From Candidatus Zixiibacteriota bacterium (GTDB lineage Bacteria; Zixibacteria; MSB-5A5; UBA10806): DNA of 45,062 nt. This document shows positions 1-45,062 of this stretch, piece by piece (the first letter of the stretch is position 1; the number at the start of each line of letters is the position of its first letter). The translations under genes were made by a program, and so were the position numbers. The stretch spans positions 875,499-920,560 of the forward strand of contig CP070742.1 in the NCBI GenBank assembly GCA_020348065.1, given 5' to 3'. The notes below the pieces were generated by a model. It was not told the origin of the DNA and searched no databases. It saw only the letters and a list, made by a program, of their open reading frames with translations.

Positions 1-414
1 GTCTCGATTGAGTCCATACCGGCGGGAGAATTCGGCGAAGCGCTCGTAGCGGATAACGAGATTCTGGCTTATTTTAATGACAATATTTTTACCGAGAAAC
101 CCGAACTGCTCTTAAGCGATTTGATCGATATCTCACGCGAGCCGGCAAAAACCGAATTTGATAAAATAAATAAGGATTACCGTCTGAGTTCGTCGATGAT
201 AGCTGCCGGGATTTTATCCGAGGTAAATAATAATAAGGATAATACCGGATCGTTAAACGGGAAAATTGAATTTTCGGTTTCCGGGAACGGTTTTAATAGT
301 GTTGTAAACGGCGCTTTCGGCAACTGGGGATATCTAAGCATGCCGCCCGATTCGGGCAATACCGAAGAATTCCGTCGCTATCTTATTGAACTGGAATTGA
401 TTCAAACCAAGTAA
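1..414 (+). CDS. C-terminal part of an unrecognised protein (5' end outside window)
   Basis: The frame is open from base 1 to the TAA at 412-414, giving 137 residues of a protein that starts upstream of the window. A TTG at 121 could be read as a start, but the same frame is open without interruption before it, so an internal start is unnecessary. The visible part is acidic and soluble, with no membrane segment or motif that I recognise; it has an Asn/Gly-rich stretch (NNNKDN, SGNGFNSVVNGAFGNWG) and an acidic C-terminal helix. It may be the end of a larger envelope or solute-handling protein, but I cannot assign a function. A promoter follows at 438-466, so it is probably not in the pgs operon. 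Confidence 0.6.
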   Translation, partial: VSIESIPAGEFGEALVADNEILAYFNDNIFTEKPELLLSDLIDISREPAKTEFDKINKDYRLSSSMIAAGILSEVNNNKDNTGSLNGKIEFSVSGNGFNSVVNGAFGNWGYLSMPPDSGNTEEFRRYLIELELIQTK

Positions 415-437
415 TATCGCCCTTATGCCTTTTTGAC

Positions 438-466
438 TTGCTAATTTATCATTAGATATCTATAAT
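438..466 (+). promoter_or_regulatory. Sigma-70-type promoter for the pgs operon
   Basis: TTGCTA (438-443), a 17-base spacer and a perfect TATAAT (461-466). Transcription would start near 473, about 33 bases before the pgsB ATG at 506. A better -35 (TTGACT, 433-438) lies 22 bases away, which is too far for a normal spacer. Confidence 0.6.
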
Positions 467-505
467 AGCCAACTGTCAACTTAACTGCGAGGTTTGTTTT
501 TCGCG

Positions 506-1678
506 ATGTGGGTAGTTTTCGTTCTTTTTTTGACACTGGCGATTTACGGCATCTGGGAATACCGCAGCCATCAATTCCACTTGAGCCGGTTGCCAATCAG
601 GATTCATGTCAACGGTTCCCGTGGCAAATCATCGGTAACCAGGCTTATTACGGGAGGATTGCGCCGCGGGGGGTATAAAGTATTCGCTAAAACAACCGGA
701 ACCAAACCCCGCATGCTTTTTGTTAATGGCAACGAGGTGCCTGTTCGAAGGATCGGGAAGCCGAACATTATTGAACAGATCAGAATTGTGGGGAGGGCGG
801 CAGAGCAGAAACCGGATTTTTTTGTGGCCGAATGTATGGGCATTCAACCTCACCTCCAGGAACTGCTTGAGAGGCATTTTATTCGATCAAATGTTGGGGT
901 GGTTACCAATGTCCGGCCCGATCATTTGGATATTATGGGGCCCTCTCTCTACGAGGTGGCTCATTCTCTCTCCACCACTATTCCCCGGAAAGGTCATCTT
1001 TTTACGAGCGAAAAGAAATATTATGACATTTTTAACGATAGGGCGGCGATTTTAAATACTGCGATCCATCAAGCGGATGATAACAGCATTTCAGATTCGG
1101 AAATGCGGGGTTTTTCATATCTCGAACAGAAAGAAAATGTTGCCCTGGCGCTTTCCGTTTGTCAGCATTTCGGAGTGTCGAGAGAAGACGCTTTTCAGGG
1201 AATGTATGAGATCGAGCCGGATCCCGGCGTGGTAAGGCGGTATCATCTGGTTATCCATGAAAAGTCAATTGAGTTTGTGAATGCCTTTGCCGCCAACGAT
1301 CCGGAGAGTTTCCTGAAAATATGGGACCTTTTGAAAATTCATCACGAGCCGGGCAAAACCTTGATAGTGCTGGTTAATTCGCGGAGGGACAGGATTCAAA
1401 GGGCCGAGCAACTGGGGGAATTTATTGCGACGGAACTCGATGCCGACTATTTCGTTATTGCCGGAGAATATACCAAGCCTCTTGTGGCGAAAGCGGTTGC
1501 CAGCGGCTTGCCGCATAACAGGATAGAGGATCTGGGAGGAAGGTCGCAGGAAGTCATATTTAACACGCTGGTCAATCTGGTGTCGGAGAAAGCGCTGATA
1601 TTTGGAATCGGGAATATTGTGGGTTTTGGAGAGCAGATAGTCGACTATTTCAAATCCAGGGGAAGAGAGCTTGTCTGA
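506..1678 (+). CDS. pgsB: Poly-gamma-glutamate synthase PgsB (CapB), Mur-ligase-type amide ligase
   Basis: PgsB/CapB is the ATP-dependent ligase that joins glutamates through gamma-carboxyl amide bonds at the inner membrane. The 390-residue product starts MW followed by a hydrophobic anchor (about residues 2-16), as does Bacillus PgsB. It carries the ATP-binding loop NGSRGKSSVTRL (N36 onward), KTTGT, the Mur-ligase-like NVRPDHLDIMG and the family stretch FVNAFAAND. I chose ATG 506 over TTG 494 because the family begins MW and because GAGG at 489-492 is too close to 494. The gene overlaps pgsC by 8 bases. It heads a tight operon with pgsC and pgsW. The family and its pairing with pgsC make the call firm; whether the product is D-, L- or mixed glutamate cannot be read from sequence. 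Confidence 0.95.
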   Translation: MWVVFVLFLTLAIYGIWEYRSHQFHLSRLPIRIHVNGSRGKSSVTRLITGGLRRGGYKVFAKTTGTKPRMLFVNGNEVPVRRIGKPNIIEQIRIVGRAAEQKPDFFVAECMGIQPHLQELLERHFIRSNVGVVTNVRPDHLDIMGPSLYEVAHSLSTTIPRKGHLFTSEKKYYDIFNDRAAILNTAIHQADDNSISDSEMRGFSYLEQKENVALALSVCQHFGVSREDAFQGMYEIEPDPGVVRRYHLVIHEKSIEFVNAFAANDPESFLKIWDLLKIHHEPGKTLIVLVNSRRDRIQRAEQLGEFIATELDADYFVIAGEYTKPLVAKAVASGLPHNRIEDLGGRSQEVIFNTLVNLVSEKALIFGIGNIVGFGEQIVDYFKSRGRELV

Positions 1679-2135
1679 AATATTCATGATGCAATCGGTC
1701 GGTCTGGGGCTTGTGGTTAGCCTTGTTTTTTCGGAGACTCTGGGATTGGCGGCCGGGGGGATGGTGGTGCCCGGATATATGGCTTTGATGATTCACGATC
1801 CCTGGAGGATTGCCGGCACAATTGCAGTCAGCCTTCTAACCTATTATACGATAATGTTATTATCCAATTATATGTTTATATACGGGCGGCGCAGGACGGT
1901 CATGATTATTATTGTCGGATTTTTATACGGATGGCTCTCCAGGCAGTTTTTCATTTTCGGTCTTCCGGGTGGAATATCCCTGGAATTTCAGGCTATCGGA
2001 TTTATTATTCCGGGTTTAATAGCCAATTGGATGGAGAGACAGGGGATAATACAGACGCTGACGACAATGATTGTGGCGGCGATTTTCGTGCGCCTTTTGC
2101 TTATTATATTTTCAGGCGGTGAAGTGATAGCATGA
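1671..2135 (+). CDS. pgsC: Poly-gamma-glutamate biosynthesis protein PgsC (CapC)
   Basis: This is a 154-residue integral membrane protein with about five hydrophobic segments. PgsC forms the membrane part of the polymerase with PgsB. Family-typical stretches are visible: LVVSLVFSETLG near the N-terminus, GGMVVPGYMAL, the basic turn YGRRR and the late GFIIPGLIANWMERQG. The TTG start at 1671 lies inside the last codons of pgsB and gives the same N-terminal length as Bacillus PgsC; the in-frame ATG at 1686 would shorten the first membrane segment. The gene overlaps pgsW by 4 bases (ATGA), implying translational coupling. Confidence 0.94.
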   Translation: MSEIFMMQSVGLGLVVSLVFSETLGLAAGGMVVPGYMALMIHDPWRIAGTIAVSLLTYYTIMLLSNYMFIYGRRRTVMIIIVGFLYGWLSRQFFIFGLPGGISLEFQAIGFIIPGLIANWMERQGIIQTLTTMIVAAIFVRLLLIIFSGGEVIA

Positions 2136-3301
2136 GACCACGGCTCAAGAATCCCTCAAACCGTCTTCTTTTGTTCCTGGCGCTGTTTTCGATTCTGATC
2201 TTCATCCTGGCCGAAGGAACTCGCGAACACAAGCAGGCGCCGTACTGGGATCTGAAAATTCGCGCGTCGGATCGGGCCCAGAGGGCACAGGAAGCTATAA
2301 AAAGCAGAATTGCCGAGATGGGTATTCCGATCGATTATGAAAACGATCCCAACGGCACCGGGCTCATTGGTGAACAATATACACTGGTAACGACTGACCG
2401 GGGCGAATTGAGAAGCAAACTCCTTTCCACCAATCCGAATTTCGCCGCCGTTCTGATCATGATGTTCAAGGAGTGCGGATTGACCAGGGGGGATTTAATA
2501 GCCGTCGGTTTGACCGGCTCGTTTCCCGGGGTTAATATCGCCCTGTATTCGGCCTGCGAAGAGATGGGGATTGCGCCGGTTGTAATAACCTCCGTGGGGG
2601 CTTCAAACTGGGGAGCGAATCATCCGGATTACTCCTGGCTTGACATGGAAAAAACCCTGTATGGGAACAACATAATTACTCGTCATTCAATCGCGGCATC
2701 GTTGGGAGGCGGTACCGACAACGGCAGAGGGCTTTCCGTTCAGGGCCGAACGTTATTGCTGGAGAACATTAAAAAGAATAATGTGGAGCTTATTTTTAGC
2801 GGCAATCTTGAGAATATACTGGAATCGCGCGGATCTCTTCGGAGTAATATAGAAAGGCGAATGGAGATTTACAATAAGCATAGCAAAGGTCGGGAATATG
2901 CGGCCTATGTAAATATTGGCGGCGGTCTCGCATCGCTGGGATCATCGCAGAACGGAAGACTGATCCCTTCCGGCGTTAATTACGATCTCCAGCGAAGGAA
3001 TTTTCCGGCCCGCGGCGTGGTGAATTTAATGGCTGAAAAAAACATTCCTATAATACATCTTCTGCGCCTGCCGGAAATCGCCGCGGAGTATGGATTACCG
3101 GCGGATATTATTCCCCGGCCGGCAGTAGGCGAGGATCCGATATTTTTCAGGGATGAATATTCTATTTCGTCGACGCTAATTTTCACCGTTATCTTGATTG
3201 TGGTGGTCTGGTCGGCCATAAGGATAGATGTGAAGTACTATGTCAAGAAACAAACCAAAATCTTATTCTCTCCCCGCAGGAGTGATGATCCGGAGATGTG
3301 A
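2132..3301 (+). CDS. pgsW: Poly-gamma-glutamate system protein PgsW
   Basis: The 389-residue protein has an N-terminal membrane anchor (about residues 11-26, LLLFLALFSILIFILA), a large probably periplasmic domain, a second hydrophobic segment near residues 346-362 (STLIFTVILIVVVWSAI) and a short basic tail. The middle carries Gly-rich turns (GLTGSFPGVN, ITSVGASNWGANHPDY, SLGGGTDNGRG) that I recognise as the PgsW type found beside pgsBC in bacteria lacking a standard pgsA. Its biochemical role is not known to me. It starts with an ATGA overlap on pgsC and is followed after one base by the next gene, so it belongs to the same transcript. PgsW could take the place of PgsA here, but that is inference. 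Confidence 0.85.
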   Translation: MRPRLKNPSNRLLLFLALFSILIFILAEGTREHKQAPYWDLKIRASDRAQRAQEAIKSRIAEMGIPIDYENDPNGTGLIGEQYTLVTTDRGELRSKLLSTNPNFAAVLIMMFKECGLTRGDLIAVGLTGSFPGVNIALYSACEEMGIAPVVITSVGASNWGANHPDYSWLDMEKTLYGNNIITRHSIAASLGGGTDNGRGLSVQGRTLLLENIKKNNVELIFSGNLENILESRGSLRSNIERRMEIYNKHSKGREYAAYVNIGGGLASLGSSQNGRLIPSGVNYDLQRRNFPARGVVNLMAEKNIPIIHLLRLPEIAAEYGLPADIIPRPAVGEDPIFFRDEYSISSTLIFTVILIVVVWSAIRIDVKYYVKKQTKILFSPRRSDDPEM

Positions 3302-3302
3302 C

Positions 3303-4202
3303 ATGAGAAAATCAATTATTTTTTGTGTAACGGTATTGATGCTGGCTTTCGGTACGGCGATGGCCGCAAAAACAAAATACAAAGTATTCAGGCCCGACGG
3401 TGCGGGTAAGCATCAGTTTTTACAATCCGACGGTAAAAAATACAAATATTTTGAGCTGGAGCAGGGCCAGGTTATCGATTTTAGGGTCACCGGTCCCACA
3501 AAGGTTAAGATAAGGGTTCGGCCCGCGTTGGAAGGCGGAATCAAAGCCGCGGATTTTGAGATTCAGGTCTGGGAAGACAAGAAACTTATCGCTGGCAGAA
3601 AGGCCGAATCTAAAAAATCAAATCTTAAAGTCGACGTAAAAGGCGTGGATGTCGGCCTGGCGCGCGATCTTTTCTTCAAAACCCCCAAAGGCAGCCATAA
3701 TTATAAAATCAAGGTGGTTTCATCCGATATAAAGAAGTCTTACGTTAGATTTTATCAGGAAAAGAAAAAAAAGAAGCCGAAATATGTGACTTACAAGCCG
3801 ACGGAATTTGATAAAACGGTCAAACTGAAATCTAAAAAATCCAATATAACCTACTATCTTGTTGATAAGGACGGCGGCGTTAAATTGAGTCTCATGGGGC
3901 CCGCTGAAGTACTTATTTACTGCCGGACCAATTTCGATAAAAATATTAAGGAGAAATCGAAATTCGCCCTGGGGGTATTTGAAAACGGGGAGACTGTAAA
4001 AAACTTTACGGGGATAGCGAAAAAGTCGGCCAAGACCGTTTATTCCGACCGCACCGATCTGATCCCATCGACACTGCATAAATATACTCTAAACGTGCCT
4101 TCTGGAAAACATACCTATACTTTTAAAAAGGTTAATTCCGCGGCGCCCAATATCGCCATCAGGTTCAAAATGAAAGAGAACAGCCTGGGGAAGAAAAAAT
4201 AA
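3303..4202 (+). CDS. Secreted basic two-repeat beta-domain protein in the pgs operon
   Basis: This 299-residue product has a clear signal peptide (cleavage likely after residue 21, GTAMA-A). The mature part is extremely lysine-rich and is built from two related halves of about 130 residues. Half one has GPTKV at 64-68 and PKGSHNY at 128-134; half two has GPAEV at 199-203 and PSGKHTY at 266-272, each followed by a strand ending in RF. A KKKKKPK linker (about 154-160) joins them. ATG 3303 was chosen because GGAG at 3292-3295 sits 7 bases upstream and a signal peptide follows at once; the frame is open further upstream inside pgsW. I do not recognise the family. Its basic surface and its place in an anionic-polymer operon suggest that it handles or anchors poly-gamma-glutamate in the periplasm; this is inference. 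Confidence 0.85.
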   Translation: MRKSIIFCVTVLMLAFGTAMAAKTKYKVFRPDGAGKHQFLQSDGKKYKYFELEQGQVIDFRVTGPTKVKIRVRPALEGGIKAADFEIQVWEDKKLIAGRKAESKKSNLKVDVKGVDVGLARDLFFKTPKGSHNYKIKVVSSDIKKSYVRFYQEKKKKKPKYVTYKPTEFDKTVKLKSKKSNITYYLVDKDGGVKLSLMGPAEVLIYCRTNFDKNIKEKSKFALGVFENGETVKNFTGIAKKSAKTVYSDRTDLIPSTLHKYTLNVPSGKHTYTFKKVNSAAPNIAIRFKMKENSLGKKK

Positions 4203-4204
4203 AG

Positions 4205-5293
4205 ATGCTAAGACTGTTTGATAAATCCAGGCCTGTATTTCTGCTGCTTATCGTGATATTCGTCTCATTTTCTATTTCGGTGGACGCGTCCGCGAAAAAG
4301 AAAAGATCGAAAAAATCGAAATTTAATCAGATGATTACATTTAACGCCCGGCTTGATTTAAAATATGATGATAACATAATCAACTATTCCGATGACGACC
4401 TGGATTTATATGCGGGCGGTACGAGCGAGTCAAAATTCTCGATAGAATCTGAAGATGACTGGATCTTAATTCCAGCGATTGAAGCGAGAATAAGAGGAAA
4501 GTTGCTTAAGGGCCATACGGCCTGGCTGGAACCGAATTTCAGATATTATTATTACGCTCGCAACGATATCAGGAGATATTTCAGACTGGGAATAGCGGGA
4601 CGGCATTACCTGTTTCGGTCGGGTTATGTTGAGGCTGAGTATTCGTTTATTCCCGATTATTATTACCGCAATCAGTTTTACAGGGATGAGGACGGTACCG
4701 GCACATACCTGGAGGCCAATTTTTCGAAGCATTATCTGAAGTTCGAATACGGAATGAATCTTAAGCCGTCTCTGAAGGGAGATATCTCCTACCGATATCA
4801 GAACAAAAGATTCACGGAGGAATTCAGTGAACGGGATCTCTCCGTAAACGGGTTAAGATTTGACGGTATCTGGACGGCGACGAAACGGATCAAGTTCTGG
4901 GGATATTATGGCTTGGAAAGGGCCGAGGCAAAAGGGGCCGATATTGCCGATCCGGATATAAAGGATGTTTCTTACGATGCCTGGGATATAACGTTTGGCG
5001 CCCGTTATTATAGCAGTATCCTGGAAAAATACAGGACCGAGTTTGTAACTTCTTTTAAGTTCAGGCAAATTAAATATCAAACCATAAAATATGTCGATAT
5101 ATACCGATTCGGGCGAAAAGATAATAATTACTATTTCAGGGTCGGGGTTGCCGTGCAGCTGCCGCAAAAAATCAGAATGGAGATGGATTACAATCTCGTG
5201 TCCAAGCGCACGAAAATTATTGACTTAAGTGTAAAAGGTCTGCTTGAATACGATTCAAATTCTATTTCTCTCAAGTTAAAGCGCAGTTTTTAA
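4205..5293 (+). CDS. Outer-membrane beta-barrel protein of the pgs operon
   Basis: The 362-residue protein has a signal peptide (about residues 1-30, ending VDASA) followed by a very basic patch (KKKRSKKSK). The rest alternates polar and aromatic residues in short amphipathic strands separated by charged turns (for example FRYYYYARNDIRRYFRLG, EFVTSFKFRQIKYQ). It ends in KLKRSF, and a C-terminal Phe is the usual recognition signal of outer-membrane barrels. It begins two bases after the preceding gene and closes the operon. The obvious guess is an export pore for poly-gamma-glutamate, comparable in role to the barrel porins of alginate or cellulose secretion, but no homology to those is claimed. 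No terminator is visible before the next promoter at 5301. Confidence 0.82.
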   Translation: MLRLFDKSRPVFLLLIVIFVSFSISVDASAKKKRSKKSKFNQMITFNARLDLKYDDNIINYSDDDLDLYAGGTSESKFSIESEDDWILIPAIEARIRGKLLKGHTAWLEPNFRYYYYARNDIRRYFRLGIAGRHYLFRSGYVEAEYSFIPDYYYRNQFYRDEDGTGTYLEANFSKHYLKFEYGMNLKPSLKGDISYRYQNKRFTEEFSERDLSVNGLRFDGIWTATKRIKFWGYYGLERAEAKGADIADPDIKDVSYDAWDITFGARYYSSILEKYRTEFVTSFKFRQIKYQTIKYVDIYRFGRKDNNYYFRVGVAVQLPQKIRMEMDYNLVSKRTKIIDLSVKGLLEYDSNSISLKLKRSF

Positions 5294-5300
5294 AAGTATC

Positions 5301-5329
5301 TTGACCTCCGACAATTACTCCGATATAAT
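5301..5329 (+). promoter_or_regulatory. Strong sigma-70-type promoter upstream of pcm
   Basis: TTGACC (5301-5306), 17-base spacer, TATAAT (5324-5329). The predicted start near 5336 leaves a leader of only about 14 bases before the GTG at 5350, with the ribosome site AGGAG at 5337-5341 at its very beginning. Confidence 0.75.
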
Positions 5330-5349
5330 TTCCGTCAGGAGATATATGT

Positions 5350-6051
5350 GTGTTTATGGATATTTTAATGGCGGTTATGATGTTGTTTTCTAAGCCGCCC
5401 AGAGAACCCGACTTCCATAAAATGCGCGTTAATATGGTGGAACGCCAGATTATGGCGCGTGGAATAAAAGACAGCCGGGTTATCGGGGCCATGATGAATG
5501 TTCCCCGCCATCTCTTTGTGCCCGAAGATAAAAGATATCGCGCGTATGACGACGGCCCACTTCCCATCGGACAAGGACAAACCATCAGCCAGCCGTATAT
5601 AGTAGCCCTGATGACGGAACTACTGGAGCCGCGGGAAGGAGACAGGATCCTGGAAATCGGCACCGGATCCGGATATCAGGCGGCGGTGCTGGCCGAGATT
5701 GTCGATACCGTTTACAGTATCGAAATAATATGCGAACTTCAGGAAAGAGCCGATTCGACTCTTAAATCCCTTAAATACGATAATGTCATAACGAAGTGCG
5801 GCGACGGATATATGGGCTGGCCCGAGGCCGCCCCGTTTGACGGTGTAATAGTTACGGCGGCGCCCGAAAGGGTACCCCAGCCGCTTCTTGATCAGCTTAA
5901 AGAGGGAGCTAAGCTGGTGATACCGGTAGGCGATTATATGCAGTACCTGGAAGTTTACACCAGGGCCGGCGATAAATTTGAACGAGAGAGAAATGTGCCG
6001 GTTAGATTCGTTCCCATGACCGGAAAGGCGGAAGATGAGAATCAGGATTAG
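5350..6051 (+). CDS. pcm: Protein-L-isoaspartate O-methyltransferase
   Basis: Pcm methylates isoaspartyl residues in damaged proteins using S-adenosylmethionine, starting their repair. The 233-residue product contains VERQI and the conserved [17 protein letters not shown] region, the SAM-binding loop [15 protein letters not shown], and the late [16 protein letters not shown] and GAKLVIPVG stretches, all typical of PCMT. GTG 5350 is preferred because AGGAG (5337-5341) stands 8 bases upstream; ATG 5356 is also possible. The N-terminus ([13 protein letters not shown]) is more hydrophobic than usual, so membrane association or export is possible but unproven. The gene overlaps the next one by 17 bases. 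Confidence 0.95.
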
Positions 6052-7084
6052 AGTATTTGAGTTGTTTTTAGCCTGTTTATCGATTGTTTTTTTATCCTGC
6101 GTGAAACATGAGGTGTCGTTTCAGGCTTACTCCGATATAGGAGATGACGGTACCTTTAACAGGAAAGGCAGTCTGGAGATTCGGATTTTCGGGGAAAGAG
6201 ATATCGGCGAAGATTCATTGAAAATGACGCGATTCTATGACGATAATTATGTTATCCCCGATGAGAATCTTTTTAAAGTCTCCCGCGGTTACAGGGATAG
6301 CGCCTTAACCGTTTTCTGGGAAGGGATGATTGCCCCCGAAAATATGCCGGTATCGGATTATATCCATAAATCTGAGGAAGGGTCGACCGCCATTAATAGT
6401 GTATTAATTACCATAAAAAACAGGTGGGTTTATAAAGATATAATCTACAGGGAGACTTTTTCGGATCCTGTCGATACGGTTGAATATTTTCCGATGATCC
6501 AATCGCGTTTATCGAAGGCGTCCGAATTTATTATGAGCCATGAGGCCCTGAGCGGAATCCGTGATTATGACCGGGCCGATGAACTGCTGAACCTGATTGA
6601 AACGAAAGCCGGGCTCGACCTTTTCAGGAAGATTCTGGTTGATCCCGCTCAACTGGATACCATAGCAGTGATTTATGATGATCAGATCTCTACTGTTTCG
6701 GACAGCCTTGCCGGATTTGAAGGGGTCAAGCAAAATCCCGATTCGCTCGACAGATTGATTCATGATGTCTACGATGCCGCGTGGGATACTCTTTTCAGCG
6801 ATCATCCCGGGTTGTTCGGGAGTTTCGCATTGGATGATATGGACGTACACAATTTCAGAGTTGAAGTCGTCGTTTCCGGATGCTTGATAAGTTCGAATTC
6901 CGACACGACGATAGACGGCGTTTCAGCCTGGTCGTTTAACAGGATGGATTTCTTCGCCCGCGATTACACCATCGAAGTCGTATCCAGGCAGTGGCGCTGG
7001 TTGAATGTCGCTGTAACGGTACTCGTAATAGCAATTATATTATTCTTAATCCTGAGGCCCGTAAGAAAGGATAAAGAAAGTTAG
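6035..7084 (+). CDS. Putative lipoprotein with C-terminal membrane anchor, function unknown
   Basis: The 349-residue protein starts inside the end of pcm. It has an N-terminal signal ending in FLSC (Cys 22), a likely lipobox, and a second hydrophobic segment near the C-terminus (about residues 324-342, [19 protein letters not shown]) followed by a basic tail RPVRKDKES. The region between is acidic and presumably periplasmic, with several Asp-rich stretches. I do not recognise a family. The N-terminal Cys with a C-terminal anchor would place both ends at a membrane; if the C-terminal segment is a true transmembrane helix the protein may sit in the inner membrane instead of being sorted outward. 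Its overlap with pcm suggests a shared transcript. Confidence 0.8.
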
Positions 7085-7143
7085 AGCTTTTTGAGTAACA
7101 TTGTTTTTAATTTGTCGTATTATAGAAAAAACAGGAGCACATT

Positions 7144-7581
7144 ATGGATAGAAAGCTTTACCGATCGAGAACCGACAGTATGATAGCCGGAGTCTGCGGC
7201 GGCCTGGCGGAATATTTTAAGGTTGATACTATTATAGTGCGCATCGCCGCCGTGATACTCGCTCTGACGGCGCATGGGGCCGGGCTTCTGGCTTATTTGA
7301 TATTCTGGATCGTCGTACCTCAAAAACCGTTGGATGAAAGTGTCGCGGAAAGCGAAAGCGTTATAACGGTTCCTGTAGAATCCGAAGAAGGCAAAACCGA
7401 TAGAAAAAACGGCATTATATTTATAGGCGCGGGGTTGATCGTGCTGGGCGCGCTGTTTCTTCTCGACAACTTCTTTCCGGTTATCTTTTTTTCACTGGGT
7501 AAGTTATGGCCGGCCATACTGATTGTTATCGGTATTCTGGTTTTAAAGAAAGGCGCGGAAAACAAAGAAGATGAAAGTTAG
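7144..7581 (+). CDS. PspC-domain membrane protein
   Basis: The first 60 of 145 residues form a PspC domain: the opening KLYRSRTDSMIAGVCGGLAEYF, then VDTIIVRIAAVILAL and a membrane segment closing LIFWIVVP. PspC domains sense or transmit envelope stress at the inner membrane. A charged linker leads to a second hydrophobic part (IIFIGAGLIVLGALFLLDNFF, then GKLWPAILIVIGILVLKKG) like the membrane segments of LiaF-type proteins. ATG 7144 has AGGAG at 7133-7137. The gene overlaps the following LiaF-like gene by 11 bases, so the two are made together and likely work together in envelope stress response. No other phage-shock gene is visible nearby. Confidence 0.9.
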   Translation: MDRKLYRSRTDSMIAGVCGGLAEYFKVDTIIVRIAAVILALTAHGAGLLAYLIFWIVVPQKPLDESVAESESVITVPVESEEGKTDRKNGIIFIGAGLIVLGALFLLDNFFPVIFFSLGKLWPAILIVIGILVLKKGAENKEDES

Positions 7582-8503
7582 TTCCATAAGATGGGGCATT
7601 ATCTGGATCGGCATCGGGCTGTTGTTCCTGGCTATTAATTTCGGCGTTCTGGACAGCCTTGTATTTCCGGCGCTGTTTTCTCTCTGGCCGGTTATTCTGA
7701 TAGCCATTGGAGTCGAGCTGATTTTCAGGAAAACCAGATTATATTTTCTGACGCTTCTTTCACCGCTTTTGATAGCCGCCGCTTTTATTTTTGCGGCCGT
7801 TTATGCCGGAGGATATTCGTGGAGTTTCAGTGAGTTCTGGAAAGACTGGAGCTGGAATTATGAGGGCGAAAAGCATTTTACGGAGGAGATTTCCATAGAA
7901 TCGGATGTGGATACCATAAAGCTGGAAATAGACCTGGGCGATTCGGAAATGAATTTTAGTCCCATGCCGACGAGAATCTTCTCGGTTAATACAAATTATT
8001 ATAAAGTAAGTCCCATAATATCACACCGAAAAGAAGGATCCGTGGTATATTTAAAATACCGGAACCGGGAAAGCAGGAACCGCTCGATTTTCAAAATAAA
8101 AATACGCGATATCCATAACGATATCAAGATATTCGATGACGCCTGGCTTTTCGCAGAAATCGAAACCGAAAGCGATTATCCCGAGTTGGATTTTTCCGAA
8201 TTCAGGCTGATGGAATTGACGCTTTTATTGAAAGCGAAAGAATCAAAAATCCGTTTTGGAGATAATATTAACGATGCCGATATCGAAATAAATGGCAGAA
8301 GCGAAAGACTCATTTTATCGCTGCCGCGGGATTTCGGCCTGGAGCTGCTTATGGACGATTCGGATTTTAAGAGACTGGAAGAAATAGAGGGATTTTATAG
8401 GTTTCCCGACGGACTCAGGTCGGAAAATTTCCAGGACGCAGATCGCAGAGCGTCTGTTGTATTGGATGCAATCATAAGAAATATCGATATTCGCCGGATA
8501 TAA
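7571..8503 (+). CDS. LiaF-like membrane protein with toast-rack-type domain
   Basis: This 310-residue protein begins with about four closely spaced membrane segments within residues 8-85 (WGIIWIGIGLLFLAINFGVL, LWPVILIAIGVELIF and others). A long soluble region follows with short repeated beta-strand patterns (TIKLEIDLGDSEMNF, LDFSEFRLMELTLLLKAKESKIRFG, ADIEINGRSERLILSLPRDFGLELL) like the DUF4097/LiaF toast-rack or beta-helix domains. In LiaF proteins such a domain responds to envelope damage. It overlaps the PspC gene, which supports one functional unit. No LiaR/LiaS two-component pair is adjacent, so signalling partners, if any, lie elsewhere. Confidence 0.78.
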   Translation: MKVSSIRWGIIWIGIGLLFLAINFGVLDSLVFPALFSLWPVILIAIGVELIFRKTRLYFLTLLSPLLIAAAFIFAAVYAGGYSWSFSEFWKDWSWNYEGEKHFTEEISIESDVDTIKLEIDLGDSEMNFSPMPTRIFSVNTNYYKVSPIISHRKEGSVVYLKYRNRESRNRSIFKIKIRDIHNDIKIFDDAWLFAEIETESDYPELDFSEFRLMELTLLLKAKESKIRFGDNINDADIEINGRSERLILSLPRDFGLELLMDDSDFKRLEEIEGFYRFPDGLRSENFQDADRRASVVLDAIIRNIDIRRI

Positions 8504-8529
8504 TCGGAAAAACAATAGCCGGATAAAGC

Positions 8530-8982
8530 GTGTCGAATAAAATTCACGATTCCTCAACCCGGAAGCTTCAGGCCCGATACTGTTTTGTTTGCGGGTCAGA
8601 TAACCCTCGCGGATTAAGAATTCCCTTTTATTACGACGGTGAAAGGGTTAAAACCGAGTTCGTTCCGGGTCCGGAGTTGTGCGGTTTCGATGATATTGTT
8701 CACGGCGGGATAGTATTCTCTCTGGCCGATGAAGCCATGATGCATTTGATCCGGGCCTCCGGATTGAGAGCCATCACCGCGGAAATTACCATGAGATATC
8801 ACCGTTACGCGAAAGTGAATGAAAAGATAAATGTAACGGCGGAGTTCGAGAATATTGCCGAACGATTGATTAACGCGAAATGCGCACTTCTGGATAATGA
8901 CGGCAGGAAAATTGCCACAACCAGGGGCAAGTTTCTCCCCTTCTCCGAGGATGATGAAAAGATATTCAAGAAGCAATTTTAG
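8530..8982 (+). CDS. PaaI-family hotdog-fold thioesterase
   Basis: The 150-residue product matches the PaaI-type acyl-CoA thioesterase pattern: an N-terminal CFVCGSDNPRGLRI, then the hotdog helix motif IVHGGIVFSLADEAM and the later ITAEITMRYHRYAKV and TTRGKFLPF strands. Such enzymes hydrolyse acyl-CoA thioesters in the cytoplasm; the substrate cannot be read from the sequence. The start is GTG 8530, with only a weak ribosome site upstream. The last 29 bases overlap the signal peptide of the following M1 peptidase in another frame. Confidence 0.88.
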   Translation: MSNKIHDSSTRKLQARYCFVCGSDNPRGLRIPFYYDGERVKTEFVPGPELCGFDDIVHGGIVFSLADEAMMHLIRASGLRAITAEITMRYHRYAKVNEKINVTAEFENIAERLINAKCALLDNDGRKIATTRGKFLPFSEDDEKIFKKQF

Positions 8983-11900
8983 CCAATTCGGTATTGTTAA
9001 TTTTACCGTAAGAATCTTTATATTATTTCTAACCTGTATATGTTATTATACTGCAAACGCCGCCCGGGATTATTTTCAACAGGAAGTCGATTACAACATA
9101 AAAGCGGATCTCGATCCGGGCACGGCAAAACTGGCCTGCGTGGAGACGATTGTCTATAAGAATAATTCCCCGGATACTCTCACCGAAATCTATTTTCATT
9201 TGTTTTATAACGCTTTTCTGCCGGGGAGTTACCTCGACCTGGAGCAAAGGAGGGCGGGAGATTACAGTATCGCGAATTTATCAAAAAGGAAGATGGGATC
9301 TGTCAAAATAGATTTGATAAAAATCGATGACTTAGATATAACTGATTATATAATCGATAATACAATAATGATAGTGCCGTTAACCGAGCCGCTTGCGCCC
9401 GGCGGAACGATAACGATTTATATTGAGTTTATCAGCCGGATTCCCGCGCGCGGATCGAGGACGGCGCGCTCGGGGAGGCATTTTGACGTGGGCCAATGGT
9501 ATCCGAAACCGGTAGTGTATGACGGATACGGCTGGCATATTCATCAGTATCTTGATCATGAATTTTTCGCGGAATACGCCGATTTTTACGTCGAGCTGAC
9601 AATACCCTCGGAATATATCGTGGCGCATACGGGGGAACTTCTCAACGAGGAAGAGATCTACGGGTCAAAGTTGCCCGAACCGGAGGGGGATACGATATTG
9701 GTTGACGTATTAAGCGGTTTCGAGATGAAAAATAACGGGGTTCCGGATTCAACGGTTTCCGAACCTCAGATTAATGATATAGAAGAGGAATACCTACGCG
9801 AGGACACCGGTTACGACGATTATGAAATTGAGGATGATGAAGAAACGGTTGCCGATACCGTATCACCGAAAATAGAGTTGAATACCTGGAAATTGAAAGC
9901 CGAGAATATCCATGACTTTGCTTTCTGTGCCGATCCGGAATTCATTCTTGATTTGTGTAAGTACAATGATGTAACAATTAAAGCCTATTATAAAAAATCA
10001 AACAAAAAATACTGGCGGAGAAGTGCGGCCGAATATACGCGAAAAGCAATTGGATATTTCTCCGAAAAGTATATCCCATATCCGTACAAACAGTATTCCG
10101 TCGTATCGTCATTGACCGGCGGCGGAATGGAATATCCGCAATTAACCATGATCTGGCGAAAATTGGGGTCCCGCGGAGTAAAGGATTTGAATTTTGAATC
10201 ATTGATCTCTCATGAGGTGGGACATGCCTGGTTCTACGGAATATTGGGTTTTAATGAAACGGAGCAGAGTTTTCTCGATGAGGGTTTAACGTCATTTTCT
10301 GAAATCAGTTATATGGAATATTTCTACGGCAGGCGACATAATAATTTCAGCTATAAATCCGGGTGGCAAAAAAAACTGCTGCCGAACGGGGACGCAAGAA
10401 ACGACGCCCAGAAAACATATATCAGAAGGGCGATAATAAAAGATGAGGATCCCATGGGGACACCGGCAAATCTTTTTAAAGACGGCGGCCGTTATTATAA
10501 CGCTTCCTACGAAAAGGCGGCCTCGGTTTACCTCATGCTACAATACGTTATGGGAGATGGGAAATTCGATATTTTTTTAGATAAATTAGTTAAGAAATGG
10601 GCGTTTAAACACCCGTATCTTTCTGACGTCCAGGAAATTGCCGAAGAAGTACATGGTTCGAGTCTGGATTGGTTTTTCAGGCAATGGTTTTTCACCACCT
10701 GGCGGCTCGATTACGCCCTGGATTTTGTTAAAAGCAGGGCCGCCTACGTCGGAGGTAAAAGGGGTTTCAATACTACCTTTTCGATCATAAAAAAGGAACG
10801 CTGTATATCCCCGCTCGATGTAGTCTTATACTTTGGCAGAGACGTTTCGGATACGATTTTCATTTCTCATGATGTGTGGCGGAACGGGCAAATACGTTAC
10901 GATACGACGGTATTTTTAAGAGCCAGACCGAGGAAGGTCGTTATAAATCCCGACCGCCGTCTTTCGGATATAAACATGCTGAATAACTCCACCGGCATCC
11001 CGGATATTCAATGGCAGTTTATGGTCCCGAAATTCATATACGGGGGAAATTACATTGAGCATTATGTAGAATCCTATACCGTAGCGCACCGCCCTCTTTT
11101 ATGGTATAATTCTATTGACGGCGTTAAATTCGGCTACAGGCTTGACGGTTCATATCTTGGAGTGACTAAAAATATTGAACTGGAGGGCTGGGCGGGATTG
11201 AACAGCGGTAAATTTAATTATATGGCCGGTTATAACAATCCCTTATTCGCTGTCAGCCCCGATTTGAATTTTTATTTAAGATCTCTGGAAATAGAGGGGC
11301 GAGGAGGTCAGGAGTCCGGATTATATTTTGTAAAAAGCAACTATAACGTAGATTTGGCTGTGAGAAGGTATTACGTTTTCGATCCGGATTATATTTACGG
11401 CGATAATTGGTCTGGAGGAGATATCAATACTGTCGAAACAAGCTTCAACCGGCGAAACAGGTTCCGTTTTACAACGCTTAATTATGGTGCTACGATTGAG
11501 GCCTCGATCCGGGGAGGAGACTATGATTTTTCGCGCATTTTCGCAAATTTCGATTTCGAACTGCTGGATGTTTTCGGAAATAACACCAGATTCAAACTGA
11601 AAGCGGGAATGTCCGATGGCGACGTGCCGTTCGAAAAAATGTTTTTTTTATCGTCGGCGAATCCCGTAGAGATCTGGAATTCGCCTCTGTACCGCAGTAA
11701 AGGCACCCTGCCTGACGAATGGAAGAGCAGGGGTAGTTTATTTATGCCGGGCGGGGGTGGGCTTTATGGATATTTTAAGTCAGGATTGACCGGAGAGAAA
11801 ATTCTGACCGCGAAACTCGAAAGGGATCTGCCTCAAATAAAAATACCCGTTTACATTCCCATTTTAGACGCTCAAATTCGCCGGGTATCCGGGCAAATGT

Positions 11901-12115
11901 ATGCAGGATCGGGATTAGTCTGGGACGACGCCGGTGAATTTAAGCCGGAGAATTTTCTATACGAAGCCGGTCTCACTTTCAATTATGATATACCATGTAT
12001 CAATAAACTTATTGATGAGAGTAGAGTCTGGCTGTTTTTGCCCATCTGGCTTTCCGATCCCTCTGAAAACGCTAATAAGATCGATTGGCGTTGGATTATA
12101 GGATTCACGACGTAA
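8954..12115 (+). CDS. Large M1-family metallopeptidase with barrel-like C-terminal region
   Basis: A 1053-residue secreted protein. A signal peptide (about residues 1-34, ending TANA) leads into an M1 aminopeptidase fold: GGGMEYPQ around residue 392, the zinc motif HEVGHAW (H420, E421, H424) and the third ligand E443 in FLDEGLTSF, exactly 18 residues after H424. An acidic insertion (about residues 265-302, many Glu/Asp) interrupts the N-terminal beta domain. After about residue 690 the sequence becomes barrel-like, with alternating aromatic strands (YRLDGSYLGVTKNIELEGWAGL, NFYLRSLEIEGRGG). Typical M1 peptidases are 600-900 residues, so this tail is an addition. ATG 8954 is chosen because GAGG precedes it and a signal peptide follows; the frame is open farther upstream. 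It probably acts on peptides in the periplasm or at the outer membrane. Confidence 0.92.
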   Translation: MKRYSRSNFSQFGIVNFTVRIFILFLTCICYYTANAARDYFQQEVDYNIKADLDPGTAKLACVETIVYKNNSPDTLTEIYFHLFYNAFLPGSYLDLEQRRAGDYSIANLSKRKMGSVKIDLIKIDDLDITDYIIDNTIMIVPLTEPLAPGGTITIYIEFISRIPARGSRTARSGRHFDVGQWYPKPVVYDGYGWHIHQYLDHEFFAEYADFYVELTIPSEYIVAHTGELLNEEEIYGSKLPEPEGDTILVDVLSGFEMKNNGVPDSTVSEPQINDIEEEYLREDTGYDDYEIEDDEETVADTVSPKIELNTWKLKAENIHDFAFCADPEFILDLCKYNDVTIKAYYKKSNKKYWRRSAAEYTRKAIGYFSEKYIPYPYKQYSVVSSLTGGGMEYPQLTMIWRKLGSRGVKDLNFESLISHEVGHAWFYGILGFNETEQSFLDEGLTSFSEISYMEYFYGRRHNNFSYKSGWQKKLLPNGDARNDAQKTYIRRAIIKDEDPMGTPANLFKDGGRYYNASYEKAASVYLMLQYVMGDGKFDIFLDKLVKKWAFKHPYLSDVQEIAEEVHGSSLDWFFRQWFFTTWRLDYALDFVKSRAAYVGGKRGFNTTFSIIKKERCISPLDVVLYFGRDVSDTIFISHDVWRNGQIRYDTTVFLRARPRKVVINPDRRLSDINMLNNSTGIPDIQWQFMVPKFIYGGNYIEHYVESYTVAHRPLLWYNSIDGVKFGYRLDGSYLGVTKNIELEGWAGLNSGKFNYMAGYNNPLFAVSPDLNFYLRSLEIEGRGGQESGLYFVKSNYNVDLAVRRYYVFDPDYIYGDNWSGGDINTVETSFNRRNRFRFTTLNYGATIEASIRGGDYDFSRIFANFDFELLDVFGNNTRFKLKAGMSDGDVPFEKMFFLSSANPVEIWNSPLYRSKGTLPDEWKSRGSLFMPGGGGLYGYFKSGLTGEKILTAKLERDLPQIKIPVYIPILDAQIRRVSGQMYAGSGLVWDDAGEFKPENFLYEAGLTFNYDIPCINKLIDESRVWLFLPIWLSDPSENANKIDWRWIIGFTT

Positions 12116-12222
12116 GCCCGTAAAATTATATATACTTATGACAGCGTTAAGAAGCCGCGTCCTGTAAAGATAGTGGATACGGCGGTATAGGTTGGCAAAA
12201 GTGCGGGGAACTGATAATTGTC

Positions 12223-12251
12223 TTGACAGTAAAATTCTGTAAGAGTAGAAT
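12223..12251 (+). promoter_or_regulatory. Near-consensus promoter for the cytochrome gene
   Basis: Perfect TTGACA (12223-12228), 17-base spacer, TAGAAT (12246-12251). The start would fall near 12258, giving a 38-base leader that contains GGAGG (12283-12287) before the ATG at 12296. The rest of 12116-12295 shows nothing else I can name. Confidence 0.8.
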
Positions 12252-12295
12252 GGTACAGGTTTGGGAGCGTAAATTTTTTAATGGAGGTTAATTTA

Positions 12296-12859
12296 ATGAA
12301 AAAGGCTTTTGTAATTGTGACGACGTTTGGATTTTTGATTTTTATGCTATCGTCTATTGTGGTCGCGGAGGAAGGCGATCCTCAGTATATCGGTTCGGCG
12401 AAATGTAAGGTCTGCCATAAGGCGGAAAAGAGAGGCGAGCAATATACCAAATGGGAAGCGGGTCCGCATTCCAAAGCCTATGAGGTTCTGGCTTCTGAAG
12501 AGGCCCTTGCGGCGGCCAAGGGAATGGGGATCGATAATCCGCAGACAAGCGACGAATGTCTGAAATGTCATGTTACCGCTTTTAGTGTGGAGGCGGACTT
12601 AAAAGCCGAAAGTTTTGACCGGACGGAAGGAGTGGGATGCGAGGCATGCCACGGCCCCGGCTCCGAATATAAAAGCCTGAAAGTAATGAAAAACCGTGAA
12701 GCCGCGCTGGCGGCCGGAATGATTATTCCGAACGAGGAAACCTGTATGGGCTGCCACAACGAAGAAAGCCCGACCTACAAGGAATTTAATTTCGAAGAGT
12801 TCTGGAAGAAGATCGCCCATCCTATTCCCGAAGAGGCGGAAGAGGAACAGGATAAATAA
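12296..12859 (+). CDS. Tetraheme cytochrome c, secreted
   Basis: The 187-residue protein has a signal peptide (about residues 1-24, ending SSIVVA) and four CxxCH heme sites: C37-H41, C88-H92, C115-H119 and C150-H154. Spacing and the sequences YIGSAKCKVCHK and GVGCEACHGPGSEY resemble the cytochrome c554-like multiheme family, suggesting periplasmic electron transfer. ATG 12296 is preferred over ATG 12281 because GGAGG (12283-12287) is correctly placed 8 bases before it and would lie inside the gene otherwise. It is a single-gene transcription unit between its own promoter and a terminator. The redox partner is unknown. Confidence 0.93.
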   Translation: MKKAFVIVTTFGFLIFMLSSIVVAEEGDPQYIGSAKCKVCHKAEKRGEQYTKWEAGPHSKAYEVLASEEALAAAKGMGIDNPQTSDECLKCHVTAFSVEADLKAESFDRTEGVGCEACHGPGSEYKSLKVMKNREAALAAGMIIPNEETCMGCHNEESPTYKEFNFEEFWKKIAHPIPEEAEEEQDK

Positions 12860-12884
12860 AATATTATTTCTGTGGATATGAAAC

Positions 12885-12917
12885 GGGGGAGTCCCGTCCG
12901 GGTTTCCCCTTTTTTTA
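12885..12917 (+). terminator. Rho-independent terminator after the cytochrome gene
   Basis: GGGGGAGTCCCG, a TC loop, CGGGTTTCCCC, then seven Ts. The stem is about 11 pairs with one bulge and G-T wobbles. It lies between convergent genes; the T run is on the plus strand, so it mainly stops the cytochrome transcript. Confidence 0.85.
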
Positions 12918-12925
12918 TTCGATAA

Positions 12926-13147
12926 CTAAGGGTTCAGGCTTTTTAGGATTTTTTCTTTTAATACATCCGGAGCTTTCGCCGCATCGCAGCATTTATGAAC
13001 AAGCTCCTTCATTGTCTTTTCAAATTCAAACTGGTCGCAGCAAAGCCTGCATAAATCGAGATGTTTTTTTATCTTTTCAGTTGTCGCGCGGTCCAGTTCG
13101 CTATCGATATATTCATATAACTTATTAACCGCTTCCTGGCATGTCAT
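12926..13147 (-). CDS. RsrA-like zinc-binding anti-sigma factor
   Basis: This 73-residue protein opens MTCQEAVNKLYEYIDSELD and carries the zinc anti-sigma motif H29-x3-C33-x2-C36 (HLDLCRLC), with a further Cys at position 3 that matches the redox-sensing arrangement of RsrA-type anti-sigma factors. Two more cysteines (HKCC) lie downstream. Such proteins bind an ECF sigma factor when reduced and release it on thiol oxidation. The gene follows the sigma gene with an ATGA overlap, the usual arrangement of a sigma and its inhibitor. The redox role is family knowledge; the partner assignment follows from the overlap. Confidence 0.87.
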   Translation of the reverse strand: MTCQEAVNKLYEYIDSELDRATTEKIKKHLDLCRLCCDQFEFEKTMKELVHKCCDAAKAPDVLKEKILKSLNP

Positions 13148-13752
13148 TTTTTTGTGTCCCTGACAATCCCTCGTTCTTTTGCAAAATCCCAGAGTTGTTT
13201 TTGCAGAATTTTTCTTCCCCGGAAAATCCTGGATTTTACCGTTCCGACACTGACGTCGAGTATTTCCGCGATCTCCTGGTAACTGAAATCTTCAACATCT
13301 GATAACAATACTGCCAGCCTGAATTGTTCCGGCACCGCTTCCAAGGCTTCAAGAATATCGTCGGAAACATAATCTTTCAGAAGCCTTATGACTTCTCCGG
13401 CGCCCCTGGCCTCCGATTTATCCGAAGCCCTGATGATTTTTACCATTTCATCGGCAAGACAGAAATTCTCAATTGCCTGGAAATCGACTATGTCGGGTTC
13501 CTGTTTCTTTTTGCGGTATTTCGTGCGGAAGGTGTTGGTAAGAATGGTAAGTATCCAGGCGCGGGCGTTTGTGCCTCTTTCGAAACGGTGGAAAAATCTG
13601 AAAGCCTTTAAATAGGCTTCCTGGACCAGATCCTCGGCGTCTTTCGGATTTCTGGTCATCCGAAGAGCAATATTATAAAGATTATCGAGGAGCGGAACAA
13701 ACAACTCCTCAAATTCTCTTTTTTTCTCTTGCTCGCGCCTGTTTTCCGGCAT
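13144..13752 (-). CDS. SigR-like ECF RNA polymerase sigma factor
   Basis: A 202-residue group 4 sigma factor. Region 2 is visible as YNIALRMTRNPKDAEDLVQEAYLKAFRFFHRF with the following RAWILTILTNTFRTKYRKKK, and region 4 as VPEQFRLAVLLSDVEDFSYQEIAEILDVSVGTVKSRIFRGRKIL. The pairing with an RsrA-like anti-sigma factor suggests a thiol-oxidative or envelope stress regulon. I chose ATG 13752; the frame is open up to a TTG at 13803, but that would overlap the divergent subtilase gene. A perfect TTGACA lies on this strand at 13816-13811 with only a poor -10 (TAACTT, 13793-13788). Upstream is a divergent gene only 31 bases away. Confidence 0.93.
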   Translation of the reverse strand: MPENRREQEKKREFEELFVPLLDNLYNIALRMTRNPKDAEDLVQEAYLKAFRFFHRFERGTNARAWILTILTNTFRTKYRKKKQEPDIVDFQAIENFCLADEMVKIIRASDKSEARGAGEVIRLLKDYVSDDILEALEAVPEQFRLAVLLSDVEDFSYQEIAEILDVSVGTVKSRIFRGRKILQKQLWDFAKERGIVRDTKK

Positions 13753-13757
13753 AAAAT
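13729..13757 (+). promoter_or_regulatory. Possible promoter for the subtilase gene
   Basis: TTGCTC (13729-13734), 17-base spacer, TAAAAT (13752-13757), lying inside the first codons of the divergent sigma-factor gene. The start would be near 13764, 20 bases before the ATG at 13784. The -35 is weak. Confidence 0.4.
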
Positions 13758-13783
13758 TACCGCTGACTTTGTTTAGTTGAAAA

Positions 13784-15715
13784 ATGAAAGTTAAATTAGC
13801 CAAAAGTTTTTGTCAAGCCATAATATTGAGCGCCTCGACCTTTTTTCCCCTTATTTGCCTGTATAATAACGCAATAGCCGGAAACATTGAAAGCGGCGAA
13901 AGGGCCTATTGGGTATTGTTTGATTCCAAATCTAAAGATTCTCCTGTACGGGTATCAGATAAATCTCTGGAACGGAGAGAGGCACGATCACAAATGGGGA
14001 TCGGCTGCTGGTACGATTATCCCGTTAATCGGGATTATGTACGGGCGCTGCGACAAAAAGGCGCCCGAATACGACATGTTTCCCGCTGGTTAAATGCCGT
14101 CAGCGTTTCGGCATCGCCGGGAGTCCTTGATGAGATTGCCGGATTATCCTTTGTGAGGGAAATAAGAAGGGTATCATCCTACAGCCGTCTCAGAGAAATC
14201 GAAATTCCGGCGGCACATATCCCGGCCGCAACCACCGTTTTTGATTACGGGCCATCATATAATCAGATCGCGATGCTGGCCGTGGATTCGCTGCATGATC
14301 AGGGCTATTCCGGCTCCGGGATTCTGATCGGAATAATAGATTCAGGTTTCGACTACAGTCATATTTCTTTTTCGGATATTGTATCGGAGAATAGAATTGT
14401 CGCCACGTATGATTTTATTAACGGGGATACAAATGTTACTGATGAGCCGGATGAGCAAAGAGATCACGGCACCCAGGTGTTTTCGGTTCTGGCGGGTTTT
14501 GACGAGGGTTTTTTGATCGGGCCCGCATACGGGGCCGATTTTGTCCTGGCCAAAACCGAAATCGAATTGCAGGAGATACAGGCGGAGGAGGACAACTGGG
14601 TGGCCGCGGCCGAATGGATGGATTCTATCGGAGTGGATATCATATCGTCTTCGGTCGGGTATATCGACTGGTATGACACGACCCAACTGGATGGACAGAC
14701 GGCGTTATGCACTCAGGCGGCCAATGTCGCTGTATCATTGGGGATTGTAGTGGTGAATGCGGCCGGCAACGAGGGCAATACTTCATGGAGGAAAGTTATT
14801 CCTCCCGCGGATGGGGATTCGGTGATCGCGGTTGGAGGAGTCGGGCCCGGCGGTATAATCCTGAACCTTTCGTCAAGAGGGCCCACGGCTGACGGCCGAA
14901 TAAAACCGGATTTTTGCGCCCAGGGATCAGCCGTTTATGCCGCCAACTGGAGAAGAGACAATTATCTTTTAGCCGGGGGCACCTCTTTCGCAGCCCCGCT
15001 GGTTGCCGGCGCTATCGCTCTCATTATGGAGGCCCATCCGGAGTGGGCGCTCGCCGATATTCTGGAAAATATGAAATCATATTCTCTGCGCCCGCCGATT
15101 TTTTATCATATCGGGCCGCAGTCGGTACTTGTAGGCGAAACTTTGAATATAAGAATTTCGGTAGATTTTCTGCCGGATAATAATTATGGATGGGGAATTC
15201 CCGATTTTAACGCGGCAGTTAATTTGCCCCAGGACTGGTACGGAGATGAAATTATTCTTAATGCCATCGCTTTGCCCGAAAATTCGACCTTTGTAGACTC
15301 CCTGAACGGCTCGGGTCTATTCACCTTCATACCCGAGCGATCTCAAATCGGAGAGGATACTGTGATTTTCATTTCTTCTTTCGGAGTCTATTCCGACACC
15401 GAGACCGTAAGAATAGCCATTCTTGAAGAATTGGGTTCGCTTTCCGCCGTAGTCGCTCCTCATCCCGCTGTCGATTCCGCGGTTTTTAGAATATCTCCCA
15501 ATAGTCTCGGCCGGGGGAATATTTACATACATGACGTTTCCGGAATCTTAATAAAAGACATTGAATTCGAATCTCCGGGCGGCAATTTTGTTGTCCTCAG
15601 CTGGGACGGGAGAAATAATTCCGGCGAATACGTGGCGTCCGGGGTATATATATTGAATGTTTCATTGGGCCATTCGACTGTAACCGAGAAATTCTTCTTT
15701 GTTTCATCCCGCTAA
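13784..15715 (+). CDS. Secreted S8 subtilase with Ig-like and FlgD-like sorting domains
   Basis: The 643-residue protein has a signal peptide (about residues 1-32) and an inhibitor-like pro-region. The catalytic triad is complete: D186 in GIIDSGFDYSH, H228 in RDHGTQV and S401 in GGTSFAAP, with the oxyanion Asn in VVNAAGNEGN. After the protease comes an Ig-like module (IGPQSVLVGETL ... ENSTFVDSLNGSG) and then a C-terminal FlgD/T9SS-like sorting domain (SWDGRNNSGEYVASGVYILNV, ending EKFFFVSSR). The usual end of the protease fold (NNYGWGIPDFNAAV) lies inside the Ig module instead of before it, see findings. No good ribosome site precedes the ATG at 13784. It is divergent from the sigma factor and could belong to its regulon. 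Confidence 0.92.
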   Translation: MKVKLAKSFCQAIILSASTFFPLICLYNNAIAGNIESGERAYWVLFDSKSKDSPVRVSDKSLERREARSQMGIGCWYDYPVNRDYVRALRQKGARIRHVSRWLNAVSVSASPGVLDEIAGLSFVREIRRVSSYSRLREIEIPAAHIPAATTVFDYGPSYNQIAMLAVDSLHDQGYSGSGILIGIIDSGFDYSHISFSDIVSENRIVATYDFINGDTNVTDEPDEQRDHGTQVFSVLAGFDEGFLIGPAYGADFVLAKTEIELQEIQAEEDNWVAAAEWMDSIGVDIISSSVGYIDWYDTTQLDGQTALCTQAANVAVSLGIVVVNAAGNEGNTSWRKVIPPADGDSVIAVGGVGPGGIILNLSSRGPTADGRIKPDFCAQGSAVYAANWRRDNYLLAGGTSFAAPLVAGAIALIMEAHPEWALADILENMKSYSLRPPIFYHIGPQSVLVGETLNIRISVDFLPDNNYGWGIPDFNAAVNLPQDWYGDEIILNAIALPENSTFVDSLNGSGLFTFIPERSQIGEDTVIFISSFGVYSDTETVRIAILEELGSLSAVVAPHPAVDSAVFRISPNSLGRGNIYIHDVSGILIKDIEFESPGGNFVVLSWDGRNNSGEYVASGVYILNVSLGHSTVTEKFFFVSSR

Positions 15716-15842
15716 TATCCGGCGGGTCTATACTGCAACAAAAATCAGTATTTAATTTCACTCTGTAACGGATTTTTCATTTGTGAAATTTAAAGCTGGA
15801 TGGATTTCGGAAACTCTCGATAAAGTAGGTGTCGAGGCGAAG

Positions 15843-16520
15843 ATGAGTAAAATTCTAATTATTGAAAATGACAAAAAAACCGCGTCCCTGGCGGCTGATG
15901 CTTTAAGAAGCGGCCTTAACGACGTAAGCGTTTATATATGCCTTTCCGCAGCGGATGGTATGAAAAATCTAAAAAGGAAATCGTTTGATCTTGTGATCAC
16001 CGCAAGCAGACTTGCCGATATGACCGGATTTGAGCTGTTGAAAGGAATGGCAGAGATCGGCGGTCACTGGCCTACGATAATTCTATCGGCGCCGGGACGA
16101 GGCGACGAGGCGGTTAAATATATGAGAATAGGCGTCTACGATTATATTGTCAAAGACGCGGATTTTCCTCATACCTTGCCCAAGGCGGCTCAGAGGGCGC
16201 TGGATCTCAGCTATGTGTTTAACGAAAAAAGAAATATAGTTGAAACCAGTATCGAACGTGAGTGGCGCCGGGGACTTTCCAGAATGGCTCATATTCTTAA
16301 TCATGAAGTAAACGATCCATTAATGGCGATAATCGGAAATGTTCAGTTATTGTTGTCCAGGACGGAAATCAAGTCCGGCGAACTCCGTGAAAAACTTGAG
16401 GCTATTGAGGATTCCGCTCGCAGAATCGCAAGGGTGATGGCTTTTTTCGCCGATCGTGATATTGAGACGCATAACGATTTGCAGGATAATGCTCCGGATC
16501 GCGATTCCGTCCTTACTTAG
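15843..16520 (+). CDS. Degenerate receiver domain joined to a HisKA-like helix, no kinase domain
   Basis: The 225-residue protein opens with a receiver fold (KILIIENDKK, FDLVITASRLADMTGFELL, TIILSAPG, YDYIVKD). The phosphoacceptor Asp is replaced by Ala54, and the acidic pair reads E8-N9; Lys104 is kept. After a linker, residues 147-200 resemble a HisKA dimerisation helix with the H-box HEVNDPL (H154), but no ATP-binding domain follows. The protein therefore looks unable to be phosphorylated on the receiver by the usual route or to autophosphorylate, and may act as a scaffold or phosphotransfer partner. ATG 15843 has GAGG at 15834-15837; a GTG at 15783 in the same frame is the alternative. 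No operon partner is visible. Confidence 0.82.
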   Translation: MSKILIIENDKKTASLAADALRSGLNDVSVYICLSAADGMKNLKRKSFDLVITASRLADMTGFELLKGMAEIGGHWPTIILSAPGRGDEAVKYMRIGVYDYIVKDADFPHTLPKAAQRALDLSYVFNEKRNIVETSIEREWRRGLSRMAHILNHEVNDPLMAIIGNVQLLLSRTEIKSGELREKLEAIEDSARRIARVMAFFADRDIETHNDLQDNAPDRDSVLT

Positions 16521-16606
16521 TTGTAATTTGACAGGCTGTTTTCAATCTTTTCCATGATCTTCGAAAATGAATTATATATTCAATTAAATTTCCTTGATGA
16601 ATCTGC

Positions 16607-16634
16607 TTGACATTATAATTAAAAAAAATAGATT
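16607..16634 (+). promoter_or_regulatory. Promoter for the sucC operon
   Basis: Perfect TTGACA (16607-16612), 16-base spacer, TAGATT (16629-16634). The start would be near 16641, leaving an untranslated leader of about 155 bases in which I see no clear fold or motif. The rest of 16521-16796 is AT-rich without a gene. Confidence 0.6.
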
Positions 16635-16796
16635 TCCCCAGAAATATTCTGTTTGGATTGATACTTGTCGGGTCATTTTTTAAAATGAGAAACTTGATCA
16701 GGATTTTAAAACAGCCGGACGTTCTTAATATTGATCGCCGTCCTTCATATATAAATTTCGCCGGGCCAGAACGATCTGGATTTGAGTGATGCATAG

Positions 16797-17987
16797 ATGA
16801 GACTTTATGAATTTGAGGCCAAAAAGCTGTTTGGCAAGTTCGGAATACCATTGCCGGAGGGCAGACATGCTACGGGGAAAGACGATGCTTTCAGGGCATC
16901 CCGAGAATTGGGTTTGCCGGTTATGGTTAAATCGCAGGTCTTGACAGGCGGTCGAGGAAAAGCCGGGGGAATAAAAATTGCCCAAGACAAGGCCGAGCTA
17001 AGCAATTCCATTGAAGAATTATTCAATCTTAAAATCAGGGGATTACCGGTCACATCATTGTTAATTGAAAAGGCGCTAAATATCGATAGGGAAATCTATC
17101 TCGGCATTACCATAAACCGGGCCGATTACAAACTCAGTATTATCGCCTCTGAGGCGGGGGGTGTTGATATTGAAAGCGTCGCCCGAAAAAATCCCGAAAA
17201 AATTCACCGTGTGGAACTGGAAATTGATGATGAGTTTTATTCGTTCCAGGCCTTTCAGCTGGCGAATAAAATAAACCTGCCGTCGGAAAAGTTACGTGAT
17301 TTTTCTAAAATCGCGTCGGGTCTTTTCGCGTTTTTCAAATCGTATGATGCGAAACTTGCCGAGATCAATCCTCTGGTTTTAACCGCGGAGGGAGAACTGG
17401 TTGCAGCGGACGCGCGCGTCAGTCTTGATGACGACTCGCTGTTCCGTCATCCGGATCTGAAGGAGATGGGAATTGAAAAACGTCACGAGGAAGGCGAATT
17501 AACTCCCAGAGAAATTCAAGCACGCGAATGGGGGATTTCCTACCTTGATCTTGACGGCGATATCGGAATGTTTCCGGGCGGCGCCGGATTCGGGATTATG
17601 GGAAACGATTTTATTCAGTATTTTGGAGGGAAGGCGGCCAATTTCATGGATTCCGGGGGAGGCCCATCACCTGAGAAGATAGCCAGGATGCTGATGCTTC
17701 TGGATGACAATCCTCAGGTGAAAGCGATATTCGGTGCCAGGTTCGGGGGTATATCGCGCTGCGATGAATTTGCCGAAGGCGTAATTAAGTTCTTGAAAGA
17801 ACACGGGCTCTCAAAACCGATGGTGATGAGAATGACCGGGAACATGTGGCAGGAGGGCGTCAGGTTATTTGAGGAAGCCAGGAAAGAGTCTCCCGGACTT
17901 TTTGAGAGGATAGAATATCATGGTATAGAGGTCCCCATAGAGGAGATCGCCAAAAGGGCCGTTGAACTGGCCAGGGAAGCAAAATGA
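16797..17987 (+). CDS. sucC: Succinate-CoA ligase, beta subunit
   Basis: SucC is the ATP-grasp subunit that, with SucD, interconverts succinyl-CoA and succinate with nucleotide triphosphate formation in the citric acid cycle. The 396-residue product has the usual start MRLYEFEAKKLFGKFGIPLPEG, KSQVLTGGRGKAGGIK, the metal and nucleotide region LAEINPLV, and the C-terminal GGGPSPEKIARM and FGGISRCDEFAEGV stretches. The length is normal for the family. Its end overlaps the next gene by 4 bases (ATGA). The alpha subunit follows after one intervening lipoprotein gene. Confidence 0.96.
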   Translation: MRLYEFEAKKLFGKFGIPLPEGRHATGKDDAFRASRELGLPVMVKSQVLTGGRGKAGGIKIAQDKAELSNSIEELFNLKIRGLPVTSLLIEKALNIDREIYLGITINRADYKLSIIASEAGGVDIESVARKNPEKIHRVELEIDDEFYSFQAFQLANKINLPSEKLRDFSKIASGLFAFFKSYDAKLAEINPLVLTAEGELVAADARVSLDDDSLFRHPDLKEMGIEKRHEEGELTPREIQAREWGISYLDLDGDIGMFPGGAGFGIMGNDFIQYFGGKAANFMDSGGGPSPEKIARMLMLLDDNPQVKAIFGARFGGISRCDEFAEGVIKFLKEHGLSKPMVMRMTGNMWQEGVRLFEEARKESPGLFERIEYHGIEVPIEEIAKRAVELAREAK

Positions 17988-18439
17988 AAAAAATAATCTT
18001 GATTCTATTACTGATGACGCTGGCTTGTGCGGGACCGTTGCGAAGGGGCGGGCGACTGGCGGACGGGCCAGTGCCTTTTCAGACGATTCTTGCGGGTTCC
18101 CATAGCCTGCCAGACACATCGGCTATCATGCTTGTAAAAAAAGAAAGCGACTGGGATAAGGTCTGGATCCAGGCTAAAGGGAGGATCGATCCGCTTCCCG
18201 CCAGGCCCACCGTCGATTTCAGCAGGCAGTATGTGATTGCCGCCTTTATGGGCGAAAGACCGAGCTCGGGCTTCAGGATTGAAATTTCGGCTATCGAGAA
18301 AAGGGGTAAAATCCTGGATGTCTATGTCAAAAAATATGAAACGCCGGGGATGCTTACGGTGGTAACCAATCCTTTTTATCTGGCGAGGCTGCCCAGAGGC
18401 GATTATAAACTCAACGTTATCGAGGAGAGTGTACGTTAA
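17984..18439 (+). CDS. PrcB-like small lipoprotein between sucC and sucD
   Basis: The 151-residue protein has a short signal ending MTLAC (Cys 15), a likely though imperfect lipobox. The remaining sequence (SDWDKVWIQAKGR, VDFSRQYVIAAFMGERPSSGFRIEI, VYVKKYETPGMLTVVTNPFYLARLP) matches what I recall of the PrcB C-terminal domain, named after a Treponema protease-complex subunit. The domain is common in small lipoproteins of unknown role. It starts with an ATGA overlap on sucC and is followed by sucD after 51 bases, so it is embedded in a central-metabolism operon without an obvious link. The family call is from memory and should be checked. Confidence 0.78.
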   Translation: MKKIILILLLMTLACAGPLRRGGRLADGPVPFQTILAGSHSLPDTSAIMLVKKESDWDKVWIQAKGRIDPLPARPTVDFSRQYVIAAFMGERPSSGFRIEISAIEKRGKILDVYVKKYETPGMLTVVTNPFYLARLPRGDYKLNVIEESVR

Positions 18440-18490
18440 TCTCAGACGCCCCATGGAGAATTTTAACTTTCTTTATGAAGAATAGAAATA

Positions 18491-19357
18491 ATGGCGATAT
18501 TGTTATCCGGACAATCGAAGGTGATAGTCCAGGGGATAACCGGTACCGGCGGTTCTTTCCATACCAAACGAATGCTTGATTACGGCACCAATGTCGTGGC
18601 CGGCACTTCGCCCGGAAAGGGGGGACAGTCAATTCATGGGATTCCTGTAAGGGATACCGTTGCCGAATGTGTCGAGGAGTTCGGCGCTGATTTTTCGGTG
18701 ATATTTCTTCCAGCAGCGTTTGTAGGGGAGGCTGCGATAGAGTCCATCTACGCCGGAATTAAGACCGTGGCGGTGGTGCCCGAGCATATTCCTATCGCGG
18801 ATATGATGGTGGTGAGAAAGGCAGCGGCAGAAAGGGGCGCGATTGTTATTGGCGGTAACACCGCCGGCATAATAACTCCGGGCGAGGCTAACGCAGGGAT
18901 AATTCCTGAAATAGCATTCGAATCGGGCAGAATTGGAACAGTATCCCGTTCGGGTTCTCTTACATATTACGTCGCCGATACGTTAACGAGATCGAGATAC
19001 GGCGAAACAACCTGTGTCGGATTAGGAGGGGACCCGGTGCTGGGTTCCACTTTTGATGAAATACTTCAGGAATTCGATAGAGACGACGCCACCAAAGCAG
19101 TGGTAATGGTGGGCGAGATCGGCGGCGTTTACGAGGAGCGCTCAGTCCCCGCTGTAAAAGCAATGACCAAGCCGGTGATCTTCATGATCGGCGGCGTATT
19201 TGCTCCTCCGGGAAAGAGAATGGGACATGCCGGGGCGATTGTCGAAGGCAATGTGGGTACGGCGCAATCCAAGATCGAGGCTTTGAAGAGTGCGGGCGCA
19301 CATCATGCCAAAACTTTCATGGATATACCGGAAATTTTAAGCAAGTTGGGAATATGA
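18491..19357 (+). CDS. sucD: Succinate-CoA ligase, alpha subunit
   Basis: SucD binds CoA and carries the phosphohistidine intermediate of succinyl-CoA synthetase. The 288-residue product has the CoA-binding GITGTGGSFHTKRMLDYGT, the conserved GGNTAGII and the catalytic His246 in GHAGAIVEG, at the same number as in E. coli. Only a poor ribosome site (GAAGAA) precedes ATG 18491. The gene ends with an ATGA overlap on the asparaginase gene. Confidence 0.96.
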   Translation: MAILLSGQSKVIVQGITGTGGSFHTKRMLDYGTNVVAGTSPGKGGQSIHGIPVRDTVAECVEEFGADFSVIFLPAAFVGEAAIESIYAGIKTVAVVPEHIPIADMMVVRKAAAERGAIVIGGNTAGIITPGEANAGIIPEIAFESGRIGTVSRSGSLTYYVADTLTRSRYGETTCVGLGGDPVLGSTFDEILQEFDRDDATKAVVMVGEIGGVYEERSVPAVKAMTKPVIFMIGGVFAPPGKRMGHAGAIVEGNVGTAQSKIEALKSAGAHHAKTFMDIPEILSKLGI

Positions 19358-20367
19358 GTATAAAACCCGAACCGATCGCGAAGGTAATAAGGGGAGAAGT
19401 AACGGAATCCGTTCACTTCGGCTCCATAGCCGTTGCCGATGCCGGGGGCCGATTGCTGTACGGCGTGGGCGATCCCTATATGATCACCTATCTAAGGTCT
19501 TCCGCGAAACCATTCCAGGCTATCGCGGCTGTGGAGTCCGGGGCGGCCAAGGCTTTTGGATTCTCATCGTCAGAAATAGCGATAATAGCCGGATCGCATT
19601 CCGGTGAGGATAAACATGTTGATACGGTAAAATCTATTCTGGATAAAATAGGTCTGGGCCCGGAGCATCTAAAATGCGGCATTCAAACTCCCATAGGATT
19701 ATCAGAGAGTGTGTCCGATCCGGAAGGAAAGTATACGGTATTGCATCATAACTGTTCCGGCAAACATGCTGGCATGCTTGCTATGGCTAAGTTTAAAACC
19801 CTTTCGCTTGACGATTATTTATCGCCTGCTCACCCGGTACAGCAGTTAATCGCTGAAACCATATCGGAAATATGCCATTATCCCGTTGAAAAAATAGGCA
19901 TAGGTATAGACGGATGTTCCGCACCGGTACATGCTTTGCCGCTTTATAATATGGCGTACGGTTTTGCCCGGCTGGTAACTCCCAATACTTTCCCTGCCGG
20001 CAAAGCTCAGGCGGTGAGCACGGTTTATATGGCCATGATGGATCACCCCCATATGGTGGGCGGCACAGGCAGGTTTGACACCGTAATCGCGGAAACCCCG
20101 GGCGAGAAAATTGTCGCCAAGGCCGGAGCTGAAGCGCTGGAATGTTTTGCTTTGCCTGATAGAAACTGGGGCGCGGCCGTTAAAATTACTGACGGCTCTA
20201 AAAGAGCGTTGTTCCCCGTTACTGTAGAGTTGCTTTACAAGCTCGGAGTCAGGTCGAGAAATGAGGAGATTTCTAAATTTCATCGGCCCATTATAGAAAA
20301 TTGGAGGAAAATAGAGGTTGGCATAATTGAACCGGGATTTGAGTTAAAAGAGGTGAATCATGAATAA
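19354..20367 (+). CDS. Asparaginase of the Rhizobium AnsA (Asparaginase_II) type
   Basis: This 337-residue cytoplasmic protein matches the family of thermolabile asparaginases typified by Rhizobium etli AnsA, unrelated to the E. coli enzymes. Visible family blocks are VHFGSIAVADAGGRLLYGVGDP, YLRSSAKPFQAIAAVESGAA, IAGSHSGED, HHNCSGKHAGMLA, GIDGCSAPVHALPL and MVGGTGRFDT. It would hydrolyse asparagine to aspartate and ammonia. It overlaps sucD by 4 bases and the next gene by 8, so it is transcribed with the succinyl-CoA genes; aspartate could feed the citric acid cycle through transamination. Confidence 0.9.
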   Translation: MSIKPEPIAKVIRGEVTESVHFGSIAVADAGGRLLYGVGDPYMITYLRSSAKPFQAIAAVESGAAKAFGFSSSEIAIIAGSHSGEDKHVDTVKSILDKIGLGPEHLKCGIQTPIGLSESVSDPEGKYTVLHHNCSGKHAGMLAMAKFKTLSLDDYLSPAHPVQQLIAETISEICHYPVEKIGIGIDGCSAPVHALPLYNMAYGFARLVTPNTFPAGKAQAVSTVYMAMMDHPHMVGGTGRFDTVIAETPGEKIVAKAGAEALECFALPDRNWGAAVKITDGSKRALFPVTVELLYKLGVRSRNEEISKFHRPIIENWRKIEVGIIEPGFELKEVNHE

Positions 20368-20887
20368 GATTTTTCCGTTAATTGACCGAATTTCCAATTC
20401 AAGCTTACTGGCCAGAACTGTGTCGTGCTGGGAAGAAGCCGTTAAGAGAGGCGGGTGGACCAAAGATGAATTGTATAAAATCCCGTTCACATTATTGCCC
20501 GCAGATTATAAGCCCGGCATTGTAACCCATACCAACGGCGTTGCCGAGGCGGCCGTCGCCATGGCGGAGGTATTTAAACGTATCTACGGAGACCGTATTG
20601 AAATCGATTTGGATTCGCTGATATCGGGCGCCATACTGCACGATGTCGGCAAGGTTCTGGAGTATACCGAAAGAAACGGGAAATTTCACAAATCCGATTC
20701 CGGAAAGCTGGTGCGCCACCCGGTGTCCGGGGCGGCGCTGGCGGCCGAGATGGGATTGCCGGCGGAGGTGCAGCATATTATCGCCACCCACTCTTACGAA
20801 GGCGATAAAATCCAGCGCACGGTGGAATCGGTGCTGGTGCATCATGCCGATTTCGCCAATTTCGAGGCGCTGGGAGGGAAGGCGTAG
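20360..20887 (+). CDS. HD-domain phosphohydrolase
   Basis: The 175-residue protein carries the HD metal motif as LHDVGK (H94-D95), followed by HPVSGAALAAEMGLPAE, HIIATHSYEGD and ESVLVHHADFANFEA, which supply the remaining His/Asp ligands. HD proteins of this size hydrolyse phosphate esters such as nucleotides or cyclic nucleotides; the substrate cannot be deduced. It is the last gene of the sucC-sucD operon and sits directly before the AT-rich insert. Its C-terminus appears intact. Confidence 0.87.
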   Translation: MNKIFPLIDRISNSSLLARTVSCWEEAVKRGGWTKDELYKIPFTLLPADYKPGIVTHTNGVAEAAVAMAEVFKRIYGDRIEIDLDSLISGAILHDVGKVLEYTERNGKFHKSDSGKLVRHPVSGAALAAEMGLPAEVQHIIATHSYEGDKIQRTVESVLVHHADFANFEALGGKA

Positions 20888-20924
20888 GCGGGAAAATAAA
20901 TAAGTTTAATCTGTTTTAGGTTCG

Positions 20925-20953
20925 TTGACTTCTCTTGAAAAATGTAGTTTATT
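20925..20953 (+). promoter_or_regulatory. Possible promoter for the RM-type genes
   Basis: TTGACT (20925-20930), 17-base spacer, TTTATT (20948-20953). The start would lie near 20960, before AGGAG at 20974-20978. The -10 matches consensus at four of six positions. Confidence 0.4.
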
Positions 20954-20983
20954 TGAGCGTCAAAATTACCCATAGGAGTGTCG

Positions 20984-21328
20984 TTGCGCGAAAGAGCGGG
21001 GAAAAAAGAAAATATAAAAAAAGACGATTCGCAGAAGACTTGGTCACATGCTGGGGGGAAGCTCAGGGAGCTGGGTGCTAATACGCTCTCAGAAGAGGAA
21101 TTATTGGCAATTCTAATTTCGACTGGTATTCCGGGTAAATCAGCGATTCAGATTGCCCAGGAGGTAATTGAGCATTTTGGCTCTGTAGAAAATCTCGCGA
21201 ATCGGCCGCTTGAAAGCCTATTGGAAATAAAAGGATTATCAGATGTCAAAATTATTCGTATAGCCGCCGCGTTTGAATTTGCAAAAAGACTTTCTAAATC
21301 AAAGTCTGGACATGATGAAAGAAAGTAA
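20984..21328 (+). CDS. RadC-type helix-hairpin-helix protein lacking the JAMM domain
   Basis: The 114-residue product matches the N-terminal half of RadC (UPF0758): GGKLRELGANTLSEEELLAILISTGIPGKSAIQIAQEVIEHFGSVENLAN, then LLEIKGLSDVKIIRIAAAFEFAKRL. Full RadC is about 225 residues with a C-terminal JAMM metallo-domain, which is missing here; I find no remnant in the other frames downstream. TTG 20984 is chosen because AGGAG (20974-20978) would overlap the GTG at 20978. The end overlaps the large methylase-type gene, suggesting the two are co-translated. HhH units bind DNA, so it could assist the neighbouring enzyme; it may instead be a degraded radC. Confidence 0.82.
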   Translation: MRERAGKKENIKKDDSQKTWSHAGGKLRELGANTLSEEELLAILISTGIPGKSAIQIAQEVIEHFGSVENLANRPLESLLEIKGLSDVKIIRIAAAFEFAKRLSKSKSGHDERK

Positions 21329-24300
21329 ACCTGAAAAGAAGACAAAGTTGAAGGAAAAACCAACCCGGATTCCAGATTCTCGCGAAAGCATATGGGATAA
21401 GGCTGTTACAGAGTATTTACAGTCCATAAAAAAATTAAATACAGAATCGGCCCGCTCACACCGTTTTGCGATGCTTGTTCACGAACTTCTTCAATTAGAG
21501 CCTAATTTTATTGAAGAATATGTTTCTGGCATAGAAAAGTATGTCAAAACGAAGAATAAAGATCGCCTATTAAGGGGTGAGATGGATAACCTTTTCGGCA
21601 ATGCCATAATAGAATTCGAAGCCAATATAAACAAAAAGCGACGCGAAGCCGAAGAGCAACTTCGAAGATACGTGGCTATTCTATGGTCACGGGAAAAGAA
21701 AAATCTTAGAAAACCTTACATCTGTATTGCAACCGATGGCGAAAGTTTCATAACCTATACTCCATTGATTGCCGACAGCGAAGCAAAAGAAATTGCGCCG
21801 GAAGATGTGGTTTTGACAATCCTTGAAGAATCGGATTGGCACCGATTGAAGCCTTACGAAATATTTTATTGGTTAGATCGGAATTTTTTACGAAAGGAGA
21901 TTCTGCCGCCTACAAGCGAATCCATCGTTAAAGATTTTGGATTGAAAAGTCACGCTTTCCAGCTTACTTCGAAATCATTAACCGAGATTTGGAACAAAGT
22001 TAAAGATAAAGGCAATTATGCTGTGATTTATGACGGTTGGGACAAGTATCTTAGAATCGTATATGGAAGTAAAGTGGCGGCTGACGATTTATTTGTTAGT
22101 CATACATATTTGGCATCCCTTGCTAAGTTGATGGCGTGGATAAGAATAACGGGGACCTCCTCTTTACCTGACGACAAACAGATTTTGGATATGTTGAAAG
22201 GCGAATTGTTTAAATCACAGGGTATAGAAAATTTTATTGAAGAGGATTTCTTTTCCTGGATTGCAAGAGAAGAGACAAATGAAATAGGCGTTGCCGCAAT
22301 GCGATGGCTTTTTAGTCTACTTCAAAATTATAATCTACGCGAATTATCTGAAGACGTGTTGAAATCGCTATATCAGGAATTGGTTGATCCCGCAACCCGC
22401 CATAATCTTGGTGAATTTTATACACCCGATTGGTTGGCGCATCGAATGGTCATTAAGATGCTGAAAGATAATCCTGAAGCAAAGGTCCTTGACCCGGCAT
22501 GCGGATCAGGTACCTTCTTATATTTTAGCATTAGAATGAAAAGAGAACAGTTAGGTGATAAAGTATCGGTACTTAAGAAAATTCTGGATCAGGTTTGCGG
22601 CATGGACATACATCCGTTGGCCACAATTATTGCCAAAACAAACTATATCCTGGCCCTTGGCGATCTATTAAAAAAACGAAAATCAGCGATTTCAATACCC
22701 GTATATCTGGCGGATACAATTAAGTTGCCTGAAAGATGGTCAGCCGATCCCGAATCCGATTACAGCTTCAATATCGACAGTCGACAGGTTTTTGTTCCCA
22801 CTAAGATGTTGGAAGACGCTAACATGTACGATATTGCGATTGAGCTATCAAAAGAATATGCATATCAAAGAAAATCGAAAAATATATCAAAAGAATCATT
22901 TCTGGTCTATTTAAGAGCCCAATCCTTTGGCGCGCAAGATGAAGCTACGATTACAGATGCAATGTATGAAATAGCCAAGGTGTTTAAGGAATTTATCGAC
23001 ATAGGGCGTGATACCATATGGGCATATGTTATTAAGAATATTTATAGGCCGCTATTTTTAAGATATAGATTTGACGTTATTATTGGAAATCCTCCGTGGA
23101 TAGCGTTCCGCTTTTTAGAACCTGACTATCAGGCATTTCTCAGGCGTCAAATAGTTGATGATTATAAATTATTAATAGGGAGAGCTGAACTAATCACACA
23201 GATGGAGATAGCTACCCTATTTTTGATTAGATGCTCTGATCTTTATTCTAAAGAAGGAGCTTTAATCGGTTTTGTATTGCCGCGTAGCATTTTTTCCTCT
23301 GATCAACACCAGAGATTGCGTGAACACAGTTTCCGTTTTAAAGAAGCGCCGGATTTTCATTTGTCGTTTAAAGAAGTCTGGGATTGTGAAAAAGTTGACC
23401 CTCTTTTTAAAGTTCCCGCATGTGTGATATTTGCTGAAAAAATTAAGAAGAAGCGCATAGAAAAAAACATTCCCATTCATTCAATTGTTGGCAAACTAAA
23501 CCGCAAGAATGCTTCTTTAAATGATTCTGAGCAAAAATTAACTATTGAAAAGGATAAATTATCTCTTCACAAAATAGGCAAGAGGATTTTCTGGGCGTCT
23601 GGAGTCGCGGCAAAGGCTTCAAAACCCAGTTTTTATAAAGAACGGTTTGCCAATGGTGCAACTATATATCCAAGACCATTTTGGTTTGTAAAGGTCAAAC
23701 AATCTCCCATTGGTGTAAATCCCGATATGCCTTTGCTGGAGACTGCTGATAGGGCACTTGAACAAGCAAAAGATGCTTATAAGGGCTTGTCTTTAAGCGG
23801 TACAATCGAATCAAAATTCATCTACGCCACCCTGTTATCTACCGATTTGCTGCCGTTTGGTCATCTTGATTATCGCATGGTAATTTTACCAATAATGCCT
23901 GTTGAAGATCATTATGGTTTGACTAGCGTAAAAGAGGCAGAAGGAAGCGGTAATATTGGGCTGGCAAAGTGGTTAGAGCGTGTCCAAAAAGAATGGGAAA
24001 CCCGTCGAGGATCTAAAGCTGAAAAAATGACCGCCTTGGAATGGCTAAATTATAGACGGAAACTCGTTAATCAGAATCCGGTGACTAAATATCGCGTATT
24101 ATATAATGTTTCAGGAACTTATATAACTGCATGTGTAGTCCAAAATGAAAAAATCATTTTTAGTTCGGACAGTCAGGATATTTCAGCTGGAGGCTTTTTG
24201 GCCGATTATAAAACGTATTATTGCCAATTGTCTTCAGAACTTGAGGCGTATTATTTATCCTCAATATTGAATGCCCCTATAATAAATGCTTTGATAAAGC

Positions 24301-24566
24301 CAATGCAGAGTCGCGGTTTATGGGGGCCTCGTGATATTTGCAAGAAAGTACTTGATCTTCCTATCCCCAAATATGATAAAAACATAAGCGCTCATGTTAA
24401 ACTTGTCGGTCTCAGTGCTGATTGCGCCAAGAAAGTTGCAGAATGGCAAAAGAATGATGGCCCAGATAAGATAAAAAGCATCGGCAAATTACGTGCTGTG
24501 GTTCGTCAATTATTGGATAAAGAATTAGGGCAAATTGACAAATTAGTTAAGGATCTATTAAAATAA
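21315..24566 (+). CDS. Large N6-adenine methylase with N-terminal nuclease-like region (type IIG-like)
   Basis: The 1083-residue protein has a central gamma-type N6-adenine methyltransferase: motif X as GEFYTPDWLA (G366 on), motif I as DPACGSGTFL (D393 on) and catalytic motif IV as NPPW (N592 on). The N-terminus (about 80-150) reads FGNAIIEFEAN ... AEEQLRRYVAILW and then CIATDGESF, resembling the restriction domains of single-chain type IIG/IIL enzymes, though the usual ExK is ExE (E100, E102). The C-terminus (QSRGLWGPRDICKKVLDLPIP) looks like the end of a target-recognition domain. It would methylate and possibly cut DNA at one specific site. ATG 21315 or 21312 may start it. Composition is AT-rich compared with neighbours. 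Confidence 0.88.
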   Translation: MKESKPEKKTKLKEKPTRIPDSRESIWDKAVTEYLQSIKKLNTESARSHRFAMLVHELLQLEPNFIEEYVSGIEKYVKTKNKDRLLRGEMDNLFGNAIIEFEANINKKRREAEEQLRRYVAILWSREKKNLRKPYICIATDGESFITYTPLIADSEAKEIAPEDVVLTILEESDWHRLKPYEIFYWLDRNFLRKEILPPTSESIVKDFGLKSHAFQLTSKSLTEIWNKVKDKGNYAVIYDGWDKYLRIVYGSKVAADDLFVSHTYLASLAKLMAWIRITGTSSLPDDKQILDMLKGELFKSQGIENFIEEDFFSWIAREETNEIGVAAMRWLFSLLQNYNLRELSEDVLKSLYQELVDPATRHNLGEFYTPDWLAHRMVIKMLKDNPEAKVLDPACGSGTFLYFSIRMKREQLGDKVSVLKKILDQVCGMDIHPLATIIAKTNYILALGDLLKKRKSAISIPVYLADTIKLPERWSADPESDYSFNIDSRQVFVPTKMLEDANMYDIAIELSKEYAYQRKSKNISKESFLVYLRAQSFGAQDEATITDAMYEIAKVFKEFIDIGRDTIWAYVIKNIYRPLFLRYRFDVIIGNPPWIAFRFLEPDYQAFLRRQIVDDYKLLIGRAELITQMEIATLFLIRCSDLYSKEGALIGFVLPRSIFSSDQHQRLREHSFRFKEAPDFHLSFKEVWDCEKVDPLFKVPACVIFAEKIKKKRIEKNIPIHSIVGKLNRKNASLNDSEQKLTIEKDKLSLHKIGKRIFWASGVAAKASKPSFYKERFANGATIYPRPFWFVKVKQSPIGVNPDMPLLETADRALEQAKDAYKGLSLSGTIESKFIYATLLSTDLLPFGHLDYRMVILPIMPVEDHYGLTSVKEAEGSGNIGLAKWLERVQKEWETRRGSKAEKMTALEWLNYRRKLVNQNPVTKYRVLYNVSGTYITACVVQNEKIIFSSDSQDISAGGFLADYKTYYCQLSSELEAYYLSSILNAPIINALIKPMQSRGLWGPRDICKKVLDLPIPKYDKNISAHVKLVGLSADCAKKVAEWQKNDGPDKIKSIGKLRAVVRQLLDKELGQIDKLVKDLLK

Positions 24567-24582
24567 TTATGGTGGTGGCTCT

Positions 24583-24999
24583 TTGCAGCTTGTAAGCGAA
24601 TATTACAGGGATAAAGTCTTAACCCTCGATAGAAATAAGAGGATTTTAAAAGAACTCCCCAATGGCTCCGGGGAGATTAAGATTGAACAAGACCTGTTTT
24701 TTTGGAAATTAATATTCGGAAAGCGATATGTCGAATGCCGAAATGAGGAGGAGGCCAAATATCTCGAGGTTTTCTTAAGGGCCGGCCGCAATGAGGTGTT
24801 TGTCCCTGCCGACGAGAGTTATTTAAGGGAAATTCTCCCCCAGTTGCTTTACTTGAAAAGACGGCATGACGAGATTATCGAGGATCGAGTTGACGGGCTG
24901 ATTTACCCTCGCATTCAGGAAAGAGCCAGGCAGAGAATATGGCATAAGATTTTTATGGAAATTAATGATGTGGAATATGCTCTTGTTGAGGAGTATTAG
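24583..24999 (+). CDS. Small hypothetical protein before tryptophanase
   Basis: The 138-residue soluble protein begins at TTG 24583, preceded by a G-rich GGTGGTGG. It is highly charged, with an N-terminal beta-rich part (GEIKIEQDLFFWKLIFGKRYVEC) and a C-terminal helical part (LPQLLYLKRRHDEIIEDRVDG, RARQRIWHKIFMEIND). I recognise no family. It follows the methylase gene after 16 bases, but its base composition (33 G/C of 60 at 24781-24840) is that of the chromosome and not the AT-rich insert, so it is probably a native gene read with the tryptophanase gene that starts 14 bases after its stop. Confidence 0.75.
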   Translation: MQLVSEYYRDKVLTLDRNKRILKELPNGSGEIKIEQDLFFWKLIFGKRYVECRNEEEAKYLEVFLRAGRNEVFVPADESYLREILPQLLYLKRRHDEIIEDRVDGLIYPRIQERARQRIWHKIFMEINDVEYALVEEY

Positions 25000-25013
25000 A
25001 ACAGAGGTGTTTG

Positions 25014-26387
25014 ATGATTGAGTTTCCCGCCGAGCCGTATCGCATAAAATCCATAGAGCGGATAAGGCAGATACCCAGAAGCGAACGAGAAAGACTCATA
25101 AGAGAGGCCAAATTCAATATCTTCAAGATCCGGGCCGAGGATATCTATCTGGATTTTCTGACTGATTCGGGAACGTCGGCCATGTCGGACAACCAGTGGG
25201 CGGGGCTTCTAACCGGCGACGAATCCTACGCCGGCTGCCGGAACTATTACCGTTTCGAGGAGACCATCAGATCGATTACCGGTTTCAAACATATAATTCC
25301 GGCGCACCAGGGGCGGGCGGCGGAACATCTGATGTTTTCGACATTGATAAAACCCGGAGATAAAATTCCGTCAAACAGCCACTTCGATACCACCAGGGCC
25401 AATATCGAATACGCGGGCGCCGAAGCAGTTGATCTCGTTATCGAGGAGGGAAAGGACCCTTCGGCAAGTCATCCCTTTAAGGGAAATATCGATACCGACA
25501 GGCTCGAGGATTTCATAAAGAAAAACGGTCCCGGACAAATCCCATTCGGGATGTTGACGATAACGAACAATTCCGGTGGCGGGCAGCCCGTATCTCTTGA
25601 GAATATTAAAAAAACATCGGAAATCCTGCATTCTCATCGAATCCCCTTGATTCTCGATGCCTGCAGATACGCTGAAAACTGCTATTTTATAAAGCAAAGA
25701 GAGAAAGGGCAATCCGACCGGTCGGTCAGGGATATAGCCGGAGTGGTTTTTTCGTATGCCGACGGATGCACCATGTCGGCCAAAAAAGACGGACTGGCTA
25801 ATATCGGCGGTTTTATTGGCACCAACGATGATAATCTTCATGAAAAACTTACCAATGCCATGATACTGGTTGAAGGTTTTCGTACATACGGCGGCTTGGC
25901 GGGAAGGGACCTGGAGGCGGTCGCACGCGGATTGGAAGAGGCATTGGATGAAGCTTATCTATCACATCGAATTAACCAGGTAAAGAGTTTTGGCGAGCTG
26001 TTATTGGAGGCTGGTATCCCCATTGTGGTTCCTACCGGGGGGCATGCTGTTTTCGTGGATGCCGCGTCTTTACTTCCCGATTTTCGCAGAGAACATTATC
26101 CGGGTTGGGCGTTATCCGTGGCGCTTTACCGCGAAGGCGGTATTCGCGCGTGTGAGATAGGCGGGATTGTATTCGGGAAAAAGGGTGAAGATGGCAGGGA
26201 AGTCTTTCCGCCGCTGGAGCTTGTGCGGTTAGCTATTCCCCGTAGGGTTTATACGGAGTCGCATTTTCGCTATGCGGCGTCGATCTTTAAAAGAATAACC
26301 GAAAATAAAAGTATGGTTCGAGGATTAAAAATAACCTACGAGCCGGAATATCTGCGCCATTTTACCGTAGAATTCAAGGAGCTTTAG
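25014..26387 (+). CDS. tnaA: Tryptophanase
   Basis: A PLP-dependent beta-eliminating lyase that splits tryptophan into indole, pyruvate and ammonia. The 457-residue product starts FPAEPYRIKSIERIRQIPR and contains LTDSGTSAMSDNQWAGL, AHQGRAAEH, the PLP site SYADGCTMSAKKD (Lys258 the likely Schiff base) and the ending YEPEYLRHFT. Tyrosine phenol-lyase is the close alternative, but where that enzyme has its phenol-binding Arg (E-R-G) this protein has Ile382 (E-I-G) as in tryptophanase. ATG 25014 has GAGG at 25004-25007. No tnaC-like leader peptide is possible in the 14-base gap, so induction must differ from E. coli. Confidence 0.9.
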   Translation: MIEFPAEPYRIKSIERIRQIPRSERERLIREAKFNIFKIRAEDIYLDFLTDSGTSAMSDNQWAGLLTGDESYAGCRNYYRFEETIRSITGFKHIIPAHQGRAAEHLMFSTLIKPGDKIPSNSHFDTTRANIEYAGAEAVDLVIEEGKDPSASHPFKGNIDTDRLEDFIKKNGPGQIPFGMLTITNNSGGGQPVSLENIKKTSEILHSHRIPLILDACRYAENCYFIKQREKGQSDRSVRDIAGVVFSYADGCTMSAKKDGLANIGGFIGTNDDNLHEKLTNAMILVEGFRTYGGLAGRDLEAVARGLEEALDEAYLSHRINQVKSFGELLLEAGIPIVVPTGGHAVFVDAASLLPDFRREHYPGWALSVALYREGGIRACEIGGIVFGKKGEDGREVFPPLELVRLAIPRRVYTESHFRYAASIFKRITENKSMVRGLKITYEPEYLRHFTVEFKEL

Positions 26388-26483
26388 GCGATTATTAACT
26401 TTTGACATAAAAGTAGACCCGTTTAATCACATAGCTTTAAAAATCGGTTTTATTCTTGCGTTTGAGCTTGTGAAAAATGGTGC

Positions 26484-26511
26484 TTGACTGATACGGACAA
26501 ATGTGTATTAT
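26484..26511 (+). promoter_or_regulatory. Promoter for the transketolase-like gene
   Basis: TTGACT (26484-26489), 16-base spacer, TATTAT (26506-26511). The start near 26518 gives a leader of about 33 bases with GGAGG at 26542-26546 before ATG 26551. Confidence 0.65.
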
Positions 26512-26550
26512 AGCGAGAAATGAAATATACTGGATCAACTTGGAGGACTT

Positions 26551-28920
26551 ATGTCTACGGTTAAAATAGAAAACAAAAAGCTGGAGTTTGGGGTTCGCAG
26601 AGGGGTGTATATTGATATAACCGATTTTCCCGACAGGCCGGAACCCGTATCCGAAAATACTATTAACTGTTTGAACGATTTTGACCTCTGGTACCGTACA
26701 TTATGCGCAATCTTATATAATTTTGCCTCTTCAGGGCATCCCGGAGGTTCTATTTCGTCCGGGCATATGGTCGCGGCGGCGTTAATAGAGACCATGGATT
26801 ATAATATCGGCGATCCCGATCAGCCCGATGCCGATCTGATAAGCTACGCGGCCGGACATAAAGCGCTGGGTTTATATGCTATGTGGGCCAGCCGTAACGA
26901 AATGGTGAGAATCAAAAGGGCAGATCTGCTTCCCGGAGACATTTCCAAGCAGATGAGGCTGGAGGATATGCTCGGATTCAGGAGAAATCCGATTCAAGAC
27001 ACCCCTCTTTTTAAGAAATTCAAAGCTAAACCGTTGGATGGTCATCCGACGCCGTTGACCCCCTTTTTAAAGCTGGCTACCGGGGCCTCGGGAGTCGGTG
27101 TACCATCATCTATCGGCCTGGCATTGGGCGCCCTGGATCGCTATGGCAAGGACGCTCCGAAAGTGCATATTATTGAGGGCGAAGGTGGAATGACCCCCGG
27201 CCGCGTTTCAGAAGCGGTCGCGGCTGCCTCGGCAGGACAATACGGCAACATTATTATGCATATAGACTGGAACCAGGCATCGATCGATTCAAACAGAGTC
27301 TGCCGGGAAGGCGACAAACCGGGGGAATATGTGCAATGGAATCCCATGGAGTTTTTCTATCTGCACGACTGGAACGTCATCCGGGTGCCGGACGGCTTTG
27401 ATTTCGATATGGTTATCAGGGCCCAGAAAATGGCCAAAGCGGGTTTGAGCGATCAACCTACTGCCATAGTATATCGAACTATCAAGGGTTGGAAGTATGG
27501 TATTGAGGGCAAAGATTCCCACGGGGCAGGGCATAAATTTGCTTCTGAGGGATATTATCAGGCTATAAAAGAGTTTGAGAATAGATTTAACGTTGAATTT
27601 CCCCGACATAAGCAGGAGAAAACGCCGGAGGAACAGGAGCAACTGTATTATGATACGTTGATGGTTTTGCGAAAGGTAGCCGAATCCGAAGAACATATCG
27701 CCGACTACGTTGCCGGAAAGATAGCAGAGAGCAAAGACAATCTTGAGAAATTGAACAGAAAACCGCGCGAAAATTGCCCTGATCTGAATATTATTTATAC
27801 CGATAGCAGTCTTGATCCGAAAGTTATACCGGATGAATTGAAACTTGAACCGGGTACCGCAACCACTCTGCGCGGGGAGCTTGGCAAATCGCTGGGCTAT
27901 TTAAATAAGAAAACCGATGGAGCCTTTATTGCCGGAGCGGCCGATCTGCTGGGATCGACGTCGGTGAATTTGCTCGGCAAGAATTTCCCGGAAGGTTATT
28001 ACGACTATGTATCCAATCCCGATTCTCGCTTGATTTCCGCCGGCGGCATTTGCGAGGATGCGTTGGGAGCCATTATGACCGGTCTTTCGTCATACGGATA
28101 TAATATCGGCGTAACGGCTTCTTACGCGGCTTTCATAGCCGCTCTGGAGCATATTGCAGCCAGGATACACTGTATCAGCCAGCAGGCGCGGCATGAATTC
28201 AACGGGGATCCATTTAAGACGTTTATTATGATCTGCGGTCATGCGGGGCTCAAAACCGGCGAGGACGGGCCGACGCATGCCGACCCCCAGGCCTTACAGC
28301 TACTGCAGGAGAATTTCCCGGCGGGCAAGGCGATAACGCTGACTCCCTGGGATCCCCAGGAGCTGTGGCCTCTGGTTATGGAAGGGCTTAAGAAAAGACC
28401 GGCGGTTCTGGCGCCCTTTGTGACTCGTCCCAACGAAACCGTGATCGATAGAGAAAAATACAAATTACCGCCGGCGACAGCGGCTGTGGACGGCGTCTAT
28501 CAGTTTCGCAAAGCCGATCCCAAGGCCGGAAAATATCACGGTTCCATAATTCTTCAGGGCAGCGCCGTGACCAATGATTTTGTAACCTATGTCCTTCCGC
28601 GACTGGATGAGTCCGGCTTCAATATGAACATTTATTATGTTTCCAGCGCCGAACTGTTTTCGATGCTTCCGGAGCAAAAGCAGAATGAAATCCTTCCCGA
28701 GAAAATAATGGGTGAAGCCATGGGGATAACCGGCTTTACGATGCCGACCATGTACCGCTGGATAACATCGGGATCGGGCCGCAAATACACGATTAATTCG
28801 TTTGTCAGGGGAATTTATCCCGGGAGCGGCAAAGCGGAGGTGGTGATGAAGGAAGTCGGCCTCAACGGTTCCGCTCAATGGGATTCCATTCAAAGGTATA
28901 TCGCGGCCAGAGGAAAATAA
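26551..28920 (+). CDS. Transketolase-family thiamine diphosphate enzyme, long form
   Basis: The 789-residue protein covers all three transketolase domains. SGHPGGSISSGHM and GHKALGLYAMWA lie in the first; the cofactor region reads EGEGGMTPGR (E209 on) with DWNQASID containing Asn241; the middle domain has GGICEDALGAIMTGL with the catalytic Glu and ICGHAGLKTGEDGPTHAD. The Mg-binding GDG of the family appears as GEG (Glu211). Usual transketolases are 620-690 residues; the excess is an N-terminal extension of about 50 and longer loops. It would transfer two-carbon ketol units in the pentose phosphate pathway, or a related reaction. Phosphoketolase has a similar length but a different sequence. 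It is read from its own promoter, and the aminotransferase follows after 66 bases. Confidence 0.88.
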   Translation: MSTVKIENKKLEFGVRRGVYIDITDFPDRPEPVSENTINCLNDFDLWYRTLCAILYNFASSGHPGGSISSGHMVAAALIETMDYNIGDPDQPDADLISYAAGHKALGLYAMWASRNEMVRIKRADLLPGDISKQMRLEDMLGFRRNPIQDTPLFKKFKAKPLDGHPTPLTPFLKLATGASGVGVPSSIGLALGALDRYGKDAPKVHIIEGEGGMTPGRVSEAVAAASAGQYGNIIMHIDWNQASIDSNRVCREGDKPGEYVQWNPMEFFYLHDWNVIRVPDGFDFDMVIRAQKMAKAGLSDQPTAIVYRTIKGWKYGIEGKDSHGAGHKFASEGYYQAIKEFENRFNVEFPRHKQEKTPEEQEQLYYDTLMVLRKVAESEEHIADYVAGKIAESKDNLEKLNRKPRENCPDLNIIYTDSSLDPKVIPDELKLEPGTATTLRGELGKSLGYLNKKTDGAFIAGAADLLGSTSVNLLGKNFPEGYYDYVSNPDSRLISAGGICEDALGAIMTGLSSYGYNIGVTASYAAFIAALEHIAARIHCISQQARHEFNGDPFKTFIMICGHAGLKTGEDGPTHADPQALQLLQENFPAGKAITLTPWDPQELWPLVMEGLKKRPAVLAPFVTRPNETVIDREKYKLPPATAAVDGVYQFRKADPKAGKYHGSIILQGSAVTNDFVTYVLPRLDESGFNMNIYYVSSAELFSMLPEQKQNEILPEKIMGEAMGITGFTMPTMYRWITSGSGRKYTINSFVRGIYPGSGKAEVVMKEVGLNGSAQWDSIQRYIAARGK

Positions 28921-28986
28921 TCGGGCAGATTGATTTAAACGCTAGGAATAAACGAACGTTAATTGATTTGAAATAGAGGTATTATC

Positions 28987-30150
28987 ATGAAACTGGCTGA
29001 AAGAATGTCGAGATTGGGGACGGAAACGGCTTTCGTGGTTCTGGCCAAGGCCAAGCAGCTTGAGGCTCAGGGCAGGGATATAGTACATCTTGAAATAGGC
29101 GAACCCGATTTTAATACGCCCCGAAATATTATTGATTCCGCAATAAAGGCCTTAAATGATGGCTGGACTCATTATGGGCCCTCGGCCGGATTGCCCGAAC
29201 TGAGAAAGAGTATCGCCGAGGAGGTTACGAAAACGCGCGGCATAAAAATAGACCCATCGCAGGTCGTGGTTACTCCGGGCGGTAAACCGATTATGTTTTT
29301 TTCCATGCTTGCCTTAATCAATGAGGGCGATGAGGTTATCTATCCCAATCCGGGATTTCCGATCTACGAGTCGGTAATAAATTTTCTGGGAGCGAAGGCC
29401 GTGCCGATAAAACTTCGGGAGGAGAATCAGTTCCGTCTGGACGTAAAAGAACTTGCGAAACTGATTTCTCCCAAAACCAGAATGATGGTAATAAATTCCC
29501 CGCAAAACCCCACCGGTTCAGTTCTTACTGAAGATGACCTGAAAGCGATTTCCGGGATCGCCATAAAAAATAATATTATCGTTCTCTCGGATGAAATTTA
29601 TTCCCGAATTCCATATACCGGAAAGCATTACTCCATCTACAGCCTGAAGGATATGCCGGAGCGGACAATTATACTCGACGGATATTCTAAAACCTACGCC
29701 ATGACCGGATGGCGTCTTGGATATGGAGTCATGCCGTCGGATCTGGCGGAGCAGGTAGCCAAGCTTCAGACAAACTGTAATTCCTGCACCGCAAGTTTTA
29801 CTCAGGTAGCCGGAATTGAAGGGATAACAGGGCCCCAGGATGAAGTGGATAAAATGGTCGCCGAATTCCGGAAGCGCAGAGATGCGGTTGTTGCGGGATT
29901 AAACAATATAAAAAACGTAAGCTGTCTGGTGCCTGATGGGGCGTTTTATGTGTTTCCGAATGTATCCAAATTCGGACTGAAATCCGCCGAACTGGCAGAT
30001 AGAATTCTCAATGAGGCGGGAGTGGCAGTGCTCTCGGGTACCTCATTTGGCGCCTATGGCGAGGGTTATATCCGTATTTCCTATGCCAATTCAATCGCCA
30101 ATATCAATAAGGCTCTTGAACGATTGAATGAGTTTTTCGGCAAATTGTAG
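28987..30150 (+). CDS. Class I/II aminotransferase, aspartate aminotransferase type
   Basis: A 387-residue PLP enzyme of fold type I. It shows GEPDFNTPRNI, HYGPSAGLPELRKSIAEE, the NSPQNPTGSVL substrate loop, LSDEIYSRIPY, the PLP lysine in DGYSKTYAMTGWRLGY and the C-terminal GYIRISYANS with the carboxylate-binding Arg. These fit the Ib subgroup of aspartate aminotransferases, which move amino groups between aspartate or other amino acids and 2-oxoglutarate. Substrate preference cannot be settled by eye. GAGG at 28975-28978 precedes ATG 28987. It is probably co-transcribed with the transketolase gene because no promoter stands out in the 66-base gap. Confidence 0.92.
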   Translation: MKLAERMSRLGTETAFVVLAKAKQLEAQGRDIVHLEIGEPDFNTPRNIIDSAIKALNDGWTHYGPSAGLPELRKSIAEEVTKTRGIKIDPSQVVVTPGGKPIMFFSMLALINEGDEVIYPNPGFPIYESVINFLGAKAVPIKLREENQFRLDVKELAKLISPKTRMMVINSPQNPTGSVLTEDDLKAISGIAIKNNIIVLSDEIYSRIPYTGKHYSIYSLKDMPERTIILDGYSKTYAMTGWRLGYGVMPSDLAEQVAKLQTNCNSCTASFTQVAGIEGITGPQDEVDKMVAEFRKRRDAVVAGLNNIKNVSCLVPDGAFYVFPNVSKFGLKSAELADRILNEAGVAVLSGTSFGAYGEGYIRISYANSIANINKALERLNEFFGKL

Positions 30151-30362
30151 TTAATGGATATGCGGATAAATTAGGCGTATAGTTGCCTGAAAATAAAAAA
30201 TATCATCTTTTTTTAAATTTTTGTGGAAACAAATCCGAATTATTAATTATATAGATAGACGGGAGATCTTTACTGATGATAAATATCTCTCAGGCATTGT
30301 CTCGGCTGGTTGTTTGAAAATCTATCCAGCGGTTTTGTTTTTTGGGGTCCGGCGAATGAGTT

Positions 30363-31556
30363 ATGAATAGTCACAATACTAATTTTACCAAATCGGCGAT
30401 TTCTGACGCCGCCAATCAGGAAAGCGCCGAATCGGAGCAGCCGTTTTTCGAAAGCCATTCAAGACCTTCCTGGGTAGAAATTGATCTTTCGGCATTAAGA
30501 TACAATGTAGCCGCGGTAAAATCGAAAATCGATCCGGACACGAAATTTATGGCTGTCGTTAAGGCCAACGCCTATGGACACGGGGCGGTAAGGATTTCAG
30601 AGGCCGCCTGCGAAGAAGGTGTGGATTATCTGGGCGTGGCGCTCCTGGAGGAGGCCGATGAGTTGCGAAACGCGGGAATAAAAACGCCAGTTGTAATCCT
30701 TTACCCTGAGAATATTCCGCGCAGCGGTGAAGCTGTAAAAAAAGGATACATCATAACGGTATCGAGAATTGATGTGCTGAATTATTTGGGCGGTATTTTG
30801 AAAGATAGGCATATCCCTATAAGATATTTTCTAAAAATCAACTCCGGCATGAATCGTTACGGTATTGAAATTGAAAATGAATCCGATCTGTTTGATTCCG
30901 TTATCACAGGCGATGGTTATGAATTTATGGGATTTACGACCAACCTTGCCGGATCTAACGGCGGCGAAACATCTCTTTCCCGAAAACAGGAAGACATATT
31001 CTGCGAATTGATGGAATCCGCGAGGAAACGTTTTGGAAACGGCATTTACCTGTCGTATGAGTCATCGGGATCATTGTCGAACAAGAATAATTCATTCGGG
31101 TCGCTGGTCAGGATAGGTCATTTGCTATACGGGCCTTTAAATTCAGGTGAGAATCAATTAAAGCCGGTTATGACGGTTAAAAGCAGGATTGCCGAAATTC
31201 AGCATGTAAAAAAAGGCGCCGGCGTGGGATATGGATTTTCTTATATTGCCAAAAAGGATATGAAGATAGCGGTTATTCCCATGGGATATGCGGACGGATA
31301 TCCCTGGTCGTTGTCCAACAGGGGATTTGTATTGATAAGAGGCGAAATTGCCGGGGTTGTGGGTCGCGTTTGCATGGACGCCTTTATGGTAGATATTACG
31401 GATCTCGATGGCTGCCGGACAGGCGATGAAGTGGTTGTCATGGGTTCGATGGGGAAGAGAGCGATAACCGCTCAGGCGCTGGGAGAACTGGCGGGGTCTT
31501 TTTCATACGAGATGATGTCCCGGTGGGCCGTAAGACTTCCCAGAATTTATATATGA
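30363..31556 (+). CDS. alr: Alanine racemase
   Basis: A PLP enzyme that makes D-alanine for peptidoglycan. The 397-residue product has the PLP lysine K67 in AVVKANAYGHG, the substrate region KINSGMNRYGIE, the catalytic tyrosine Y290 in GVGYGFSY and the late GRVCMDAFMVDIT and RWAVRLPRIY. About 33 residues precede the usual start of the family (SWVEIDLSALRYN), with no signal peptide, so the true start could be further in. The gene opens the muropeptide operon and overlaps the next gene by 4 bases. The 212-base gap upstream (30151-30362) is AT-rich; I see no convincing promoter in it. Confidence 0.94.
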   Translation: MNSHNTNFTKSAISDAANQESAESEQPFFESHSRPSWVEIDLSALRYNVAAVKSKIDPDTKFMAVVKANAYGHGAVRISEAACEEGVDYLGVALLEEADELRNAGIKTPVVILYPENIPRSGEAVKKGYIITVSRIDVLNYLGGILKDRHIPIRYFLKINSGMNRYGIEIENESDLFDSVITGDGYEFMGFTTNLAGSNGGETSLSRKQEDIFCELMESARKRFGNGIYLSYESSGSLSNKNNSFGSLVRIGHLLYGPLNSGENQLKPVMTVKSRIAEIQHVKKGAGVGYGFSYIAKKDMKIAVIPMGYADGYPWSLSNRGFVLIRGEIAGVVGRVCMDAFMVDITDLDGCRTGDEVVVMGSMGKRAITAQALGELAGSFSYEMMSRWAVRLPRIYI

Positions 31557-32347
31557 TTTCGAGGATTAACATTAATATAGCGGATATCAGGGCGGAGCCT
31601 AAATTTCAGTCGGAAAGAACCAGCCAGGCGCTTTTCAATGAACGTGTTGAAATTCTGGATGAGAAGGACGGTTATCTCAGGGTAAAATCCCGGGACGGAT
31701 ATATCGGCTGGATTGCTGCCCAATTTACATCCGAATATAGAGAGTATAGGAGCGAAAAAACATATCTGGTAACATCTAATCTCACCCCCGGTTTTACCTA
31801 TCCGGATACTGATTCCGCGCGAATTGTATATCTTCCCTACGGGTGCAGCCTGTATGGCGAGGAGAAGGACGGTTTTCTTAGAATTTTATCCGAAAGATAC
31901 GGGGAAATATACGTGCGTTTGGGCGAAACATTGACCCTGACAAGTCCCCTTGAGCCTTTTCGGCCCAATCGGGATTTTATCAAAAGCGAGGCGGAGAAGT
32001 TTCTAAGCGCGCCCTATTTATGGGGCGGACGTTCTTTTTTCGGTATTGACTGCTCCGGTTTTATCCAGACCATAATGAGACGATTCGGATGGGATCTTCC
32101 GCGCGATACTAAAGACCAGATTAATTGCGGTGTGGAAATTGATCGCAAAAGCGTCCGAAACGGGGATCTTCTGTTTTTCCCGAGGCACGTGGCCCTGGCC
32201 GTCTCCAAACGGGAATTCATACATTCCAGTTCGAGCAACGGCGGCGTCGCCTCTAACAGTTTCGACCGCAAGAGTCCCGTATACAGTGAATATCTTGATA
32301 AGAATTTTATCGCCGCCCGAAGAGTTATATTCGCGGGAGGAGGCTAA
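31553..32347 (+). CDS. NlpC/P60 cysteine peptidase with SH3-like N-terminus (YkfC-like)
   Basis: The 264-residue protein has two SH3b-like segments (about 1-130) and a C-terminal NlpC/P60 domain. The catalytic residues are visible: Cys167 in GIDCSGFIQ, His212 in RHVALAV and His224 in FIHSSSSNG. This is the layout of Bacillus YkfC, which cuts gamma-D-Glu-L-diamino acid bonds of freed muropeptides. No signal peptide is present, so it likely works in the cytoplasm on imported peptides. It starts with an ATGA overlap on alr. The LD-carboxypeptidase and dipeptide epimerase downstream are the other two steps of the ykf pathway, which supports the role. Confidence 0.9.
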   Translation: MISRININIADIRAEPKFQSERTSQALFNERVEILDEKDGYLRVKSRDGYIGWIAAQFTSEYREYRSEKTYLVTSNLTPGFTYPDTDSARIVYLPYGCSLYGEEKDGFLRILSERYGEIYVRLGETLTLTSPLEPFRPNRDFIKSEAEKFLSAPYLWGGRSFFGIDCSGFIQTIMRRFGWDLPRDTKDQINCGVEIDRKSVRNGDLLFFPRHVALAVSKREFIHSSSSNGGVASNSFDRKSPVYSEYLDKNFIAARRVIFAGGG

Positions 32348-33466
32348 GTGAAATCAGGCAAAGCGGTTTTGATTGTGGTGATCTTTTGCGCCGCAATCGT
32401 TATATTGATGATAATCAAAGATCAAACTAATACCGACAGGCTTCTTCATGACGTTATATTCTTTGAGACAGCGGAAGATTGGGAGAAATGCAATCTCGAA
32501 AATTGTTTCATCAATTCTGATAGCGCCGCCGTGGTATTTGACGATAATGCCAGATCAAGTCTGGCAACTTTTCCTGTTGCTCCGGGATTTGAGTTCGATC
32601 AGGTGATATTATCCTGGAACATCCGATATTCGGAAAATCCGGGTCAATTTTATTTTAACCTGGAGGTTTCCGAAGACAGCATACGGTGGTACCATTTCGA
32701 CTATTTATCCTGGGGTGACAGCAGTTATAAAGAATCGGGGGGAGAAAAATCGATTGATGGGATCGGCGGGGTAGACGTCGACGTTCTCAAGCTTCAAAAA
32801 CCGATGAAATACGCGCGTGTTATGGCGGATTATTCGGGAAAAGATAATGACGAAAAAGTGTTTTTAAGGCGGCTTGCCTTATCATTTTCCAATGATAATC
32901 CAAGCTGGCGGGAATACAGGAAATATCATTCGAAAAACGACGACTTGGATTATGGTATGGTAAAACTATCGGTACCCTATATTACCCAGAGATCGCTTGA
33001 GGCCAATAAAGAAGGCGGGGCCTGCTCGCCAACTTCCGTAGGCATGGTATTAAATTATCATATTCCCGGAATCGACCCGGATGCTTTCGCCTGGACAACC
33101 TACGATTACGGAAACGAAATATTCGGCAACTGGCCTTATAATGTCCAGGCGGCGTTCGCGGCGGGATTGAGCAGAACCTGGGTGGCTCGACATTGCGGAT
33201 TCGATGAAATTTATGATGAAGTATCAAATGGTAAACCGGTTGTGATAAGTATTAAATATAATTATGACGAACTTCCGAATTCTCCCATACATTCTGCGGA
33301 AAATGGGCATCTGGTAGTGGTAATCGGTTTTGACGGACCGGACAGCGTTATTTGTAACGATCCCGCGGGTCACGGGGTCGATGACGGGATAATCAAATAT
33401 CCCAGAAAAGAGCTTGAGAGAGCCTGGGTCGAGCATACAGCGGTCGCCTACCATTTATGGCCATGA
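32348..33466 (+). CDS. Membrane-anchored C39-like cysteine peptidase
   Basis: The 372-residue protein has one N-terminal hydrophobic segment (about residues 5-22, AVLIVVIFCAAIVILMII), a beta-rich domain (about 30-185) and a C39_2-type papain-fold domain. Cys226 in GGACSPTSVGM, His321 in GHLVVVIGFDG and the following NDPAGHG are the expected catalytic positions. The domain is found in secreted peptidases acting on cell-wall or other peptides. GTG 32348 abuts the stop of the previous gene, and a strong GGAGG lies just before. Its place between cytoplasmic recycling enzymes is curious because it is itself outside the membrane; it may release peptides that the others process. Confidence 0.84.
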   Translation: MKSGKAVLIVVIFCAAIVILMIIKDQTNTDRLLHDVIFFETAEDWEKCNLENCFINSDSAAVVFDDNARSSLATFPVAPGFEFDQVILSWNIRYSENPGQFYFNLEVSEDSIRWYHFDYLSWGDSSYKESGGEKSIDGIGGVDVDVLKLQKPMKYARVMADYSGKDNDEKVFLRRLALSFSNDNPSWREYRKYHSKNDDLDYGMVKLSVPYITQRSLEANKEGGACSPTSVGMVLNYHIPGIDPDAFAWTTYDYGNEIFGNWPYNVQAAFAAGLSRTWVARHCGFDEIYDEVSNGKPVVISIKYNYDELPNSPIHSAENGHLVVVIGFDGPDSVICNDPAGHGVDDGIIKYPRKELERAWVEHTAVAYHLWP

Positions 33467-34401
33467 TAATAAAACCGCGAAGATTGCAAAAAGGATCAAG
33501 GATAGCTTTTATCGCCCCGGCCGGACCCCCTGATCCTGAACGACTGAAACGGGGAGAGCGGTTTTTTGAAAAAGCGGGCTATAAGGTAAAGATATATCCT
33601 CAGGCCAGGCGGAAACTCGGTTATCTGGCGGGGGATGACAGATCCCGGGCTGAGGCTTTGGTCGACGCATTCGCGGATGATACAATCGATGCCGTAATGT
33701 GCGTCCGGGGAGGATATGGCGCGTTGAGGCTTTTGCCTTTTATCGATTTTGAAATCATTAAGAAAAATCCGAAAATATTTATCGGTTATTCAGACATTAC
33801 CATACTGCTTCTTTCGATATTTAAAAAATGCGATCTGGTTACCTTCCACGGCCCCATGGCGGCCATAGAATTCGGAATGGCGGCAAAACCGTATACGAAT
33901 CATAGCTTTTTCAATATGCTAAGCGGGAATTTTTATAAGGCTGAAATCGATATCCCGCCGACTTATAAAATAAAAGTAATCAACGGCGGAATTGCGAAGG
34001 GTAGATTGGCAGGCGGCAATTTATGCCTGATGACGAAACTGATAGGAACCGGGCTTCTTCCTTCCTTTAAAAACAGACTGGTGTTTTTCGAGGATACCGA
34101 GGAGGAACCGTACCGGATCGACGGTTATCTTTCACAGCTTTTTCAAACTACGGATTTCGGTATGGCGGCAGGATACATTATAGGTGAATTCACCCGCACG
34201 AAACCCAAATTCGGCGGCATGGCGGGTTGGAACGTAAAGCAGGTTATAAAAGATTACTTTGCGGAAATCAACAAACCTGTAATTTACGGTTTTCCTTGCG
34301 GGCATGGAAAAGAAAAGGTTACCATACCGATCGGCGTCAAGGCTGTACTTGACGCCGACGGGAAGACCCTGATATTTAAAGAGCCGGGAGTTAAGCGATG
34401 A
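33463..34401 (+). CDS. ldcA: LD-carboxypeptidase (MEROPS S66)
   Basis: LdcA removes the terminal D-alanine from murein tetrapeptides during peptidoglycan recycling. The product has RIAFIAPAGPPDPERL, VRGGYGALRLLPFIDF, the nucleophile in GYSDIT (Ser110 from this start), FHGPMA and the later GGNLCLM and FEDTEEEPYRIDGYLSQL. Length is 312 residues, normal for the family, and no signal peptide is present, so it is cytoplasmic. ATG 33463 forms an ATGA overlap with the previous stop, as at the other junctions of this operon; ATG 33457 is two codons earlier and cannot be excluded. Its neighbours match the ykf-type recycling set. Confidence 0.93.
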   Translation: MIIKPRRLQKGSRIAFIAPAGPPDPERLKRGERFFEKAGYKVKIYPQARRKLGYLAGDDRSRAEALVDAFADDTIDAVMCVRGGYGALRLLPFIDFEIIKKNPKIFIGYSDITILLLSIFKKCDLVTFHGPMAAIEFGMAAKPYTNHSFFNMLSGNFYKAEIDIPPTYKIKVINGGIAKGRLAGGNLCLMTKLIGTGLLPSFKNRLVFFEDTEEEPYRIDGYLSQLFQTTDFGMAAGYIIGEFTRTKPKFGGMAGWNVKQVIKDYFAEINKPVIYGFPCGHGKEKVTIPIGVKAVLDADGKTLIFKEPGVKR

Positions 34402-35396
34402 AGATAAAGACCGAGGAATACGATATTCACCTTATTAATACGTTCAGGACCACGCATGGCGCCAGGGACGTTATGCAGATCTTGATAGTCAATATCGATG
34501 AGGGATTGGGCGAAGCCTCGCCGGTGCACTATTACGGCGAGGATTTGAACACCGTGAGAAATTTTATCAATAAGGCGGCGGGGAAAATTGATATTGATCC
34601 TTTTCAATTGGAAAAGCTGTCTTTTGATCTCGAGAAGGTGGGTGCATTCAACTACAGCGCCAAGGCGGCCATAGATATGGCAATGCATGACCTGACGGCG
34701 AAAAAATTGGGAATTCCGTTGTATAAATTCTTCGGCATAACTCCCAGGACCGATCTGGCGACCTCGTTCACCATTTCGATTTCCGATCCGGATACCATGA
34801 AAAAGCAAACGGAGAAAAACAAGGGGTATCATGTATATAAGGTGAAAGTGGGAGTTCCCGGCGATATCGAGATGATTGAAGCGGTGAGAGACGCGACCGA
34901 CGCGAAAATAAGAGTTGACGCCAATGAGGGATGGAATGTCAAGGAAGCGATATCGAAAATAAGGAAACTCGAAAAACTCGACGTTGAATTTATAGAACAA
35001 CCCCTGCACCGTGATGATTTTGACGGGTTCAGGATATTACGCTCGAAGACGGAGCTGCCGATAATTGTAGATGAAGGCGTTTTCAGATCGACCGATATTC
35101 CCAAATATGTCGGTCTGGCCGACGGGATAAATATCAAGCTTTCGAAATCTGGGGGGGTGCGCGAGGGCATGAAGATGATATCGGTTGCGCGGGCGCATAA
35201 AATGAAGGTTATGATCGGATGCATGGTGGAGACCTCGGTGGGAATCACCGCCGCGGCCCAGATAGCGTCCCTTGCTGATTATGCCGATCTCGACGGCAAC
35301 ATTTTGATTTCGGATGACCCCTTTAAGGGTGTTGAAATTGTGAACGGTTATATAAAGCTGCCTGACGGGCCCGGCCTCGGCGTCGTAAAAAGATGA
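34398..35396 (+). CDS. L-Ala-D/L-Glu epimerase, enolase superfamily
   Basis: The 332-residue protein has the muconate-lactonising subgroup pattern: KxK in YKVKVG (K148, K150), the metal ligands in RVDANEGW, EQPL and IVDEGV, and the opposite lysine K247 in NIKLSKSGG. The end reads DLDGNILISDDPF, a DxD type seen in dipeptide epimerases. These convert L-Ala-D-Glu from murein to L-Ala-L-Glu so that it can be digested. Related enzymes act on other dipeptides, but its position between ldcA and an amidase favours the murein role. It overlaps both neighbours by 4 bases (ATGA). Confidence 0.92.
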   Translation: MKIKTEEYDIHLINTFRTTHGARDVMQILIVNIDEGLGEASPVHYYGEDLNTVRNFINKAAGKIDIDPFQLEKLSFDLEKVGAFNYSAKAAIDMAMHDLTAKKLGIPLYKFFGITPRTDLATSFTISISDPDTMKKQTEKNKGYHVYKVKVGVPGDIEMIEAVRDATDAKIRVDANEGWNVKEAISKIRKLEKLDVEFIEQPLHRDDFDGFRILRSKTELPIIVDEGVFRSTDIPKYVGLADGINIKLSKSGGVREGMKMISVARAHKMKVMIGCMVETSVGITAAAQIASLADYADLDGNILISDDPFKGVEIVNGYIKLPDGPGLGVVKR

Positions 35397-37204
35397 TAAG
35401 ATACAAGATTGTATTAATCATTCTTTTATTAATATATTCTGTTCCGTCCGCGGAAATCGATTTAAATGTTATATATCCGCGTTTCGACCAGCAGTTGCCC
35501 GCCGTTGATTCGACCTTTATTTTTGGTAATGTTACGCCGGGAACCGAGATAATTATAAACGGAAGCGCCGTGGAGGTTCATGAAGACGGCGGCTGGCTGG
35601 GATTCTTGCCTGTTCAACCAGGGCAATTTCAATTCAATATTATAGCGTTTGGGAAAACGGATACGGCCATGATTGCATGGCCTGTACAGGTGGGTCCCGT
35701 CGAGTTGATAGATATGGGACTCAGGCCGGTAATTCCGAACACGCCCGACCCCGATTCGGATATCGTTTACTCGGTGGGTGATGTTTTTCAATTTTCATTC
35801 AGGTCTCAGGCCGGAGGAATCGGGTGGTTTAAAATAGGCGATTCCGATTCGGTCGCGATGTACGAGGTACGTAAGGACGAATATCAAATGCCGATAAGCG
35901 TTTTCGGGGATGTTAGCGCAGGTATTAATCCTCAATTGGATATGGTCACCTATGCGGGTTATAAGCGTCTGGATGATAAAGATATCGGTAACCACGAGGT
36001 GGTATATTGGTTCAATCCGGCTGGCAAATCCTTAATATATTCGCAAAACATAGCACCTCGATCGACGGGCAATATACTGACCGTAATGCCGGAGTTTCCG
36101 CCCGTAATCGGAAAATTGTCGGGTAAATCTCATATTATTCGCACCGGAGTAAGAAAAGGATATAAGCTTTTATATCTGCCGGCCGGCATCAGGGTACATA
36201 TAACCGGAATGGAAAGCGATTTCTACAAACTGCGTTTGGGCGAGGGCATTTCCGGTTACACCAACATAGACAGCGTCGCCATATTGCCCCAGGGGACTGA
36301 AGTACCATCAGGCAGGGTCTCGTATATCACAATTAATGAAACGGATAGATATATTGAAATATCCTGTAATACCGGGAATAAATTGCCATATGAAATAACC
36401 GAATCATCAGCCGGGCTACTTATGGATATTGATATATTCGGAGTTGTCGGAGACGTTGACTGGATCAGATATAACACCTCGAGCGGACTGGTAAAAATCG
36501 TCAGATGGTCGCAGCCCCGGGATGATATTTTTAGAATTGCGGTCGAACTGACCAAGAATATCATGGGAGGATATAAAGCGTTCTATTTTGATAACGATTT
36601 TATTTTCAGGATTAAGAAAAATCCGAAATTAAGACGCTGGCCGTACAAACCTTTTAGTGGAGTAAAAATCGCCATCGATCCCGGACATTCGCATGACAGC
36701 GGAGCTATCGGACCGACGGGCTTGAAAGAAAAGGACGCCAATCTCTGGATCGCGCATGAGCTTCGAGAAACGCTTCTGGAAAACGGCGCCGAAGTTATCA
36801 TGACACGATACGGGCATGAGCATATTCCGTTATATGACCGTCCAAAAATCGCGTGCAAATGGGATACCGATATTCTTGTATCGATTCATAATAACGCTCT
36901 GCCCGACGGTATAAATCCGTTTGAGAATAACGGGGTCTCGGTTTACTACTATCATCCACACTCGAAGCCGTTGGCGGAGGCGATTCATACGCGTATGGTT
37001 AAAAAGACGGGATTGCCGGACCACGGGCTTTATTACGGTAACCTGGTGCTGACCAGGCCGCCGGAGCTTCCCGCGGTTCTGGTAGAATGCGCCTTTATGA
37101 TGATTCCCGAGCAGGAAGCCAGGCTGAAGACCGACAGCTACCAGAGAAAATGCGCCAAAGCGATTATGGAAGGCATCAAAGATTATTTGAAGCTAAGCAG
37201 GTAG
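35393..37204 (+). CDS. N-acetylmuramoyl-L-alanine amidase (Amidase_3) with long N-terminal region
   Basis: The 603-residue protein has a signal peptide (about 1-20, ending YSVPSA). The C-terminal 190 residues are a zinc amidase: IAIDPGHSHDSGAIG, LKEKDANLWIAHELRETL, SIHNNALPD, and VECAFMMIPEQEARL with the catalytic Glu. The N-terminal 400 residues include an Ig-like start (about 22-105), an SH3-like segment near 240-300 and AMIN-like strands (about 310-405). It would cut the bond between muramic acid and the stem peptide in the periplasm. It is the last gene of the muropeptide operon. The convergent ABC transporter genes end only 4 bases beyond its stop, with no visible terminator between. Confidence 0.93.
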   Translation: MIRYKIVLIILLLIYSVPSAEIDLNVIYPRFDQQLPAVDSTFIFGNVTPGTEIIINGSAVEVHEDGGWLGFLPVQPGQFQFNIIAFGKTDTAMIAWPVQVGPVELIDMGLRPVIPNTPDPDSDIVYSVGDVFQFSFRSQAGGIGWFKIGDSDSVAMYEVRKDEYQMPISVFGDVSAGINPQLDMVTYAGYKRLDDKDIGNHEVVYWFNPAGKSLIYSQNIAPRSTGNILTVMPEFPPVIGKLSGKSHIIRTGVRKGYKLLYLPAGIRVHITGMESDFYKLRLGEGISGYTNIDSVAILPQGTEVPSGRVSYITINETDRYIEISCNTGNKLPYEITESSAGLLMDIDIFGVVGDVDWIRYNTSSGLVKIVRWSQPRDDIFRIAVELTKNIMGGYKAFYFDNDFIFRIKKNPKLRRWPYKPFSGVKIAIDPGHSHDSGAIGPTGLKEKDANLWIAHELRETLLENGAEVIMTRYGHEHIPLYDRPKIACKWDTDILVSIHNNALPDGINPFENNGVSVYYYHPHSKPLAEAIHTRMVKKTGLPDHGLYYGNLVLTRPPELPAVLVECAFMMIPEQEARLKTDSYQRKCAKAIMEGIKDYLKLSR

Positions 37205-37208
37205 CATT

Positions 37209-38021
37209 TTACTGTTTTAAAGCCCCGGCGGTAATACCCTCGGTTATCCGTTTTTGAAAAATTAAAAAGAATATAATAACCGGCAGCGCGGCTACTGTCG
37301 AACCGGCCATGGATACCGGCCAGTCGCTGGAACGGGGATCCTGCATCAACGCCAGCCCCACCGGCAGGGTATACATCTTGCTGGAATTGGTGAGGATTTT
37401 GGGGAATAGAAATGAGTTCCAGGTGGTCAGGAAAATCTGGACCGAAAGCACCGCCAGCGCCGGTTTGCATAAAGGAAGGACTATTTTGAAAAATATCGAT
37501 ATCTCGCCGGCCCCGTCCACCCGGGCGGCGTCCTCCAGGTCGGTCGGCAATCCGTCGATATACTGCTTCATCAAAAATACGCCAAGCGGCGCCACCAGCC
37601 AGGGGACTATCAGTGCCAGGTAGGTATCGAACCAGCCGAATTTGAGCATCATCTGGAAAATGGGGAGTATGAGCACGTGAACCGGAACCATTAGCATCGC
37701 TACCGCCGATAGAAATATGGGCCAGGTTATTCTAATGTTTCCGCGTGATAACCCGTACCCTACCATGGCGCAGAAAACGATATTACCCGCTGTAACGGCC
37801 AGGGCCACAAAGGCGGAATTGAAAAAATAAGTCCCGAAATTGTTTGATTTGAATACTACCGCATAGTTCTTTAAAGTCAAACCGAAATTTCGCAGGCTCA
37901 GTGAGAAACTGCCCGGCTCCTGAAAACTTAAGAGGATCATATATATCATAGGGAAAATCATGATAAAAAGCACAATTGATAGGAATGCCGGAACCATCCA
38001 TAACATAAGCGCTTTTTTCAT
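37209..38021 (-). CDS. Sugar ABC transporter permease, MalG type (CUT1)
   Basis: The 270-residue inner-membrane protein has six hydrophobic segments and the cytoplasmic EAA loop as DLEDAARVDGAGEISIFFKIVLPLCKPALAV, which docks on the ATPase. It pairs with the permease upstream, which overlaps it by 4 bases. Such pairs import oligosaccharides or glycerol phosphates. It is the last gene of the operon; no ATPase gene is present before the convergent amidase, so the ATPase must be shared from elsewhere, as is common in CUT1 systems. Confidence 0.93.
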   Translation of the reverse strand: MKKALMLWMVPAFLSIVLFIMIFPMIYMILLSFQEPGSFSLSLRNFGLTLKNYAVVFKSNNFGTYFFNSAFVALAVTAGNIVFCAMVGYGLSRGNIRITWPIFLSAVAMLMVPVHVLILPIFQMMLKFGWFDTYLALIVPWLVAPLGVFLMKQYIDGLPTDLEDAARVDGAGEISIFFKIVLPLCKPALAVLSVQIFLTTWNSFLFPKILTNSSKMYTLPVGLALMQDPRSSDWPVSMAGSTVAALPVIIFFLIFQKRITEGITAGALKQ

Positions 38022-38884
38022 GCTGATTTCCTGACGTTGATCAGTTTGAATTGAAGCAGCGAAAATGTAAGAAGAATTATAAAGAGGATATAGGCCGCCG
38101 CCGAGGCGTACCCGATACTTCCCCGGCTGATTCCCCTCTCGAATATAAAGAATACGGCGGTGAGGGTGGAATTGAACGGCCGCCCCGAGGTCATTACGAA
38201 TATCTCCACGAAAATCTGAAACGACCTTATGGTATTGAGCACAATCACGAAGGCGAACGTCGATTTGAGTAAGGGGATGGTGATGCTCGCGCTTCTCCGG
38301 AAAAACCCGGCGCCGTCCCCCCGGGCGGCCTCGTAAAGCTCAATAGGAATCGATTTTATTCCGGCCAGAAAGATCAGAACATAATAGCCGATAGCGACCC
38401 AGACGTCCATGGCCATGATCGAAAGAAGCGCCGTCTTTTCCGACTGTAAAAAACCGTTTTCCGGTGGAGAGAGCCCCGCGATCTGACACAGGGAAAAAAG
38501 ATATCCGCCTCGTGAATACAGGTTGTAGAATATCAGCGCTATTACCACCATGGCTGTTATAGACGGTATAAAATAGGCGGCCTGGAATATTTTATGCCCG
38601 GGTATTTTCTCGGCGATAAGCAAAGCGAAAATCAGAGCGAGAACCGTTGTAACGGGAATAGTACCGAAGACAAAATAAAACGTGTTCTTCAAAGACGTCA
38701 AAAATACCGGGTCGGATAGTAGATTGGAATAATTGGTGAAGCCGATAAAATCACCGGACCCCTGAAGCAGCTTAAAATCGGTGAAGGACAGATAAAGCGA
38801 ATAACTTATGGGATACAGCCAGAAAACCAGCAGGTAAACAATCCAGGGAAGTGTGAAAAGCAGTATTTTGTGTTTAGTCCGCAT
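38018..38884 (-). CDS. Sugar ABC transporter permease, MalF/UgpA type (CUT1)
   Basis: A 288-residue membrane protein with about six segments, beginning FTLPWIVYLLVFWLYPISYSLYLSFTDF as in UgpA/LacF permeases. The EAA loop reads ELYEAARGDGAGFFRRSASITIPLLKST. It forms the other half of the membrane channel with the downstream permease. The start overlaps the end of the solute-binding gene by 11 bases and the end overlaps the next permease gene by 4, so the three are translated as a unit. Confidence 0.93.
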   Translation of the reverse strand: MRTKHKILLFTLPWIVYLLVFWLYPISYSLYLSFTDFKLLQGSGDFIGFTNYSNLLSDPVFLTSLKNTFYFVFGTIPVTTVLALIFALLIAEKIPGHKIFQAAYFIPSITAMVVIALIFYNLYSRGGYLFSLCQIAGLSPPENGFLQSEKTALLSIMAMDVWVAIGYYVLIFLAGIKSIPIELYEAARGDGAGFFRRSASITIPLLKSTFAFVIVLNTIRSFQIFVEIFVMTSGRPFNSTLTAVFFIFERGISRGSIGYASAAAYILFIILLTFSLLQFKLINVRKSA

Positions 38885-40064
38885 AGTCTTCCGATTTCAA
38901 TTTGGCGTCGATTGTCTTTGCCGCTCTGAGCAAAACCTCTTCCGCGGTACCGTGACCGTATATGGCGGCTTCGATGGCGTCTTCGATATCCTGTTCGATG
39001 TAGACCCACAGGGGGGTTGGCGGGGCGGACCGGGAATTTTCCAGCTGGAAGGCAAGTATTCGCTTCTGTGGGTCGGTTATCTCGAGGCCGGGATAGGGGG
39101 GGAATCCGAAACCGGCGGCGTCGCATAAAGCCTGCGAATTTTCTTTTTGGGTAAGAAATTTTGCAAGTTTTTTGGCCGTTTCGAGATTTTTCGATTTGGC
39201 GTTTACGGCTATATACTCTCCGCCGAAAAAGGAGATGCCTGTCCCGCCCGACGGATTCATGATCGGTACCAGCCTGTATTCAAAATTGACCTTTGAGCGT
39301 TTCAGTTTATTCAATAGCCAGCCGCCGGAAATTATAAATCCGAGTTTGCCGTCAATGAAATACTCCTCCAGCCTCCTCTGGCTTTCGATAGCGCCGCAGT
39401 CACAGATTTTGAGGTAGCATTCAAGCGCTTCTATCGCCTGTTCTGATCCCAGCTCACAGGTTTTGCCGTCAGGGCTCATGATATTACCGCCGTTACTCCA
39501 TAAAAACGGCAGATATTTCTTGTAGAGCCGATGTTTTTCGGCGGAATTGCACCCGAAACCGAAATAATCCTCCCCCAGATCGTCGATTTTTTCGCAGGCC
39601 TTCAGCAGATCATCCCGATTTTCCGGCACCTCTACACCGGCCTTGTCTAATAAATCGAGGTTGAAATAAAATATTCTCGATGCCAGCATCCAGGGCAAAG
39701 CATAGAGATCGCCCCGCCATTTTGCCGGTGCGAGGTAATTTTCCGGAAGATCGGAACGGAAATCAGCCAGAAGGCCCTCCGAAGCGAACTCCGCGATCCA
39801 GTCCGAGCCGAGTTCCATCACGTCGGGAGGATCATCGGCGGCGAACGATATCACCAGCTTGTCATGACCGTTGGCCCAAGTGAGATCGGTTATTTTCACC
39901 TTTACCCCGGGATTGCGTATCTCGAAATCTCTCACCATCTTCTCCACGACAGGTTTGGTGTTGACATCGGACCAGAACTGCCAGAAGCGAATCGTGCCCG
40001 TTTCGTTTTTTGAGCCCGAACAGCTCAGGCCCAAAACCAGGGAGATCAAACAAAAATACCGCAC
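38874..40064 (-). CDS. Extracellular solute-binding lipoprotein of a sugar ABC importer
   Basis: The 396-residue protein is of the family 1 solute-binding type: IRFWQFWSDVNTKPVVEKMVRDFEIRNPGVKVKI at the start, DVMELGSDWIAEFASEG, LYALPWMLASRIFYFNLDLLDKAG and GISFFGGEYIAVNAKSKN later. The short signal ends GLSC (Cys 15), a lipoprotein-like end though not a perfect lipobox. Substrate cannot be read. The start is a GTG at 40064 with no ribosome-binding sequence; a strong promoter places the transcript start at that base, so the mRNA may be leaderless. It heads the operon and is divergent from the membrane module at 40199. Confidence 0.93.
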   Translation of the reverse strand: MRYFCLISLVLGLSCSGSKNETGTIRFWQFWSDVNTKPVVEKMVRDFEIRNPGVKVKITDLTWANGHDKLVISFAADDPPDVMELGSDWIAEFASEGLLADFRSDLPENYLAPAKWRGDLYALPWMLASRIFYFNLDLLDKAGVEVPENRDDLLKACEKIDDLGEDYFGFGCNSAEKHRLYKKYLPFLWSNGGNIMSPDGKTCELGSEQAIEALECYLKICDCGAIESQRRLEEYFIDGKLGFIISGGWLLNKLKRSKVNFEYRLVPIMNPSGGTGISFFGGEYIAVNAKSKNLETAKKLAKFLTQKENSQALCDAAGFGFPPYPGLEITDPQKRILAFQLENSRSAPPTPLWVYIEQDIEDAIEAAIYGHGTAEEVLLRAAKTIDAKLKSEDYAD

Positions 40065-40070
40065 AGGAAG

Positions 40071-40100
40071 ATTTTATCTCAGTCGGGAGCTTTATGTCAA
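40071..40100 (-). promoter_or_regulatory. Promoter of the ABC importer operon
   Basis: On the minus strand, TTGACA (40100-40095), 18-base spacer, TAAAAT (40076-40071). The expected start is at about 40064, which is the first base of the GTG start codon. Confidence 0.7.
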
Positions 40101-40160
40101 GGACCAACAGGGGATTCAATACCTGTGTATACCGTTTTTATCTCATCAGGTTTGTAGGGC

Positions 40161-40189
40161 TTGACAGGCCGTCAAAATGCTTATAAAAT
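40161..40189 (+). promoter_or_regulatory. Promoter of the four-gene membrane module
   Basis: Perfect TTGACA (40161-40166), 17-base spacer, TAAAAT (40184-40189). The expected start near 40196 is only about three bases before ATG 40199. Confidence 0.75.
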
Positions 40190-40198
40190 TCTGCAGGT

Positions 40199-41329
40199 AT
40201 GAAGCGATTTTTTATCATATCGGCTTTGTTTGCTTTAATGCCTTTGCAGGTATTTGCCTTTGAATTATATATTTCCGATCAGCCCAACGATGACGGAACC
40301 AGGCTTACCGTGGAGTGGGATCCCTTGCCTCCCGATGATTTGCGGTCAATCGACCCGGAGATTTACAGCCTATTGAGATCCGAATCGCCTGATGGTGAAT
40401 TTACGTCAATCGATATCGTATCCCGGCTCGATCCGTCGCGGCGAAAAATCGACGAGAATCTTGCCACCGGGCGTAGCTATTATTATAAACTGGCATATTC
40501 CGACTCCACAATATCATGGGAATCAAATGTTGCCGGACCGGCAGCTCCCGAAGAGAACTGGTATAACAGATCCAGAACCAACGTGCTTATAGGCATATTA
40601 ATTACGGGCGCTTTCGTGGGAATATTCATTATACTTGGCAGGAAGGGCAAATCTCTTTATCTAAGGCCTATCGCCGGGCTTAACGCCATGGATGAGGCCA
40701 TCGGACGGGCCACCGAGATGGGCAAGCCTATCCTGTATTCCTCGGGGCGCGGCAAAATGGAGCGACCGGCGTCGATCGCCAGCATGAATATCCTGGGATC
40801 GGTGGCCGAAAAAGTGGCCTCCTACGGTACGCCTCTTATATTTCCCAATAACGACCCGGTGGTGACGGCTGTCGCCCAGGAGGTCGCCCGGGAGGGATAC
40901 ACCAAGGCCGGGCACGCCGATCTGTACAATCCCGATAATATATACTTTGTTACCGACAGCCAATTCGGCTACGCCGCGGCGGTGGACGGTATTATGATGA
41001 GGGAACGTCCCGCCACCAACCTGTTTTTCGGAACTTTCGAGGCAGAATCGCTTATCCTGGCCGAGACCGGAAATTCGATAGGGGCTATTCAGATAGCCGG
41101 CACTGACTCCTCCATCCAGATGGCCTTTTTTATTGTGGCCTGCGACTTCGTGCTTATCGGCGAAGAATTATTCGCGGCTTCAGGATATTTATCGGGAGAT
41201 CCGCAGGTGGTGGGCACCTTGAAGGGCTCGGATTACCTGAAGGTTATTATAATTATCATGATTTTATTCGGAGCCGTGGTCGGGCTTTTGAACCAGGAAT
41301 GGTTTGTAAACCTGTTTTTGACCGCGTGA
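40199..41329 (+). CDS. Membrane protein with FN3-like domain and DUF6754-like domain
   Basis: The 376-residue protein begins with a signal-like segment (about 1-21, PLQVFA), an FN3-like beta domain (about 23-118, with RLTVEWDPLPP and GRSYYYKLAYSD), a membrane helix (about 128-148), a 200-residue domain and a final hydrophobic segment (about 348-374). The large domain opens with GLNAMDEAIGRATEMGKPILY and continues GRGKMERPASIASMNILGSVAEKVASYGTPLIFP; I recall this as DUF6754, uncharacterised. If the signal is cleaved, the large domain is cytoplasmic. It is the first of four genes separated by single bases and has no conventional ribosome site, fitting a leaderless transcript. The function is unknown. 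Confidence 0.85.
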   Translation: MKRFFIISALFALMPLQVFAFELYISDQPNDDGTRLTVEWDPLPPDDLRSIDPEIYSLLRSESPDGEFTSIDIVSRLDPSRRKIDENLATGRSYYYKLAYSDSTISWESNVAGPAAPEENWYNRSRTNVLIGILITGAFVGIFIILGRKGKSLYLRPIAGLNAMDEAIGRATEMGKPILYSSGRGKMERPASIASMNILGSVAEKVASYGTPLIFPNNDPVVTAVAQEVAREGYTKAGHADLYNPDNIYFVTDSQFGYAAAVDGIMMRERPATNLFFGTFEAESLILAETGNSIGAIQIAGTDSSIQMAFFIVACDFVLIGEELFAASGYLSGDPQVVGTLKGSDYLKVIIIIMILFGAVVGLLNQEWFVNLFLTA

Positions 41330-41330
41330 T

Positions 41331-41948
41331 ATGAGAAGAACCTTTCCAATACTGGTCTGCTTTTCCTTCGGGATGACTATGCTTGTTCAGTTCTTCGTAC
41401 CGTCCAAGCTCTCCACCGACGCCTACAACGAAATTACCAACTGGGTTCAGATTATTTACGCCTTTGCGCTGATAGTGGGAGTCGTGGGGCTTCTTAAATA
41501 TCATTTTTCGAGAGTGTCGCGGAGGGAACGGGGATGGTTTTACAACCTGGTTACGGTGGCGTCCCTGATCGTCATGTCCCTGCTGGGATTTATCGGGGGA
41601 CGCGGCGACGGCGGGTCTTTCATGTGGGTTTTCAATAACATGATGGCGCCGATGCAGGCCACCGTTTTCTCCCTGCTGGCGTTTTTTGTCGCCTCCGCGG
41701 CCTACAGGGGATTTTTGGCCCGCAACCTGGAAGCCTTCTTGCTCTTATTCTCCGCGGTCATGATAATGTTCGGAATAGCCTCGGTGGGCAACGCCATTCC
41801 GCCCTTTTCGGATATCGCCAACTGGATTTTGATAAATCCCTCCATGACAGCCAGGAGAGGGATATTTATCGGGGTGGGCCTGGGGACAATCGCCGTTTCG
41901 CTGAGAGTTATTCTCGGGGTCGAAAGGACATACCTGGGGAAAGAATAA
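41331..41948 (+). CDS. Polytopic membrane protein, second gene of the module
   Basis: The 205-residue protein is almost entirely hydrophobic, with about six membrane segments, starting at residues 5-23 (FPILVCFSFGMTMLVQFFV). A charged cytoplasmic loop (HFSRVSRRERGW, about 62-73) and a Gly-rich stretch (GFIGGRGDGGSF) separate segments. I recognise no family. The gene begins one base after the first gene and ends one base before the third, so it is almost certainly part of one complex with them. It could be a channel or scaffold subunit; nothing in the sequence decides between them. Confidence 0.82.
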   Translation: MRRTFPILVCFSFGMTMLVQFFVPSKLSTDAYNEITNWVQIIYAFALIVGVVGLLKYHFSRVSRRERGWFYNLVTVASLIVMSLLGFIGGRGDGGSFMWVFNNMMAPMQATVFSLLAFFVASAAYRGFLARNLEAFLLLFSAVMIMFGIASVGNAIPPFSDIANWILINPSMTARRGIFIGVGLGTIAVSLRVILGVERTYLGKE

Positions 41949-41949
41949 T

Positions 41950-42768
41950 ATGAGTATCTGGGAAAAAGCCAAAACACTGGATCGCCGGATCATTTTCCTT
42001 TTCATGTTTTTAGGTGTGGGGCTGCCGCTTCTGGCCAAAATAGGTTTGCCCGTAAGCGTTACCGACGATGTTAGAAATGTCTACAATTATATTGAAAAGC
42101 TTGAGCCGGGAGATATCGTTCTGGTTTCCTACGATCACGATACCGGCACTCTTCCCGAAATGATTCCCATGTCCGACGCTATCCTGCGTCATCTCTTCAA
42201 GAAAGATATCCGCGTGGTGGGGATGGCCTTGAGAGCCGAGGGTAACGGCATCGGAAGGCAAAATATCAGACGAACATCTGCGGAATTTGATAAGACCGAG
42301 GGTACCGATTATGTTTTCCTCGGTTTCAGGCCGGAAATTACGGCCGCTATTCTGGGACTGGGCACATCTTTTGAAAAAGTATTTCCCAAAGATGATCGGG
42401 GAATCCCGGTCGGAGAGCTGCCTTTGATGAACGAGGTCAGTAATTACAACGATGTCAAACTGGTTATCTCCGTAACGGACGACGATACGCCCGTATACTG
42501 GGTTAATTACGCCAATGCCCGGTTTAAGGTAAAGGTCGTCGCCGGCCTTACAGCGGTTATGGCTACCACCTTTTTCCCCTTCATCGACTCCGGACAGATG
42601 GTAGGTATGGTGGCGGGTTTAAAAGGGGCGGCAGAATATGAGAAATTGATAAAGACACCGGGAAGGGCCGCCCGGGGTATGGACGCGCAGTCAATCGCCC
42701 ACCTGGTTATGATCGGATTCATAATAATCGGTAATGTCGCCTTTATTATGAGAAGAAGAGGTAAGTGA
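41950..42768 (+). CDS. Membrane-anchored protein with Rossmann-like domain, third gene of the module
   Basis: The 272-residue protein has an N-terminal membrane segment (about 14-32), a large soluble domain (about 33-195) and a C-terminal membrane segment (about 249-265), ending RRRGK. The soluble domain alternates strands and helices (GDIVLVSYDHDTGTLPEMIPMSDAILRHLFKKDIRVVGMAL, YVFLGFRPEITAAILGLG, VKLVISVTDDDTPVYWVNYA), which suggests a Rossmann-like fold. I recognise no family. A stretch GLKGAAEYEKLI before the last helix resembles LKGSDYLKVI at the same place in the first protein of the module. Hydrophobic residues near 198-215 may be a third membrane segment. Confidence 0.82.
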   Translation: MSIWEKAKTLDRRIIFLFMFLGVGLPLLAKIGLPVSVTDDVRNVYNYIEKLEPGDIVLVSYDHDTGTLPEMIPMSDAILRHLFKKDIRVVGMALRAEGNGIGRQNIRRTSAEFDKTEGTDYVFLGFRPEITAAILGLGTSFEKVFPKDDRGIPVGELPLMNEVSNYNDVKLVISVTDDDTPVYWVNYANARFKVKVVAGLTAVMATTFFPFIDSGQMVGMVAGLKGAAEYEKLIKTPGRAARGMDAQSIAHLVMIGFIIIGNVAFIMRRRGK

Positions 42769-42769
42769 T

Positions 42770-43468
42770 TTGAATTCCGGACTGATATGCGTGTCGCTGT
42801 TCACCGCGGATGGTGCAGGTATCTGGATCGCATCTATTCTTACCCTGGCCATTTATTCCTTTCTCTATAAAGACAATCCCATCTACAGGTTCTCTGAGAG
42901 CCTTTTAATCGGAATATCGGTCGGATTTCTTCTGGTAACCACCTTTGATACCACCCTTTTACCGAAAGCTTTTGAACCGGTCGGCAAGGGCCTTTCGGTA
43001 ATGTTTGGAATCGGAGGGTTCGGCTCGATAATCTCGTTTATATGGCTGTTGATTCCGGTAGCCCTGGGGCTATTGATGTTCGCCAGGTTCGTTCCGAAGT
43101 ATGCCTGGATGTCGCGGGTTGCGTTGGCTCTTTATATCGGCTTCGGAGCAGGTGCTTCCATTCCAGCAAATATGCAATCTTATATATTAAGGCAGATTGA
43201 CGCAACTATAAGACCGTTTTTGCATATCGATTCGTTCTGGTCATTGATTAACGCCATCGTGATCCTGGCGGGATTGATATCGACATTGTTTTATTTCTTC
43301 TTTTCAAAGGAGCAAAAAGGAGCTTTTGGGAAGATAACGCGGCTGGGAACATTTTATCTTATGATATTTTTCGGAGCTACCTTCGGATATACGGTCATGG
43401 CGCGCATTTCACTGCTTATCGGCCGGTTGACATTTTTGCTTAAAGACTGGTTGGGATTGATTTCATAA
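42770..43468 (+). CDS. Polytopic membrane protein, fourth gene of the module
   Basis: A 232-residue, very hydrophobic protein with about seven membrane segments. A short polar loop KDNPIYRFSESLLIG near residue 34 and KEQKGAFGKITRLG near residue 182 are the main cytoplasmic loops. The start is TTG 42770, with GAGG at 42758-42761 eight bases upstream, and it lies one base after the previous stop. I do not recognise a family. With the second gene it would form the membrane core of the module. A transcription start for the following gene may lie just after it (TTGATT 43457-43462 with TATTAG 43481-43486). Confidence 0.82.
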   Translation: MNSGLICVSLFTADGAGIWIASILTLAIYSFLYKDNPIYRFSESLLIGISVGFLLVTTFDTTLLPKAFEPVGKGLSVMFGIGGFGSIISFIWLLIPVALGLLMFARFVPKYAWMSRVALALYIGFGAGASIPANMQSYILRQIDATIRPFLHIDSFWSLINAIVILAGLISTLFYFFFSKEQKGAFGKITRLGTFYLMIFFGATFGYTVMARISLLIGRLTFLLKDWLGLIS

Positions 43469-43517
43469 GTTCCGCGTTTTTATTAGATAATAAATTTCGA
43501 CATGACTGGAGTGGGTG

Positions 43518-45062
43518 ATGAAAAAGATAGCAGCAATAGTGTTAATAGCGGCGGCGTTTTTTTCCTGTTCAAAAGACGAGATGAGAAGCTGGCAGAGATA
43601 TAATTTACCTGAAGGATTCGCTGATTCGCATATTTTAAGTATCGATGTAAAAGGAGATTCGATATTAATCGGAACCTTCGGCAGGGGAGCGCTTTTCAGC
43701 GACAATAACGGTGGAAGCTGGGCTGTATTCGATACGGGCAAGGGACTGTCATGGAATTTTATTCTGGGTGGAGATTGGGACAAAAAGTATATCATCCTCG
43801 CTACGCTGGGCGACGGACTCAATATCTCCACCGATTACGGAAAAAGCTGGGAACGATTTGGATATAATTTCTTTGGTATCGAATATCTCTATACGGTGAA
43901 TGCCAAGATAATAAAAGGGAAAAAATATGTTCCCACCGCCGACGGCCTGGTGATTTTTGAGAATATAAAAGATTGGAGCGCCCTGGATGAAAAAAGCGGG
44001 ATCGGATCTCAGTATATATACGATATGAAAATCAGGGGCGACACCATTGCACTGGGCACCTTGTATGGTTTGTCATTTTCCGGTGATGGCGGCGCCACCT
44101 GGGCAAATTTCTCTCCCAACGACAAATATTCCTCGGAACATATTCCCGACTGTAAGGTCAGGGCCGTGGAATTCGCCGGCGACAGAATTTTCGCGGGCTG
44201 CGATGATGGTTTGTATTTTTCAAAAAACGGGGGAGGCGCCTGGGAAAAAGCCGGCGACGGTTTCCTCTCAAGCCCCTTTGTGCGAGATCTCTTGATTGAC
44301 GGTGAGCAAAATCTCTGGATCGCGACCTATAAGGAGATAGCGGCTTACAATTTGAAAATCAAGAGCTGGAAGGTATATAATTATGAAAAAGGACTGCCTC
44401 GGGGCGGGGTGAATTGTGTCGGTATAACAGTAGAAGGAGAGGTACTGGCGGGCACCAACACCGGATTGTTCAGATTGGTTTCGGACGCTCCGGAGCTTAT
44501 AGATGAAGGACATGTTGAAATCGAATTTTCAGAAACCGAGGTTCCCAAACATCAATGGATGTTGCGCCCGGTCCGTCCCCATGATCAGAATCTGAAAGAT
44601 CAAACTTATTTATACGGTTCCACCATGGGGGGAAATTTCAGGCAGCACCAGGGTAATGAATACAACGCCCCCGAAGGAACGCCGCTTCTGGCGGTCGATG
44701 ACGGTACTATTGTGTTTATCGACAGAGAAATAGGCCATTCGGTTTTAAAATGCGATCGCAGAGAGGGGGATTTTTACGTCTACGCCCATTACCATCATCA
44801 GCACGATATTTTCAAGAATATTGGAGATGCTGTTAAAAGGGGAGATATTATTGGATCAATTGGCAAAAAGGGTAATGTGACCAACGAGCATCTTCATTTT
44901 GAGGTATCCCTCTCCGACCTGGATGATTCAAACCAGGAAAGTCATGCCCGCAATCCCGAATTGTGGGTTGAGCCGCTTCCCGGTACAGGCACAATTGTCG
45001 GCAAGGCGGTGGATGAAACCGGGGCGTCTGTTCCCGGAGTAAGGATTTACGGGGTCACCAAA
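43518..45062 (+). CDS. Propeller-M23 peptidase lipoprotein (cut by window end)
   Basis: The open frame from ATG 43518 runs 515 residues to the window edge without a stop. A short signal ends FFSC (Cys 18), lipoprotein-like. Residues 20-330 form a beta-propeller of repeated units (ILIGTFGRGALFSDNNGGSW, ILATLGDGLNISTDYGKSW, IFAGCDDGLYFSKNGGGAW), like two-component-regulator or YCF48-type propellers. Residues about 360-480 are an M23 endopeptidase domain with H377 and the later HLHFEV (H458, H460); the usual Asp of HxxxD is Glu381. A carboxypeptidase-regulatory-like domain begins at the end (GTIVGKAVDETGASVPGV). It probably cleaves peptidoglycan cross-links in the periplasm. It may or may not belong to the module upstream. 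Confidence 0.88.
   Translation, partial: MKKIAAIVLIAAAFFSCSKDEMRSWQRYNLPEGFADSHILSIDVKGDSILIGTFGRGALFSDNNGGSWAVFDTGKGLSWNFILGGDWDKKYIILATLGDGLNISTDYGKSWERFGYNFFGIEYLYTVNAKIIKGKKYVPTADGLVIFENIKDWSALDEKSGIGSQYIYDMKIRGDTIALGTLYGLSFSGDGGATWANFSPNDKYSSEHIPDCKVRAVEFAGDRIFAGCDDGLYFSKNGGGAWEKAGDGFLSSPFVRDLLIDGEQNLWIATYKEIAAYNLKIKSWKVYNYEKGLPRGGVNCVGITVEGEVLAGTNTGLFRLVSDAPELIDEGHVEIEFSETEVPKHQWMLRPVRPHDQNLKDQTYLYGSTMGGNFRQHQGNEYNAPEGTPLLAVDDGTIVFIDREIGHSVLKCDRREGDFYVYAHYHHQHDIFKNIGDAVKRGDIIGSIGKKGNVTNEHLHFEVSLSDLDDSNQESHARNPELWVEPLPGTGTIVGKAVDETGASVPGVRIYGVTK

Follow-up and report, generated by a model that had tools for sequence, protein, structure and literature searches.

Four adjacent genes, here called A, B, C and D (positions 40199-43468 of the window, the whole 45,062-nucleotide stretch of Zixibacteria DNA that was analysed), recur in the same order in distant bacterial phyla, and comparison of their sequences strongly supports that they are one functional unit. 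We suggest a model, to which we give an even chance, whereby ABCD is the inner-membrane complex, with about five paralogues per genome, of an undescribed envelope system that would be run by two shared proteins, M and E. The initial annotation missed that the same genome holds five copies of ABCD, and that this one belongs to a larger system with M and E elsewhere; the operon in the window is one satellite copy of that system.

Organisation and conservation of the ABCD operon

Genes A (40199-41329, 376 amino acids), B (41331-41948, 205 amino acids), C (41950-42768, 272 amino acids) and D (42770-43468, 232 amino acids, TTG start) all lie on the plus strand, and their ORF coordinates bear out the initial annotation of four genes separated from each other by exactly one base. 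The start of D is uncertain; relatives often begin nearer residue 8-15, where an in-frame GTG occurs. The near-consensus promoter that had been proposed for the operon is also confirmed: TTGACA-17-TAAAAT (40161-40189, plus strand) agrees with the consensus at 11 of 12 positions, and the ATG of gene A starts 9 bases past the end of the -10 box. Because three relatives keep the same arrangement, with the start codon about 9 bases past the -10 box (L013, L014 and L015, the last by eye), the ABCD transcript is probably leaderless. A second, divergent promoter on the minus strand (40071-40100, 11/12 matches) serves a gene for a solute-binding protein. In both divergent promoters the -10 box lies 6-9 bases before the respective start codon, and this organism may often transcribe its genes without a leader.

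Scanning bacterial genomes with A yielded 31 loci in at least ten little-studied phyla, comprising 23 complete ABCD units, five units cut by a contig end and three A genes without B-D (L017, L020 and L043). Leaving aside the five truncated loci, the A-B-C-D order is thus complete in 23 of 26, two of which (L027 and L037) have C and D 1.4-1.5 kb apart. The pairwise divergences of A, B, C and D correlate across 49 operons (r = 0.66-0.81), a correlation to which the shared ancestry of the genomes contributes. Together, the conserved order over so many phyla and the correlated divergences strongly support the single functional unit that had been postulated from the sequence of this one locus. The single-base spacing, by contrast, had been read as a sign of fixed stoichiometry, and this part did not survive the comparison: the spacing of homologues varies between an overlap of about 70 bases and a gap of more than 100, so the tight packing is a local feature and uninformative on stoichiometry. 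That the four proteins form a complex is what we infer.

Five A and five C genes, in five complete ABCD operons, are found in the genome from which the window comes (3.74 Mb). More broadly, all 118 Zixibacteria genomes sampled carry DUF6754, the domain family of A, at a median of five copies, and none of 14 well-known control genomes does. In a tree of A, tandem copies fall into orthologous types common to several families, and the copy in the window belongs to a type represented in this tree only by L013-L016. The function of the system must be a basic one, given that all sampled genomes of a phylum keep it, typically with about five copies each.

Predicted architecture of the four proteins

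The initial annotation assigned the first gene to DUF6754, and Pfam agrees: A is a plain member of PF20539 (E=2.4e-106, 355 bits against a curated cut-off of 27 bits) over residues 118-372, encoded at 40550-41314 on the plus strand. The Pfam model covers only that single domain, whereas the protein contains more. From N- to C-terminus, A is predicted to consist of a signal/transmembrane (TM) segment, an extracytoplasmic fibronectin III (Fn3) domain (residues 22-111, 40262-40531, plus strand, from matches to Fn3 domains in the PDB), a TM helix, the alpha/beta DUF6754 domain and a C-terminal TM helix. Hydropathy across the family agrees in giving a signal plus two TM helices, and a cytoplasmic location of the alpha/beta domain is indicated by the charge balance over 36 homologues. 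This cytoplasmic domain is the most conserved part of A. The outer part differs among copies, being Fn3, tandem Fn3, a BamB-like beta-propeller (L026) or missing altogether (L046).

Family-wide hydropathy gives six TM helices for B, two for C and about six for D, in line with the two polytopic and two anchored proteins with soluble domains described initially. The earlier statement that none of the products has a nameable function likewise stands: B, C and D lack significant matches in Pfam, NCBIfam, PHROG and PADLOC and among PDB sequences, B and D are families without a name, and A matches only a DUF. B and D show no relation to each other, and neither matches MotA_ExbB (PF01618) at E<=1. 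In C, a six-stranded Rossmann-like alpha/beta domain lies between two TM helices, and the charged termini indicate that this soluble domain is probably extracytoplasmic.

AlphaFold models of A (pLDDT 85) and C (pLDDT 91.5) found only weak, generic Rossmann matches in the PDB with Foldseek (for A, 2iz5 with E=3e-4 and a TM score of 0.47 of the target; for C, 6y01/1kjn with E about 0.01). These weak matches include molybdenum-cofactor carrier/LOG-type folds, and in both proteins the conserved residues gather at the C-terminal tips of the predicted strands; neither showed a recognised cofactor motif. The two models also share the succession of helices and strands that lies between their two TM helices. 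A common origin of the two soluble domains was considered and dropped because their profiles align no better than shuffled-column controls, so the likeness is an observation on folds only.

The partner proteins M and E

Clustering of the genes around ABCD loci revealed two recurring partners, M and E. M is a MutL/GlmL-type actin-fold (ASKHA) ATPase of about 610 residues (PF13941, E about 1e-127). Its phosphate 1 and phosphate 2 motifs, DCGSTTTK and DIGGATTD, are strict or nearly so, and because the nucleotide-binding motifs are kept in 22 of 22 M sequences, it is expected to hydrolyse ATP. The conserved protein E has 375 residues and barrel-sandwich features. The genes are grouped in one cluster in Planctomycetota, Armatimonadota/Zipacnadia, Wallbacteria/UBP16 and Zixibacteria, arranged as p-s-M-E-(ABCD)1-3 or in a permuted order, in which p and s are small proteins without an assigned function.

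All 29 genomes that yielded A loci have M, and 28 of the 29 have E. E is found in 111 of 118 Zixibacteria, mostly as a single copy, and lies no more than 8 kb from an A in at least 39 of 101. In Planctomycetota, where only about a quarter of 119 genomes carry the system, 27 have both A and E, four have A only, two have E only and 86 have neither (p=3e-20; A-M, p=7e-17; E-M, p=5e-21), p-values that assume independent genomes, which these are not. M and E are also found joined: some genomes encode divergent M-E fusions of about 940 amino acids, in which a divergent MutL and a divergent E form a single protein (L057, 2267-5068; L058, 2965-5808). One M-E pair set against several ABCD copies per genome suggests that several membrane complexes share one module in the cytoplasm.

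In the genome of the window itself, M was missed by the profile search. Only its C-terminal 87 residues are present, directly after a 100-N scaffold gap (L072, 7600-7699), at about position 1,105,600 of the genome, on whose other side lies part of an acyl-CoA dehydrogenase gene. The genome is a single contig that contains 100-N gaps of this kind. A real loss of M was rejected on this ground; as the sister genome has a full M, the assembly gap explains the missing part. A phage or defence origin of the system was also discarded, since PHROG gave no match and A-E and M match no anti-phage defence model in PADLOC.

M shares the whole ASKHA ATPase domain, with phosphate motifs intact, with the GlmL/MutL family (PF13941; GlmL, NF040745). 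It differs in having an extra C-terminal region of about 110 residues, in scoring below the curated GlmL cut-offs (229.5 of 475 bits for NF040745; 168.9 of 204 bits for TIGR01319) and in adjoining E and ABCD instead of mutase subunits; among the neighbours scanned (E, ABCD, Tol-Pal, cation efflux, DJ-1 and others) there were no subunits of a B12-dependent mutase. Judged by these features, M is a separate subfamily from GlmL. DUF6754 and MutL are already known as families; the ABCD unit and its link to M and E appear to be new. DUF6754, PF20539 and PF13941 are not named in the open-licence papers searched, nor do these describe the four-gene unit or a link to M or E; a description elsewhere is possible.

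Envelope setting, proposed working and alternatives

The ABCD copy in the window sits in a peptidoglycan turnover locus (30363-45062). Before it lie genes for an alanine racemase, an NlpC/P60 peptidase and an LD-carboxypeptidase (S66), then an enolase-superfamily epimerase-like enzyme (MR_MLE), an amidase_3 and a divergent sugar ABC importer; an M23 peptidase follows downstream, and in L013 also a D-Ala-D-Ala carboxypeptidase. This context is common only to its own family of genomes. In five Zixibacteria loci (L060, L062, L065, L066 and L067), E (and M) are found directly upstream of tolQ-tolR-tolA-tolB-pal. From the predicted topology, the Tol-Pal genes downstream of M and E and the peptidoglycan setting of the window copy, we infer that ABCD acts in the envelope, in transport, assembly or a peptidoglycan-linked process, and the envelope role suggested initially is therefore plausible. 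Against such a theme, it rests on different neighbours in different lineages. Sugar import was rejected as the function of ABCD because the neighbouring importer runs divergently on the opposite strand and was seen with copies of the window type only. Between two ABCD operons of the window's own genome (L044, 8822-10692) are genes for CBS-domain, SPFH/Band 7 and NfeD-like proteins.

In our model, B and D would form the membrane core of the complex, while the exchangeable N-terminal domain of A (here Fn3) and the soluble domain of C would face outwards and meet a substrate or partner. The DUF6754 domain of A, its most conserved part and hence the natural docking site, would face the cytoplasm, where the single shared M-E module would dock and use ATP to drive or reset each ABCD complex. 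With its conserved order, five copies and near-constant ATP-using partner, ABCD looks like an undescribed cell-envelope machine. The broader proposal is that a GlmL-type ATPase together with E powers modular ABCD complexes with exchangeable outer domains, and that ATP-driven envelope machines of this new class probably occur in almost all Zixibacteria and in at least ten phyla; it is more tentative, and we put it somewhat short of an even chance. Modular transporters with a shared energiser exist, and the arrangement recalls one of them, the ECF transporters, in which one energising module per genome serves several membrane complexes with variable outer parts; unlike these, the system described here has neither an ABC ATPase nor a sequence relation to them, and transport is a proposal. 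It likewise shares an envelope setting with Tol-Pal and ExbBD-TonB, but B and D lack MotA/TolQ/ExbB homology and the power source, if any, would be an actin-fold ATPase. To our knowledge, no GlmL-type ATPase has been tied to a membrane complex before, and this would be the first case if true. Counting against the shared-ATPase model are the C-terminal scrap of M in the window's own genome and the A genes without B-D in three of 31 loci. Moreover, relatives of GlmL are known as mutase reactivases, not as membrane motors.

This last point leads to the chief rival, in which ABCD would be a membrane enzyme that carries a cofactor and M the chaperone that reactivates it. GlmL, EutA and similar ASKHA proteins are repair chaperones of B12 enzymes, GlmL serving glutamate mutase, and it is GlmL, with the ornithine-pathway Or-4 protein, that M resembles most, making it tempting to speculate that ABCD is a membrane-bound radical or cofactor-dependent enzyme in which the Rossmann-like domains of A and C bind the cofactor, with M and E as the repair chaperone. 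The clustering of conserved residues at strand ends and the weak resemblance of A and C to molybdenum-cofactor carriers would fit such an enzyme. However, the neighbours examined include no mutase or B12-binding gene beside M, M falls below the GlmL and glmL_fam cut-offs, A and C lack a recognised cofactor motif, and about five diverged copies per genome would be odd for one enzyme, so that we regard this explanation as unlikely.

Alternatively, ABCD might be a sensor or scaffold in which a ligand or the cell wall is bound by the variable outer domain of A, which then signals to the cytoplasmic DUF6754 domain, with M and E remodelling or localising the complex. The swapping of the outer domain among copies (Fn3, tandem Fn3, propeller or none), the different neighbours of divergent copies, including the NfeD-SPFH-CBS genes, and the actin-like fold of M, which invites comparison with membrane-organising FtsA or MreB-like proteins, are consistent with this idea; yet no kinase, cyclase or regulator is consistently linked, and the presence of two six-TM subunits whose membrane helices contain or adjoin conserved charged residues points to something more than a scaffold, and we consider a sensor or scaffold improbable. 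Far less credible is that the four genes are just a plain operon whose products are unrelated envelope proteins, carried along together but not joined in a complex. The lone A genes would agree with it; against it, the unit is almost always found whole, its order holds across at least ten phyla as well as in tandem duplicates, and the four proteins diverge in a correlated way.

Returning to the envelope machine, the order and co-occurrence of its eight protein families (A-E, M, s and p) make the question testable in Planctomycetota. Finally, we note that the window also encodes, at 21273-24566, a 1097-residue protein that by eye resembles a DNA methylase/restriction enzyme (motifs DPACGSGTF and NPPW).
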